Assembly: GCA_905221615.1 (NCBI GenBank)
Contig: CAJNDT010004668.1
Location: forward strand, 261,001-325,000
Origin: Symbiodinium sp. CCMP2592
Taxonomy: Eukaryota; Sar; Dinophyceae; Suessiales; Symbiodiniaceae
Length of the DNA: 64,000 bases
Reading direction: 5' to 3'
Shown here: positions 1-64,000 of the stretch, piece by piece
Layout: each line of letters begins with the position of its first letter
How positions within the stretch are numbered: position 1 is the stretch's first letter
Notes under the pieces: generated by a model
What the model was told of the DNA's origin: nothing
Database searches by the model: none
Seen by the model: the letters and a program-made list of their open reading frames with translations, nothing else
Made by a program: the position numbers and the translations under genes

Positions 1-897
1 GCGTGAGTGTCCCTGCAGAAACCCTCGCCCAACTTACCCTGAACCCTCAGAAACCCTAAACCCTCAGACCCTCAAGCCGGTTGCAAACTTGACATGCCTA
101 GCCTAGTGTCCACCGGCTGCGAACCGAGACATCGTCTGGCTTGTCCGAGTTGCGAAACCCGAAACCCCCAAACCCGGGACCACCGTAAACCCCGCTTGGA
201 TTGTCCGAGTTTGAGCGCCGAAACCCTTCAACGGTAGGTGTAGGCCCAGCATCCTGAACCCTAAACCCTAAACCTCAAACCCTCAAAAAAAAGATTTCAA
301 ATCCTAAACCCTAAACCTCAAACCCCCAACAAAAAAAGATTTCACATCCCAAACCCCAAACCTGGCCTGAGTTTCTCGAGTACCAATCACAAAAAAAAAC
401 CTTAAGCCCCAAAGCCCGAAACCCGAGATCCTATACTCCCTCAGCTAAGACCCTAACCCTTAAACCCCTAAACCTTAGACCCCTTAGGCCTTAAGCCCCT
501 AGGCCCTTTAACCACTTCGAACCATATGCCTCGCCAGGATTGTCCGAGTGTGAGCGCCGAAACCCCTCAAACTCTAAATACCCCGAAGCCCCCGAACCCT
601 AAACCCTGAGTCGCAATTAGCTGTCACGAGTACGGCTTTTTCGTCTGTTGCTTCGGAGTTATCCTGCAATGCGGGCGTCGTCCTTGCTAGGTAGGCGGGA
701 AAAAATCCTTAAACCCTCAAACCCTAAAGACCCCTAAAGCCCTACAGCCCTAAACCCTTACACCCTAAAGACCCCTAAAGCCCTACAACCCTTACACCCT
801 AAAGACCCTTAAAGCCCTACGTACAACCCTAAACCCTTACACCCTAAAGACCCCTGAAGCCCTACAACTTTAAAACCCTGAAGCCCTAAGACCCCTC
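1..897. repeat. Degenerate telomere-like CCCTAAA tract
   Basis: Almost the whole stretch is imperfect CCCTAAA-type sequence, mostly in the C-rich orientation on the plus strand. No gene is visible. It contains three copies of a short motif with core TTGTCCGAGT and GAGCGCCGAAACC (near 140-165, 195-226 and 535-567) that recurs through the window. Confidence 0.8.
716..890. repeat. Minisatellite of CCCTAAAGACCCCTAAAGCC type
   Basis: Four imperfect tandem units of roughly 35-45 bp, each containing CACCCTAAAGACCC followed by AAGCCCTAC. It appears to be a higher-order amplification of the surrounding telomere-like motif. Confidence 0.7.
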
Positions 898-951
898 CAA
901 GGAGAGACGGGCTTCGGAGCGCCTGAGCCTAGTGCTGCGCTTTTTGACAGG
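898..951 (+). CDS. Putative micro-exon
   Basis: An 18-codon open stretch (reads QGETGFGAPEPSAALFDR) with G/C-rich third positions. It is preceded by CCCTAAGACCCCTCC and followed by GTCGGGTTTAGG, a possible GT donor. This is the CCCTAAA-before, TTTAGGG-after setting seen around other exons here. Gene identity unknown; nothing downstream was joined to it. Confidence 0.3.
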
Positions 952-2115
952 GTCGGGTTTAGGGTTTAGGGGTTTGAGCCTGAAGCTTCGAGTGCCTGAG
1001 AGAGACAGAGAGAGAGAGGTAGCATTTTACAGCATTTTGCATTCTTATGGGTACTTAAACCCAATAAGGAATAAAATTTATGAAAATGTACGTTTTTAAA
1101 ACCATAAACTGGCTTAGGGGCGGGAATTTGACATGACATAGGGGCCTCAAGAACTTCCAATACTGTTGTGGGGGTTCCCTATTATAATAAGGTATAACGG
1201 TATAATATACCCCAAAGTCCTATTCTGATTACTCAGGCCCTTATATTAGTTAGAATAGGGTTCTCTTAAGGGTTCCTTTTGAAAGGCCTTAGAGGAGTTC
1301 TTCTAAGCACTGGAAAAGGGTCCGTTGGAGGGCTCGTTTACAGGGTGATGATAAGGACTACTAAGTTTCAAGGATTAAATGAAAGGGGCCTTGATGTTAG
1401 AACATCGGTCTGGGGTATAATATACCCCATCTTACGGTTATCATCAGGAACAATGTTTTGAGTTCTGACGGAAATGTTGATGACGAGGGACGAGGATCTT
1501 GAATCCTAAGCCCTATTAAAACCCTTGTAGTAGCCCTTTGTAATCGGAAACCTTCAATTATCTCTAAGAAGTATCCCTTATTGAGCTAAGCCCCACCTGC
1601 CTTGAGCCCCCGCACCCAGCGCTTCGGTTGGCCAAAGCAACTCCCTGGCCTCAAACCCTTTTGGACATCTTTTCGTAGCTCTTTTAGTAACAGTTCTTCC
1701 TAGTAACCCTGATATCCCTTACCGGATGTCTGGAAAGACAGGTCAACCCGGGCCGGGGGTCAGCTTTGCAGCTTGAGGACGCCATTTCAGGCACTGTTTG
1801 AGAAGGATGTATCGGTGCATGGCGCATCGGCCACATGCATCGCGGCTCAAGGAGTAGGCAGGGGGAAGCGACGTCTTGAAGCCAACGAGAGGCCTTTGGC
1901 GGGATCATGTTTCAGTCAAAAACCCTTATCTGCTTATTTGCAAACCAGAGACACAAACATGAACAGCTTTGGAATCCCGAGATGCCAAAGACCCTGATGT
2001 CAAGACTTGTATAGTAACTTTGGTTCTGACCTTGCATCACACAACTGCCACGACGACTTAGGGGCTCATGTGAAGGGCATACTGCAGAAATCCAGCCTTC
2101 CACTCCTCGCCAGCC
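952..2115. other. Non-coding stretch with one hairpin-type repeat
   Basis: No convincing gene. It holds a GA-rich patch near 1002-1018, the repeat at 1150-1262 and AT-rich sequence with ATAATATACCCC motifs (1201 and 1417). Short open frames on both strands between 1680 and 2000 contradict each other and are not supported. Confidence 0.4.
1150..1262. repeat. Interspersed repeat family F15, copy a
   Basis: Contains AATACTGTTGTGGGGGTTCC followed by an AT-rich centre with TATACCCC and a CTATTCTGATTA-like segment. A second copy with the same order of motifs lies at 55018-55125 and a partial one near 57125-57190. Confidence 0.6.
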
Positions 2116-2529
2116 ATGATCGATCCTGTAACATTTCTGGATGATGCAGTGTCGAGCCAGGCGCATCCCACAATCATGGAGGTCCCGCCTTTGAACCTGC
2201 CACAGGAGCTGCTGCACTTCATGCATCGGGATGAGATGAAGGAGCCGGCGAAGCCGGCAGATTTGCTCATCCCCCTGACGCCCCTGAACGAGGAGCACTA
2301 CACCGAAGCTGCGCAGACGGAGCGTGCAGGGCACGGTCGGCCCAACCAAAAGGTCCGGCCTTTCCTGCAGAAACCTGCTCGCACGGCGAGACCTAGCATC
2401 GACAGATCTGCCAGGATTGCACAAGGTCATCGCCAAAGAGATGCCCGGCTCGCCGTATTAGGAGCTTCATTGAAGTTGAGAAACATAAGGGAACCCGGTC
2501 ACTGTAGATCCCACATGATCAAAACTTGA
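2116..2529 (+). CDS. Hypothetical protein, 137 aa
   Basis: An ATG-started frame encoding a Pro-, Leu- and Arg-rich protein with no recognised domain. It ends at a TGA only 12 bp before the ATG of the next ORF, in the same frame, so the two may be one gene interrupted by a stop or short intron, or two products of a trans-spliced polycistron. Antisense frames overlap it, so the coding assignment is tentative. Confidence 0.35.
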   Translation: MIDPVTFLDDAVSSQAHPTIMEVPPLNLPQELLHFMHRDEMKEPAKPADLLIPLTPLNEEHYTEAAQTERAGHGRPNQKVRPFLQKPARTARPSIDRSARIAQGHRQRDARLAVLGASLKLRNIREPGHCRSHMIKT

Positions 2530-2541
2530 AGAACCCAGGAT

Positions 2542-3369
2542 ATGTCTCCGATCACGGCTGCTCGAGAAGCTACAGCGAAGCAGGCCAAGCAGCGCTCCCG
2601 GCGTGGTCGTGGCAGCGACACGGAGCCGAAGCAGCTGCCTTTACATCGGGAGATTGATATGGGCTGGCGGGATCTGCTGGACGAGATCGCGACCTCTGGC
2701 CGGCGAGTGCGGCTGGCCAGAGGTGGCCAGACGACCATTTTACCACAATCTCAGGCAGTCAAAGAGACTGCGCGAGCTTATCTGCGCACGCCCTCCCCAG
2801 ACGAGCTGCAGATCTTGCCAGATGTTGAGGAATCCAGGCCCCGATCGCGGACACGCTCGAACATGTCCCCAGCCCCAGAGGAATGCAGGCCCCGATCCAG
2901 GACGCGCTCAACCGTCTCTCCAGCCCCAGAGGAAGGCAGGGCACGATCGCGCACACGCTCGAACATGTCTCCAGCCCCAGAGGAATGCAGGCCGCGATCG
3001 CGAACGCGCTCCAACATCTCTCCAGCTCCAGAAGAGACACTTGAGGAAGCAGACCCTGTACTGCCGGACGATGTGCAGGACGATGGCCTGTGGCTTTCCT
3101 ATCGGATCACGGAGGAAAAGGTGCCCACGGCAGTCCTGACGAAGCTCTGGAATTTGGCAGTGGATCCCCGGAAGGACGAGGACATCCCCCCAATGGAGCA
3201 CGTGCCACGGCTCACCGTGGCAAAGCGGGAGGTTCCTCTCCCCACAGTGCACGACATCCCCCAGTGGCGCCGCACTAACCTGCGCCGCAGAGAGCAGCGG
3301 AAGCTGCGTCGAGAGGCAGAGCGGAACCCGACGCTGGATGAGATGCTGACAAGCATCTCCACCCCATAG
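2542..3369 (+). CDS. Arg/Ser-rich repeat protein, 275 aa, function unknown
   Basis: A complete ATG-to-TAG frame. Residues 1-95 are basic, then four 17-residue repeats built on RSRTRSNMSPAPEE occupy about residues 97-164, followed by an acidic linker and a basic C-terminus (RRTNLRRREQRKLRREAERN). The RS dipeptides recall SR-type phosphorylated low-complexity regions, but no RNA-binding domain is present. AACCCAGGAT lies directly before the ATG and could be a spliced-leader acceptor, as expected for dinoflagellate mRNAs (inference). The repeat is also open in other frames, so the frame choice rests on length and the ATG. Confidence 0.5.
   Translation: MSPITAAREATAKQAKQRSRRGRGSDTEPKQLPLHREIDMGWRDLLDEIATSGRRVRLARGGQTTILPQSQAVKETARAYLRTPSPDELQILPDVEESRPRSRTRSNMSPAPEECRPRSRTRSTVSPAPEEGRARSRTRSNMSPAPEECRPRSRTRSNISPAPEETLEEADPVLPDDVQDDGLWLSYRITEEKVPTAVLTKLWNLAVDPRKDEDIPPMEHVPRLTVAKREVPLPTVHDIPQWRRTNLRRREQRKLRREAERNPTLDEMLTSISTP
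2830..3033 (+). repeat. 51-bp coding tandem repeat, 4 units
   Basis: Four 51-bp units with shared core CCCGATCG and ACACGCTCGAACATGTC; differences are mainly single bases. 51 is a multiple of three, so unit number can vary without breaking the frame. Confidence 0.85.
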
Positions 3370-3821
3370 TCACGCTGTTATGAATACGGTGGGGTGTAGA
3401 ATAAGAGGTGCATAACAGAGAATAGCACTGTTCTACATTGTTATACCAATGTAGTGTCCGAATGTGTTTGAATTACAGTTGTGTTCAGAATCCGTTAGGA
3501 CACAAGTAACAAACGACAGAGCCACAAAACTTGTGCAGTTCTTGAAATTGGCACCCTTTTAGGACCTTGTTTATAAAGCGCCGTGCTATTTTTGGCACTC
3601 CACAAGGGACCCTAATTTAGAGAACTACCCGTCGTCGTCGTCGTTGCTGTTGTTGATGATAATGGGCATGAGGATCAGGGTGGTGATGACGATGATGATG
3701 CCGATGATGGTGATGATGAGGGTGATATTGATGATGATGATGATGGTGATGCATTTCTAGGTCCTAGGTTCGGGGCTTGAACTTGTTAGATCAAAACTAA
3801 GGCATCTTCGGCGAACCGGAG
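3370..3821. other. Non-coding, with GTC/GAT trinucleotide repeat
   Basis: AT-rich sequence after the stop of the preceding ORF, then an imperfect GTC and GAT repeat from 3631 to 3753. No gene seen. Confidence 0.6.
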
Positions 3822-4058
3822 ATGGAGAAGCTGCTGACGGCAGAGAATCACGTCTACCAATTTCGAGCAGCTTCCCTGCTAGCTGCCGTGGCCGATGAGA
3901 TGTCGTCGCCAAGCGTTGCTCGGGATCATGTCTTTTTGAATTTTGAGACGCGCTTTATACGGGCTTCCGAAGGAGTTCATCGGGTTGTACCATTGGTGTC
4001 TAAATGGGCTTCCGAACGAAGCTGGGGAATAAGCAGGTGTTTTCGCATGTGCTTATAG
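3822..4058 (+). CDS. Possible small ORF, 78 aa
   Basis: ATG-started frame; the first 45 residues (MEKLLTAENHVYQF...) look protein-like, the rest less so, suggesting the real coding part may end at a donor near 3950. No domain recognised. Confidence 0.25.
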   Translation: MEKLLTAENHVYQFRAASLLAAVADEMSSPSVARDHVFLNFETRFIRASEGVHRVVPLVSKWASERSWGISRCFRMCL

Positions 4059-4163
4059 GTTAGGTACCCGAGACTGAACTAGACTTTGTGTGGAACAGGG
4101 TATAGAGCTTGGACGGGTGTGGCACGGTCCAAAGAGCCAGCCACGAAACAACTCAAGCAAGCT

Positions 4164-4272
4164 AATGTAGGAACCTGCTTAAGAAACCCTGGGCCTAGAA
4201 CCCCAAAATAGTAGGATTCATAAAAGGAACCCTAATGAAGGCCCAAGGTTTCTTAATCAGCTTCCTACATTA
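4164..4272. repeat. Hairpin element family F5, copy a
   Basis: Inverted-repeat element of 109 bp: TAATGTAGGAACC...GGGC on the left and GCCC...TTCCTACATTA on the right, with inner arms AAGAAACCCTGGG and CCCAAGGTTTCTT. The centre holds AGTAGGATTC, the reverse form of the GGATCCTACT core in other families. Second copy at 19585-19702. Confidence 0.75.
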
Positions 4273-4404
4273 GGCCCCGAGCCTCCAACCGACCACGCAC
4301 CCAAAAACCTTGATTGCATGTCCGAGAGTGAGTGCCGAAACTTAAACTTCAAACCGAATCCCTAACCCTAAACTCCGAGTGTGAGCGCCGAAACCCTAAA
4401 CTCT

Positions 4405-4432
4405 TGAGGCCATCCAGCTCCTGATGGACGAG
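4405..4432 (+). CDS. Coiled-coil gene, probable exon (EAIQLLMDE)
   Basis: Short open stretch reading EAIQLLMDE, preceded by a CCCTAAA tract and followed at once by TCTGGGTTCTTGTTTAGGG, the start of an F6-type element whose other end (TTAACAAGAGCC) lies right before the next exon. The exact junction could not be resolved. Confidence 0.4.
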
Positions 4433-4727
4433 TCTGGGTTCTTGTTTAGGGATTCAATATACCTTAATTCAAGTTACCATGACGGGGATCTATATTAAAT
4501 AACTAGATGGTTTCGTTAGTACGGTAGTTAACTTGAACCTTGATTTCCTTGACCCTTAAACAACCCTTATAAAGGAAGCCCAAATTATGGTAACTTAAAG
4601 CAACTCCCTTAACCCTAGACCCCTAAACCCTAAACCCTTACACCCCTAAACCTCAAACCCCTAAACCCTAAACCCCTAAACCCTAAACCGTAAACCCCTA
4701 AACCCCAAACCCCTCCTTTAACAAGAG
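4433..4727 (+). mobile_element. Introner-like intron, family F6
   Basis: Starts CTGGGTTCTTGTTTAGGG and ends CCTTTAACAAGAG, so its ends are inverted repeats. Between them are AT-rich sequence and a CCCTAAA tract (4607-4711). It separates two coding pieces of the coiled-coil gene. Confidence 0.55.
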
Positions 4728-4837
4728 CCAAGGAGTTCTTGGACTCCCTTCCCGGCCACCAAAACCTGGAGCCCAAGCTTGTGGGGTCCTTGCGTCGCGG
4801 TCGCCGCGGGGCCTTCGACGAAGCTCAGGGGCACTTA
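4728..4837 (+). CDS. Coiled-coil gene, exon (KEFLDSLPGHQ...)
   Basis: One frame is open and strongly G/C-biased at third positions: KEFLDSLPGHQNLEPKLVG then SLRRGRRGAFDEAQGHL. It ends at a GA donor at 4838 and joins in frame to the exon at 5038, giving ...AQGHLEGQASAKLAL.... Acceptor AG at 4726-4727. No domain recognised; helix-rich and charged. Confidence 0.55.
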
Positions 4838-5037
4838 GAAGAAATGTTTTAATCTTTGGGTTATTATAATCCCCAAGAAACAGCAGAGAATCACATGTTT
4901 TAATCTTTGGTTGCTATAACCCCTAAGAAACAGCTAAAACGCAATTTTTTATCTTTGGGTTATTATATTCCTTAAGAAACAGCTACAAATTATAGGCTAG
5001 AATTACGGTATTCGTTAGGGGTCTGAGTTCAGTAGAG
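4838..5037 (+). mobile_element. Introner, GA-AG intron with GAAG duplication
   Basis: Intron starts GAAGAAATG and ends ...CAGTAGAG, followed by GAAGGG; GAAG occurs at both borders. Inside are three tandem ~50-bp units (4842-4992) with TTTTAATCTTTGG, TTATTATAAT and AAGAAACAGC. One unit of the same type is at 31069-31113. Removal keeps the reading frame. Confidence 0.6.
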
Positions 5038-5094
5038 GAAGGGCAGGCCTCTGCGAAGTTGGCGCTCTCCATCGCGGAGCAGCAACTGGCTTAG
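5038..5094 (+). CDS. Coiled-coil gene, exon (EGQASAKLALSIAEQQL)
   Basis: Reads EGQASAKLALSIAEQQLA in frame with the previous exon; an amphipathic helix pattern. Followed by TTAGACGGTTTAGTTTAGGG, an intron-start-like sequence. A further possible piece near 5135-5165 precedes a CCAAAAGGGTTTAGGG motif but could not be joined. Confidence 0.5.
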   Translation, partial: EGQASAKLALSIAEQQLA

Positions 5095-5524
5095 ACGGTT
5101 TAGTTTAGGGTTTGGAGTTCTGTCTCTGGCCTTGTTCGGAGAACAGGATCCAGGCGGGATTCACACAAGCCTGTGCCAAAAGGGTTTAGGGTTTAGAGCT
5201 TGGGGCAGCAACTTTACTGCTCTTAGGAATTAGGCTTTCCTAGTTATAGTGAATTCAGGGGGATTGATGGGAATACTCTTTGTATTCTGGTTCTAAGGGC
5301 GGCTAAGGCAACTCACTGGGTTAAGGGTTTAGGGGGTTCAGGGTTAAGGTTTAAGGTTTAGGGCTTAGGGTATTATCATGTTCGCAGTGCTTCTACAGAC
5401 CTTGCCTAGGGTTTCCGTACGGGTTGTCATAAGGATTACAAACCTTACTAATCTTGCGTTTGGGTTCCGACTAGTTTTCTGGTGTGAATTTCCTTTACTT
5501 CCCCCACACCACTCTGCAAGTAAG

Positions 5525-5650
5525 GCAAGCGAGGCTTGACAAGAATCTGGTTCGCAACAGAAGGCTGCGCCGGGGGGCGGAGCACGCGAGGGCCTGGAGA
5601 TGGGATCTCCAGGCCGTCTCCTCGGCGGAGATGCTGCTGCTCCGGGAGAA
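5525..5650 (+). CDS. Coiled-coil gene, exon (LDKNLVRNRRLRRGAEHARA...)
   Basis: Open from an AG at 5523-5524 to 5650; reads QARLDKNLVRNRRLRRGAEH and ends AEMLLLREK. The last two bases AA join to the G at 5752, giving LLLREKKEEVRIKL, a continuous charged helix. Donor is GA at 5651. Confidence 0.6.
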
Positions 5651-5751
5651 GAAGCTTAGTAGCTGAGTGGATACACTTTACACTTTTTGGGATAATCTTA
5701 CCCACTATCAAACTGGAAGGGTAAACTTTGTGGGGCTTCTCAGCAACTAAG
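5651..5751 (+). mobile_element. Introner family F2, copy a: 101-bp GA-AG intron
   Basis: The intron is the element: GAAG + CTTAGTAGCTGAGTGG ... CTCAGCAACTAAG, followed by GAAG. Inner arms TTTACACTTTTTGGG and AACTTTGTGGGG also pair in part. Spliced product stays in frame. Other copies: 20297-20398, 21890-21991 and a diverged one at 24754-24840. Confidence 0.75.
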
Positions 5752-6549
5752 GAAGGAAGAGGTTCGCATCAAGCTCATGAAGGAGGTGGAGAGGCGTGAG
5801 AAGGCCGCCGATGCTCACATGAAGGATGTGGTGAAGGCTTGCACGGCCGCCTACGAGAAGTGCGAGAAGCGGGCCGGTCGTTTCCATTCGGCCTTCGTGC
5901 GGAGACAAGGGAGCCTCAGTGATAGCTTGCAGAGGAGAGTGAAGCGAATCCAGTACGACCATACGGAGATCCAGCAGATGAAGGAACAATCCATTCTTCC
6001 CAGCGTCATTGGCCAACCACAATCGGAGTCCGACAAGGCCACCCACCTTTCTGTGCTCCATTACCTGAAGCCTCACCGAGTCCACGTGGAGAAGAAAAGG
6101 CAAGAGGCCCACTCCATCTACATGGCGCAGGTAGATAAGATCCAGCACTACCAGCGAGTCCTCGCCGACCCAAAGCGCGAGCCAGACAGGGGCGAAGTGT
6201 TCCTCAGCCGATGCTTTCGCTATGTGTTGGCTGCCGGGCTTGCCGTGGATGATGCGTACTTCTTCCGAGTCCTGTCGCAGATGCAGCCCGAGGATTTCGA
6301 AAAGGTTTACACCGTCAACTTCCTGGCGGCCTGCTGTGATGCTTTCAGCATCTCCACGCGGCAGTACTTTCAGTTTCTGGAGAATTCAGGCTTATCCTGC
6401 CTAGTGCCCATGCCCCAAGAGGGCAAAGCCCTCATCTACGACGACACGGCGGCTTGGGATCAGCTCTGCGTCGCCCCAGCTCAGCTGGATCCGGAGTCCT
6501 GGGCCACACCGCTGCCCCTCTACCCGGTCTTGCCCAAAGAGACGCCCAG
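5752..6549 (+). CDS. Coiled-coil gene, large exon
   Basis: The longest exon (266 codons). Residues from MKEVERREKAADAHMKDVV onward form a long charged helix to about DKIQHYQRVLADPK, followed by a compact, less charged part (FLSRCFRYVLAAGLAVDDAY; EDFEKVYTVNFLAACCDAF) and a Pro-rich tail. No catalytic motif or known domain was recognised, so function is unknown; the coiled coil suggests a structural or scaffold role (inference). The exon ends CCCAG at 6549 and joins across the 12.5-kb intron to 19088, giving KETPRTSALVSRDEPLLDIL. The frame runs on a little into the intron (to TAG at 6599-6601), but that part reads as telomere-like sequence. Confidence 0.75.
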
Positions 6550-6691
6550 GACCTCGGCTTGGGGGCCCTCTTGGTTTAGGCTTGTATTTCTAGGGTTTTA
6601 GGGTACTCAAAAAGGGGTGAAAAAACCCGGGAACCGAACTCCTAAAAGTCTAGGGCCTACACACCCTACAGCCGAAACCCGAAAGCCCTAG

Positions 6692-6696
6692 ACCCT
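6692..6696. repeat. Target-site duplication, left
   Basis: ACCCT directly before the 5' LTR; the same five bases follow the 3' LTR at 19018-19022. The insertion is in telomere-like repeat, where ACCCT is common, so the evidence is moderate. Confidence 0.55.
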
Positions 6697-6860
6697 TGTG
6701 AAATTTCCCTGTCTTGAAGCGCCGTGTTGACATGTCCTCATGCGTGAATAGTTTTTGAGACAGTTCTGAACGCACCCTATTCGACAGACGTCTTGGGCTC
6801 AGACCAAAAAGTGCGCTCGTTGTGTGGTTGGACACTCACTAATCCAGTTCCTGCTTCAAA
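6697..6860 (+). repeat. 5' LTR
   Basis: Starts TGTGAAATTTCC and ends CCTGCTTCAAA. Identical to 18854-19017. The TG...CA form would end at 6858; ending at 6860 makes the flanking ACCCT repeats match. No clear TATA box seen. Confidence 0.85.
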
Positions 6861-6861
6861 C

Positions 6862-6873
6862 TGGTAGCGGAGC
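6862..6873 (+). promoter_or_regulatory. Primer binding site (initiator tRNA-Met type)
   Basis: TGGTAGCGGAGC starts one base after the LTR. TGGTAGC matches the complement of the 3' end (GCTACCA) of initiator tRNA-Met, the primer known for yeast Ty1 and many copia elements. Confidence 0.7.
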
Positions 6874-6978
6874 TGTGAGGACAACCACTAGTGTTTCACC
6901 CCCGTAGAGCCTGTGGTCCGGGGTCCGTTGGGTAGAGTAGTGATAGTCGCGGCGCAAAGGCCCCTTCTATCTGAAGCC

Positions 6979-9900
6979 ATGAGCGTGGCAGGTTTGCGTT
7001 ACCAGCCCAATCTCTGGTCACAGAACCTGAGCCCTGCAGAAACGAAAAGCGGTTCGTACATATACGACGGTACGGCTGCTGGCTTCCACGATTGGTGCTT
7101 CCGGACACAGATCCGTGTGCTGCAACATAAGGAGAAGCAGCGGCGTGAAGCTCTTAAGGACCTGCGATTTGCCGAGTCGGCAAGGGCCAAGAGCGAGTCA
7201 CCAAGGAAGTGGCGTGGCAGGGCAAGTCAGGGGACCAGTGCATCGCCCACAGATGGTGATGGAAGCAGCGGTATACCCGCCAGTCCGTCCAGCGCAAAAC
7301 GGACTAAGCCCGCGTCCGAGGCAGAAGATGAGGATGCGGAGTCGTTGCCGTCGCACCCCAGCCAAGTGGCGGGCGACGATGAGCAGGAGCCGGACACAGA
7401 TCCGGCGGTGTACACCTTGCAAGACATTAAGGACGAGTCGCTTGATATGAGCGAATGCGTTAGCAAGATTTTGGAGGGTCTCCGAGGAGACGCCTTTTGC
7501 ATTGCTCGCGACGTCGGCCTGGAACGTCTGCTTCGCCATGATGGCGTCGACTACCTGATAGAAGAAATCAGGAGGCAAGCTTTCCCTCTTCAATCTGAAG
7601 AGGCTTCCGAACTTTTCCGTCAGGGACAGCTCCTGACGGGCCCACTCGCAAAGCAACCCGGCGAGCCTATGTTGTCTTACATAGCCCGCCGAAAGCGGTG
7701 GTGGTCGACCTTGCGTGAGCTAGATCCTGATATCCGCCTTTCTGAAGCAATGAGGGCTAACCTCCTTGTTGAGCTTTCAGGGTTGGAAAGGAACGAACAG
7801 CTAATGGTCAAGACCGCCGCCCGCGTACACACCGTGGATGAGTACGCACGCGTCCTTGTTCAGCATCACTCAGTGGTGCACATGAAGGAACGTCTTCTTA
7901 CCCAGAAGGACCCTAGTGGCCCAGGTAAGACCTGGAGACGTTTCGACGCTAAGCCACAATACCCTAAGTTTGGTTACATGGGGTATGATGGTAGTGCCGC
8001 AGAGTATGGTCACCAGGAACAGCAGGAATCCGCGGAAGGCTACGGTGACGGCTACGGCGAGGAAGCATACCAGGCCACAGCGTCTGGGGGAGATGATGCG
8101 GATGAATGGATTGATGATGAAGACCTAGCATTGCAACTCAACGCCTATACGGCAGTGGCATATGAAGCTGAGATTGACGATTTGGATGATTCCTATGCCG
8201 AGTCAGTTCAGCTTGCGTACGCGGCACAGACCGCCTTTGCCCAGGCGAAAGGAAAAGGAAAAGGGAAGAACAAGGGCAAGTCCTCCGGAAAATCCGGAGG
8301 GAAGGTCGTGCGTAGCAATTTGACTATTGCTGATCGTAAGGCCAAGTTGGCAGAGCTTAAGGCAAAGAGTAGGTGCCTGAAGTGCGGTGTGATCGGCCAT
8401 TGGGCCGGAGATGCTGCCTGCAAGTTTAGCGGTAAGGGCAATGGCCCCAAGGGCACCACAACCCCAGCACAGTCTGGGGGAACTGCCAACGCAGCCGCAA
8501 AGCCGGCGGCGCCGAAGCCCCAGGCGTATTTCGCCGCAGTGGAGGAGGATGACACAGAGTGTGTCCACCTGTCGAATGCGAGCGCTGGTAGGCTCGAGGG
8601 TTACCCAGCCAACCTTGAGCTGACCCCCTCGAGGACCAATACCGGCAAAGGCCGCGGCAGTGAAACCCTCTTCTCACCGCAGCTTCGGCGCACAGCCGCC
8701 GCTAGGATCATGCGTGACAGCCCGCCTGAGGGTTCCGATCGCGTTTTCTCCTTTGGTCAGCATAAGGGTCTGACTTATGAGCGTGTCTTGTATACGTTTC
8801 CTGGATATGTTCTTTGGGGACGCACGCAGAAGTGCCCATCCATAAATTTGGCCGATTTCTTGGATTGGGTCACGGAGTACTTTGATGTGCGTGATGACAA
8901 CCCCATTAGCATCACGAGAAGGGATGTCCCTCTCAGCCAGGAGCCCCCGCCTGAACCCTTTCAGCCCGAGGTTCGCCTCGCCGCGTCAGCTGCTTCGTCC
9001 AGCGAAGGCCCCCGGAAATGCCGGGGAGGTTGCAAGGAGTTCAACAAGTCGGGGAGTAACGCATACATAGACATGCGGACCTGTAAGAAATGCGGCACCG
9101 TCACCAAGACGAAGAAAGAGAAGCCTGTCATAGACCAGGCCACATGCCCCCACACCTCCACCGAGAGGTCGGGTAGCAGTAGGAAGACCTCCCGCATTAA
9201 GTGCAAGCTTTGTGGGATGCTTCTAGATGAGCAGCCGCAGACCGAGCGAAAGGCTAGGGATGACGCAGCCACAGTGCTGCGGGAGTCCAATACCCTGGAC
9301 TTCGATCTTCTGCGCAGCATAGTCGGCAGCACGGGGGATAGCCTCCCCGTAGAGGTAGTAGTTCCGGCTATTGCCCAGTTTCAAGAGACCATAGAGGGTC
9401 ACTTCGTAACCGAGCCCGTGATATCTCGCGGTGACCTTCTCGCATATCTGCAAGAGGCCTTAGATGATCACTCTGCGTCATCGACCAACAACAGTTGGGA
9501 AGTGGCGTCGGCGAGATCGCGCTCCTCGAGGGCCTCCGCGACGAGGCACGCCTTCGTGGCTTTCACTGAGGGGGTCACAGATATCCATCCGGCTTTGGTT
9601 GATTTGCCCGTAGTAAATATCTACGAGGATAAGCACGTATACGCCGTGTTGGATGAGGGCTGTAACTCGACTGTTCACGGTAGCGATTGGATAGCAAACG
9701 CGGCGGGGAAACTTGCGAACTTCGGTTACAGCACGAGGTTTAAACCTGAGGGCAATCGTACCTTCAAGGGTCTTAGCGGTGCTACCGAAACCCTGGGTAG
9801 CAGGACCATTCCTTTCTCTATAATGGGATTGGAGCAGGACTTGAGAGTTCCGGGCGTCCTTGATTCTCACGAGATTAAGGGTACAGCCCCTCTTCTTTTG

Positions 9901-12900
9901 TCCCTTTACGCCCAGGCCCAACTTGGTATAACCAAGGATCTTCGGTTTGGCGAGTGTGGTGTTCGACTTCCTTCTGAGGATAGCATCATTAGGATCAAGC
10001 TGTGTCGGACACATGACTCAGGGCTGTTATGCATAAACATAACAGAAGGTTTGGTTCAGGTGAAACAACCCCGTCTCATAAGAAGCTTCCAAATTCCCTC
10101 ACCGCCAGTTCCTATATTTAGGTCTGCCGCCGCCGCCACCTTAGCTCACTCAGAGTCTGTGAGCACCCCTCGAGATGCAACAGCGGCAGATGACGCAGTG
10201 GCAACAAGTCGCAGTCACAGTACTGTAGATGCAGGCCATGGTCATAGCACTTTAGGCGTAGGCCACGGTCACAGCTTCACAACGACAGCTGAGAATCGCA
10301 ACAACACTAAGCGACGTATAAGCGTAGCGTTCCCGAATCATTGTATGGTAGGCACGTCCGTAGGAGACACGGAGCCCGCCGCGATGGCCGCAGAGGAGGG
10401 GCAGCTGCCTAAGAAGGCGCCCCCGACGGCAAAGGCTGCACCGAAGATTTCAGCAGCGCCGGAGCCTGGCCACAGTGCCATGGCGACTTCGCCTGCGGTC
10501 GGCCACAGTGCCGTACCGGTGATCACGCCTGCCTTCCCCGCGCATGCGCCCAAGGCACCGCCTGGAGGAAGCGGCTTGCCAAAGAAGGCGCCTCCCACAG
10601 AGAAGGCAAGGCCTGGGGATAGCCCAGGGAACCCGCCGGCAGCTCGTGCCACAGTGCACCCGAAGGAGATCGCGCGAGGGCACCGCGAGCTTGCCGAGTT
10701 CGATGCGGTTGTGAAGAAGGATCCGCACAACAGGCCCCTGGTTATAATGGCAGGTGGTGGACCCCATGGTCCGGAGCTCGACACTCCTCTTCCAGCAACC
10801 GTGTATAATCCGGATTTGGCCTTGCTACCGTACTATGCGGGGGACACAGCGAACCCGGACATCATTATTGATGTTTTTACCTGGGGCTATGAGCACCATG
10901 CCTGGCTGCAACGCGTCAGAGGGAAGTGGACGGCGGCCGAGCTCTTCGCACAGCACGAAGAGATGGAAACGCATGCGCTCACGACGTATGCGAGTGCCAC
11001 TAGCTATATGCTAGTGATGTTGGACATGGTGTGGCTCAGGGACGATCGGAAAGACGATCTGACGCCAGCAGAAGCCCAACAGCGCAACGACGAACAGCGC
11101 GACCGCACAAAGCATGTTGGGTCGAACCCCGATATAATTCGGGAGCACGCGGACCACCCCAACCTGATCGCCCACGTCAGGCACATCGTGGCGAACGTCC
11201 TTGACGCTAAGGACGCTGGGATTCGGTCCATTGCCGTGCATGTGGTTTGCAAAGCCAACAGACACAGATCTGTTGCGGCGGGCATCCTTGCCCATGCAAC
11301 GCTTTTGGAGCTCGTGCCAGACTGCTCTGTCAGCCTCACTCACATGAGTGCAGCGAATAGTTGGCCCTTCATGGGCAGCAAGGCGTGCAAAGGACAGTGT
11401 CCCAAGTGTTTGCACCGCGCCCCTGGCATAGCCCAGGAGGTCCAGGAGCTCACGAGGTGCTTCGTCGACGCTGTCCGCACAGACGGACCAGAGGATAACG
11501 AGTGCATCCTTGTCGTGGAGCCGCAGTGTGCACGCCCCGATGATCAGCCTACATATGCTGAGCGGTTTCATGCGCAGATGCTTGCAGAGGGCCGCATACC
11601 GGCACCGGTGACAGGGGTAGGCCCCCTTGATAGGCCTCCCATGGCAGGCGAAACCGCGTATCAGGCTGCACAACGCATGGGGCTGGTCGGCAAGACACAT
11701 ACATCGTATGTGGCAAAGTACGACCCGAACTCGCTCACTGCGGCGATGAACCGCGCACAGGGCACAGCCCCTGGAGGACGCCTACCTTCGGTTACTTTTA
11801 GCTCGGGTCCTAACCCTGCTAGTTCTAGCGTAGGTGCGTCAGCCAAGGGCGGAGCGGCCCCCATAGAGAGGCCGAAGGCTACGCCAGCACCGCCGCCGGC
11901 AAAGTCCGGTGGAGCACAGGACCGCGCAGCGACGCCGACAGGGTCGTCGGCTCGGATTCGCAAGCTCGAGGCTGAGGTCCACGACCTCACTGATGCGAAT
12001 CGCTGCCAGGAAAGCACTATAAGTGACTTGAGAGAAGCCCTCAGCAACGTGAAGCGGCAGCGCGATAATGCGTATGATCGGCTGCAGGACATGCGTGAGA
12101 GGGCAGAAGACGCGGAGACTCGAGCCGATAGGGCCGAGGCGGAGCTCAAGAGGCTTACTCGCCGCTCCCGATCGCGTCGCAGGCGGAGGGATAGTTCCTC
12201 CTCGAGCAGGGGTCATCGCCGAGACCGTACCCGTGAGAGACGGCGGATGGACTCCAGACCTCGGGATAGGTCCGAGGCTCCGACGCGCCAGCGCACCTCC
12301 CGTTGGGGTCGCGTCCGCGACCCAGGTGACCGTGCGGATCGGGACACAGTTCCCGAGCCAGAACGCATTCGTGCTGCAGGCCGGGACACAGCTCCCGAGC
12401 GTGACCGCACGAATCCTCGCCCCACTGCACGGCCGGAGGTGGATGTCGAGCCCGACAAAGGCAAGGGCAAAGGCAAGGCGGCACCGCACAGCGTGTATGA
12501 TGAGGTCGAGTACGACGACGGCACAGGTGCGGGAGACTGGGATCCACCGGGACCCAGGAGCAACCTCGGCAGCAGGCGCCCGCCTGAGCCGCCGGAGCCA
12601 CCGCGCTTCCGAGGCAGTGCTGGTTACAATAGGTTTCCAGAGCGTGAGAATCCTCACCGCCCCATGACGGCCAGAGAGTCATGGTGGTATTTCCACGGCG
12701 ATAGGCCGTCGGACGAGTGGAACGACGCGGAATGGGCAGAATTCCGTCGTCAGTTTCCGAAGCCCCCAGGGCAAGGCAAGCTCGTCGAAATCGACGAGAA
12801 GATTCTGGCCATCGACGTTGGTGCCATCGCACTTAGCCCCGACACAGGTTTCGGGTGGAACAGGCGCATCGTGTTTCAGGACTTTCCTGATGGTGTGCTG

Positions 12901-15900
12901 ACTGACCTATATGAGGTCATGCGCGAGAAGCAGGCGCCAGCGTGTTGGATCGGTCCATATGCACCGAGACGTTTCTGGGCTGGTGATAAAAATCACCACG
13001 AACTCAGCGAGCGGCACAACATAAAGTGCACAGTGGTCACCCGCCACACAGGCCGTTCGTATAAGCCGACGGGCAAGCTACGGGACATAGATCCCATAGG
13101 ATACTTGTTTTCCCATCTGGATCCCGCCGACGGCTCCAGCTGGACGTATGAAGGCGCATGCTTTCCGCCGGGGTCAGACTCCGAGAAGCTGCCCACCGAA
13201 ACCGGTGGAGCCGAGCAAGCATGCCCGACGCAAGAACCGTCGGAGGATGGGGCGTACGTCGCGCTTTGGGTGTTTCCCTTGGCGTTCGACGCGGCCACAG
13301 TGCCCCACCAGATCGAGGACACAGATGCCTTGAGTGCAGTGTACATCCCGGGCACAGACCCGCGGGCTTCGCGCATCGCCTCCTCTGCCGGCCCGGGCAC
13401 AGCCCCGGAGGGTGAAGTTTCACCCATGGATGAGGACGGAGCAGAGCGCGAAGCATACATGGCCGTCTGCAGTGGGGAGTGGGTAGGACAAGCCAGCCAG
13501 ATTTCTTTTCCAAGCCCTGATCCTCCCGAAGACCTGCCCCACAGTAGCAGCGCAGCCTATGGGCCCTCAGCCGCTAGCTTAAAGAAGCTTAGCAAGGCCC
13601 AGTCCAAGTACCTCACCTCAAGCCTTACCGAAATGGTAGCGGGAGACAAAGTCTTAAAGGCAATCGTGTACAACGCTGCCATGCGAGAAGCTGATCACCT
13701 GATTAGATTGCATGAACCCTCGGCACAGGTCCTCGCGAGCGTGATCAACGAGAGGCAGAACGGGCCACCGGGCCTCGTGGTTGCCAGGTTTGAGACTTCC
13801 ACAGAGGAGTTGTGTTTGGAGCTTGAGTGTGTAGCTGACACCCTCAACATTCCGGTTATATTGGTTACCCCGAACGGCTACCCAATGCTTGAGGACACTG
13901 TTACCTTGAGAGGAGACATGCATATCTCAGGCATAGGCCCAGAGATCGGAAAGGCTTTGGACTCCTTCCAAGCATGGTCAGAGTCTTACGGGTATATACC
14001 CCGTAGTTATGTTGATACGGATAGTACTGACTTTTGGAACCTTTGTCGTACCATTTCTGAGGAGTACTATATCAACGCGTTTAGCCGAACTTGCTTTGTC
14101 GGCGACGCCCAGGACACAGATCCTGAGGACATCAGCGAAGCAGAGCTGGTGCCCGATGCTGAGATGCCTCAGCGAGGTGCCCCTGATGGGGTGGATGATG
14201 CCGGTGGCGCACTGACGCCCGAGGAAAGAGAACGCCTCATTTTGGAACAATTCCCGTTCCCCGGAACGCCGAATACAGAGGCAGAGCGCCGAGCGGCGTG
14301 GAGATCGTTACCGCAACGAGTCCGGGTAGCTATAAGGCGCCTGCACCGATCGTTTGGCCATCTGCCAAACGCAGTCCTGGTTCAGGTCCTGAAGCAGGCC
14401 CGGGCGAGCAAGGATTTCATCGCCGCTGCCGGACTTTACAAGTGTAAGGTCTGCCTGGACACAGCTCCAGTGCCCAGGCATCACCCTGTCGCAGGCGATA
14501 GTGTATTCCCTAAGGAGTTCAACCATACGATAGGTATGGATGCGCTAGAGGTCAAAGACTTCTATGGAAATCGCTATACTGCTGTCAATATAGTTGACAT
14601 GGGAACAAGCTTCCAGCAAGTTGTTCTCGTGAAATCTGGGGGTGGTAACCCAAGTGCCCGCCAGTGTGTGAAATGCCTGATCGACAGGTGGGTCAGCTGG
14701 GCTGGACATCCCAAAGTCATAACCACTGACAGAGGGACGCACTTCAGGGGAGAATTTTCAGAGTATTTGGCACAGCATGGTATAATCCATAAAAACGCCC
14801 CTCTTGAGAGCCCGCAGACTATTGGAAAGGTTGAACGCCATGGTGGACTTGCTAAGGCCATCATCAGGAAAGTCGCGCAGGAGGCTCAACCCTCGAATAT
14901 CGAGGAGATGGAGGCGGTCGTTACCGAAAGTGTTACTACTAAGAACGAGCTTAGTAGGCACCAAGGGTTTAGCCCGGCACAACACGTGTTGGGAAAGCAG
15001 CCTCGAACGCCGGGTTCAGTGCTAGATGAATCCGAAAGCCTTGGTACATTGTTCACCAAGTATGATGAGACGAGTGTATACTACATTCGGCACAGAGCAC
15101 GGCAGGAAGCCAAAAAGGCCTTTGTTCACTTAGAGACTTCCCGCAAAGTGGCCAAAGCGTTACAGCGTAATGCAGCCCCTCTAGACACTGACTATAAGGT
15201 TGGTGATTTAGTTATTTACCGTCGGGATAACGTCCCTGGCAGCCCAGGTGTCGTGTGGTCCACGGTTAGCCGCGTCATAGGACGTGAGGCAGAGAATGCG
15301 TACTGGGTATTACACGAGAATATCCCTGTACTTGTGAACGCTAGGAAGATGCGCCCGGCTGATGAAATTGAAGTTGCAGCGCATCGCGTTTTGGCAGGAG
15401 AACCAGTGCTTCCGGAAGCCATTGTTCATGGACCGGAACAAAGGTTCCAGGATGAGCGCGTAGCAGACCCGGTCACAGCACCAGCGACGCCACGTCCAGT
15501 GGCTGCAGCTGCCCCGCTTACACCGGCAGTCGCGCACGATGTGCCTATGCCAGCACCATCGACGCCAGCGATGATGCCCGGCACACCGATGCCAGCGCTA
15601 TCCACGCCTGCAAGGTTTCGCGCCAAAGATAAGACGGGCGAAACCGCCCGGTCGCGATCGCCAGTAGGAGGCCGTGATGATGCACTAGTTGCGGAAGAAA
15701 TTGATCAAGTAGAGATCATGGCAAAAGGGCTGATAGATACTCAGGGTTTTTCCCCGGATGAGTGTCTGGCCCTCCTTCGTGCCTATGACCGCGACCGACG
15801 CGAGGCTTACACGCGCCCGCTCCTAGATGATGGAGATCCCGGGTGCATAGCCCTCGCGGTGGGAGTATATCGGCACGGTGGTCTTGTTGGAGTTTCTGGA

Positions 15901-16272
15901 CCAACGCGCGAGAGACCGTCGTTTGCCATGTACCTCAACCACTACATCTTGCATCACAGTATGCAAGCCGGTCATCACCTCCCACAGTGGAGTAGCGTTC
16001 AGCTTACCAACAGAGGCGCAGAGGCCCATAGAGACCTAGCGAACACTCCTGGCTCGCATAACTACACTATAGGTGTGGGCGAGTATCGTGGAGGCGGTCT
16101 ATGGGTGGAAGAAGCCACGGGTACAACCCCCGTGCGTGTTCAAAACACGACAATGTATGGCACCGTCCACGATACTAAGAACAAGGTTCTTAAGTTTCGC
16201 CCGAAGGACGTGCACATGGTCGCACCGTTTGTAGGAGAAAGATACAGTCTCTTCCGCATACACGGTGAGTGA
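6979..16272 (+). CDS. Retrotransposon ORF1: gag-protease-integrase polyprotein with extra domains
   Basis: Start is the first in-frame ATG; the frame is open upstream to 6913 without another ATG. Numbering from this Met: gag-like helices to about 330; zinc knuckle C466-x2-C469-x4-H474-x6-C481; two zinc-ribbon-like Cys pairs near 685-760; aspartic protease motif LDEGCNSTVHG with D892; His-rich GHGHS repeats; a domain with VVCKANRHRSVAAG (C1424, Cys-x5-Arg-Ser) resembling the RapZ C-terminal signature; coiled coil then Arg/Ser-rich region near 1660-1770; integrase with HRSFGH...CKVC zinc site and catalytic D2521, D2584, E2619; and at the end an oxygenase-like domain with H3017-R-D3019, H3079 and R3088. 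Ends HGE-stop, overlapping ORF2. Confidence 0.9.
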   Translation: MSVAGLRYQPNLWSQNLSPAETKSGSYIYDGTAAGFHDWCFRTQIRVLQHKEKQRREALKDLRFAESARAKSESPRKWRGRASQGTSASPTDGDGSSGIPASPSSAKRTKPASEAEDEDAESLPSHPSQVAGDDEQEPDTDPAVYTLQDIKDESLDMSECVSKILEGLRGDAFCIARDVGLERLLRHDGVDYLIEEIRRQAFPLQSEEASELFRQGQLLTGPLAKQPGEPMLSYIARRKRWWSTLRELDPDIRLSEAMRANLLVELSGLERNEQLMVKTAARVHTVDEYARVLVQHHSVVHMKERLLTQKDPSGPGKTWRRFDAKPQYPKFGYMGYDGSAAEYGHQEQQESAEGYGDGYGEEAYQATASGGDDADEWIDDEDLALQLNAYTAVAYEAEIDDLDDSYAESVQLAYAAQTAFAQAKGKGKGKNKGKSSGKSGGKVVRSNLTIADRKAKLAELKAKSRCLKCGVIGHWAGDAACKFSGKGNGPKGTTTPAQSGGTANAAAKPAAPKPQAYFAAVEEDDTECVHLSNASAGRLEGYPANLELTPSRTNTGKGRGSETLFSPQLRRTAAARIMRDSPPEGSDRVFSFGQHKGLTYERVLYTFPGYVLWGRTQKCPSINLADFLDWVTEYFDVRDDNPISITRRDVPLSQEPPPEPFQPEVRLAASAASSSEGPRKCRGGCKEFNKSGSNAYIDMRTCKKCGTVTKTKKEKPVIDQATCPHTSTERSGSSRKTSRIKCKLCGMLLDEQPQTERKARDDAATVLRESNTLDFDLLRSIVGSTGDSLPVEVVVPAIAQFQETIEGHFVTEPVISRGDLLAYLQEALDDHSASSTNNSWEVASARSRSSRASATRHAFVAFTEGVTDIHPALVDLPVVNIYEDKHVYAVLDEGCNSTVHGSDWIANAAGKLANFGYSTRFKPEGNRTFKGLSGATETLGSRTIPFSIMGLEQDLRVPGVLDSHEIKGTAPLLLSLYAQAQLGITKDLRFGECGVRLPSEDSIIRIKLCRTHDSGLLCINITEGLVQVKQPRLIRSFQIPSPPVPIFRSAAAATLAHSESVSTPRDATAADDAVATSRSHSTVDAGHGHSTLGVGHGHSFTTTAENRNNTKRRISVAFPNHCMVGTSVGDTEPAAMAAEEGQLPKKAPPTAKAAPKISAAPEPGHSAMATSPAVGHSAVPVITPAFPAHAPKAPPGGSGLPKKAPPTEKARPGDSPGNPPAARATVHPKEIARGHRELAEFDAVVKKDPHNRPLVIMAGGGPHGPELDTPLPATVYNPDLALLPYYAGDTANPDIIIDVFTWGYEHHAWLQRVRGKWTAAELFAQHEEMETHALTTYASATSYMLVMLDMVWLRDDRKDDLTPAEAQQRNDEQRDRTKHVGSNPDIIREHADHPNLIAHVRHIVANVLDAKDAGIRSIAVHVVCKANRHRSVAAGILAHATLLELVPDCSVSLTHMSAANSWPFMGSKACKGQCPKCLHRAPGIAQEVQELTRCFVDAVRTDGPEDNECILVVEPQCARPDDQPTYAERFHAQMLAEGRIPAPVTGVGPLDRPPMAGETAYQAAQRMGLVGKTHTSYVAKYDPNSLTAAMNRAQGTAPGGRLPSVTFSSGPNPASSSVGASAKGGAAPIERPKATPAPPPAKSGGAQDRAATPTGSSARIRKLEAEVHDLTDANRCQESTISDLREALSNVKRQRDNAYDRLQDMRERAEDAETRADRAEAELKRLTRRSRSRRRRRDSSSSSRGHRRDRTRERRRMDSRPRDRSEAPTRQRTSRWGRVRDPGDRADRDTVPEPERIRAAGRDTAPERDRTNPRPTARPEVDVEPDKGKGKGKAAPHSVYDEVEYDDGTGAGDWDPPGPRSNLGSRRPPEPPEPPRFRGSAGYNRFPERENPHRPMTARESWWYFHGDRPSDEWNDAEWAEFRRQFPKPPGQGKLVEIDEKILAIDVGAIALSPDTGFGWNRRIVFQDFPDGVLTDLYEVMREKQAPACWIGPYAPRRFWAGDKNHHELSERHNIKCTVVTRHTGRSYKPTGKLRDIDPIGYLFSHLDPADGSSWTYEGACFPPGSDSEKLPTETGGAEQACPTQEPSEDGAYVALWVFPLAFDAATVPHQIEDTDALSAVYIPGTDPRASRIASSAGPGTAPEGEVSPMDEDGAEREAYMAVCSGEWVGQASQISFPSPDPPEDLPHSSSAAYGPSAASLKKLSKAQSKYLTSSLTEMVAGDKVLKAIVYNAAMREADHLIRLHEPSAQVLASVINERQNGPPGLVVARFETSTEELCLELECVADTLNIPVILVTPNGYPMLEDTVTLRGDMHISGIGPEIGKALDSFQAWSESYGYIPRSYVDTDSTDFWNLCRTISEEYYINAFSRTCFVGDAQDTDPEDISEAELVPDAEMPQRGAPDGVDDAGGALTPEERERLILEQFPFPGTPNTEAERRAAWRSLPQRVRVAIRRLHRSFGHLPNAVLVQVLKQARASKDFIAAAGLYKCKVCLDTAPVPRHHPVAGDSVFPKEFNHTIGMDALEVKDFYGNRYTAVNIVDMGTSFQQVVLVKSGGGNPSARQCVKCLIDRWVSWAGHPKVITTDRGTHFRGEFSEYLAQHGIIHKNAPLESPQTIGKVERHGGLAKAIIRKVAQEAQPSNIEEMEAVVTESVTTKNELSRHQGFSPAQHVLGKQPRTPGSVLDESESLGTLFTKYDETSVYYIRHRARQEAKKAFVHLETSRKVAKALQRNAAPLDTDYKVGDLVIYRRDNVPGSPGVVWSTVSRVIGREAENAYWVLHENIPVLVNARKMRPADEIEVAAHRVLAGEPVLPEAIVHGPEQRFQDERVADPVTAPATPRPVAAAAPLTPAVAHDVPMPAPSTPAMMPGTPMPALSTPARFRAKDKTGETARSRSPVGGRDDALVAEEIDQVEIMAKGLIDTQGFSPDECLALLRAYDRDRREAYTRPLLDDGDPGCIALAVGVYRHGGLVGVSGPTRERPSFAMYLNHYILHHSMQAGHHLPQWSSVQLTNRGAEAHRDLANTPGSHNYTIGVGEYRGGGLWVEEATGTTPVRVQNTTMYGTVHDTKNKVLKFRPKDVHMVAPFVGERYSLFRIHGE
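10735..11412 (+). other. RapZ C-terminal-like / Cys-x5-Arg domain inside ORF1
   Basis: About 225 residues between protease and coiled coil. The strand-loop-helix signature IAVHVVCKANRHRSVAAGIL resembles the C-x4-HRSV signature of the RapZ C-terminal family and also the Cys-x5-Arg loop of cysteine phosphatases. It ends in a Cys-rich segment (CKGQCPKC). Family assignment is from the motif only. Confidence 0.4.
15830..16260 (+). other. 2OG-Fe(II) oxygenase-like domain at end of ORF1
   Basis: Order of motifs: H-R-D, then YRGGGLWVE about 20 residues later, then H3079 with R3088 nine residues on. This is the HxD...H...R iron and 2-oxoglutarate ligand pattern of the prolyl-hydroxylase/AlkB/TET superfamily. 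The separate ORF at 46055-47014 has the same motifs in the same spacing, including WVE..TGTT after the G-G turn. Confidence 0.65.
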
Positions 16273-18691
16273 TCTCGGCAAGTTGTCTAAAGATGACATA
16301 CAGCTTTTGTCGGACTTAGGCTACCCCATATATAGGGATGCGCCCAATACCTTTGGCAGGAAGGGCGATGGGATATACACCATGGGTCACTCTGATCTTC
16401 CCATCGAGACGTTCCTAGAACGCATCCATGAGTACGGGATTAAGGAAATCATAGATTGCAGAAGCCATCCGTACAGCGTTCGGCATCCACAATACAATTG
16501 TGATGAGCTTTCCGCCACATGCTTTGCAAAAGGGGTTGTGTACAGTCACGCCCCCGAGTTAGGCAACAGGAATCGGGGCGGGATTGAAGCCAATCTGCAA
16601 ACAGACCAAGGGCTCTGTACGATCGCTAGAATAGTTAGCGAGGCCCACGATGACTTCCACCGAATACTTCTGTTGTGTTCGGAGGCCAGTTGGCGGCGAT
16701 GCCATCGGCGAAATATCGCCCAGCACATATGGCTCGAGCATTCGAAACTTGCCGAGCACATACGTGCTAACGGACTGCCAGAAGCCCATCCGTGTCACTA
16801 CATTCCTGAGGAAGACGACGGACTGGCAGCGGCATCGCACACAGCTGCGATTGGCACGACTGTGCCAGCAGCTGAGCCCTCGGATAGTCGAGCGGCGGAA
16901 TCCAAGGCCTTTGCTCTCACCCCAGATGGGGAAGACGCCATCGGCTCTAATGTCGATGCTGGCTACATGGCCTCGCTCCTGGATTACCACAAAGCCCCTG
17001 TCGAAGTACAGCTGGGGCTGGATGCTGCCATGAAAACTGAATGGCAGAAGTACACTGAATTCAACGCAGTGGTCCCTTGCACAGACAAGGAGTTCAAGGA
17101 GCTTACAAAGGCTGGCCACGTGTGCATCCCCACCAAATGGGTCCTCACCGATAAGAATGAACACCTAAAGGGGACGCCAGCATACACTCCCAAGTGGAAA
17201 GCACGCTTGGTCGCATGTGGAAACTTCGAGCATATCTCGAATGAGGAGGATATCAGGGCAGACAGCCCCACGGCCGAGCCGGAAGGCATAGCCCTTCTGT
17301 GTTCATGGGCGGTTTCATTGGCCCTGCGGCTCAAAGCAGCCGATATAACGAACGCATACTTCCAAGGGAAACCCCTTGAGCGCCTTCTCATTCTTCGGGT
17401 TCCTAAACACCCTAAGGGTGTACCCGATGCAGAGATTCAGCGAGCCGGGCATATGATTGCCCGAGTACCCGTGTATGGCACGACCGACGCGGGTCGGAAC
17501 CTTTATCTCCGCATAAAGGAGAGTGCCCGCGAATTTGGCTTAAATGCCTCGCAAATTCTGTCAGCCCTGTACTATATTACAGGAGAAGGTGGTCGTTTGT
17601 GTGCTTGCTTGTGCACCCACGTGGATGATTTCCTGTGGGCTGCTACCGCCGAAGGCGAGCCGGCTATCCAGAATCTGCTGGATAAGTTTAAGATCGGTCG
17701 CATAGAGACTGAGAAGTTCCGTTTCTGCGGACGCGAGTATGTGCAAAGCGCCGATGGGACCATCAGTATAAACTGTAGGGACAACACGCGTGCAATTCGC
17801 CCGATCGATATTCATAAGTCTGAAAAGGGCACGACTCCAGTCTCGAATGGCCAGCGCACAGCGCTGAGATCCGTCATAGGATCGCTGGCTTGGGTGGCTC
17901 GCGCCACGAGACCTGATCTTGCCTATAGGGTGAATGCCCTGCAGCAGCGTGTTACGACAGCCACGGTGGATACACTCCGTGAAGCAAACCGCGTAGTAGC
18001 ACTGGCGTTAGGAGATGCGGATAGGCCGATCACGTACAGCGCTAAGTTACCCTGGAATACAGGGGAGCTGGCGATTGTCACGTTTTGCGACGCCTCCTTT
18101 GCAGGAGAGGCAAACCATAAGTCGCAGAGAGGTCGTTTCCACTATCTCACTTCCGCACAGTCGGCGGTGGACAAGAACGCGTCAACGCATGAGATGCACC
18201 TCATTTCGTTTTCCTCGTCCACCATGAAACGGGTTTGTCGCGCCACACTCCAGTGTGAGGCTTACTCGTTGCAACATGCGATAGAGCATGGAGACCGCAT
18301 TCGAGCAGCAGTGCTCGAACTGCTCGGCAAACTGCCCCGGTCACAGAACTGGGAAGAAGTCGCCAAGAGATCGATGTTCCACCTGCAGTATACGGACTGC
18401 AGGTCCCTTTCGGATCACTTGACTGCGTCGATTCCAAAATCATGCGAGGATAAACGCCTCGCCATAGAGATGTCTGGACTCCGCCAAGGACTTTGGGAAG
18501 AGGACGAGCTAACGCACGCCTTGTACCATCCTTACGGCGACGAGTTGAGATGGATACCGACGCATTTACAACTTGCGGATTGTTTGACTAAGAGTATGAA
18601 ACCGCTTTTGATCAATCACAGCATTGATCGCAATCTCGTTCAGGTGCTCGATGTGCCCGCGCAAGCCGCACAGAATGTCGAGAGTACCTAA
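16265..18691 (+). CDS. Retrotransposon ORF2: DUF488 + reverse transcriptase + RNase H
   Basis: Lies in the +1 frame relative to ORF1. The frame opens at 16235 and the first ATG is only at 16382, inside the DUF488 domain, so translation probably needs +1 frameshifting within 16235-16272, as in Ty1 (inference). Residues 36-180 are DUF488; 260-500 are a copia RT with ADITNAYFQG and the catalytic HVDD (variant of YVDD) at 17618-17629; 585-790 are RNase H with TFCDASFAG, CEAYSLQHA, YTDCRSL and a terminal THLQLADCLTK typical of copia RNase H. Stop TAA at 18689. Confidence 0.85.
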   Translation: MSDLGKLSKDDIQLLSDLGYPIYRDAPNTFGRKGDGIYTMGHSDLPIETFLERIHEYGIKEIIDCRSHPYSVRHPQYNCDELSATCFAKGVVYSHAPELGNRNRGGIEANLQTDQGLCTIARIVSEAHDDFHRILLLCSEASWRRCHRRNIAQHIWLEHSKLAEHIRANGLPEAHPCHYIPEEDDGLAAASHTAAIGTTVPAAEPSDSRAAESKAFALTPDGEDAIGSNVDAGYMASLLDYHKAPVEVQLGLDAAMKTEWQKYTEFNAVVPCTDKEFKELTKAGHVCIPTKWVLTDKNEHLKGTPAYTPKWKARLVACGNFEHISNEEDIRADSPTAEPEGIALLCSWAVSLALRLKAADITNAYFQGKPLERLLILRVPKHPKGVPDAEIQRAGHMIARVPVYGTTDAGRNLYLRIKESAREFGLNASQILSALYYITGEGGRLCACLCTHVDDFLWAATAEGEPAIQNLLDKFKIGRIETEKFRFCGREYVQSADGTISINCRDNTRAIRPIDIHKSEKGTTPVSNGQRTALRSVIGSLAWVARATRPDLAYRVNALQQRVTTATVDTLREANRVVALALGDADRPITYSAKLPWNTGELAIVTFCDASFAGEANHKSQRGRFHYLTSAQSAVDKNASTHEMHLISFSSSTMKRVCRATLQCEAYSLQHAIEHGDRIRAAVLELLGKLPRSQNWEEVAKRSMFHLQYTDCRSLSDHLTASIPKSCEDKRLAIEMSGLRQGLWEEDELTHALYHPYGDELRWIPTHLQLADCLTKSMKPLLINHSIDRNLVQVLDVPAQAAQNVEST
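16370..16805 (+). other. DUF488 domain fused to copia RT
   Basis: Starts GIYTMGHSDLPIETFLERI, continues IIDCRSHPYSVRHPQYN, SHAPELGNR and ends LLLCSEASWRRCHRRNIAQH. These are the conserved blocks of DUF488 (IYTIGHS; DVR..P.SR..P.FN; LPELGG; LLCAE....CHR). I know of this family as a stand-alone, mostly prokaryotic protein of uncertain function. Confidence 0.75.
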
Positions 18692-18853
18692 AGCACTCCG
18701 CTTTACGATCGAAGAACTCAGCCTGGAGCCTTGAGTCGCCGCACTCGGCTCGGTTGACTGCGCAAGCTTCCGGTATAATCCGGTGAAGTAGGCTTGGTCC
18801 AAAGCGGCCATAATTCGAGCATGATTCGGACGTCACACTACAGATAAGACGGG

Positions 18854-19017
18854 TGTGAAATTTCCCTGTCTTGAAGCGCCGTGTTGACATGTCCTCATGC
18901 GTGAATAGTTTTTGAGACAGTTCTGAACGCACCCTATTCGACAGACGTCTTGGGCTCAGACCAAAAAGTGCGCTCGTTGTGTGGTTGGACACTCACTAAT
19001 CCAGTTCCTGCTTCAAA
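18854..19017 (+). repeat. 3' LTR
   Basis: Identical to the 5' LTR over 164 bp. Preceded by CAGATAAGACGGG, a weak polypurine tract. Confidence 0.85.
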
Positions 19018-19022
19018 ACCCT
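19018..19022. repeat. Target-site duplication, right
   Basis: ACCCT, matching 6692-6696. Confidence 0.55.
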
Positions 19023-19087
19023 AAACCCTAACAGCCCTGGGCGGGTGGGAAAAAAGCAGGAAAAACCCGAAAGCCCCACGAACCCAG

Positions 19088-19166
19088 GACCTCGGCGTTG
19101 GTCAGCCGGGACGAGCCACTCCTGGATATCCTGGAGTCAGAGGTCTTCGATATGGTCTTACAGCGC
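19088..19166 (+). CDS. Coiled-coil gene, exon after the retrotransposon intron
   Basis: Reads TSALVSRDEPLLDILESEVF then DMVLQR when joined to 6549; frame and composition continue the upstream exon. The 3' end is approximate: it lies before GCTGCTTAGCAATAG, where the sequence becomes AT-rich. Confidence 0.6.
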
Positions 19167-19399
19167 TGCTTAGCAATAGTAAGCCATGGTTTGAGGTATT
19201 GGGGTTTACTTTACGGTTTTAGTAAGCTCTCTCCTTTTTCGGGGTAGTATACCCCAAGATCAGCGTTACTTCGCAGAGTAAGTAGCCTTTATCCTTCTTT
19301 CGGGGTAGTAAGACCCATCTTGGAATCCCAATCCCAAAGCTTAAACGGTAGCCCCCCACAAACATGGACAAGTGAGGCTACAACCTGGGTTCTAAGGGA

Positions 19400-19450
19400 A
19401 AGGCGAGCCTGGTATCCCAGCTGGTCTCCCTGGCCTCGCGCCGCGCCAGT
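19400..19450 (+). CDS. Coiled-coil gene, probable exon
   Basis: Reads KASLVSQLVSLASRRAS between an AG-ending stretch and CTGGGTTCTTGTTAGGG, the F6 element start. Borders approximate. Confidence 0.45.
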
Positions 19451-19584
19451 GACTGGGTTCTTGTTAGGGTTTTAGTTTAAGTTACCAGAGATAAGGGTTC
19501 CTGTAAGGGTTACCATAGCTTAGGGTTCCTTTAAGGGTTCCGTTAAGGGTTTAAGGGTCAATTAGTTCAAGGTTTAAGTCACCA

Positions 19585-19702
19585 TAATGTAGGAACCCGA
19601 TTAAGAAACCCTGGGTCTATAACCCCAAAACAGTAGGATTCATTTAAGGAGCCCTAGTAAACTGCCCAAGGTTTCTTAATCGGGCTCCTACATCCTACAT
19701 TA
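19585..19702. repeat. Hairpin element F5, copy b
   Basis: TAATGTAGGAACC...CTCCTACATCCTACATTA, with inner arms AAGAAACCCTGGG and CCCAAGGTTTCTT. The right end has a short duplication (CTACATCCTACAT). A solitary right arm lies at 19955-19986. Confidence 0.75.
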
Positions 19703-20000
19703 CCTTTGAAGGGTTCCCTTTGTGACTGATTTGGGGTCTATACGGGTTCTACTGTTGCCACTCCTGCTTGAGTACAGTTACATGGTCCTACTTGGGTACA
19801 GTTACATTGAGCGACGCGGAACTGATTCATATGAAGTAGGGCTTATATTACCATTTTGGTGAGTGTAGATAGGCCTCCTTTTGAATTTTGGTGAGTGTAT
19901 GTATTGGGTTTTATTATGGGGATACTAGTAATATAAACCATACTCTATATAAGAAGCCCAAGGTTTCTTAATCAGGTTCCTACATTTGAAAGGAAAAGAA

Positions 20001-20108
20001 CCCAGAGACTCCAATATCCCTTAATTAAGGAATATTTCTTAAATCATATTACGGATCCTACTATAATTCAAGGTATATTCCTTAATTAAGGGGTATTGGA
20101 GTCTCTAG
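20001..20108. repeat. Hairpin element F1, copy a
   Basis: Near-palindrome with ends CCCAGAGACTCCAATA and TATTGGAGTCTCTAG, arms CCTTAATTAAGGAATAT and centre GGATCCTACTATAATTCAAG. GAA flanks it on both sides (3-bp duplication). Ends AG right before coding sequence. Confidence 0.85.
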
Positions 20109-20184
20109 GAACCAAGGTGAGGAGACGCAGCCTTCGACGATGACCCTGGCAAAGCAGGCCAAGGAGTTTCCGGAAACTTCGGGG
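20109..20184 (+). CDS. Coiled-coil gene, probable exon
   Basis: Reads NQGEETQPSTMTLAKQAKEF then PETSG, directly after the F1 element ending in AG, and followed by GTACCG as a possible donor. Confidence 0.45.
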
Positions 20185-20296
20185 GTACCGTAGGGTTCCT
20201 TTCAAGAGGGTTACTGTTAAGGGTACTATAAGGGTCCCTTTAAAAGGCTTGAAAAAGGGTTCCTTTAAAGAGGGGTAGTTTAAGGGTACTATATTG

Positions 20297-20398
20297 CTTA
20301 GTAGCTGAGTGGGAACACTTTACACTTTCCGGGATAATACTAACCACTAAAAAACTGAAAGTGTACGCGTTTTGGGGCTTATGAACTCAGCAACTAAG
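20297..20398. repeat. Hairpin element F2, copy b
   Basis: CTTAGTAGCTGAGTGG...CTCAGCAACTAAG, 102 bp, with TTTACACTTTCCGGG and GAAAGTGTACGCG inner arms. Confidence 0.8.
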
Positions 20399-20750
20399 AC
20401 TAGGGTCCCCTATTTTCGAAAGCCCCGAAATCGAAACCTTAGGCTCGAAAGCCCAAACGCCACACACTAAAAGCCCAACAGTCACGGCCCCAAAACCCAA
20501 AACCCGGTAAGTGCAAAACCTTCAAGGCCTTAACTACCCTCAAACCCCTAGCCCCTAGCCCCTCAACCCCAAACCCTCAACCCCCTTTAACCTCGAAGGC
20601 CCCAAAAAAACCCTAAACCCTAAACCCTAAGCTCTATTTGGCCCTAAACCCTAAACCCCATAGATCCCTCTAAGGAACCCTATAGATCCCTCTAAGGAGC
20701 CCTTTAAGAGCCCTTACTATTTCCATGGCCCCTCCAAGTAAACCCTAGAA
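20399..20750. repeat. Telomere-like CCCTAAA tract
   Basis: Degenerate C-rich telomere-like sequence upstream of the next exon; also holds CCCTCCAAGTA (20729), the end of hairpin family F8. No gene. Confidence 0.7.
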
Positions 20751-20862
20751 CCCAGAGACTCCAATACCCCTTTTTTTTTAAGGAATATTCCTTAAATCAT
20801 ATTAAGGATCCTACTATAATTTAAGGTATATTCCTTAATTAAGGGGTATTGGAGTCTCTGGG
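20751..20862. repeat. Hairpin element F1, copy b
   Basis: CCCAGAGACTCCAATA...TATTGGAGTCTCTGGG with a T run in the left arm; GAA on both sides. Confidence 0.85.
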
Positions 20863-20865
20863 AAG

Positions 20866-20960
20866 CGCAACACCCAAGCTGCCAGGCCACTTTGTCGACT
20901 CTGCCCTCGGAGAAGCTTCCCTACGAGGCCTCACCGGAGCCCGCGGAGGAGAGAGCGCCC
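20866..20960 (+). CDS. Coiled-coil gene, probable exon
   Basis: Reads QHPSCQATLSTLPSEKLPYE then ASPEPAEERAP, after GAAG and before GTAGTTCAGG (possible GT donor). Pro/Glu-rich, G/C third positions. Confidence 0.5.
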
Positions 20961-21329
20961 TGTAGTTCAGGAATATGCAGTTTAGGGTGGGAAAGGGGGC
21001 TGTTGCTGTAACCGGGCTGCTGGACAACGAGGCCTGCTGCAAAAAGGGTTCAAGGTCTGGGGTAAAGGGAGTAACGAATTATAAGGAATATACAGCTCAG
21101 GGTTTAAGGTTCAAGGTTTGGGGTTGGGGGTAAGGGTTCAGGGTCTTCGGATGCAAGGATCTGGCTAGTCCGCAAGCCCAGCTGCAAAAAAAGGGGTTTC
21201 CGTTTGGGGTTGAGGGTTTAAGTCTACGCTTTAGGGTTTCAGGCTTAGAGCTATAAGGTTTGGGGCGGAGGTCCTTATGATGGGATACTTACGTTATGTT
21301 CCGCAATCGGGTTTGGGGGTCTCTGGGAG

Positions 21330-21390
21330 CTCAAAGAGGAGACAAAGCCCATGCTGCCGCGGCCGCCAATGCAGATGGCCTCGCCACCCG
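21330..21390 (+). CDS. Coiled-coil gene, probable exon
   Basis: Reads LKEETKPMLPRPPMQMASPP after GGGAG. The following CGTTCTTTGCCGAGGTGG recurs with a 2-base insertion at 21524, so an intron may lie between the two copies. Confidence 0.4.
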
Positions 21391-21729
21391 TTCTTTGCCG
21401 AGGTGGGGGCATCTTTAAACAAATCAACGAGGGGGTTACCTTTTTGAAACATGGTCTTCATAATAAGGAACCTATGATTTATCTTAAGGATCCTTTGGTA
21501 CGATGTCTAGATTTGATGTCCCTCGTTCTTTGTGCCGAGGTGGTGGGAAGGTCTCGGTGGTCAGTGGCCGGCCTTTCGTGGTAAAAAGCCATCAAACCCT
21601 TCAGAACCTTTGGCAATTTCAGATACGCTTTGATTTTCCTTTCGGTCGTATCGTCTTCGTCTTTACCTTTTCAAGGACGTGTTTTTTTTCGGGCCCCTTA
21701 GAACCCGAAACCCCAAGCCTCCAGACCAG

Positions 21730-21865
21730 GAAGGCACGAGGAGTGGCTGAGCCCATGTCCGTTTTGGCCCAGCAGGGAAGCTCCCGAACAAAGCGGAGCC
21801 CCCGGCGGGGCCCATCGACCCTGGGCTCCCTGCAGGAGAGCACCGTCTCGAGCTTCTTCTCCTAG
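21730..21865 (+). CDS. Coiled-coil gene, probable last exon
   Basis: After ACCAG, reads KARGVAEPMSVLAQQGSSRT, then KRSPRRGPSTLGSLQEST and VSSFFS-stop (TAG 21863-21865). A basic, Ser-rich C-terminus. Assignment to the same gene rests on strand, order and composition. Confidence 0.5.
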
Positions 21866-21889
21866 GGCCCTCAGAGCCGGCAAATCTTC

Positions 21890-21991
21890 CTTAGTAGCTG
21901 AGTGGATACGCTTTACACTTTTCGGGATAATTTTACCCACTGTACAACTGAAAGTGTACACTCTTTGGGGCTTATGAACTCAGCAACTAAG
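21890..21991. repeat. Hairpin element F2, copy c
   Basis: CTTAGTAGCTGAGTGG...CTCAGCAACTAAG just after the stop codon, so this copy is in a 3' UTR or intergenic. Confidence 0.8.
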
Positions 21992-22639
21992 CTTCGCACT
22001 TCCTGCCAGACTGTTGTCTGTTGTTTTCTGCTAGGGTGATACGTGTGGTTTCTTTCTTGTTGCTATGGTGCTACTACTACAATCATCAAACGAAATACGG
22101 CCTCTGTCGAAGAGCCTGATTATGAGGACGGCTCTCGTCAGCTTCAGTTTCACTTGAGACCTATGCGGCGCCGAGCAAGATGCTGCGCCGGTGGGTGGTT
22201 CATTCCGGGCTCTCAGCCATGCAGCATCAACATTCAAGCCCAAGATCCGCTCATCCCAGAGCCGAAACGCATGATCCCAGCATCCTGCAGCCCTAGCTCG
22301 CGACCCGGCATGCTGTATCTCTAAAGCCTCTTCGACCCTCCCTGTCCTTTGAGAACCCAGTGACGTGATGCGGTGCGGTCGGGGAAATGCCGACCCTCGC
22401 CGACCATCGGTAAGGCGTTGGAAAAGAAGCCCGAATAGTGCCGAACAGGAGGTTCGGGGCACCCCCAGCACTTTCATGGGAGATCTATGCATCCTGCTTT
22501 TCTGTAGGAGCAAGAATAATTCGTAGCCTCCTGCCTTCATCATGGATGATCAAGGTCTAGATTCGCAGGATCACAAGGGAACCCTGATGTTGGGGAGCAA
22601 TTATGCGCCGGTTCAAACTGCGGCCTAGGGGTTTAAGCT
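21992..22639. other. No supported gene
   Basis: Mixed sequence with mutually overlapping open frames on both strands (22031-22543 minus, 22043-22324 plus), none with a recognisable domain. Nothing firm. Confidence 0.4.
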
Positions 22640-22779
22640 ATGATCAGTTGGCAAAGCCAGCACCTGAGGAACATGAACCTGAGCGACGTGAAAGCTGCAG
22701 TGCGGACAGATCCCTTCATGGCTTTGGACCGTCTTAGATCGGAGTTCCAGGACAGTCTTGGCTTGGCGTTGAGGTGGAG
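22640..22779 (+). CDS. Putative first exon with GTAAGT donor
   Basis: ATG-started: MISWQSQHLRNMNLSDVKAA, then VRTDPFMALDRLRSEFQDSL and GLALRWR, followed by GTAAGT, a perfect conventional donor and rare in this window. Protein unknown. Confidence 0.45.
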
Positions 22780-22874
22780 GTAAGTCTGGATGAGGGAGCG
22801 CCATCCGAGATGAGGTGCTGGGCCCTCAACCATGTGCCCTAAACCCTATAAACCTTGAGCCCTAAACCTTAAAC

Positions 22875-23029
22875 CCTGGAAGATGCCCAAACCCATAATG
22901 GCGGCGGAGGAGATCGCAAAGATCCAGCACTTCGGGGGCGGCTCGCTGGCCAGCGGCAGCGTCACGCCCAGCAGCGCACGGAGCAGCGCTTCCCCGTCCA
23001 TGTCCATGAGGAAGTCGCCACTTTGCAGC
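22875..23029 (-). CDS. Putative minus-strand exon
   Basis: On the minus strand, after CCCACAG, reads LQSGDFLMDMDGEALLRALL, GVTLPLASEPPPKCWIFAIS and SAAIMGLGIFQ, then GTTTAAGGTTTAGGG. Third positions are G/C-rich and the last 17 residues are hydrophobic, like a membrane segment. It is the only well-supported minus-strand exon. Function unknown. Confidence 0.5.
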
Positions 23030-23502
23030 CTGTGGGTTCCCTTTTTCAGGGTTCAGGGCTTGCAAAATAAGACGTGCGTCGGTGCGACGCGCCTCGAATC
23101 TTCAAAGCCCTTGTAACTTGAAGACATGTCCCCGGCGACCCCGAATCCCCAACCCTTCTAAACCTTAAGCTATTCTGCCATTCTGCGAGCCCCAGGAAGA
23201 CCGAGCCACATAGCCTCAGTTCGCTACGTGAGGCCTTTGGCTGTTAGGGTCTGGGTGCAGGATCTAGGGCTTAAAGGGTTTAGGGTTTCGGGCTTGGGGT
23301 TCCAGGGTGGGGGTTAGAGTTGAAGGCTTCAGGAGTAGCCTTCAAGGTTTCCAAACGGTTCGATGATAGTTTTAGTGCGAATGTGGCTTCACGGAACACA
23401 CCGGAGGATAGACCCAGAATGTAGGCTCAGGGGTATGATGTAGGATTCAATGGTTTTGGCTTCAGTACGAGCAGCAAAGTAGTGGTCGTCGTCGGAGCCG
23501 CG
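23030..23502. other. Non-coding, telomere-like at the edges
   Basis: Degenerate CCCTAAA and TTTAGGG pieces; no gene seen. Confidence 0.5.
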
Positions 23503-24185
<683 letters not shown>

Positions 24186-24753
24186 AGTTGTAAAAGAAAG
24201 ATCGGATTGCTCTCATCATATTCGGGGTAATGCCATGCCCGTAGACCTAGTAGCTGCCATCGCCGTCATGATGCAAGCCACGCGAGCGGCAAGAGCACTA
24301 TTGAGGACAATCACAGTATCAACAGACCTCAATACAAAACTGAGGGTGGAATTAAACGACAAGACTCTTGACAAGACTGAGGGTGACCATTCACCAAGAA
24401 AAAACAACTACATTCAAGCAGCAGGGCCACTGACCATCACCGCCAGCAGAGACGTAGGTTTTGAAGTCGTAGCAGTGGCGGCAACCATCAGCGTGCCAGC
24501 AATACCTGAGTTCGAAACCAGCAATTAGCACGCAAAATAGACGTAAGAATACCGCCACAATCGACCTCTTTCAAATAACAGTAGTTTAAGAAGACTCACG
24601 GCCGTGGTGATGCTGGTAGCAGCAAGAAGCACAGCGCATGCATGGCCAATTAATGGCAAATACATGGAATGAACTGATGCTCGCCGATTAATGGCAAACA
24701 CATGGTTACATGGAATGAATTGATGCTCGCCAAAAAGCAGCCAATACCAAATC

Positions 24754-24840
24754 ATTTAGTAGCTGAGTAGGTAACCTTTAACCTTTCGGGGTTTGTATAA
24801 TCCTACCAGAATGGAAACGGTTACCCTTTTTGTAGCTAGG
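24754..24840. repeat. Hairpin element F2, diverged copy
   Basis: TTTAGTAGCTGAGTAGG at the left and TGTAGCTAGG at the right, with GGTAACCTTT and GGTTACCC arms; shorter than the others. Confidence 0.55.
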
Positions 24841-25016
24841 GTAGCCTAAACCCTAGACCCCTAAACCCTAAACTCAGCTCCTAAGCCTTAGCAACTCCCC
24901 GAAGCCGCGAAGGAACCCTCATAGATCCCTTAAAGGAATCCTTTATAGATCCTTGATGTGGTAACTTACACTAAATTCCTTAACAAGAGCCCAGTAAATA
25001 GCTCCCCGAAGCCACA

Positions 25017-25079
25017 GAACTCGCTATGTTCGAGGCGTCATCGCGCTCCTCAGAGCGCTCACGGCTGAGCTGCCGCTTA
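25017..25079 (+). CDS. Putative micro-exon between F6-type elements
   Basis: Reads LAMFEASSRSSERSRLSCRL after CCACAG, followed by CTGGGCTCCTGTTCAGG; a TTAACAAGAGCCCAG end lies 20-50 bp before it. So it is framed by the right end of one F6 element and the left end of another. Confidence 0.4.
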
Positions 25080-25683
25080 ACTGGGCTCCTGTTCAGGTTT
25101 TTTAGTTAAACGTACCATAATAATGGGGATCTATAGCATACAGTAACTTTTAGTTTAAGTTGCCAGAATAATAGGGATCTAAAGTAAATAATACCCAGTC
25201 ATTTGCTAGGCTCTGTACACTTCTTTCGTAATCTTCCATCGGGTTCTAACAATTTATGCGTACGAGGATTATGCTTCGTTTTTGTGTTAGAGTTTTGGAA
25301 CTCCTACGAAGAACGGCTTCTTCACGTCGAGGTTCTCGGGAGAAGCTTTCCAACTGTGGTGAGTTTGCACGTTTAGGCTTGGTGTGGCTGTCGCAGTAGG
25401 TCTGGATGCAAAAAGGTTTCGTGCGTCGGGTTCAAGTGATGTCCCTAAGTGGTTGCCAGTGGTTGCCAGGCGTAGACTTGTACAGGCCTGTAGATGAGGT
25501 TCTTGGGAGTTCTATGTTTTTGGTGAAGTGTGTTGTTTTTGCTATTTCCTGCCTCTCCCTCCGACTCCCGCCGGGGTGCAGAAAGCCTTCTGAAAGAATC
25601 CGTGTGGTAACCCGTTATAGGATTTCTTTCGGAACTGTGATCATAAATTAAACCCTAAACCTCAAAAGTAGAAGGAACCTTAG

Positions 25684-25817
25684 ACCAAGGCAAGGTCGTG
25701 GAGGAGGCCTTCTCGCCTGTGTCGCTGCGGGATGGCTTGTCTCCGCGGGATGGCCTGTCCGCCCGGCGGAAGACCTCCCCGGAGCTGCTGGAGACCCAGG
25801 TGAAGGAGCTTGTGACG
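25684..25817 (+). CDS. Putative exon (VEEAFSPVSLRDG...)
   Basis: Open frame reading DQGKVVEEAFSPVSLRDGLS, PRDGLSARRKTSPELLETQV, KELVT, then GTTTCATG as possible donor. Two SPVSLRDGLSPRDGLS half-repeats. The opposite frame is also open but less biased. Confidence 0.5.
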
Positions 25818-26396
25818 GTTTCATGTTGGTGAACGTTACTGTGCTCCTGCTGCTCTTGCGCGTCCTAGAACCGAATGTCATAACTAAGATGCTACTGCTA
25901 CCCTTGCTACTGCTGCTGCTAGTATCGTTATCACGAAAGCTAGCCCCTGTGGAGCTAGCGGAGTATCTTACTTAAGCGAAGCTTACAACCAGGTAGGTAT
26001 ACAGGGTCCCCGGAGGCTCCGTCACGAAAAGCCCTAAACCCGGTCGGTTTTAGGATACGAATCGCATTTTTTTGGGAAACGAGGTGTTTTTTTTTGTTTT
26101 CTCTCTTGTTATCGTGCAAATGAACACTGCTTTCTAGGTCCCCCAGGGGGTTGTAAGCGGGGTGTACAACCTTTAAACCCTCCGAAGCGCCTGCATCGCC
26201 AGGGTTTGGGTGTAATGAGCTCCAAGATGGCAGTCATGTGCAGATCAGTCGTTGCACAGCCAGCCCAGAATGTTGTGTGCTTAGCGAGCTCAGATGGCAA
26301 CTGGTAGTGGCAGAGTGTGCAGATCAGAGCTGCATCTGTAAATTTCGCATATACGCAAGTCCCTTAACTAGCTTTCGTCCCAGGCCCTCACCCCCA
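25818..26396. other. No supported gene
   Basis: Short CTGCTACTG-like runs and telomere-like bits only. Confidence 0.4.
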
Positions 26397-26825
26397 AGTG
26401 TGATTACTGCTGCTGCTGCTACAACTACGACTGTGCCTCCGACTACGACTTCGACGACGACGATGATGATTGGTACCACTGTAGTACTAGTAATAGTAGT
26501 ACTGCTGCTCCTTCTCTTGTTCCTTCTCCAGCTCCTGCTTCTGCTACTGCCACTGCTACTGCAATTGCTGCTGCTTCTCCTGCTACTGCTACTTGCTACT
26601 GCTACGGCGAGTAAGGCGATTCCACAGCGGCCGCTATTCACTCTGCTGCTGCCACTACCGTTGCTCTTGGTCATGGCGGTTCCAGTGCTGCAATGACATG
26701 TGTAAGCATTGTGAGTTCGGTATTATGATGGTTACTATTGTTAGTGCCATTATCATTTTATTGTTGTTGTTAATCTTGCTTGTGTGCCGCTATTCTTGTT
26801 GCTACTATTGCTACTGTTGTTAATT
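26397..26825. repeat. Trinucleotide-rich (CTG/CTA/CTT) region
   Basis: Imperfect CTN repeats, strongest 26405-26600. Frames give Leu, Ala or Ser runs. Confidence 0.85.
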
Positions 26826-27030
26826 TTCTTCTTATAGATGTCCCAGCAGCGTCGGCAGCACACCAAGCACGGACTGGAGCGACTTCACCGGATGTGATGT
26901 CAGCCCTGCAGTATCCCCATACTCCCACATGCTTGTCACAACGGTTTGTAGGATTGTAAGAGTTCCGTAACGACATCAAAGGCTTTCCGACGGGTTTGTA
27001 CGGACAATGTACCAGCTCTTGGGGATAAAA

Positions 27031-27115
27031 GCGCATGCGCATGGACCTGGAAGGAGAAGTGGCTTCAGGAGCGCTTGGCTGAGCAGGCCATCGGGGCCAA
27101 GCCACAAGACACGAG
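27031..27115 (+). CDS. Putative exon (WTWKEKWLQERLAEQAIGAK)
   Basis: Reads AWTWKEKWLQERLAEQAIGA KPQDT, charged helix; ends at GAG followed by GTTTAGGG. 5' end approximate. Confidence 0.45.
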
Positions 27116-27483
27116 GTTTAGGGTTGAAGGAATTGGGCCGCTCTTTAGTCTCCACTCTGAAACCCAAGAGAGCTAGACACATCCACTCGCTGAAGCATTC
27201 AGATGCGACATGCCAGGCAGCAGCTTCAACACTTGCGATGTGTCCCTAAACCCTAAACCTTATCCCAGATCCTGGAACGTGGGCCTCATGGCTCAAACCA
27301 GTGCCCCAACATCCCTAAGCCCCAGGCCGAGAGAGCAGTTGAGAGAGGAGGGCCACCCACCCACTGCGAGCATTCCGAACTCTTTTGGGCCGAACTAATC
27401 CTCAGTCCTAAACCTCAACACCTAAAATCCTAAAGCCTTCATGGCTCGCGCTTGCTACCCCTTTGGATGCACCCCTAAGACAA

Positions 27484-27588
27484 CCCAGAGTCAACTAAGG
27501 AGTATTCCTTAAATCATATGGGGGATCCTACTATAATTTAAGGTATACTCCTTGATTAAAGCTTAATTTAGGGATATTGGAGTCTCGG
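27484..27588. repeat. Hairpin element F1, copy c (diverged)
   Basis: CCCAGAGTCAACTAAGG...GGGATCCTACTATAATTTAA...ATATTGGAGTCTCGG; left arm shortened. Confidence 0.7.
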
Positions 27589-27600
27589 TGAAGCTGCTAG

Positions 27601-27671
27601 GATGCTGAGCTGGAGCGGCTTCGTGCTGCTTTGGCGGCGGCGGGCCGGGCGGTGGCTTATCTGAGCTTTGG
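27601..27671 (+). CDS. Putative exon (DAELERLRAALAAAGRAVAY)
   Basis: After GCTGCTAG, reads DAELERLRAALAAAGRAVAY LSF, a clear heptad-type helix. It follows the F1 element by 12 bp. Confidence 0.5.
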
Positions 27672-28392
27672 AGTACCACACTGTTTTTTCTTAAAGGAAC
27701 CACTATGAAATAAGAGTTTATACCTTGTCTCCCTGGCTACTTAAACGCCCAGTTATCTGAGCATCAGGCTCCATTCAGGCTTTCCATGATTCGTAAAGCC
27801 CTGCAGAATCCCAACCCTACAATTACAAGCCAAAAACAAGTTTAGAGCCTTTAAACCTTCCGTCCCTGCAAGCCCTAAACCCTGCACCTTCCCCCAAACC
27901 CCAAAACAAATCGATATTTCCTTACCATAACTGCAGGCGCATATACCCCAAAACCTTATCCGAATCATGTAGGCCGCTATATTAAGCCCCGGACCCTAAA
28001 CTCCTAAAGCTTTGAAGCCCTACTTTCCAACCGTTATCGTAGCCCTTGCTGGCCCTTTTACAAGCGGCTTTGCAGGAACCCGAATCCCTGAACCCAAACC
28101 TTGCCTTGTTTGAGCGTCGAAACTCTGAACCCCAAACCCTAAGCCCTTAACCCCAAAGTCAAACGCTTAACCCACAAAGGAACCCCACGTGCAGACACTT
28201 GGCATAGATACACATCAACTCTTATAGCACCCCTTGTAGTAGCCCTCTTGCAGGAACCCGAAACCCTAGACCCTGAACACCAAACCCTCAAACCTTAACC
28301 CTAAACCCCGAGTCCTTAAGCCTAAACCCTTAAGCCTAGACCCTAAACCTTTGCCCCTGACCTCTAAACCCTGAAAGGAAGCTTGTCTGCAG
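27672..28392. other. Telomere-like, non-coding
   Basis: CCCTAAA-rich from about 27830 to 28375; one weak copy of the GAGCGTCGAAAC motif near 28105. No gene. Confidence 0.6.
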
Positions 28393-28477
28393 AAGCTCAG
28401 GTAGAGTTGGCCTCGTCCGCCAACGGCTCTCCAGAACTGGAGCCAAAGTCCAGAGCCCAGATTCTTGTGGTTTCCAG
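28393..28477 (+). CDS. Putative exon (EAQVELASSANGSPELEPKS)
   Basis: After CTGCAG, reads AEAQVELASSANGSPELEPK SRAQILVVS, then a TTTAGGG tract. Flanked CCCTAAA before and TTTAGGG after. Confidence 0.45.
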
Positions 28478-29250
28478 TTTAGACGGTTTAGGGTTCAGGG
28501 TTTAGGGTTTAAGGTGTAGGGTTTGGGATCACACCGGGGGGCTTCATAGAGTTTAGGGCAAGCTTAGGGTTTAGGGTTCCAGGGCCCAGCTCTCTTTAGG
28601 TTTGGGATCATATTGGGGACTTCATAGAGTTTTAAGGGTTTGGGGAGTTTTTTGGCAAGTTTGATGGGTTTTTCATTTTCGATTTTTGCGGAGTTCCTGT
28701 GCAGATTCTCAAAAGCCAATGAGACAAACAGGGTCTAGGGGTGTGGGGCCAACAGTTAACAGTCAGGTTTGGGCTCTAGGTTTCAACGCTTCAGGTTGGA
28801 GTGAGGGTTTTGCCTCTAGAGTTTTCAAGCAAACTGCGATTTGAGTTTTAGCTGTTTTTCTACTAACCTATTGGTTTTGAACCCTCTCTCGTCCTCCCTG
28901 CTCCCTCGACCCCTTCTTCATTAAACACCATGAAGCTATGAAGTTCAATGACGCCCTGCGAAACAGCCCCAGAAAGCCCTGCAAGCCTAGGAAGCCCGAG
29001 CCTTGTGCAACTCCGAGAAAAACTCATCAAGCGCCATTCAGGAGGTTGGTTTCTCCCGACTGAACTTTAACGTTTCCAGCCCATAGAAAAACCTTGATAG
29101 CCTCCGCATAGAAGCCCTGCAAAACCACTGACAGCCTCATACAAAAACGTCAAGCCCAAACCCCCAAACGTCTAAACCCCTCAACCAGTCGGGCAGGCAC
29201 AAAAAAAGAGCTCAAGAACGAACACCCAACACCCCCTAACCCCTCAAGCC
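28478..29250. other. Non-coding, TTTAGGG then CCCTAAA polarity
   Basis: First part TTTAGGG-rich (28480-28640), last part CCCTAAA-rich (29150-29245), as expected for an intron between the two flanking exons. Weak frames only. Confidence 0.5.
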
Positions 29251-29321
29251 AGAGGGCCGCACCAGCCTTTCCGGAGCCAACGGCCACGCCACTGCTCTGT
29301 GCCACTGCCTTGAGGCAACCT
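29251..29321 (+). CDS. Putative micro-exon
   Basis: Reads GRTSLSGANGHATALCHCLE A between CCCCTCAAGCCAGAG and GGGTTGAGGGTTTTAGGG. Confidence 0.35.
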
Positions 29322-29371
29322 TGGGTTGAGGGTTTTAGGGCTTGAGGTTTGCGGCTTAGGGTTTATAGGGT

Positions 29372-29436
29372 TGCCCTAACTGGCGGAGAAGCGGCAAACT
29401 ACCAGGCGTCCTTGCAAGCAAGCCTGCAGCAAAAGG
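29372..29436 (+). CDS. Putative micro-exon (TGGEAANYQASLQASLQQ)
   Basis: Reads TGGEAANYQASLQASLQQ; ends at the recurrent GCAGCAAAAGG motif. Confidence 0.35.
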
Positions 29437-29953
29437 TTCCCAGCAGAGGCTTTTGCAGGCTGGATGCAAAAAGGGCTTGAGATTCGAGGGTTTGCTGCAC
29501 TTTTTCAGCCAAATTCACAACCCGGATGGTTCCGGGCTTAAGGTTGCGATTGCAACTTGGAGTCTCTGTGCTGGTGAGTGTTCAAGGATGATGGGGTCTT
29601 AGGGGTCTAGGGTTTAGGGTTCAGGATTTACATGGGAGGGCAAAAGACTTCAGGTATATAACCTGTATGATAATTCCCCTTATGATAGCAAATCACCAGC
29701 TCCATCGCTTTTGACGTTCATTCTTCTCTTGCTGTTTAATGGCGGTTTTGTGCAGGTTTTGGACGGTGCTATGACTGCCCTAAACCCTCAACTAAACTGA
29801 AGACCGCAGCCTGAACATCCTCAGCTAAACCAAGGACCGAAGCCCCAAAACTGAACCAAAGACCGACCGAAGCCCCAAACTCTCAACTTAACCAAAGACC
29901 CAAGCCCTGAATCCTCAACTGCACCAAGGACCTAGGCCTATAAACCCTCAACT
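29437..29953. other. No supported gene
   Basis: TTTAGGG-like pieces, then imperfect 40-bp repeats of CTCAACT-AACCAAAGACC type (29786-29945). Confidence 0.5.
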
Positions 29954-30064
29954 AGGCTCCCGAGTAGTACCCTTCTGCCCTTAGTACTTTAGGGCCCCCT
30001 TATTAAAACCGAAAAGGAGGAAAACGGGCACCCGCCTCATTACAAAGGGGCTAAGCAGGAACCT
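29954..30064. repeat. Hairpin element F13, copy a
   Basis: AGGCTCCCGAGTAGTACCC on the left, GGGGCTAAGCAGGAACCT on the right, with TTATTAAAACCGAA in the middle. Second copy 38171-38277. Confidence 0.65.
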
Positions 30065-30524
30065 ACACCCTACACCCCGAAACCCCTGAACCCCGAAACC
30101 CCTGAATCCTAAACCCCGAAGCCTGCCCCTGGTGCAGCGGGGGGGGCTACACAGGAACCCAGTCAAACAACCCCAGGGCCTCTCCACTTTGCTTGGCCCG
30201 AACCCCCCAGATCTCCTGAGCTGGAAGCCCGAATTTCCTGAGCCCAGGAGTCTGAAATCTTGAGAGCTCTACTTAGAGGCCCAGGAAGCTTCGTAAGTAC
30301 TTTAACTGGAGTTTTCCCGATTATGACCACTAGCTCTACCCGACTTACCAAGTCGCCCGGTGCCTCCAAGTAGCACCCTACAGCATGCTTTAATCAAGCT
30401 CCAGAGAAGGAAAATCTTGAAAAGGGCTCAGAAAGGAAGCTCAGCGAACACAAAACCCTAAACCCTAAACTTCCCCGCCAGGCTTGTCCGAGTGTGAGTG
30501 CTGAAACCGTAAATCCAAGGGTAA

Positions 30525-30635
30525 AAGGATGGGACCCTTAATAAGGACCCCTAGGTATATACCATTAATATAGCTATTATATACCCATTATATTGCCCAT
30601 TATAGGGTAGGGGTCCCCATTAAGGGTCCCTCCTT
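30525..30635. repeat. Hairpin element F14
   Basis: GGGACCCTTAATAAGGACCC and GGGTCCCCATTAAGGGTCCC ends, AT-rich centre with TATATACCATTA. Next to a GTCCGAGTGTGAGTGC motif copy. Confidence 0.75.
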
Positions 30636-30655
30636 ACCCCCTTTGACTGAACCTT

Positions 30656-30757
<102 letters not shown>

Positions 30758-30760
30758 GCA

Positions 30761-30867
30761 CAGAGAGCCCAATACGTCTTAAATAAGGAAAATGGCTTAA
30801 ACTATATAGGGCTTCATATTATGATGTAAGCTATATTCCTTAATTAATGGGTATTGGGCCTTCTGGG
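30761..30867. repeat. Hairpin element F1, copy d
   Basis: CAGAGAGCCCAATACG...GGGTATTGGGCCTTCTGG; belongs to the AGAGCCCAATA subtype with 49154-49263 and has a GGGCTTCATATTATGATG centre. Confidence 0.7.
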
Positions 30868-30908
30868 GAGGCCCTAAACCCTAAACCCTAAACCCTCATG
30901 CCCTGCAG

Positions 30909-31011
30909 AAGAAGAGAGAGAGGCACACGGTGTCCGCCTGCGGAGAGGGTCTCTTCTGCTCCGCAGCTGCCAAGGCTTTGGAGGCCAAAACGAAGGAGGG
31001 CCTCGAATCTC
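30909..31011 (+). CDS. Putative exon (SAAAKALEAKTKEGLES)
   Basis: After CCCTGCAG; reads KRERHTVSACGEGLFCSAAA KALEAKTKEGLESR. Preceded by CCCTAAA repeats. A second frame is also open, so frame choice is by composition. Confidence 0.45.
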
Positions 31012-31068
31012 GAGGGTTCCTTTAAGGGGTATCATGGGGGTTGTAACTTAGGGGTACGTAGAAATACT

Positions 31069-31113
31069 TTTAATCTTTGGTTATTATAATCCCTAAGAAA
31101 CAGCTAAAATTGT
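31069..31113. repeat. F11 unit, single copy
   Basis: TTTTAATCTTTGGTTATTAT then AAGAAACAGC, matching the tripled unit at 4842-4992. Also followed by AAGTTCAGTA as there, so it may be the same introner with one unit. Confidence 0.7.
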
Positions 31114-31747
31114 AATTTTTGCCAGGGTTCTAAGTTCAGTATAGGTAAGGGGCTTTTTAGGGGTGCGTTTAAAGGGGTATTATAGGGGCTTTAAGGGGGG
31201 AAAAGAGGGGTTTCAGGGCTCCTTTTGAAGGGTCTCTATGAAGGTTTACAATGTAAGGTATGTTTTCTCCTTTGTTTTGGAGGGGGTGGGCGAGTTCAGA
31301 ATTGGGGTCTTGGAGTTTCAGGGCTTAGGGCAGATGATGTCGGCTTTCGCACGCTGCATCTTAAGCTTCGGTTCTAAGCATCCGTATTCCCTTAGCCTCT
31401 CTTGCGGAGCAACGTGTCTCAACCCCTTCCATGACCTCCAGTCTGAGCATAGATCCTGAAAAGGGGGCCAGGGGAGTAAGCAAGTACAGGTGCGAGGCTA
31501 TGACCGGAGTGAGTTTCCTCTGTCCCCGACTCATATTCTCTCACCAAACCCCAAAAGCCTTCAAGAAGACCCTCCTGGATTCTTTCCATACAGCTCCTCA
31601 GATTTTTTCGCAGTCTTTGTCCACTGTGTCAATATGTATCAGCCTTAATGGCAAAGAACCCTTGCAGTAACGCTGGAAGTAGCTCCTTATAGGAGCCTTT
31701 AGTGGGACATTCGACTTTATCAAGGCCCCCTGAACCCTGAAACAATC

Positions 31748-31809
31748 GAAGGCGCAGGGCTCGGAGGCAGAAGGAGAGGGGGAGCGGCCAGAGGAAAGCA
31801 GGACCCCGG
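31748..31809 (+). CDS. Putative acidic micro-exon
   Basis: Reads KAQGSEAEGEGERPEESRTP between CCCTGAACCCTG and a long TTTAGGG tract. Confidence 0.4.
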
Positions 31810-31935
31810 TTTGGGGTTTTGGGGTTTACGGTTTGGGGTTTGGAGTTTTAGGTTGAGGGTTTAGGGTTTAGGGTATAGGGTTTAGGGTTTGGGTTTAGGG
31901 TTTAGGGTTTAGGGTTTGGGTTTTTGGGTTGAGGA
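31810..31935. repeat. TTTAGGG telomere-like tract
   Basis: About 120 bp of GGGTTTAGGGTTT units in the G-rich orientation, right after the acidic micro-exon. Confidence 0.85.
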
Positions 31936-33076
31936 TTGTGGGTTTCCGTTGATCGGCGGATGCTGGCACTGGCTCCACAGTACGTGCCTTGAAGGGCTTC
32001 TAGAGTACAACTCCCGCGCGACGTCGTAAGCCTGTTGCAAAAGGTTTGGGGTTTTGGGTTTAGGGCTTAGGGATTTCGAGTTCGGGTTGAAGGCCAACGC
32101 TTCACGGTTCCCTGCCTCATGGCGACTTTGACTGGGAGCGACTTCGACAAACACTGCCCTAAGCAAAAATCCATCCCTTGATTCATGTCGTTCTTGCCGA
32201 CATAGCTTGGCAATACATACAGCTGCAAGATCAGGATGTTCAGTCAATATTGGTCACGAACTCTTGGTAGTGATGCTGTCATGTTGGTATCCTGGGAACT
32301 GTGCTTGCAATTGTTAGCAGGACCGGCAGCCGCAATAGTTAGAAAATCTGTGGGTTGGGCATAATGTCTTCAAGCCGCAAAAGACGGTACCGGTATCACC
32401 TATGGCCTAGAGCCCGTTGTAGTGCCCTTTACGAGACCAGCACACCCGAGCTCAAGGTGTAGTTTAGGGTGGAGGCATCAGAGTTTAGTTCAGGGGTCAT
32501 AGGGTGTAAGGGGGGGAGCCTGGGAAGGATGTGTTTGAAATGACAGCAAGTTTACCACGTGCTCAAGCTCAACAGTACCTTTCCTTCGCAGATCGTATCT
32601 TGTTGCAACCTATCCTAGCACTCGATGCCACATACCCTCAATCAAGCTGCTGTTCAGAAACCGTTGCGCACTCCCTGGTTCTCGAACTTCGGAAGTGAAG
32701 GCCTCATTGTGCTTCCCAGCGCCCCAACCCCGAATCCTTAGACTTTCAATCCGGCACCGAACCCCGTCCGCCAAGACCAAGTGTGAGAGTGTAACGTTGG
32801 GCTTCTTGAATATTGCAGCCCTATGAGCCAAGCCTTAAATCTAAATCCTGACCTGAACCCTAAGGCCTTAAGAAACTGCTTAATTAGTGAGTAGTTAACG
32901 AAGATATCGAGCCTACAACTGCAGACCTTGCCAGGCTTGTCCGAGTGTGAATGTCAAAACCCTGAACCCAGAACCCTAGACCCGGAACACCGAACCTCAA
33001 ACCCCTCAACCCTCTGATCCGTGATGAAACGCTAAACGCTAAACCCGCAGAGCACTGAGATTCGGACTCGTTAAAG
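31936..33076. other. No supported gene
   Basis: Scattered telomere-like tracts, one GTCCGAGTGTGAATG motif copy near 32940, otherwise unremarkable. Overlapping short frames are not supported. Confidence 0.4.
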
Positions 33077-33137
33077 GACTCGTTTGGCCCGAGCCACGGA
33101 TTCGCTCTGGGCCGAAATCCTGCAACAACAGGCCGAG
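33077..33137 (+). CDS. Putative exon (TRLARATDSLWAEILQQQAE)
   Basis: After TTAAAG, reads TRLARATDSLWAEILQQQAE; followed by GGGCTTAGG. Helical and charged. Confidence 0.45.
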
Positions 33138-33639
33138 GGGCTTAGGATCTTAGGATCGTTGTTTACGGTTTGGGGGGCTTAGGGTTTAGGACCAGGTTTC
33201 GGATCTTAGGATGCTTGTGTAGGGGGTTTAGGGTTATAGTGCGACGGGTTTGAATATCAATTAGTTTAGGATGGTCTAGGGTTTAGTTTAGTGTACCAGA
33301 AAGGGTTACGGCTTTTGGGTATAGCAAAAGGGTTTAAGCTTTAGGTTTGGGCTCGGAGGGGGGTTGTAGGGGCTTTGGTATTTTGGATTCAGAGTTTTGG
33401 AGGCACTCACCTCGTTGTTCGCCCGCCCCTTTTGCAGTTGTTGCTGGCATCATTGTCCCTGTTCTCATCAGGAGGGTTGTTTCTGCACGGGTCTGGGGCA
33501 CGGACCCTCTGAATGCACACCGATACTTCTGAAATCCTAAAACCCTAAGATTCCTTAAGCCCTAACACCGAATGGGAGGTGCCAGGGCCTTACAACGAGA
33601 GCCCTCAGACGGCCCTCCCAGGAAGCCCGGAGTCGCCTA

Positions 33640-33815
33640 CCCAGGACTCCTATCTCCCTTAATTAAGGGATACTTCTTCAAGCATATTAGGGATCCTACT
33701 ATCATTAAAAGTATACTGTATTCCTTAATTAAGGAATATTTCAAGCTTATTAGGGATCCTACTACAACTTAAAGTATACTCTATTCCTTGATTAAGGGAT
33801 ATTGCAGTCTCTGTG
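33640..33815. repeat. Hairpin element F1, copy e, internally duplicated
   Basis: About 176 bp instead of 108. The TATTAGGGATCCTACTA core and the arm TATTCCTTAATTAAGG occur twice, so it has a tandem duplication of its inner half. Confidence 0.75.
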
Positions 33816-34622
33816 TACATGCCAAGCCCTCCTCCAAGCTGGTGCGCTCAGCTGCGAGAGTCGAAACTATAAACAGAAGAGTCCGAGAACCCTAAAACCA
33901 GAAGCCCCAGTCCAAGAGCCCTAATGCCCTTATTGTACCTTTATCTTACGTACCATAACTATAACCGCAGAATCTCAGAGACCCATATAGGCCCTAGCGC
34001 ACCAAGACTGTTGGGAGGCGCTCCGCCTCACGCAACTGGAATCGGAGAATCAGCCCTCCGACCCATTTTCGTTTATCAGAATTGCTCTGGCTTTGGGTCT
34101 AGGTGTTGATGTTCATGAATTTCCTTTGCTGCGGGCTTGTGCTTCGATTAATTATGACAGAAAGGGCGTCATCGATTTGTCATAGCCATTGCGAACATAA
34201 TGGCCATTTGTCGATGAGGTCGCTCCGCTGGCGAGCAGACCGCCTGCGGAAGACTCATGAGCCAGGCTCATCGGTGAAGCAGAGTTTTGGGTCTCCAACA
34301 CAAAGAGGTTCTTCAATTAGGAGGTACCTGTGTATGCTTGTGTTATCTTTTGTTTGGGGTTTGTGCTGTTTGGGGTTGATTCGGGTTTACGGCTTCTTTC
34401 CATTTTCCTGAATCTAAGATTTTGGATCCCCGGTCTGGTTTTTTCTTCTTCAAGAGACAGCTTCACCTGGGCCCTTGGAGGTTTCGTGTCCGTTCGCATT
34501 AAAGGGTTTGTTAGGGTTTCCGCTGTGCTTAGTCATGAGTGGCTTGCTTAGTGGCTTGGTGCACTGCAGTCCCCTGCTCCAAGGTGGTTTAGGATTTTAT
34601 TAGGCTGTTGGTGTTCAATGTT

Positions 34623-34730
34623 CCCAGGGACTCCAATATCCCTTAATTAAGGAATATTCCTTAAATCATATTAAGGATCCTACTATAATTCAAGTATATT
34701 CCTTAACTCAATGGTATTGGAGTCTCTGGG
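34623..34730. repeat. Hairpin element F1, copy f
   Basis: CCCAGGGACTCCAATATCCC...GGTATTGGAGTCTCTGGG with GGATCCTACTATAATTCAAG centre. Confidence 0.85.
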
Positions 34731-35028
34731 AATGGCATAGTGGGTTCAAAGGAAGACCCAAGACGCTGCAGGTTCTGGTAGTTGAAGGCAAGGCTAGAAC
34801 CCGCAACCACCAACCAAAACACCCCGGAAGTAGTAACGAAGCCCCAAAAGTTGAAAGACTATCCTTTAGATATCTTCCTCACTATCAGCATAGTATAATG
34901 TACTCTAGTTAGTCCACTATAACCATAGGGCTCTTGTGTTAATACCCGTCTAAAATTTCTTGTCGCAACCTTTCTCGACACCCTTTTCCACCTATTCTAA
35001 ACCCTAAAAACTAAAAAAAACCCTAAAA

Positions 35029-35119
35029 GCCCATCTGGTAGCGTCAGGAGAGCTTCGGAGCCTCCTTGCAGCCCAGGGGGAGGCCCGCCAGGGGGAACTG
35101 CTCTGGAAGTGCGCTGAGG
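35029..35119 (+). CDS. Putative exon (HLVASGELRSLLAAQGEARQ)
   Basis: Reads AHLVASGELRSLLAAQGEAR then QGELLWKCAE, strongly coding-like. CCCTAAAAG before, GGTTTAAG after (GT donor). Confidence 0.55.
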
Positions 35120-35785
35120 GTTTAAGATGAGTCAAGGGTTCAGGATTCAGGGTTCGACTTGGTTCGAGTAGCAGAAGGGGTTAGGATTTGGAGTTTAGGT
35201 TTAGGGTTTGGGATTCGTTTGCGGTTTTTAAGGCTCGGGTTTCGGGGTTTAGGATGCCGGGCAAAAGGTTCAAGCCCATCTTTTGTCCGGAGATTCCAAC
35301 AGGCCGGCATTAAGGATCGCCTAAAGGTTGAGTTGAGGGGTAGGGCCGGGACTACTTATGTCTCCTGTAAGGGCTTAGGGAATATGTCATCTCAATCTCC
35401 CGAATCTTGTAAGACATTTCGACGGATTTCTCCAAACGCACTTTTTCTCTTCATTCCTTGAAGGAGTGTCTCCATCATTGGGTCCCAAGCGAACAAAGAC
35501 CTTATCCTTAATCCCAAACCTTTTCAAGCGCACCCTAATGCGGCATGTCCAAACTGTGTCACCGTGTGCTCGAGTCATTCCTGTAGCGATCCTGCCCCTT
35601 GTGGAAGACGAACTCCCTAATTCCCGGTCTCCCTGCGGGTGACGTGTGCTCTCTTGGCGGCGGCCTCCCGTTAGTCTGGGTTTTTTGCTTGTGGACTTGA
35701 GGTTTGGGGTGTCGTTTTTTGTTGCTTGAGGGCTGTGGGGGCGGCATAGGTTTAGGTTTGAGGTCCACAGAGAACGGATCACATT
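35120..35785. other. No supported gene
   Basis: TTTAGGG-rich to about 35265; short conflicting frames after that. Confidence 0.4.
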
Positions 35786-35838
35786 GGCGCGAACATGCTA
35801 GTGCAGAGGCTTGCGGAGCTCCGGAGCAAGAGCTTCTT
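35786..35838 (+). CDS. Putative micro-exon (MLVQRLAELRSKSFLG)
   Basis: Reads ANMLVQRLAELRSKSFLG, then GGTTTAGG. Confidence 0.35.
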
Positions 35839-37067
35839 GGGTTTAGGATTCGAAGCTCTTCTTGCGATGCCCCCTTTCGATGAAAGTGCAGAGTCGCCAC
35901 TTGGACATTGGAGTTGCGTGATCTGCACCTTAAGCCCCAAGCCCCAAACCCCCCTAAAACCCTAAACCCTAAACCCCATAAACCCCAAACCCTAATCCCT
36001 AAACCCCATAAGCCCCTAAACTCTGAGCTCATCAGGTGGTCGCACAGCTTGTGCCGTCGGCGCAGCTTCAAACTCCCGTCGAAACTGGGCAGCAAGTGAG
36101 CTGCAGGCAGCTTTCCATTCCATTCCCGGACCTGCTTTTTTCAGGGCAGCCTTAGGGTTCCTTACAGGGTTCAGGATTTATGATGTAAGGCAAGCTAAGG
36201 GTTCTTGAAAGAAAGGGTTCCGGGTCTAGGGTGCGCGTATCTTAAAGGGTCCGTCTAGTCTCAATTTTTAGAAGCCGAGAGTCGTCCTGAATGTGCATTG
36301 CTTGCCCTAATTGCCCTACCATGGCCCTCGACACGTTGCCTTAAAGTTCCGAGAAGCTCTATTATGGAGGTTACAGGCTTTTTTAAGTTCAAGCGGAATG
36401 ATACCCCAAAATCAAAGCCCTCAGCCCCAAGGCACAGTGGTTGCCACCAAGCTACAAAGGACCTAGTTCAAGGGGCTTGCAGGGCGGATGGCAAACGATC
36501 CGAAAGAGACTTTCAGACCCAAAGTTACTAACCCCGAGCCCTAAAACCAACAACCTCAAGCCCTCAACTTTATGTGCAGTGGATCTGCTAAAGGATGTGT
36601 TTAACTGTTAAAGGAGCCGTGAAGGAACCCTTTCGGCATACTTGCAAGGAGCCCTTAAGGGCTTCGGATTTCTGTAAGGGTGCCTTTGGTTCCGTTAAGG
36701 GTTGCTTTAAGGGATGTGGTCTTCTGTAAGGGTGTCCTTGAGGGTTCCTTCCAGCTTTCTTGCACAGGAAACCATAAGTCCCAGCTTAGGGTTTAGGGTT
36801 TAGGCTTTCTAGGGGTTGGAAACATCAGCTGAGGAAGCCACCAGCGATGCTTACGAAGCTCAGATCCAGTGCCTCGTATCAGGTTATTTCACGAGTTCTG
36901 CTTGGGGATTCCGTACTGTTTCTTTACGGTTTTGCATCAGGGTCCTTTATAAAAGGGTCTTTAAGGGTTGTACAAGGACTTTCTAAAAGGCTTTCGAGAG
37001 TTCATCCTAGTTTCCATAGCACTTTAAAAACATCCTAAACCCTAATGCATAAACCCTAAACCGTCTA
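35839..37067. other. Mostly non-coding
   Basis: CCCTAAA tract 35930-36025, then a possible plus-strand piece 36026-36098 (RWSHSLCRRRSFKLPSKLGS, stop) that is weakly supported, then TTAGGGTTCC-type sequence. Confidence 0.4.
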
Positions 37068-37137
37068 AGGAAGGCGTGCCTGATGCGCCGCCTGCAGTCA
37101 CCGCACGCGGCAGCTCGCATTGAACTGGCCTCGAAAG
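37068..37137 (+). CDS. Putative exon before F7 element
   Basis: Reads KACLMRRLQSPHAAARIELA SK after a CCCTAAACC tract; ends where GAAAC and then the F7 hairpin begin. Confidence 0.45.
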
Positions 37138-37141
37138 AAAC

Positions 37142-37240
37142 GGTTGATGATATAAATCCTGCATGAGCCAGAATAAGGAGCAGACCATATTTCCCATAGT
37201 TTAGGGTCCTTAAGGTCATGCAGGATTTATATCATCAACC
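37142..37240. repeat. Hairpin element F7, copy a
   Basis: Perfect inverted ends GGTTGATGATATAAATCCTG / CAGGATTTATATCATCAACC. GAAAC before and GAAGC after form an imperfect target duplication. Confidence 0.85.
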
Positions 37241-37832
37241 GAAGCAGTGGGGTTCAAGGTTTAGGCAGGAAAGGCTGGCTTTGAGACAAGAACGACGACC
37301 CGAACGAAATCTGTGCATGGCTCGTTGTGTAGACCGCCTGACACCTATATTCAAAAGCGATGAACGGGTTGAGATTCAAGTTTGCAGGTGTCTTATGAAG
37401 ACCGTAAGATTCCAGCTTGCCGGCACACACCCAAAGCCCGTGCTGAACAAGCGTAAGATGCAGTATGCAAACTTCAGAAGGAGCAGTTACAGCAATAGAC
37501 AAGTACACATTAAGATTGCAGACCTATGCACCCGGCCCTTTGCATTGCAGGGACGTCGGCGTAACCCCTCAAACAACGACGGCTTGACAAGTCTCTGCCA
37601 CGGACATTCCACACCTTCCCCCCATAAGGCTTTCCAGAGTTAAGTGCACGCACCAAATCCCCAACTCTCAACTCTCTGCCGCTGCAAACCCCGCGAAACT
37701 CTAAACTCTAAGCCCCAGCTCAAACTGACAAACCTCGACCCTGAACCCTAAACCCTAAAACCCCCAACCCCTAAACCCGAAGTAGTAACAAACCCTAAAC
37801 CCTAAACGCCTGAGCCCAAACTTCGCTTGCAC

Positions 37833-37907
37833 TTGAAGGAGCCACTGCAGCTGCTAGACGAAAGCCTGGCCTTCTCAGCCGGGCGTCTATGTGAGGCCAT
37901 TTCTCGA
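37833..37907 (+). CDS. Putative exon (KEPLQLLDESLAFSAGRL)
   Basis: Reads LKEPLQLLDESLAFSAGRLC EAISR and joins over a 126-bp intron to GTSATTM-stop at 38034-38057. Confidence 0.5.
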
Positions 37908-38033
37908 GGGACTTCCTGCGGGTCTTGATTTACGGGTTAGTAGGAAATGGAGGAATGGGGGACAATTATAACTACTATTACTACCATTCTTCCATTCCCT
38001 ACTAACCAACGGTAAGTTGAGATGACTCTGCAG
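37908..38033 (+). mobile_element. Introner family F17 with 9-bp duplication
   Basis: GGGACTTCC starts the segment and recurs right after CTGCAG at 38033. Inside, GGTTAGTAGGAAATGGAG (37935) and CTTCCATTCCCTACTAACC (to 38007) are inverted repeats. The donor would be GG with an AG acceptor, or GA with a GG acceptor; both are non-standard. Confidence 0.55.
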
Positions 38034-38057
38034 GGGACTTCCGCGACCACAATGTGA
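38034..38057 (+). CDS. Possible terminal exon after F17
   Basis: GTSATTM then TGA, in frame with the previous piece. Very short; tentative. Confidence 0.3.
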   Translation, partial: GTSATTM

Positions 38058-38170
38058 CCTAATTACTCCCAAAGCCGCCTGATCCCCTATGTACAGGCTC
38101 AGTTGTGGGAGCACTTTCGCACTGCACACCTTAAAGCCCGAAGCCCGAAAGCTGAATCGAGACCTGAACC

Positions 38171-38277
38171 AGGCTTCTGGGCAATACCCCTTTGCCCATT
38201 TGATTTTAGGGTTCCTTGTTAAAACCGAATAGTAGGAAAAATGGTACCCTTATTATATAGGGGCTACTCAGAAACCT
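38171..38277. repeat. Hairpin element F13, copy b
   Basis: AGGCTTCTGGGCAATACCCC ... GGGGCTACTCAGAAACCT with TTGTTAAAACCGAATAG centre. Confidence 0.65.
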
Positions 38278-38720
38278 AGTGACCCTAACCTCTCGGCCCG
38301 GGCAGCTCCCTGAATCCTAGACTTTGTCTCGACAAGTCTGCCTTACACGACGATGTGAAGGAACACTGCAAAGGGTAGCCTCGGAACGCTGAGTGACCCT
38401 GACTGAAGTCAGTGGATCCTTTCATGAAATTTAGTATATAGATGGCACTCCCTGCTGTTCCAAAACCCAACGACGGAAAACGCTTCTGCCACACAGCGAG
38501 ACCGCGTGGCCTAGGTCCTATAGGCCTTAAACCCCCGCTTCTGTGAGGACAGCCGCTGGCAGGAACAAATCCATCGCGATGCCTTGGCTACGGTGGAGGC
38601 TTTACTCCTGGCGCCACGGCAAAAAAATTTGCAGAGTTCGTCTACGACTGTTAGAGAGAACAAGTACGTGTTTTTTTTCTGTTCCAGTGGTTCGGTCTCA
38701 GCCATCGCAAATGACAATTA

Positions 38721-38837
38721 GGAGCGCGAGCGCCTCCGCTTGATGCGGATGCCCGCTTCAGGCTCGCGGGAGAGGGGATCGTGGGAAGCCCAGCCTGAAG
38801 GACATCATGGGCGGATAACGGAGCCTATCAAAAGAAG
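38721..38837 (+). CDS. Putative exon before F3 element
   Basis: Reads ERERLRLMRMPASGSRERGS then WEAQPEGHHGRITEPIK; runs into the F3 hairpin at 38838. Confidence 0.4.
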
Positions 38838-38947
38838 ATATGGGAGTTTCCGAAAATTAGGGGTACCTTATTTTGGGGTCGTTATAACAAGGATCCTACT
38901 ATTTAGGGTACTATATTAGGGTCCCCTATTTTCGGAAACTCCCATAT
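38838..38947. repeat. Hairpin element F3, copy a
   Basis: 110 bp, ends ATATGGGAGTTTCCGAAAAT and ATTTTCGGAAACTCCCATAT, centre GGATCCTACTATTTAGGG. Confidence 0.9.
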
Positions 38948-39203
38948 GATGAATCTGATTCAGGGAAAGGCCATGCAGCTGAGAAGCGAGCAACAGGCTC
39001 ACATTTACAGCTAGGTAACATTCCAACCGTGACGATGTGTGACTGGATACCTGATACACTCCTGATATCCGAGACCCGAGCCCTGAATCCTCAACCCTAA
39101 TTATCCCTAAACAATAAACCTGGAACCCCAACTCTAAACTCGCTACCCACAACCCAAACCTTAAACCCTCGCGAAGTCGGAGGAGAGAAGCCCCAAACCA
39201 GGT

Positions 39204-39272
39204 GTGGCGGACTCGTTGGCGCGTGCAGAGGATCTTTGCCGAGCGCTCTCCGATGAGGTCGAGGAAAATCAG
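39204..39272 (+). CDS. Putative exon (ADSLARAEDLCRALSDEVEE)
   Basis: Reads ADSLARAEDLCRALSDEVEE NQ, strongly coding-like, followed by GTCGGATC (GT donor), with an F4 hairpin 28 bp downstream. Confidence 0.5.
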
Positions 39273-39299
39273 GTCGGATCTTGTCTGTTACGAATCTCA

Positions 39300-39412
39300 G
39301 CTACTAAGGGGAACTCCAGAAAGTTGGAATATGGATTAATGGTAGGATCCCCTATAATTTACCTTAAAGGGGTTACGATAATGATATTCCAACTTTCTGG
39401 CTTCTACTTTAG
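39300..39412. repeat. Hairpin element F4, copy a
   Basis: Inner ends CCAGAAAGTTGGAATAT / ATATTCCAACTTTCTGG; outer ends GCTACTAAGGGGAACT and GCTTCTACTTTAGTGC also pair in part. Centre GGTAGGATCCCCTATAATTT. Confidence 0.8.
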
Positions 39413-39676
39413 TGCTACTACTGCTACAGCTGCTGCTACTGCTGCTGCTACCGCTGCCGCCACTGCCACTGCCGCTGCTACTGCTACTTCTGCTGCTGCA
39501 ACTGCTGCTGCTGCCGCTGCAGCTGCTGCTCCTGCTAGTGCTGCTGCTAGTGCTACCTACTCCTACTCCTACTCCTACTCCTCCTCCTCCACCGCCACCG
39601 CCACCACCGCCACCGCCGCCACTGCCACCACCGCCACCACCGCCACCACCACGACGACCACCACCACCGCCGCCGC
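39411..39676. repeat. GCT/TCC/CCA trinucleotide repeat
   Basis: Imperfect repeats of CTG/GCT, then CTCCTA, then CCACCG. All frames give homopolymer-like peptides. Confidence 0.95.
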
Positions 39677-42320
39677 GCGGATATCACACCTGAAGAAAGT
39701 AACGCGGAGAGAAGGCGCAAGAAACAGACAGCCAGACCCCCAAACCGTATTAATCCTACAACGCAATCGTAAGTCCCACATCTTAAACCCTGCAGCCCAA
39801 CAGCTAAAAAGCTGAAGAGAGGTAGGCGTGAAGCAGGTCGAGGCCACCCCGGCACCTGCCAAAGTCAGCAGCCGCCGGCCGTCGTTTCAGGGGCAGATGC
39901 CATCCGAGGCCCGTGGCCGGGGCGGTGCTTGAGTCCGCGCTCTATCCGACTTCCGTAAATTTTAGCTACACCGCAAACGGCTGCTGAACTAGGTATATCG
40001 GAGGCTCAGTAGAACCCATCTCCGACCTTCTCGCCAGGCTTCTGCTTCGAACAGCTTCTATACGAGATCTGCGCCGGATGTCGAGAAGACGCCCCGCACT
40101 CACAATGGCCGAGAAGTGGTCGGTGGTTCCTGGTCTCAACTTCATGTCGCCAGGGTTCTGGATGTACGGCATGAAGACCTCACATTCTAGTGTGCGTGGT
40201 TGAAGTTTGAATGGGTGGTCTTGGCTTCCAGGTCCTCTTGCAGCGAACGAGGGTGATGCTCCAGGAAAGGATGTGCATGTTCTCATTCGCAGCTGCACTA
40301 GACTTGTTGTAGCAGGGGTTGCATGGACCATGGACCAGGTGACCATGGTGCTGCAGTCCAAAAACATGCAAAAGGGAAGTCGCCGTCCGAAATCGCATCC
40401 TTCCCTAGCAGGAATAAAGTGAACATTGGTTTGGCGGTTTGGCAATCTTGAGGCTGATGCCGTCATGCTTTTCTACTTGTAGAAGCTGCATGGGTCTGGG
40501 TGCCAGAGATGTGTTAGCACCTCTGAGGTGATCGCACTCCGCCGCGGAGGCCAAGTCCGCTACCCCTGCGATCCAGAACCTCGGGTGAACTGAGGGTTTG
40601 GGGTTTCAGGTCTTAGTAGGCAAGGTCTGGGTTCAAAAAAGGAAGTTCCGGTTTAGGACTTTGTGTTCGACATTCAAACAAGGGCGTGCGATTTCATTGG
40701 CTTGGCATTACAGAAGTGTCTGCAGCCCTCTTAACTCAATAGAGCTACGTGGAAGGTAGCTTCTGAAAGGAGTAGCTGTCCGTTTCCTTGCATGCATGTG
40801 TATTTCACTCTGAGCGAATAGAACTCAATGCCTGGCTAAGGCCCTTGGGTGTCTTTTTACTTACGATTCGTTTTTGACTTTGGCTTCCGTTACCCTTATG
40901 CCACAGACAAGGAGGCAGTAGCACTCTGCATCTCCTACCGGCAGCTCTTCATGCCCTTTACGGGTTGAGGGTTTAGGACACTTCAACAGGCCATGCGTTC
41001 TTCAAAAACTCCGGGTGGAGCAGTACTGTGTCTGGCAAGCCGTGAGTATTCAAAGCACATCATCACACTAACGTGTGCCATAACAGCCTCAATGTGTAGC
41101 ACAACTCCTTAGGGCACCTTCTTATCATACGCACAGTACTATTAGTATACCACCGACACCGCTTTTTTAATTAGCTGCCCTATGTTTGCCTCTTGCCCGC
41201 TGTCGTTTTTGACTCCTATTTGAAGGAGGCTGGAAAGTCGAAGTTCGACTGGCAACAGGAGCCTGAGAAAGTAAGTTGTAAGTTGGCTATAGGCAACAAA
41301 AGCCCAATATTCGCACACACTAAGATGGTACAGGATTGTACAACAGAGATAGTTTGTTTTAATATGAGATAACTAAAGCAGATTGATCTTTTAACATCCG
41401 GAATCCGGCCTTACATCCTGCATGCCAGTGTCCCGAAGCCTATAGGCCATCTTCGATAAACGCAGCATCTCAGGAACTGTTTCCAGCCCTGTGCAAGCAC
41501 CGGCTGCCATGAAGCAGACGCAAAGCTGCAAGGAGTTTGGGGAAGAGGAAAGTTTAGGCTGGATCTCGAGAGGTCATACCTCGAGAGATCCTTTTGTACC
41601 GTCAACACGGTGTCGATACGGAAGTGTCCCCTAAATCCCAGACCCTGAGACCATTGCAAAGGAGCATCATCGCGGATGATCTGGTCCAACAGGATGTCTG
41701 CCCTGACAAAGGCTAGTTACCAAACCACTGTAAGGATGCCCCCTGGTATTTCGCGATTTTGGAAGATCTTGAGGCCCTGAACCCCAAATAACTCTCAACC
41801 ATAAACCTTGAACAATAAACCCTAAACCCTAAACCCTAAACCCCTACTCATTCAACACGAAGATCAGGGCTGCTCTATTATTACGGGCACTGCGGGGTTT
41901 GATCTAAGCACAGTCCTTGTCACCCAGGTACCCCCTCACTATGAGAGTGCTCCCAACAACTGTCTTGTTGGACTCCTGGTACTAGGTACCTTGATCAAAA
42001 TCCTCCGTGCAGATAGTCAGTGTTTGTTCACCCCGATTATCAGCCCGAGTTTTCTCTCACGTGCGGTGCTCTCAGGCCACTCTAACAGCATCGACCCCAT
42101 CCTACAAGCCAAGTGGGAATCTGTTGAGATGCGGTTTAACATACTGAACAACTCGTTTCTCCCTCCGAAGAAGATTCCTGAGAGGTCTCAACATCTTTTC
42201 TGTCCTCTATACAACCCTTCCCCTCTGAAAGTACTCCAGCGCAGTTGGGACTTCCGTGAAGCATCCTATGTGCCGCTGAAGGAATTTATAAACCGGTAAA
42301 AAAAAAAAACCCTTCAACCA
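39677..42320. other. 2.6 kb without a supported gene
   Basis: Short frames on both strands disagree. A possible piece at 40518-40599 (STSEVIALRRGGQVRYPCDP, ends in stop) is weak. A CCCTAAA tract is at 41815-41850, followed by sequence of ordinary composition leading to the ORF cluster. Confidence 0.4.
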
Positions 42321-43781
42321 ATGGACCAAAATCGGGAGGAACAGGGGGGGGGGGGGCGGGACGGGCTGGAAAAGGAACGCCTGCACACGATGCGGTGGCA
42401 TGCATGCAGTCTGCTCAGCTTCGCTGTCGATGTACACTCATTGCATGTTGCTGCCACTTACATGTCGGTCGCACGAGCGACAGTTCTTACTTGTAAAGCA
42501 CTAGGGCAGTCAGTGCTGCGTTGTCAAATGCGAGTGGCTCCTTCGCCAGCCCTGGCCCAATTCCTGAGCGCCCCGGCCTTTGTTTTCTTCGTATCCATGT
42601 GGCAAGAGCTGCAGTGGCTCTTTATCCTCGTGCTCAGCACGATCTACGGACTGCAAGTAACAGGACTGACTGCACGTGCATGGAATTTATGCATGACAAT
42701 GGTGACGAAGTGGGGAGAGGCAGAGAACCCTATTTATGGCCCGGAGCCGTACAGCTCTGCGATCCATGGCCCTGATCCCACATGGCTCCCCTCTCTAACT
42801 GACGGAATCGAACGATTGTTGACACTCTTGGAGAGACCACCATCGGATCCGCCTGCGTGGGGAGACCGCCTCCTTGCAAGTTTGGACCATATCAAGGGCC
42901 TGCTGGAAGCACCTTTGGCGCAGACGCTCGATCAACCCACCAAGGACGCTTTGTCCCACATGGGGGACATAGTCGAGGAGAGCAAAAAGATGCTCTTCAG
43001 TCTGGCAGCCAAGCGACCGCATCTCGACCTGCTCCCTGAAATCAAGACTGCATGCGATGTGATACGTGACAAGTTCGAGACAGGTGGCCTTATGATCACC
43101 CCTCAGGCTCGCGCTGAGGACCGAGCTTTCACACAAAATGTATCTAAAGAGCTGCATGACCTGGGCAAGGGACAACAAAGTCTGCACGGCGAGTACAAGG
43201 AGGTCAAGCAGCTGTGCCAGGAGACCAAGCAGAAGGTCAACAGCACCTATGGGCTTGAGGCGATCTACCACCACATATCGACAGTCCTTCAGTCGCAGAA
43301 GAACTTTGGTGCGTCCATGCCCAAGATAATTAAGTGCGAGCATGACGAATTAAAAGAAGATGTGCAGGCACTTAGTGCCAAGCTTGAGCGAGTCGAAGAC
43401 ATGCAGAAGCACATCGTCTCCATCCTGCAAGAAATTCAGGAAGCTGCTCACCACAAGGACCAGCCAACGGAGCCTGTACAGCCTGACGGCCCACCTTATC
43501 CTTCCCCTAGCCCTGCCCCCTATACTGGTGATGGGTTACGTGTTCCTGATTATGTTCCCTCTGTCCCTAGTCATCATCCGCCGTCGTCTCCGGGCCCTAC
43601 TAAGTTTTCGCTAGAACAGGCACTTGGACCAACCTCCAATATGCCGCAGCATAATCTGCCGACGCATGGTCCTCCCCACCAATACTCCCCGGATATGCTT
43701 TCTACTATGTCTATGTGCTTAGAAATGATGAAGACCATGCAACAGCAGACTATGCAACACCATCAACCGCGCAGTTCATAG
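42321..43781 (+). CDS. Cluster ORF A: membrane-anchored coiled-coil protein, unknown
   Basis: 486 codons from the first ATG, but that region crosses a run of 13 G (42344-42356), so the ATG at 42390 (MRWHACSLLSF) is an equally good start. A hydrophobic segment (FVFFVSMWQELQWLFILVLS) is followed by a long charged helical region (about residues 190-390) and a Pro-rich, Met/Gln/His-rich tail. No known domain. Third-position A/T is more frequent than in the micro-exons. It resembles the next ORF in plan (anchor then coiled coil). Confidence 0.6.
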   Translation: MDQNREEQGGGGRDGLEKERLHTMRWHACSLLSFAVDVHSLHVAATYMSVARATVLTCKALGQSVLRCQMRVAPSPALAQFLSAPAFVFFVSMWQELQWLFILVLSTIYGLQVTGLTARAWNLCMTMVTKWGEAENPIYGPEPYSSAIHGPDPTWLPSLTDGIERLLTLLERPPSDPPAWGDRLLASLDHIKGLLEAPLAQTLDQPTKDALSHMGDIVEESKKMLFSLAAKRPHLDLLPEIKTACDVIRDKFETGGLMITPQARAEDRAFTQNVSKELHDLGKGQQSLHGEYKEVKQLCQETKQKVNSTYGLEAIYHHISTVLQSQKNFGASMPKIIKCEHDELKEDVQALSAKLERVEDMQKHIVSILQEIQEAAHHKDQPTEPVQPDGPPYPSPSPAPYTGDGLRVPDYVPSVPSHHPPSSPGPTKFSLEQALGPTSNMPQHNLPTHGPPHQYSPDMLSTMSMCLEMMKTMQQQTMQHHQPRSS

Positions 43782-44237
43782 TTTCTCTTTTTCTGTTCTA
43801 CATTATCCTATCCATATATTAACATACTATATTATTTGCTTCACTTGCGCGAGACTGAATTCGTGAGTTAGAATTAGCGAATTCAACGAGCTTAGCCGTC
43901 ATAATGTCATAATACCCAGTCCTCTAATTTGCACTCCGCTTCAATGCGCAGTCCGCCAGCGATGCCCAAATACTGGGCATTCACACCGACTCGTGCATGA
44001 AAACATTCTGTAGACAGACGGCGCGCTGACTATCTTAAGGGCTTCGCCCGCCGACCACAATCAACCTAAACCTTTGTCAGGGTTTTTTTTGGATGGGATT
44101 TTCACTTGTATGATGTCCCGACCCCACGAACCTGCAAATCTCCCGGCATTCAGCGGCACCAAACCCATCTGTTATTTGTACTGACGCAGCTCCTGGCCCA
44201 CCTGAGTAGCGAAGTTGATGCACCTCCATAAGCAGCC
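43782..44237. other. Spacer in ORF cluster
   Basis: AT-rich, with GAATTC inverted pairs (43857 and 43879). No gene. Confidence 0.5.
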
Positions 44238-44897
44238 ATGTGGTCCATGCTTGCTCAGAATCCACTGCTGCTTCTTCCCCTCGTTGGTGGGATATGGGGA
44301 CTCCGTGTGGTGTACGACAGGTACATTCGGCCACTACTACATTGCATTGAGAAGTCTCTGCAACTTCAACATGATATTCTGGCCCGAATCACAAACATGG
44401 AGACCCAGCTACAGGACCTACAACGGTTACAACATATAGAGCTGGAACTGCAGCACATCCTCACAGCGATTCATACTGCCAGCCTGCTGCCATCCATAGA
44501 CGCACGCCTGCGCAAAATGGAGTATGAATTGGACCAGACCAGGAGAAGTATCCTGCTGCTTGGCACAGACATGAAGGACCTACATAACATCGCATCGGAG
44601 GCAATTCACTTGCATGATGATTTCACCAATGAAGTAATTGATTTGCAATCTGATCTTTCTGATGCTATACCCGAGGTCCACAGGCTCTGTTCGATAATTC
44701 GTCATAGACTGGATGCTCAGGATTTTATTCTGCAATGCCTATTTTACTCTTTGGACGAATCCTTTCTACTTGCCTGTGACCTCGCTAATATAGTAGAGGA
44801 AGCTATCGATCCCCAGTGTCCGTATCCTTTCACGCTTAGGCTAGCTCATCGGCCTAGAGGCCAAGGCCCCAGACCCCATAATCGTCAGTACTATTGA
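44238..44897 (+). CDS. Cluster ORF B: N-terminal anchor plus coiled coil, 219 aa
   Basis: MWSMLAQNPLLLLPLVGGIW at the start is a signal-anchor-like segment; residues 40-175 form a heptad-rich helix (ITNMETQLQDLQRLQHIELE). Basic tail RPRGQGPRPHNRQYY. No family recognised; a structural role is only a guess. Confidence 0.6.
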   Translation: MWSMLAQNPLLLLPLVGGIWGLRVVYDRYIRPLLHCIEKSLQLQHDILARITNMETQLQDLQRLQHIELELQHILTAIHTASLLPSIDARLRKMEYELDQTRRSILLLGTDMKDLHNIASEAIHLHDDFTNEVIDLQSDLSDAIPEVHRLCSIIRHRLDAQDFILQCLFYSLDESFLLACDLANIVEEAIDPQCPYPFTLRLAHRPRGQGPRPHNRQYY

Positions 44898-44982
44898 ATG
44901 CCCCTCCCCCCCCCCATATTTACTGTAGTTGCTTTTGCATGTCAGGAATTCTATGCATGACTGTACGGCATCGAATTGATGC

Positions 44983-45612
44983 ATGTCTGCTGGAGCACTT
45001 CACTGTCGCACTGCGATAAAGCACATCCTGCTGACCTTGCGTTGCACACTCAGCCTCAAGCCTCGATCCAGAAGCCCTGCGGTCTTAACATTCCTAGCCG
45101 AGATGATCACCCCGCGTTGTGACGTTCTTACTCCCACCCAACTTAGTCGAGAATGCATATGGGGGCTCGAACTCCACAATCTACTCATCCAGTTCCCACC
45201 AGACCTCTCTTATGTTGCAGCATCTAGATTACTAACAAGAATGAGAAGAATGCGAGGTTTTATTCCTCTACAGCATAGTGGTTCGGTACTTTGGTCGTAT
45301 TGGTGCACACTTATGGAGATCGTTTGTAACACCCTGACAACGCATGAACAAGACCGTCTAGCCACAGTCAGTATCACGGACAATAACCGCCTTTTCCTTT
45401 GGTCTGAAAGGATAGCCACGCGCATCTACCACACCTTAGACTGTTACTCAGGTATTCACACTAATTGGAACCTCCCGTACCTTTGGCCTACAGGCGATCT
45501 TCGACTTACCTGCGAACGGGTCTGTTTTGTGAATCCCACCGACCCTATTAACTCATGGCCTCCCCCAGCGGACACACATTTCCGCTGGATGCATCCCCAG
45601 AGACCGATTTAG
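44983..45612 (+). CDS. Cluster ORF C, 209 aa, unknown
   Basis: ATG to TAG, rich in Leu, Thr and Arg, no domain recognised. Its end overlaps the start of the next ORF by 58 bp in another frame. Confidence 0.5.
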   Translation: MSAGALHCRTAIKHILLTLRCTLSLKPRSRSPAVLTFLAEMITPRCDVLTPTQLSRECIWGLELHNLLIQFPPDLSYVAASRLLTRMRRMRGFIPLQHSGSVLWSYWCTLMEIVCNTLTTHEQDRLATVSITDNNRLFLWSERIATRIYHTLDCYSGIHTNWNLPYLWPTGDLRLTCERVCFVNPTDPINSWPPPADTHFRWMHPQRPI

Positions 45613-46073
45613 CCTCGAGTCACAGACACACCATGCCAAGCCCCGACAACATGCCCCCTTGTGCGGAAGAACTCATACAGTCCTTGCGGTGTGAGCTTCG
45701 AAATATGCCATTGGGAGTGTCTAGGATAGCTGCTGACTCATTGTATTCCCGTTTTGCACAAAAGAGAAACACGTATCCTCTTGATGGGATTGTTGTTGTT
45801 CATAATGCTATTATGGAATGTGCACCATACTGGCTTGACACATCAGCTGATCCTATTGCAGAAGGGATACGGGCCCATACAAAAGAGGAAGTACATGACT
45901 GGGTAGTATGGATGGAACGCCAAGTGTATGAAGTAGCTGTGGAAGTTGCACGAACTTTCATACCACCCCTTCCTGACCCTGACCCCACATCACATCCCGA
46001 GCCCGACTCCCCTCTGTTATCCCCTGGATTGCAACATGCTAGTACACAAACCGAATGGAGTATCCCACCGTAG
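45555..46073 (+). CDS. Cluster ORF D, 172 aa, unknown
   Basis: Start may be the second ATG (MPSPDNMPPCAEELI, about 45633), which would remove the overlap with ORF C. Helical middle, acidic Pro-rich tail (PPLPDPDPTSHPEPDSPLL). Overlaps ORF E by 19 bp. Confidence 0.5.
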   Translation: MASPSGHTFPLDASPETDLASSHRHTMPSPDNMPPCAEELIQSLRCELRNMPLGVSRIAADSLYSRFAQKRNTYPLDGIVVVHNAIMECAPYWLDTSADPIAEGIRAHTKEEVHDWVVWMERQVYEVAVEVARTFIPPLPDPDPTSHPEPDSPLLSPGLQHASTQTEWSIPP

Positions 46074-47014
46074 TCCCAGCAACTATGGCTCAGGGGTGCT
46101 GCCCTAGCCGAAACATGGAAGCCCCCACTTGTGTACCTAGCAAGGCCCAACAGATCCTGCAACTGAAACAACATATCTTGCAAGCATTTGACAGCGCTCC
46201 CGCCAAATACAAACTGGCAGAAGGCTCAGGACACACACTTACTTTAGGCCTTAATCCCAGAGACCTTTCACGCCTCTGTGTAGCGACAGCTCCCCTACAG
46301 TACCTTGCTAGCCAACTGAGCAGTCTGTTCAAACTCCTCACCCCTAACCATAAGTTTTCCACCATTACGATCCGGGATTCTGCGGGTAAAGGGTTACATC
46401 GGGACCTAAGAAACTCCCACTATCCTCAAGCCGTCATACCCTTAACTGCATTTGTTGGAGGGGAGATCTGGGTTGAATCGCCAACAGGAACAACCCAGAA
46501 AACATATATGGGTAGTGTACTTCAAGGCACCCTGCACAGTTTTTCATCAGGCGACCCACTAATCTTCACGGGGAAACGGTTATTACATGCTACGGAAGAT
46601 TGGGAACATAGACGTGTAGTGGCAGTCGCTTTCACGGTTATGGGATCTATTAGTATCCCTAGACCGCTCGATGAGGCGTTAGGTAATCTAGGATTTATCA
46701 CCCCAGATAGCCTGGAGGTCGACTTCTATACACGGGTACTTATGGGACCAGGACAACTTCGTCAGACCACACTAACAGATCTTCCACGATCTGGGGCCAC
46801 AGGAATCTGGGGTGTAGGCAAACTGAAACAGGGGTTTCCCTTGACTCTTGTACTCAGTGATAGTGAGAATGAGAACACTCCTCGCTCACCTGTATCTACC
46901 GTGGAATTAGGGACACACACTAATAAGAAACACCGCCCTACACAGGTAGATTCCTATACCTCCGAATCACAAGCCACCCTCCCCTGGCCTTCAGATGCGG
47001 CCGCAGGCGGCTAA
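46055..47014 (+). CDS. Cluster ORF E: 2OG-Fe(II) oxygenase-like protein, 319 aa
   Basis: Residues 100-195 hold STITIRDSAGKGLHRD (H115, D117), FVGGEIWVESPTGTT, and LLHATEDWEHRRVVAVAF (H178, R187). This HxD...H...R order and the H-to-R spacing of nine match the domain at the end of the retrotransposon ORF1. The C-terminal third is Ser/Thr-rich and low complexity. Expected chemistry is iron- and 2-oxoglutarate-dependent oxidation; the substrate is unknown. Confidence 0.65.
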   Translation: MEYPTVVPATMAQGCCPSRNMEAPTCVPSKAQQILQLKQHILQAFDSAPAKYKLAEGSGHTLTLGLNPRDLSRLCVATAPLQYLASQLSSLFKLLTPNHKFSTITIRDSAGKGLHRDLRNSHYPQAVIPLTAFVGGEIWVESPTGTTQKTYMGSVLQGTLHSFSSGDPLIFTGKRLLHATEDWEHRRVVAVAFTVMGSISIPRPLDEALGNLGFITPDSLEVDFYTRVLMGPGQLRQTTLTDLPRSGATGIWGVGKLKQGFPLTLVLSDSENENTPRSPVSTVELGTHTNKKHRPTQVDSYTSESQATLPWPSDAAAGG

Positions 47015-47687
47015 AACCATCAAAGCAGGAATGTGTGCAATATACGTTCCACGGAGTGCTGGCTAACCAAAGGGTTTTCCTTGGGGTTACTCTTGTCGTC
47101 TTGCCTCGTATACACCTGCCTCCAAGCTGTCCAACTCCAGTCTCTACTCCTGTCACCCTGCCTATCTATTGTGACTATTGTGACTTCGTGCACCCCAATC
47201 CCTGTAACCTCTACCTCTACGTCCCCCACTTTAACATGTTTTATCCCTGTTCCCTAGCCCCATAGGTCCACGTTCTACAGGGTCTCCATAGGTCCATTAT
47301 TATGTAGTCTCATTATGGGCACAGGTTGATCTCCTTCACCATGAGGTTTGAACCTTTCATTACGGGTAGGCTGGTTGCCCTACATTGCTTTTGGGGCTTG
47401 CACCCTAGAAACCACTAACCCGCGCCCGCGCTTGGCACACATGGGCCTGAGATTGGCTACCCCCGTCTGGCTGGCGATAGCGTACAACGCTGACTATGAT
47501 GCCGGGCGATGATGCTTTCTGAATTCAATCTTCCGCTGCATGGCCTCCGCTGCCACATGTCACACTGCATGGTCTGCCATCTGGCTTCGTGATCTGCTCT
47601 GCATGCCGAATGAACTACATGCTGCATGCTTGCTGACTTGGAACAGCACTGTACGACCTCAGCCTCAGATGCCGAACGTCACTGACT
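47015..47687. other. No supported gene downstream of cluster
   Basis: Ordinary-composition sequence; two short overlapping frames near 47033-47265 have no recognisable content. Confidence 0.4.
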
Positions 47688-48197
47688 ATGCATGTTTTCT
47701 GGAATTCAAACATACGGATGGCATCGACCGAGGGACCACAAAGGCGGCGATTCCATTGGGGCTCTGCATGTTTTCTGACAAGTGTGTCCCTGGCTGCCTA
47801 CCAAGTCGCAATGAATGGACAAAAACAAAAAAAAACAACAACGCGGGGATGGAAACCTGCGATGCATGGTGCATGGACCACCCAATTGGTACGGCAGAAG
47901 GACGAACAGAAGCTGGAGGGAGAATATGTTGCATGTGCATGCCGCTCAGTAAAGCAACAGGTGGTGAGCCTGGCTTACCTGTCATTAGCGCTATTCTCGG
48001 CTGCTCTGCAAGTGGGCCAACTGCACATCACCGTATGGTGGACCACATTGAGTACAATGCGTGTGCATGGTATTCAATTTGGTCGAGCCAGTGGTGAACC
48101 TGAGCTGTACTTTGAGGGTTGCAAGCTTGGAATTCATATGCATACAATCGGTCTTCCGAATCATGAGGTCTTGTACTCGATAGGCGCTGCAGTTTAG
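47688..48197 (+). CDS. Possible ORF, 169 aa, unknown
   Basis: ATG to stop; a hydrophobic stretch SLAYLSLALFSAALQVG near residues 93-109. An equally long frame (47540-48097) overlaps it, so only one at most is real. Confidence 0.25.
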   Translation: MHVFWNSNIRMASTEGPQRRRFHWGSACFLTSVSLAAYQVAMNGQKQKKTTTRGWKPAMHGAWTTQLVRQKDEQKLEGEYVACACRSVKQQVVSLAYLSLALFSAALQVGQLHITVWWTTLSTMRVHGIQFGRASGEPELYFEGCKLGIHMHTIGLPNHEVLYSIGAAV

Positions 48198-48652
48198 GAG
48201 TATTCCGAGGTCTATAGGTTCACCAGATGATCCAAGCCCGACTGTACATTATTTCATTTACACGTAGCTCCACGTATTCCGTAGTTTCACAACTTCTGTA
48301 TGCAAGTAATTCATAGTGACAAGTCGGTAACACGCTGACTAGTATGGCAACATGGGACTCATGTTCCACCAACAGGTCGTTAACTGCCCGGGTCGTCCTG
48401 ACCCAGATCCTTTTGGCTTCGTACTCTTTCTGTGTATATCATGACCCTCGAAAGTCTTTTACCTGAGCCCACCCCCAACGATCTGTCTGAATATGCCACC
48501 TTGGAGTCCAATGATCAGCCATGTTTCGAAACAGGACTCTAAGGAGAGGTTTCGTTGGAGGACACAGTCACTTTAAGTGTTGATAGGTTCTGTTGCTGAC
48601 ATATCATGACGGAGCCTCTTAGTGCAGTCTCACTTTGCAGACGCGAACTCAT

Positions 48653-48694
48653 ATGCCTCGCCTGGGTTGTCCGAGTGTGAGCGCCGAAACCCTA
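48653..48694 (+). repeat. Interspersed GTCCGAGTGTGAGCGCC motif, best copy
   Basis: TATGCCTCGCCTGG followed by TTGTCCGAGTGTGAGCGCCG and then CCCTAAA repeats. Similar copies near 195, 530, 4311, 4372, 30480, 32932, 49019, 56607 and 58341, all in the same orientation and all leading into CCCTAAA sequence. Confidence 0.8.
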
Positions 48695-48715
48695 AACCCT
48701 AAACCCTAACCCCCC

Positions 48716-48808
48716 TAAAACGGTCTTCTGTGACGAAGGCCCGGGCCGGCAAATCGGCAGCGGCTGAACTCCCAGCCGGCGCTTCTCGGCGTGTTTCGTT
48801 TTGGCGGA
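48716..48808 (+). CDS. Putative exon (VTKARAGKSAAAELPAGASR)
   Basis: Reads RSSVTKARAGKSAAAELPAG ASRRVSFWRK between CCCTAACCCCCC and TTTAGACC...TTTAGGGG. Confidence 0.45.
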
Positions 48809-49153
48809 AGTTTAGACCTTAGCGTTTAGGGGTCAGGGTTTTGGGTTCGGGGTTTACGGTTTAGGGTTTAGGCTTCGGGGTTTAGGGTCAGGGTTTAGGG
48901 CTTAGGGTTTAGGGGTCAGGGTTTAAGCTTTGGGGTTTAAACCCCAGCATAGATATCGGGCTCGTTGTTGCTGCCCATACCCACATAGTTGCAGTCTCAC
49001 TCCAGAGACCTCGAACCATATGCACCGCCTGGATTGTCCGACACCAGAGAAAACCCTAAACCCACCCTCCAAAAATCTTTGAACCCCCAAACCCCAAACT
49101 CTCCAAACACTAACCCTCACCCTAAGCCTTTGTTTGTTTTTTCGCGTGGGGGA

Positions 49154-49263
49154 CCCAGAGAGCCCAATACCCCTTAATTAAGGAATATGGCTTAAATTAT
49201 ATAGGGCTACATATTATGATTTAAGCTATATTGCTCATTTAAGGGGTATTGGGCTCTCTGGGG
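49154..49263. repeat. Hairpin element F1, copy g
   Basis: CCCAGAGAGCCCAATACCCC ... GGGGTATTGGGCTCTCTGGG, with GGA on both sides. AGAGCCCAATA subtype. Confidence 0.85.
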
Positions 49264-49390
49264 AGTTTGAGGCCACGCGCCGAGGTCTGAGCCTAGGATC
49301 CTGCCGTCTCTCTGATTTTCGAGGACTTCGACTGTCTAAAATTGAAAGTCTCAGAGGTTCCTATCGGTTTAGGGTGTCGGATTCAGAATG

Positions 49391-49502
49391 TACCCTAAAC
49401 CCTAAACCCTAAACCCTAAACCCCTAAACCCTTAAACCCTAAACCCTAAACCCTAAACCCTTAAACCCTAAACCCTAAACCCCTAAACCCTTAAACCCTA
49501 AA
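49391..49502. repeat. Nearly pure CCCTAAA array
   Basis: About 112 bp, the purest telomere-type array in the window besides 63735-63855; units of 7, with occasional 8 (CCCCTAAA or CCCTTAAA). Confidence 0.95.
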
Positions 49503-49587
49503 TAGTATTCTGAGAGGTTCATATCACCGGCCCAATACTTCGGATTGAAGAACTTATGGAATGTTTTCTGAACTCAGGGTGTTGCAG

Positions 49588-49696
49588 TTAAAGGGAACTC
49601 CAGCAAGTTGGAATACGGTTTAATGGTAGGATCCCCTAAAATTTACCTTGAAGGGGTTAGGATAATGATATTCCAACTTTCTGGCTTCTACTGTAA
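49588..49696. repeat. Hairpin element F4, copy b
   Basis: CCAGCAAGTTGGAATAC / GATATTCCAACTTTCTGG with GGTAGGATCCCCTAAAATTT centre. Confidence 0.8.
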
Positions 49697-50888
49697 GCTT
49701 TCGGAGACCCTAAACCCTGAACGGCTAGGGCTTTGAGACTTCCCGATCGGTGGCACCGGATGACGGGTTCGATTTGTGTGTTGCACGAGTACAGGAGTCG
49801 GGATACTTTTTCGTATTCCCTTCATGGTATCTTACAATCCCTGATGTTTTCATGTCAAAACACCTTCGAAACCCCAGCAGGCCCTATATCATTCCGCAAA
49901 GGTAAGTCTTTAATATCTGTACCGGCTAACCTGTCTTTGCCATTTTGCCCAAAGTCTAAACCTTCTAGAAACCTTGTAGTAGCTCCTATTTATTGTAGCC
50001 CTGTAGATCTTGAGCCTAGCTACCTTGAAACCTGCGCCCCCCCCCCCCCCCCCCCCCGGCCATGGGAGCCTGCGAAAACAAGGGGCTTTCTATGGGCCCT
50101 CAGCAGCAGGATGCTTGGTTTCAGGCTCTGGTGCGCTCTGAACCCTAAACTCTAAACCCAAACCCCTAGGCCCTAATGATGTCGACTGGCCTACCTGCTG
50201 GATTACATATGACAAAATCCTTCTTCTGTTTCCCGTGGGTGGCTTCACTACGAAGCTGCGGCCCTTGGTGCCCCCGCTGTCTCAGGACTCGCTGATCGAG
50301 GGGATCTGATGGGAGGGTCGGGTCTTACAAACCCTAAACCCCTAAACCCTAAACCCTAATCCCTAATCCCTAACCCCTAACACCTAAACCCTAAACCCTA
50401 TTCTCGAAGCCTGCAGACAGAGGCCCATGGGTCGACAGCCCCCTTCCCTGATCGCATCGCATCGGGTGACGCCTCGAGGTGCCCTGTGAGGTGTTTGGAG
50501 GGTTAGGGTCCAGGGTTGGGGGTTTAGGGGTTAGGGTTCAGGAGTTTAGGGGTCGGGCTTTACAAGATTCAGGGTTTATTGGCTCAGGTGCTGTTAAGCA
50601 GCCAGCTGTACCGAACAGAGGGTGCCCGTACACAGAAAGCGAATCTCCCTCTACACGTACAACGTACATAGACCTACAAATGCACTACCAAATTGGATGC
50701 TGTCATCGACAAGCTTGGCTGAAACGCTTGCAACCTATGCTTTGAGCAGGCAGAAGTCCTGATGGCTGACACTGACTGACGAATGTCCGACAGCACCCTA
50801 CACCCTGAACCCCAAAATTTCTAAACCCCAAGCCCTTCACCGTAAAGCCTACATCCTAAACCCCAAACCCTGCTTCCCCCAAAACCCT
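49697..50888. other. Repeat-rich, no firm gene
   Basis: Run of 21 C (50037-50057), CCCTAAA tract 50329-50402, possible coding piece 50229-50307 (PVGGFTTKLRPLVPPLSQDS) with weak support, then TTTAGGG and CCCTAAA pieces. Confidence 0.5.
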
Positions 50889-50995
50889 CCAGAAGTTGCC
50901 TTTGAGGGGCGCCCGCGCGGAGCAGCCTCGAGTCGCTAAGCCGGGTGGCGGCCGCAAAGCCCGGCGCCAGCCTGACGCCGTCAGCGCGAAAGATG
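50889..50995 (+). CDS. Putative basic exon
   Basis: Reads KLPLRGARAEQPRVAKPGGG RKARRQPDAVSAKDG between CCCTCCAG and a TTTAGGG tract. Confidence 0.45.
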
Positions 50996-51057
50996 GAGGA
51001 TGTCTCTAGGGATTTAGGGTTTATAGGGTTCAGGGTTTAAGGTTTAGGTTTAGGGTT

Positions 51058-51095
51058 CCTGGCGTATGCGTAGTCCAGGTGTAAAAAGGTTCAGG
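51058..51095 (+). repeat. F16 motif, copy a
   Basis: CCTGGCGTATGCGTAGTCCAGG then TGTAAAAAGG and TTTAGGG-like sequence. Copies at 53847-53885 and 58735-58772 (CCTGGCATATGCATAGTCC). CCTGG and CCAGG can pair as a small hairpin. Confidence 0.7.
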
Positions 51096-51329
51096 GTTTC
51101 GAAAGATGGAGGATCTTTTCCGGACTTAGGGGATTTTCGGGCCTTTGAGGTTTTAGGGTAGTGCTTCGGGTGTTTAGGGTATAGGATGTGTTCGGGCTTT
51201 GGGGACTTTTCATATGGGCTTTCCCAGGTATTCGAAGCTAAAACCACAGGATGCATCAGCTGGGGACTTCCTGTGCGAGGCAGGACTAGGAAGCGTGGTC
51301 CTAAGCCTATCTATTTATATCCTAAACCC

Positions 51330-51422
51330 TACCTTAACCCGGAAGAACCTACATTTTTAAGGACTTATATAAGGAAATCATAATAGGGAACCCTAAAAGG
51401 TAGGTTCTTCAGGGGTAAGGTA
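51330..51422. repeat. Hairpin element F10
   Basis: TACCTTAACCCGGAAGAACC and GGTTCTTCAGGGGTAAGGTA ends. Confidence 0.75.
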
Positions 51423-52732
51423 AGCCCTCAGCCCGAACCAGCACCAGAATGCATTAATGGAAGAAGAGCATTAGTGCACGCTAGCCCTAGACCCGAGACC
51501 GTCAAACCGCCCCTTACTAACCGACCCCCAACGATGTACGAAATCTTGAGCCCATGAAGCTTAGCTTCCTAAAGCCGTCGACTCCTTGTAGCTCTAGACC
51601 CTACACCGTTTAACCCCAAAGCAATAAAACCCTAAACTCTAAAACCTGAGACTCAACTCGTAGCGCAACCATTGCGGGTATGGAGGCTCCTGAAGCACCT
51701 CTCATGTCCCTGCTTGGATGTAAGTAGCTTCTGCTGTGTTTCGAGCTGCTTTTTCTTACCGGGGTAGCTGCTCGTACTTGTGCGCTCGTGACATGCCACG
51801 GCCCTTTTGTACCATAGTGTAGTGATCCAGTTCAAGGCAATGTACCCTTGAACCTAGTCACATGTTTTTACAGCACCCGAACTTGACGGGTCCGATCAGG
51901 CTGATGGATTGATCTCAACTGCCTAAGTTAAAACCCTCGGGGGCTGTCTTGAAGAAGTATTCACGTTTCAATGCGGTCTTGGACAAGTAGAAATACTGTT
52001 CTTCACGAACTTACGGATCGCGTTGACTATACTACAGCGCTCCCCCAAACCTTATTCTGATTGTTTGCGCCCTCAGGTGGATCTAGGGCTCACCGGTTTT
52101 CAGGTGATCGGAGACTCAACTTCAACTTTACGTGAGGGTTCGCGGTCTAGGGTTAGGATTTACGGTTTAGGGTCTACGGTTTTGGCTGCGCACATCATAC
52201 GAGTTGAACCGGGCCTTTTCGAGCCTCAGTTGAACCTGGAGTTCAGCATGCTTCTGCCGCTAAAACCCAGGGCTTGAGGGCTGTTGCGGTTGCCGACATT
52301 CAGAATTTTGTGGCTTGGCATGAGAGCCTCGATCATTAGGATTTTGGTGGAGCTCTCTAACTAACAGCAGCCCTGGCTGCATTCATGGCGAATCGTAAGA
52401 ACCAAAATCCGTAAACATGTTGTTCATGCGAATTTCTGGTGCTTTGAAGCAGGCTCAAGATTTTCAGTTATACCCTAGCAGCCCCAATCGCTCCGCGCGA
52501 ACTCCCGGCACCAACCACGTGTATTTGAAGGATCTGAAAGACGAATACAACCTATACGATCATGCCAAAGGTGATAGCGAGGCAAGCTGAACTCCACATA
52601 AAACTCAACACAAACTGGCTTGTATTGTATTGTAGTACTCTGTAGCACGCATTCGGCATTATGTCTTAAGTGTCTGGTTTCAAGACTATAATGCACCAAA
52701 AAGAATCCTACGCTGAAAGCTATGAAGAGCCA
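51423..52732. other. No supported gene
   Basis: Short CCCTAAA and TTTAGGG bits; conflicting short frames. Confidence 0.4.
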
Positions 52733-52800
52733 TGGACTTCATCGACGGACCTTCCCGGGCCGTGCCGGAGTTCCTTCCCTTCCGGGACAATGCGTATCTC
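52733..52800 (+). CDS. Putative exon (MDFIDGPSRAVPEFLPFRDN)
   Basis: ATG-started MDFIDGPSRAVPEFLPFRDN AYL, coding-like, upstream of the F3 hairpin at 52833. Confidence 0.4.
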
Positions 52801-52832
52801 GTCTTAAATAGAGTTTTGTGAAGTGTAATGTC

Positions 52833-52942
52833 ATATGGGAGTTTCCGAAAATTAGGGGTACCTTGTTTTGGGATCCTTATAATAAGGATCCTACTATTTA
52901 GGGTACTATATTAGGGTCCCCAATTTTCGGAAACCCCCATAT
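52833..52942. repeat. Hairpin element F3, copy b
   Basis: ATATGGGAGTTTCCGAAAAT ... TTTTCGGAAACCCCCATAT, same length as the other copies. Confidence 0.9.
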
Positions 52943-53717
52943 ACCATAGCATAGTATAACAAAACTGAACACAAGAGGAAATTACGTAAAGAAAGCTGAT
53001 ACGCCCACAAACTCGGACCATTTCGGGTTTCTCGGCCCTTGAGCAAGCCGTAAAGAAGGGCTTGGGCTAGAAGGCGTTTAGGACTTACGGTTTTGCGGTT
53101 TGGGGTTTAGGACAACACGATCACATACAAGCGTGTGATCCTCAATAGTTGTGTGCCATCCACCAACATGCTTACCAGAAGTTCGCAGCAAAAAGGGCTT
53201 AGGGTTAGAGTTTTGGGTTTAGGGCTTAGGGTTTTGGGGTTTAGTGTTTAGGGTCTGGTGTTTGAGGGTCTGGGGCTTAGAGTTTAGGGTTAAAGATCCT
53301 CTAGAAGCTCTCCATCTCCACTCGCCAACTCGCCCGAGTCTTATGCATATTCCTTGTTGGCCACGTCTTGCGGATCCTTCAGTTCTCCGAGGTTTGCCAC
53401 ACATCACCCGAGCATAGCTACAGCTTGCCAGACCCCGCAGCCCAAGAAGCTTCATATTGAGGTGTGACCGCAACCCGTCAGCCCAAATGCCAAACCCAGG
53501 ATTTCGAAATAGTCCGAACCTGGTGTCCTTGGAGTAACACGCGGTCAGCAGCCGGGCGGAAAATTCAACAAAACTATTCCCAGGGGCCCGGAACTTCCAC
53601 AGCAAACCAAAGCGGAGATCCAGACACTCAAAGAGCCCTTACTACACGCTGCTAGGACCCTGATAACCGAGCATGTAGAGAGCCCTTACAGGATCCCTAC
53701 AAACCCTGAACCCTAAA

Positions 53718-53803
53718 CCCGAAGAAACTTTTCGGAAGGAAACCGCCCGATGCGTCGGAGCTGCGCGACGTCCTGGCTTGGACACTGAATCCTCCCAGGT
53801 TCC
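53718..53803 (+). CDS. Putative terminal exon
   Basis: Reads KKLFGRKPPDASELRDVLAW TLNPPRFPKD then TGA. CCCTAAACCCG before. Clear coding look. Confidence 0.5.
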
Positions 53804-54590
53804 CCAAAGACTGACCCAGTGCTTCGGGTTTAGGATTCTCGGTTCCTGGCATATGCATAGTCCAGGTGTAAAAAAGGGTTCTTTGATTGGGAGTTTAAGG
53901 GTTTGGGGTTTCGGGTTCAGGGTTTAGGATTCTCTAGACTTTAAGAGCCCAGCTGCAAAAAAAGGTTCTTTGAGAGTTTAAGGGTCTAGGATGGTTTAGG
54001 TTTTTGGGTTCTGGGGTTTCAGGCCATTTAGAGTTCGAGGGCTTTATAACTTTACAACGGTCTTAGTAGGGTTGCTTTCAAGACGTAAGTCATAATCTTA
54101 AAGGGTGCTTAGGATGTCGGGTCCGTCGAATTCGGAGATTCGGAATCTTAGGGTTAAGGGTTTAGGGTTTTCTAGCTCCTTGCGTGCAAGCCTGCATTAA
54201 AAGGGTTAAGAGGTTTAAGTATGAATCGCAAGTGGTTTCAAGCAGATCAGATCGAGTTTCCTGCAAACAGGCACTTAGGATTCAATTTTGAGGGGTTGGG
54301 GTTGCCTACCATGGTGCATCTCGTGTTGAAGGGTGCTCAGAGTGAAGATCACGGTTTTGGGTTCATCAGAGCCCCACCCTCAACCTAAGTCCAAACACAT
54401 AACTCCTAACCCTAAACCCTAGACTAGACCTCATATCCGAATCCTAAACCTGCTGACCGGGTTTGGTCAGCGCGATGCACCTTCAGGACTCTTAGCGGTT
54501 GTATGGTCAATAGAGCGGAGGAACCCCACAGACAGAACAAACAAACAAGCAACAACACCCTAAACCCTTGGCCCGAAGCCCTAAGCCGTA
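53804..54590. other. Non-coding, TTTAGGG then CCCTAAA
   Basis: F16 copy at 53847, TGCAAAAAAAGG motif at 53956, TTTAGGG-rich to 54180 and CCCTAAA-rich near 54400-54590. Confidence 0.5.
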
Positions 54591-54711
54591 CCCAGACCCC
54601 CGGAAGGATCCAAAAAGTAGATCCCTTAATGGGGGTTCCTATAAAGTACCCTTAGTAGTATAGGGCCCCAAATTAGGGGATCTACTTTCTAGATCCTCCC
54701 GGGGGTCTGGG
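54591..54711. repeat. Hairpin element F9 abutting an exon
   Basis: Ends CCCAGACCCCCGGAAGGATC and GATCCTCCCGGGGGTCTGGG; inner arms AAGTAGATCCCTTAAT and AATTAGGGGATCTACTTT. GTA before and TAG after. Confidence 0.85.
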
Positions 54712-54714
54712 TAG

Positions 54715-54798
54715 CAGGGACTGGGACCTCGATGACATCGCTGAAGGCCTCCTGGCCCACCGCCGATCCGAGCCCTCGCAAAGTCTCCGGGGCATAGT
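54715..54798 (+). CDS. Putative exon (RDWDLDDIAEGLLAHRRSEP)
   Basis: Starts after TCTGGGTAG; reads RDWDLDDIAEGLLAHRRSEP SQSLRGI. The F9 hairpin supplies the upstream intron end. Confidence 0.5.
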
Positions 54799-54883
54799 AT
54801 AGGGGCCACGGGGTTCTTAAAGAGCTCTTTAAAGGGATCCATAGGGTTCCTTAAAGGGATCTATGGGGTTTAGGGTTTAGGGC

Positions 54884-55009
54884 CTACTTGGAGGGGCAGG
54901 GGACTTAGTAAGTCGTTTATAAGTAGGGTTATAGTTGGAGTAACTCCATTTAGGGTGCATATGACTCTACTTATAACCTACTTACTAAGTCCCCTGCCCC
55001 TCCAAGTAG
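54884..55009. repeat. Hairpin element F8
   Basis: CTACTTGGAGGGGCAGGGGA / TCCCCTGCCCCTCCAAGTAG, perfect over more than 30 bp including CTTAGTAAG, with AT-rich centre. Confidence 0.9.
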
Positions 55010-55017
55010 GGGCCTAA

Positions 55018-55125
55018 AGAATTACCTATACTGTTGTGGGGGTTCCTTAGTATATACTTATAGTAGAATATACACCAGGACCCTGTTCTCATGATTAAGG
55101 ACTCTATATTGGAGGGTTTTAGTAG
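55018..55125. repeat. F15 repeat, copy b
   Basis: ATACTGTTGTGGGGGTTCC and CCTGTTCTCATGATTAAGG in the same order as 1150-1262. Confidence 0.6.
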
Positions 55126-55909
55126 TTGAGGGCCTAGAGGCCAGTGCCGCGGATTGGAGGAAAGAGCACGTGTCACCTTTTAAAACAAAGAGGGCTTATA
55201 GAGTTGAGGGGTTAAGAGGGTTTGGGGTTTCATAGGGTTGATGGCTCCGGGTTGAGGGGTTTTATAGTGGAGGGTTTAGAGTTTTTGAGATTTAGGCACT
55301 CGGGTTAGGGTTGAAAGGCTTAGTGCATGGCTCATTTTCAGGTTTGTTAGCGGAAGCCTAGGGTCCTTTGTCGCGCAACCTTGAAGCAACCTGTCATATG
55401 TGAGTTGTACAGGCCCCATACCAGCCGAAGAACTTCATGCCCTACATACCGAAGCTTAAACTACAGCAGAGCATGTGAGAAGACCTTTCGCATCCTTCTA
55501 CTGTACTGCTGCTCTCACCCGTATGGTCAGTGTGATTACATGATTGACTAGCACATTACTACTATCATTTTCGATCCGGCCATGTGCTAGCAGTCCCAAG
55601 ATTGACACGGCCATGGATACGGTCACCGTGACTGCTATTGAAGTGTGAACTTTTACGTCGCCATTGTGGCAGTGGCAACTGTCGCAGTTGTATTATCAAA
55701 TCCCCGCATGCTTTGTGCTTGGTTTTTCCATTTCGCAGTATGTACTGTTGCCAGAATTGGTTTTCTGACTCTTGCGATGTGGTTACTACTCCACCAAAGC
55801 CCGAAACCAAACCTCAGCCCCAAGACATCCAATTCGCTGAACCCCTAAACCTGAGACCATAAACCCCAGACCCGTAACCCTAAACCCGAATTCTAACCCC
55901 AGCCCAAAG
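55126..55909. other. No supported gene
   Basis: TTTAGGG-like at 55190-55310, ordinary sequence, then CCCTAAA-like at 55800-55890. Confidence 0.4.
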
Positions 55910-55992
55910 CAAGGAAGAGGTGCAGCGCCCGGATGGCCAGACGGAGATCGTCGAGCGAGGCAGATGCGAGGCACGACATGCATTACAGAGAA
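55910..55992 (+). CDS. Putative exon before F1 element
   Basis: Reads SKEEVQRPDGQTEIVERGRC EARHALQR, then GAA and the F1 hairpin. Confidence 0.45.
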
Positions 55993-56100
55993 CCCAGCGA
56001 CTCCAATACCCCTTAATTGAGGAACATTCCTTAATCATATCAGGGATCCTACTATAGTTTGAAGTATATTCCTTAAATAAGGGGTTTTGGAGTCTCTGGG
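55993..56100. repeat. Hairpin element F1, copy h
   Basis: CCCAGCGACTCCAATACCCC ... TTTTGGAGTCTCTGGG, GAA on both sides, GGATCCTACTATAGTTTGAA centre. Confidence 0.85.
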
Positions 56101-56200
56101 AAGCAGAAGACAGTCTTTGAACACGGTTCAGCGTTTTGTTTTTTTGGGTTTGGCCTGGATGCCAAAAGGGTTTAGAGTCTAGACTTCAGGTGCAGGGGTA

Positions 56201-56219
56201 CCCCCCCCCCCCCCCCCCC
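56201..56219. repeat. Run of 19 C
   Basis: Homopolymer. Confidence 0.9.
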
Positions 56220-56579
56220 GAAAGGATTTCTTGACCGGGGCGTCTCTTCAAATGTCGGCTTTGAGCATTTGGACCCGCGCCAAGCCCATTCAACCTCCGG
56301 TAGGCGCCTAGCTTTAAAGTCCTGCGAGCGACACAGAAGCTGTCTCAGTCACATGCATCTTGCGGCAGTTGGCATCTGAAGCAGCCATTTGCAATCCTAG
56401 ACCCCGGCCCATTAAGTCTAGTAACGAGGCATTGAGAGGCACGAGGCATGAGTCCTTAGTAGTATTACTCCCTTGCCGCCCTGTACAGCTACAGCAGCAT
56501 AGACCCCTCAAGCTCTACTCGATCCGCTATAACCCTAACAAGCCATAAACGCCATAAGCCCTAAAGCCCCCAAGTCCAT

Positions 56580-56830
56580 GATGTTTCTTCAGAACCTAAA
56601 CCCTAAACCCCTCGCCTTGGCTGTCCGCGTTGTGAGAGTGTAAACCTACACCCTTAACTAACCCCCTAAACCCCCTACCCTAAACTTAAACCCTAAAACC
56701 ACTAAGTGGGAGCCGAAAAAGCCCTAAATCCAAAACCCTAAACCCCAAAATCCAAAACCCGAACCCTAAATCCTAAACCCTGAACCCTAAATCCCAGAAC
56801 CCTAAACCCTAAAACCCTAAACCCAAATTC
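56580..56830. repeat. CCCTAAA telomere-like tract
   Basis: Degenerate C-rich repeats leading into the next exon; starts with a TGTCCGCGTTGTGAG motif variant. Confidence 0.8.
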
Positions 56831-56831
56831 T

Positions 56832-56923
56832 CTTCGGAGGTCCTCTTGGAGGCCCCGTTGGAGACAGTCTTCGCCCTGGTGGACGACCCCGCAGAGCGGT
56901 TGAAATGGGCTGCTGGGACGGTG
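56832..56923 (+). CDS. Putative exon (SEVLLEAPLETVFALVDDPA)
   Basis: Reads SEVLLEAPLETVFALVDDPA ERLKWAAGTVE, then TTTAGGGTTTACG. One of the clearest coding pieces. Function unknown. Confidence 0.55.
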
Positions 56924-57265
56924 GAGTTTAGGGTTTACGTTCAGTGTTTAGGGATTAGGGTTTAGGATTTAAGGTTTTTTGGGTTTAGGGTTCAGGGTTT
57001 ACGGAGTAGGGTTGAGGGATTAGGGCTTAGGGTTGAGTGTTTGGGGTTTAGTCTGTGCAAACAAGGGTTTGGTAATCTGGGTTTAAAGTTTAGGCTTTCT
57101 GTCCAGATTTATATCGAAGCCTGAATATATACCAATACTGAGACGAAATATCTACCCCCCAGAACCTTATTCTGATGATTAAGGCCCGTAGTAAGGGGCT
57201 TCTTCAGGCACGGGTTTGTAAAGCATCCCTAGACCTATCACCCTGCATCCTAAACACATCATTAA

Positions 57266-57374
57266 CCCAAAGGCTCCATGTACCATTATAGTAGATACTT
57301 CAGCCTTAAAGGGGTCCCTATATAGGTACTTTAAGGCCTAAGTATATACTACAAGGGTACATGGAGCCTTAGGG
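57266..57374. repeat. Hairpin element F12
   Basis: CCCAAAGGCTCCATGTACC / GGTACATGGAGCCTTAGGG with GTAGATACTT...AAGTATATAC arms. Confidence 0.8.
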
Positions 57375-57384
57375 TAAGTGCCTG

Positions 57385-57510
57385 GCAACTCGCGAGTCGA
57401 GGATGACATCATCGGCCCGAGTCTACAGAAACATGAGTCGAAGGGCTTCAGCTTCGTGCCGCTGTCGCCGCACAGAGTTCTTTTCATTGAGGGGTGCAGG
57501 CTTTCTGTGC
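57385..57510 (+). CDS. Putative exon (VEDDIIGPSLQKHESKGFSF)
   Basis: Reads RVEDDIIGPSLQKHESKGFS FVPLSPHRVLFIEGCRLSV directly after the F12 hairpin. Confidence 0.5.
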
Positions 57511-57942
57511 GCAGGGCTTGCAATGGCCCTAGACCCTAAACCCTAAACCCCTACAAGCCCTAATAGGGTGGTGGTTAGGGTTCAGGACTTAAGGTTTGGG
57601 AGTGTTTGGATGTTTAGGTGTCCTGGGTGGCCGGGGCTCCAAGTTCGCCTAGGGCTTCGGGATGTTTCCAGATGCCTCGGAGCGCGGGCCGGGCTTGAAG
57701 GTTTCAGAGGCGCAGCAGTTGTGGGGATTGTAGGTGCGCATCCAGGGTGGGACTCATGTTGTCTTTGGCTGCTTTCTCGTTACAAAGCCGCGAAGATGGG
57801 CCGGCCTCAAAAGCCTACAATGGCTAGTCTGTTGTTACGAACTATGGTGGTTGTTCTTAAAAACTGGGAGTTTCGTGAAAAGCCCTGCAAAGCAAAACCC
57901 ACCCGTGCTCCTGGCCACATACCAACCGGCCTCAATGCCAAG

Positions 57943-57983
<41 letters not shown>

Positions 57984-58482
57984 GGCTTGAGGACGAAATG
58001 CACCCTCTACGGTGCACTTTGCATATGGGGATTCACAGTGCGCTCGGTCCTTAAAGGTAGACCCTAAAAGATCGTGAGGTCTTTCAAGTTCGAAGCGATG
58101 ATGGGTTTGGCTGCGCACGAGTTCCTCCAGTGGGACGCGCAGCAGGCCCAAACGTGCTGGAACTCGAGAATGCTCACGGCATGTTTGTGCAAGTTCATTC
58201 ACTGAACGTGCTTGCAACCTTTACACCCTGAATCCTGCACCCTGAATCCTGCTATGCATACATACCTACCCCCTACCTCAAAACCCTAAACCCGACTGAC
58301 AACCACCTTTAAAGCCCCAGCCCTATACCGTAAAATCCCCGATGCCTCGCCTGGATTGTCCGAGTGTGAGCGCCGAAAATCCCCGACCCCCAAGCTCTAC
58401 AGTCCCCAGCCCCCTACTGCGCTTGAACCCAGAACACCGAAGTCCCGAACCCTGTGCCCTCGACAAGCTTTCCCCTTGCAGG
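57511..58482. other. No firm gene
   Basis: TTTAGGG-like at 57560-57600; (GA)16 at 57949-57981; CCCTAAA at 58280 and the GTCCGAGTGTGAGCGCC motif at 58358. Confidence 0.45.
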
Positions 58483-58523
58483 CCTTCGACCGCAAGCGCC
58501 AGGAGTGCAAGGCCAGCTCTGAT
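58483..58523 (+). CDS. Putative exon (AFDRKRQECKASSD)
   Basis: After TTTCCCCTTGCAG, the best conventional acceptor in the window, reads AFDRKRQECKASSD and then meets the F3 hairpin. Confidence 0.45.
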
Positions 58524-58528
58524 ATCTG

Positions 58529-58637
58529 ATATGGGAGTTTCTGAATACAGGGGTACCTTATTTTGGGGTCCTTATAATAAGGTTCCTTCTCGTTAGGGTA
58601 CTATATTAGGGTCCCCTATTTTCGGAAACTCCCATAT
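58529..58637. repeat. Hairpin element F3, copy c
   Basis: ATATGGGAGTTTCTGAATAC ... TTTTCGGAAACTCCCATAT. Confidence 0.9.
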
Positions 58638-58892
58638 CTCGTCATCCCCGCCCCAACCCTTGGTTGCTAGCTAGGGTTTAGCGTTGAGGGCTTAGGGTTG
58701 AGGGTTGTGGGTCTAGGGCTTAGGGTATGAGGCGCCTGGCATATGCATAGTCCGGGTGTTTTTTTTTAAAAAAAGGGCTTAGGGTATCCCTAGTGCTGTG
58801 TCTCATGCAAACCTCGAGACCTGTATTGCAGCCGCACGTGCGTGTTCTCTTTCGGCCAGGACCATGGCCCGGATGCCAAAAGGGTATCCCCA

Positions 58893-58953
58893 ACCTTTAC
58901 TTACTTACTTACCTACTTAGTTACTTACTTGCTTACTTAGACTTAATTACTAC
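58893..58953. repeat. (TTAC)n microsatellite
   Basis: Imperfect TTAC repeat, about 60 bp. Confidence 0.85.
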
Positions 58954-59231
58954 TGAAGCGAAGTAACCCTTATCTTCTTGACTTGGGGTATAGTAACCGG
59001 AAAGGCCAAGCTGTAGTTCCCCAGGATACCGGACAAGTAAGCTTAAACGCTGCCAACGTATTGAGGGTTGGGGTGCAGGGGTTTAGGCGCTCCTAACCTC
59101 CAAACCGTCAACTTACCAAGGGTTGGAGTTTAAGGGTTTAGGATTTGCGCGTTTATGGTTTTGGGCTCGCGTGCTTGGGGCTAGGAAGGATCCGTGCTAT
59201 AGTTGAAATTGAAACATTACCCAAGCTGTCC

Positions 59232-59335
59232 TACTGTTGATGGACAAAACCCTGCATCACCCACAATAAGGAATATACCGTAGTTCCCATAGTTTAGAGT
59301 CATGAGGGTCATGCAGGATTTTGTCCATCAACAGT
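59232..59335. repeat. Hairpin element F7, copy b
   Basis: TACTGTTGATGGACAAAACC / ATTTTGTCCATCAACAGTA, sharing CCTGCAT and TTCCCATAGTTTAG with copy a, while the outer arms differ in a matched (compensating) way. Confidence 0.8.
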
Positions 59336-59645
59336 ATGATACGGGTCCCCGTTACTTGCTAAGCAAGGGCAGTAGAATAAGGGATGGTGGCGACTCTGGA
59401 CGCTGGATGTTAAGGTGGTGACGTGGCTCGCGCCACCATTTGGCCCGCACCTTTTTTCGTGGATTTTATGGCCTTACTAGAGACTATGATTCAGGGATTT
59501 ACCGTATCAGGTGTTTCAGGTTTCCGCCGAATACCTTGCTCAAGTTTTAGCGCTAAAGGCGACAACCACCTTCGATGTTGCTTTGAAAACCATCCGATCC
59601 AATCCTACAGAACCACAAGCCGCCCTAAATCCTTGACCCTAAACC

Positions 59646-59746
59646 ATTCCCTTGGGGATCACCCGATAAAATTGGAACGAGACTGAGAAGATTAGCATGG
59701 CCCCTGCGCAAGGATGACGCGCGCAAACCGAGAAGTGCCGAAACCG
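59646..59746 (+). ncRNA. U6: U6 snRNA-like sequence (gene or pseudogene)
   Basis: AAATTGGAACGA, then GAGAAGATTAGCATGGCCCC and TGCGCAAGGATGAC match the U6 core (ACAGAGA region, AGC triad, intramolecular stem-loop). A short CCC-TT-GGG stem precedes it. The usual ACAGAGA reads ACTGAGA here, and the 3' part (GCGCGCAAACCGAGAAG) is diverged. No T-run terminator follows, and it lies in CCCTAAA-rich sequence, so it may be a retro-pseudogene. Confidence 0.8.
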
Positions 59747-62261
59747 GCCCTAAGCCCACAACCCCAAACCCTGAACCCTAAAGCCTTAAACCCTAAAACC
59801 CTAAGCCCTAAAACCCTAAACCCTGAACCACCCTGAGAAGCCACAGGACGTGGCAGGCCTGAGCCACTGGAGCCACGTGGTCCTGTGGCAGCCGGCATCG
59901 ATGGCAGTCTCCGGTCTCCCCTCACACGAAGGCACCCTTACCTAAGGCTCAATCCTCAGAGCCCTATAGAACATGGTCTTTAGGCCCAAAAGCCTCAAAA
60001 TGTGGGTCCTGAGAGCCTCAGGGTTATTAACAGGTTTATGCTTCGCACTAGGGTTCACTTTCTGCCTGGGCGCATGAACTTTTCTGAGAGTTGGCTGGTA
60101 TGCACCCGGGTTTCGAAGCTAGAGTCATGACCGTTGAAATGCACCGGCTCACTCATCACCTGACGATGTCCACCAGGTTGCTACAAGGCGGTCGCCTTCG
60201 CCGTAGGGTTGGCGCCATGGCTGAACAGTTCAACATTCCCTAGGGGGGAGCTTCTGGACATGATCCAAGAATAGACCCGATATGGTCGCAGTGGCCCTGA
60301 TCTGCAGCTTTCTGACAGGGCCGCGAAGTTTCAAGAACTCTAAGAACTCTTGCACACAGAAATGCGCACAGAAAGTCCGGTCTCATGGCATGCGCCGGTG
60401 CAGCCCAAACATACACACGACACGGATGGATTTGGGGAAAGCGCGGACCTGTCCGAACCGTGCACTGTCTGGAACCGAAACCCTAGACAGGACCCTAAAC
60501 CACAAATCGTTGTCAACGTTGGAAAGGAGTGGATGAACACTCAGCTCTTGTAAGAAATGCGAGCAGTGTATACATATGTATATTGAGAGTCCTAAGGACT
60601 CATCTCACTACTTATTCAGGTACCAATACTGATTGTAGGCATCATTTTGCGTCCAAAGGCTGAACGTCCCACGATTCTCATTAAAGGTTCTCCTTTTCTG
60701 TCCAAAGCCAAGGAGTGGGTTGTTAGACCGTAGCTCTTGATTCAGAAGCCTGCAAGCTAACAATCGAAATTTCAGTTATCAGATTTGCCATGCATTTACC
60801 GTGCCCAATCTACCAAGCTGACAGAAGTGTGAGCACAAAGGCCACCTTAAACCCAAACCCTCAACCCTGGGCCGCGCCTGCCTGTGTTCTCAAATCTCAA
60901 TGCTCCGCGCCCTAAGCGCTAAAGCCCAAAGCCCCTAACCCTAAATCCTGAAGCCTACAACCTAAGCCCTAAACGCTTAGCCCAAAACTCTAAACCCTAA
61001 TCCCTGTTTGAAAACCTTAAACCCTAATCCCTAAACCCAACACCCTAATTAAGTCTTCAAGTAATAATCAACCCTCAGCTGAGTGAGCCTAAGCCCCGAG
61101 GTGCGACATGCGCCAAACCCAGAGCGGCAGACGAAGGCAACCGTAAAGAGTTGTAGGCCTCGAAGAAGTGGAGGAACGGGTTCTGTTGTCTAACGTCTAA
61201 AGTGTACTTAGTCAGCTTATAACATTTAGCTAAAAAATGACGTAACAGCTCAAGAAGGCCATGCTTAGAGTTAGGTCGTGGCTTTAAACTGGAGGACATA
61301 GTTCCCTCTGAGACTAGCACAGGCGTTAGAGATGGGTTTAGATAGCTCGGGCAGGCTCTGCATCGATGTTGGAAAGCGGAAGCGCAAGGGATAGGTGATA
61401 TGGAAGTGATGGTTCAGAGTGGCAATAAAGGACACTGAACAATCACATGAATTGTGCTGGCTTGCACAAAACCTAGACCCTAAAGCCTAACCCCCCAGAG
61501 CACAACGCCCATGCTTCTCGGATGGCCGCAGTGTGATGTGACTTCTGCGAGGTGGTCGTGATGGCCCGGGTTCGTTTCAGCTCCGGTCTCATCCAGCAGC
61601 CCGGAGCCATCTCTTGGAACACGTCTAGGGCCTTAGGCCCCAAGACCCAGCCCGCCCCCAAACCATACACTCCCGACCTGGAACTCAAACGGAACCGTTG
61701 AGGTACATCCTGCCACGGGTGATCCGATCGGTGCTGCATTCCCAGTCGCAAAAGCTGATCCAAGTGATCCTTTGCGGCAGTTTGCTTTAAGGTTCGGGGC
61801 TTCCGGCAGGTCTAGATGTGGAAACATTATGGTATTCGCTGGTCCAGGAGTCTCCGCATGAACCCAGCGCTAATACTTATGCTCCATGTCCCGCCGAACG
61901 CCGCTGACTACATTTTCAAAGCGTCAGTCAGCACTATATGCCAGAAAAGTCAAGATTTGCAGCACATCCAGCTGTTGCGGATTGGTTGACCCAGTGTTAG
62001 CATCATGCGTGCACGGTTGCCGCGTTACCACAGAATCAGCACAACACATGCCCAGTAAAGCTGCATCACTAAAGCTGCATTGCCACCGGGTATCACGAGA
62101 AGTGGAGGAGTCTCTTGCTGGGAGAGGCGGGTAACTATGATAGTTGCTTGCCAGCACAGCGACTGCACACGAAACATGTTGATTGCATTGGCTCAAAAGT
62201 GCTGGCCGTCCATTCATTTTATGAGGGCCAGTGGACGCTAGGAGTACTGCCATTCGCAGGC
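59747..62261. other. 2.5 kb without a firm gene
   Basis: CCCTAAA tract 59755-59825 and 60840-61060; between them ordinary sequence. A 39-codon ATG frame at 60127 (MTVEMHRLTHHLTM...) is possible but unsupported. 61860-62261 would be upstream of the kinase gene. Confidence 0.4.
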
Positions 62262-62941
62262 ATGACCGATGGCTCCGTGGAAGAGGACCAAGCGACCCAG
62301 TCGGAGACCGTGACGCAGGCAACGCAGGGCTTCAATGTGGAGTCGCAGGCCGCTGGGGAGACTTGCCATGCGGTAGTCTTTTCCACCAAAGGCAATGAGA
62401 AGTTCGAATTCGAGCTGGAAGGTGCCAGCGAGGTCTTCCTTGGGCGCTCGCCGGATTGCGAAATCCAAGCAAAGGACATGCACGTGTCCAAGAAGCATCT
62501 ACGGATCTATCGTGATGATCAGCGGTGTTATTTCATAGAGCAGCTCAGCCCTGCGGGGACATTCATTAATACACAGTACCTGAAGAAGGGGGAGCGACGC
62601 GTGCTCAACCATGGTGATGCCATCACGATTACACGCCAGCTCTCTGCCGATATAATTCCTTTCGCATCCTTCTTCTTTCGCACGACAGGACAGACTGAGA
62701 CAGGAGCACCACAAGCAGGAGCAGACTTGGCCAAAGTGAACATTGATACATCGGATTGCGAGCTTCGGCATCTGGTCACAGACGGCTGGGTGAGGAGGCA
62801 GTGGGACATCTCGCAGAAATTGGGCGGTGGCGCTTTCAGCACGGTAAAGCTGGGCGTGCGCAGCAAGAAGGGGATCTCAGAAGAGCTCATGCCAGGGCTG
62901 AGGTGCGCCATAAAGATCATCGACAAGAGGAAGTTGACGAA
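62262..62941 (+). CDS. FHA-domain protein kinase, exon 1
   Basis: Start chosen at MTDGSVEEDQATQ: TTCGCAG lies two bases before it, a plausible spliced-leader acceptor; the frame is open further upstream. The FHA domain covers about residues 35-130 with VFLGRSPDCEI, HVSKKHLRIY and GTFIN, the phosphothreonine-binding signature. The kinase domain starts near 182 with WDISQKLGGGAFSTVKLG (glycine loop) and CAIKIIDKRKL (catalytic Lys). The FHA-then-kinase order is that of CHK2/RAD53-type DNA-damage kinases, but other FHA kinases exist. Confidence 0.85.
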
Positions 62942-63200
62942 GCTGGGTTCTTGTTACGGGATTTCATCTAACTTACCAGAATACAGAGACCCATGTTATT
63001 TACCCTAAACATCCCTAAACCCTAACAATTATGCAACTGAAATCATATAAGTCCCTTAACAAACCCTGAGCCCTCAACCCTAAAGCCCCAGTTGCCTACA
63101 GCAGGTGACTCTGCAGGTCGAACAGGAGCCCTTAAACAAAAAAAACCCTAAAGCCCTAAAGGTTTAGGGTTTAGGGTTTAGGGTTTAGGGTAAAGCCCAG
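62942..63200 (+). mobile_element. Kinase intron 1, GC-AG, F6-like start
   Basis: GCTGGGTTCTTGTTACGGG ... TTTAGGGTAAAGCCCAG. GC donor, AG acceptor; splicing keeps the kinase frame (KLTKKFQRKR). Interior contains CCCTAAA (63000-63135) and then a TTTAGGG array (63160-63190). Confidence 0.7.
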
Positions 63201-63287
63201 GAAATTCCAGAGGAAGCGCTCCTCGGGAGAGAATTTGAACCAGGAGCCAGAGTTGATGAGCAGCCTTCGTCACCCCAACATTGTGAA
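63201..63287 (+). CDS. FHA-kinase, exon 2
   Basis: Reads KFQRKRSSGENLNQEPELMS SLRHPNIVK: the alpha-C helix with its Glu (EPEL) and the HPNIV strand of protein kinases. Phase matches both introns. Confidence 0.8.
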
Positions 63288-63585
63288 GTGCCTGGGCTCT
63301 TGTTAAGGGGAGTTACCATCATAAGGGCTCCTTTAAGGGATCTACAAGGGTTCCCTTCATGGGTTCTATAAGGGTTCCTTTAAGAGTGAAGCGTGTGGGG
63401 TTCTTGTAAATAGGGGCTTTATTTAAGTTACCATAATAGGGATCTATTGCGCCTTTAAGGGATCTATAAGAGTTCCGTTAAGTCTTTAGGGTGAAATGTT
63501 TAACTTACCATAATAGGGACCTACAGTAAATAAGATGCTTTCCTTATTATGGTAACGTAAACTAAGCCCCTTAGCAAGAACCCAG
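63288..63585 (+). mobile_element. Kinase intron 2: introner F6, GT-AG, GTGCCT duplication
   Basis: GTGCCT + GGGCTCTTGTTAAGG ... CCTTAGCAAGAACCCAG + GTGCCT. The duplicated hexamer supplies the GT donor. Removal gives KCLEWFQTETHIYL, an exact kinase-type sequence. Interior has several TTACCATAATAGGGATCTA repeats. Confidence 0.85.
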
Positions 63586-63647
63586 GTGCCTTGAATGGTT
63601 CCAGACGGAGACTCATATTTACCTTGCGCTGGAGTTGATCCATGGTG
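63586..63647 (+). CDS. FHA-kinase, exon 3 (gene continues)
   Basis: Reads CLEWFQTETHIYLALELIHG, the strand up to the kinase hinge. The next intron seems to start with GC at 63648. The catalytic loop and activation segment are not in the window unless beyond 64000, so the gene is cut off. Confidence 0.8.
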
Positions 63648-63734
63648 GCTAGGTCTGCCAGTCGGCCCTTTTCCCCACTTTGTGGTCTTAGGTTCCTGAT
63701 GAAGCTGCCCAGTACCAGAAAGGGAGCCCGTTCT

Positions 63735-63855
63735 ATTCCTAAACCCTAACCCTAAACCCCGAACCCTAAACCTTAAACCCCAAACACCAAACCCTAAACC
63801 CCAAACCCCAAACCCTAAACCCCAAACCCTAAACCCTAAACCCCAAACCCTAAAC
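63735..63855. repeat. CCCTAAA/CCCCAAA telomere-like array
   Basis: About 120 bp of alternating CCCTAAA and CCCCAAA units in the third kinase intron. Confidence 0.9.
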
Positions 63856-63860
63856 GGCCT

Positions 63861-64000
63861 AGAGGCCGCCCACCTCCGTGGGTGGGCGGCGCTTAAGCCC
63901 CTCGACCTCGATGGCGCAGAGCGACCCAATACGCTTGCCCGCCTTTCCACAGCCATGGGGACGGTCGCACCCACGATGGGCCCGGACCAGCACTGGTCCC
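63861..64000 (+). CDS. Possible further exon at window end
   Basis: Open frame reading EAAHLRGWAALKPLDLDGAE RPNTLARLSTAMG after a CCCTAAA tract. It does not resemble the expected next kinase segment, so it may be another gene or chance. Confidence 0.3.
63865..63890. repeat. Perfect 10-bp GC hairpin
   Basis: GCCGCCCACC - TCCGTG - GGTGGGCGGC. Confidence 0.7.

Follow-up and report, generated by a model that had tools for sequence, protein, structure and literature searches.

Dinoflagellate retrotransposons raise a question at the locus described here: why would a copia-type element carry a DUF488 domain directly in front of its reverse transcriptase (RT), and what might the domain do there? DUF488 is widespread in bacteria, and we know of no function or biochemistry assigned to it. 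The locus lies in a 64,000-nucleotide stretch of DNA from Symbiodinium sp. CCMP2592 (assembly GCA_905221615.1, contig CAJNDT010004668.1, positions 261,001–325,000 of the forward strand), which as a whole is called the window and whose own numbering is used throughout. The genome searched was the assembly from which the window comes, with 1.098 Gb in 5,383 contigs. The dinoflagellate spliced-leader sequence, taken as query, is present in 429 exact copies in this assembly, compared with none for the reversed control.

The element is an insertion of about 12.3 kb in CCCTAAA-like sequence, and its stranded features all read on the + strand. Two long terminal repeats (LTRs) of 164 bp, at 6697–6860 and 18854–19017, are 100% identical, and the sequence on either side reads as a target-site duplication of five identical bases, ACCCT (6692–6696 and 19018–19022). 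A putative primer-binding site at approximately 6862–6875 resembles the initiator-Met-tRNA type of copia elements. ORF1 (6913–16272) contains a gag region with a CCHC-like knuckle, a protease region assigned solely by sequence reading, an integrase and a 2-oxoglutarate (2OG)-like domain. The DDE-type integrase (14302–14970) lies upstream of the RT, which is the copia order, and its profile matches fall below the curated cut-offs: NCBIfam IS481 transposase with E 4.9e-15 (55.8 bits, cut-off 224) and Pfam rve with E 3.3e-5 (24.5 bits, cut-off 32.6). ORF2 (16265–18691, 808 aa) consists of the DUF488 domain (16370–16804, residues 36–180), a linker (16805–16993), the RVT_2 reverse transcriptase (17114–17839, PF07727 E 3.3e-12, above the cut-off) and an RNase H or C-terminal part of pol (17840–18691), the last placed by position and sequence reading and giving no separate profile match. 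An NCBIfam search with ORF2 returned nothing useful. Given the paired LTRs, the target-site duplication and an integrase in front of an RVT_2 RT, the element is classed on sequence features as a Ty1/copia LTR retrotransposon, and its perfect LTRs and target-site duplication mark it as a recent insertion. A complete gag-pol frame is lacking in this copy, in which the frame is split between ORF1 and ORF2.

Some further features of the window were noted. A short ExoX-C-like match (8746–8787, E 0.36) follows the gag region, and cysteines resembling those of a zinc finger come after it. Near-palindromic repeats of about 110 bp, 86–92% alike, are found at 19997–20111, 20747–20864, 34623–34732 and 55989–56105 and resemble small inverted-repeat transposons. 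Read by eye, an ORF at 62115–63008 looks like an FHA domain with the beginning of a protein kinase after it, and is probably a host gene.

A reading of the window made from the sequence alone, referred to here as the sequence-only reading, had recognised DUF488 from its motif blocks, which are indeed present in ORF2, and had proposed a Pfam search to check the assignment. The result is significant: PF04343 matches the first 241 residues of ORF2 with E 1.7e-13 and 51.7 bits against a cut-off of 22.2 (53.4 bits in another run), and the whole of ORF2 with E 3.3e-12. The match runs over positions 2–119 of the 121 in the profile and corresponds to 16403–16723 of the window, with RVT_2 downstream in the same frame. 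By translated BLAST the domain matches 88 plasmid records (best E 2e-13) and one phage (E 1e-9); a DUF488 annotation is carried by most of the 20 plasmid records listed. In the reverse direction a DUF488 from Geobacteraceae, searched against the whole genome, recovers the window's copy with E 2.4e-10. A pattern scan of species genomes gave at least 592 candidate stretches, of which 557 were confirmed, and the best 80 of these 557 show 28–35% identity by best segment.

To describe the domain we aligned the window's copy with 55 of 89 bacterial and viral DUF488 loci, giving 56 rows (alignment A3) in which the window's domain is 29–38% identical to the other rows. Thirteen columns are identical in 56 of 56 rows and include G-H, D-x-R, C-x-E and C-H-R; the polar residues among them suggest an active site. 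The central LGGRR...W..F..YADYM segment is shortened and changed in the element. The profile DUF488-N3a (PF22751, “Active DUF488-N3 subclade”) does not match the window's domain at E values up to 0.1, while it matches 50 of the 56 alignment rows weakly (best E 3.5e-7). Because the element's domain has no match to this subclade and has lost part of the central segment, its activity or substrate may differ. No solved structure in the PDB credibly matches the DUF488 family profile (best E 0.43), a PHROGs search gave one match at E 0.076, and viral contigs searched with the element's own proteins yielded nothing informative. Judged by its sequence, the ORF2 domain is a member of the DUF488 family.

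The fusion is not confined to the window. Searching the genome with the first 241 residues of ORF2 turned up 208 candidates. The 150 that were scored all have E < 1e-100, so that the possibility of a fusion in only this copy is refuted. The scored copies are 80–100% identical to the query, many of them 97–100% identical to the window's copy, and 148 of the 150 have no stop inside the stretch. For an assembly join, or a chance match to the DUF488 motifs, we found no evidence. The scored copies occur on many different contigs and their frames stay open across the junction, the Pfam score is more than twice its cut-off and a bacterial DUF488 finds the window's copy again, so that we regard both forms of artefact as refuted and give them essentially no probability.

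The sequence-only reading had also called the element apparently intact, which its termini bear out and its coding frame does not: around DUF488 the window's copy has an open frame of 818 codons, whereas 24 of the 150 scored copies reach at least 3,920. In those 24 copies a RapZ-like region more than 5 kb upstream of DUF488 sits in an equally long frame, an agreement in frame length that was compared by eye. The 24 long-framed copies indicate that the family's product is normally a single polyprotein of about 3,930 residues, the split into ORF1 and ORF2 being particular to the window's copy. DUF488 starts a second ORF, as had been described, in the window's copy, but in the longer-framed copies it sits in the middle of the polyprotein. 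We rejected the view that splicing or a programmed frameshift normally joins ORF1 and ORF2, since near-identical copies such as L003 (99.3% identical over 3.7 kb) have a single long frame; the split may come from a sequencing error. The RapZ-like region itself was found at 298 candidate places, 150 of them scored, and often in the same long frame. It contains a weak RapZ C-terminal-like stretch at 11131–11283 on the + strand (PF22740 E 0.0087 when searched separately, 16.7 bits against a cut-off of 27) and is possibly another captured domain. DUF1579 also matches weakly within 10840–11450 (E 0.0067).

When the RT of a divergent family member was used as the query, 3,163 candidates were found and 110 were scored, and 108 of these RT places adjoin a DUF488 place (the exceptions being C5156 and C4046). 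Among the 30 other copia loci read the domain was not seen. They come from a control search with RVT_2, which gave 5,766 candidates; 150 were scored, and the 30 with the best scores were read together with flanks of about 1.5 kb. DUF488 was found in 0 of the 30 (best E 0.3), while three controls were found at E < 1e-29. These 30 loci include several near-copies, and taken by itself the control leaves room for other copia lineages with DUF488. In BLAST comparisons of the element's RT with the same 30 loci there was no RT match below E 1, which sets it well apart in sequence from the other copia RTs in the sample.

Selection on the domain, which the sequence-only reading had suspected and had suggested examining through dN/dS, was measured by Nei–Gojobori counts for ten subfamily loci with the window's copy as the reference. 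The RT and RNase H limits used (residues 244–490 and 491–808) were set in this analysis. In nine of the ten loci, those in which a ratio could be computed, dN/dS for DUF488 is 0.02–0.08; in the tenth, L032, dS is saturated in DUF488. Across the subfamily loci the RT gives 0.03–0.13, the RNase H part 0.03–0.11 and the faster-evolving linker behind DUF488 0.13–0.26, while a decayed relative listed apart (L048) gives 0.08 and 0.30. Pooled over the ten loci, whose pairs are not independent, the values are 0.050 for DUF488, 0.107 for RT, 0.061 for the RNase H part and 0.252 for the linker. Codon bootstraps of five single pairs gave DUF488 ratios of 0.03–0.08, with upper bounds of 0.06, 0.07, 0.09, 0.10 and 0.18, next to 0.13–0.26 for the linker, 0.03–0.07 for RT and 0.03–0.08 for the RNase H part. 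In two of the five pairs (L040 and L042, one of them barely) the bootstrap intervals for DUF488 and for the linker do not overlap, and in the other three (L043, L046 and L047) they do, the linker intervals being wide. Counts of invariant sites go the same way, with 88 of 144 in DUF488 and 23 of 63 in the linker. DUF488 is under strong purifying selection, about as strong as that on the RT.

These ratios also dispose of the idea that DUF488 is a dead passenger, a neutral and recent arrival that hitch-hiking has spread to many copies. The many copies that are 97–100% identical to the window's copy are what such a passenger would produce, but low dN/dS across subfamilies separated by dS of 0.2 to over 1 rejects neutrality, and we consider a passenger refuted and give it hardly any probability. 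DUF488 is kept about as carefully as the core enzymes of the element, so the domain probably helps the element. In all five bootstrap pairs dS is higher in DUF488 than in RT (for example 1.30 versus 0.33, and 0.22 versus 0.19 in the closest pair), an excess that is milder and uneven at fourfold sites. This difference, seen between 16370–18691 and loci L039–L047, suggests that parts of the element may differ in their history through recombination between subfamilies.

Constraint by itself could also reflect structure, if DUF488 were a non-enzymatic folded spacer or an RNA-binding module that positions the RT within the polyprotein. The need for stability can constrain a folded insert, the domain lies directly before the RT, and both the shortened central segment and the lack of a match to the “Active” subclade model would be in keeping with a protein that is not an enzyme. 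The residues retained speak for more than a fold: after dropping L001 (the window itself) and L031 (the same place as L039), 46 loci remain, most of them close copies; all 46 retain 12 of the 13 family-invariant columns, and the thirteenth is retained in 45 of 46, which goes beyond the usual needs of folding. The RTs of the 30 other copia loci, moreover, have no DUF488 near them. We therefore think a purely structural role improbable.

On the origin of the domain, a tree of DUF488 sequences groups the four rows from the element together as a clade (100/100) at the end of a long stem and resolves no bacterial sister to them. Searching the genome with PF04343 gave 165 candidates, of which 150 were scored, and searching with a bacterial DUF488 gave 157, again with 150 scored; in each case 148 of the scored places coincide with copies of the family. 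The remaining two, C4855 and C1932, are common to both searches. The former (read as L048) is the decayed relative mentioned above, with integrase-like sequence upstream, and at the latter the RapZ-like region is present, in an equally long frame. As all scored DUF488 places belong to the element family, a present host DUF488 gene was rejected as the donor; there is no separate host DUF488 gene among the scored places, though one might escape among the 15 and 7 unscored candidates or if it were made of small exons. The simplest reading of these sequences, we infer, is that the domain was captured once, from bacteria or a mobile source, ahead of the division into the present subfamilies. That DUF488 is a captured and selected domain we regard as practically certain.

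Pointers to function come from bacterial relatives of the domain. The DUF488 of the element matches the PADLOC models PDC-M45B (E 9.6e-19) and PDC-M19A (E 2.1e-14), one component only, and so do the two bacterial DUF488s tried. Models with the PDC prefix are candidate phage-defence systems only. One of six plasmid DUF488 loci lies near Csm6, and one near genes for TcmP and ImmA/IrrE. Among 89 bacterial and viral loci at least six have a uracil-DNA-glycosylase (UDG) family gene close to DUF488, a raw count with no background rate. These loci (L121, L131, L140, L147, L163 and L164) belong to Bacteroidota and Acetobacteraceae, and the Pfam matches of their UDG-family genes have E values of 9.3e-21 or better. 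Of 60 neighbour proteins found by script 52 were scanned, and five are of the UDG family, likewise a raw count with no background rate; most scanned neighbours are unrelated. In archaea, two papers describe DUF488 within a replication and repair neighbourhood on Methanoperedens plasmids (PMC9674854), and DUF488 with an HTH fused to a ParB-CTPase fold (PMC12704722). The suggestion of the sequence-only reading that the element's DUF488 acts on nucleic acid or in host defence is still a guess, for which the PADLOC matches and UDG neighbours are weak pointers.

The PADLOC matches point to conflict as much as to replication, and DUF488 could act outside the replication of the element, by countering host silencing or repair or by excluding competing elements or viruses. 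Bacterial DUF488 genes may do likewise in defence islands, and the models shared by the element and the bacterial proteins, together with the plasmid loci near Csm6 and near TcmP and ImmA/IrrE, are in favour of it. The PADLOC models are, however, only candidates, the term PDC-M45 was not found in our literature search, and the domain on average is strongly constrained, with no diversifying selection visible at that level. An outward role thus seems unlikely to us, if somewhat less so than a purely structural one.

In our preferred explanation the bacterial-type DUF488 is one module of the polyprotein of a dinoflagellate LTR retrotransposon of copia type, placed between a dioxygenase-like stretch and the RT, and kept there by strong purifying selection for the sake of the element's own cycle. 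DUF488 would be made and packaged together with the RT, and would act in cis while cDNA is being made, on nucleotides or on the nucleic acid of the element itself, where it might protect, edit or license the cDNA. Other retroelements with exonuclease, helicase or methyltransferase modules provide an analogy, and some retroelements carry dUTPase modules. Taken as a whole we consider this explanation moderately probable. Its parts differ in strength: that the benefit falls to the element rather than to the host is likely, whereas a role on nucleic acid or nucleotides is put forward tentatively, as the reading we favour over an anti-host, anti-competitor or structural one.

The stretch immediately upstream of DUF488 offers a more speculative extension. 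At approximately 15820–16269 on the + strand, motif reading by eye gives the order HRD ... H ... RYS, which resembles that of a 2-oxoglutarate/Fe(II) dioxygenase; searches of this stretch in Pfam, PHROGs and the PDB gave no credible match. A related HRD-type dioxygenase-like stretch was noted in another ORF of the window (46055–47014), with 38% identity over 55 residues (E 9e-5). In Breviolum minutum, according to one report, 5-hydroxymethyluracil is enriched over certain repeat classes (PMC11071213). The dioxygenase-like stretch and DUF488 might conceivably form a DNA-base module beside the RT that marks or protects new cDNA, an idea we rate as a long shot. Were it true, in a host group with 5-hydroxymethyluracil in its DNA, the cDNA copy could pass as self or escape base-excision attack.

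The sequence-only reading knew of no description of a DUF488 domain in a retrotransposon, and the literature we searched, which lacks most subscription papers and all preprints, likewise contains no such pairing. By title, none of the papers found on DUF488 concerns retroelements or dinoflagellates, and a search for PF04343 found no paper. Retrotransposons with accessory domains are already known; DUF488 as such a domain is, within the literature searched, new, and it is also the first domain capture found there in dinoflagellate copia elements. A eukaryotic mobile element with a selected DUF488 provides an independent handle on the function of the domain, and does so in the context of reverse transcription and integration, where nucleic-acid activities can be assayed.

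The domain of the element resembles bacterial DUF488 (PF04343) in sequence, with 29–38% identity and the same 13 invariant columns. It differs from it in context, as bacterial DUF488s are mostly small separate genes (158–239 codons in 73 of 79 frames measured, taking the first start codon), while here it is a polyprotein module with a shortened central segment. Accessory domains of LTR and non-LTR elements named in the available text of PMC6338049 include the chromodomain, a DnaQ-like exonuclease and an SF1 helicase. The element is like these in having an optional extra domain inside a retrotransposon polyprotein, and unlike them in that DUF488 is not among the accessory domains named in that text. 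The closest comparison is with SymbioLINE-Dnmt and SymbioDIRS-Dnmt3 of Symbiodinium, a LINE and a DIRS type of element that carry cytosine methyltransferases; the abundant Copia elements of Symbiodinium are said in the same paper to be without DNMT (de Mendoza et al. 2018, PMC5890265). The two methyltransferase-bearing types share with the element in the window a multicopy dinoflagellate retrotransposon, a captured domain and the retention of key residues. Unlike them, the present element is a copia element and its domain an uncharacterised DUF488, so that the retrotransposons of dinoflagellates gain a further and different example of domain capture.
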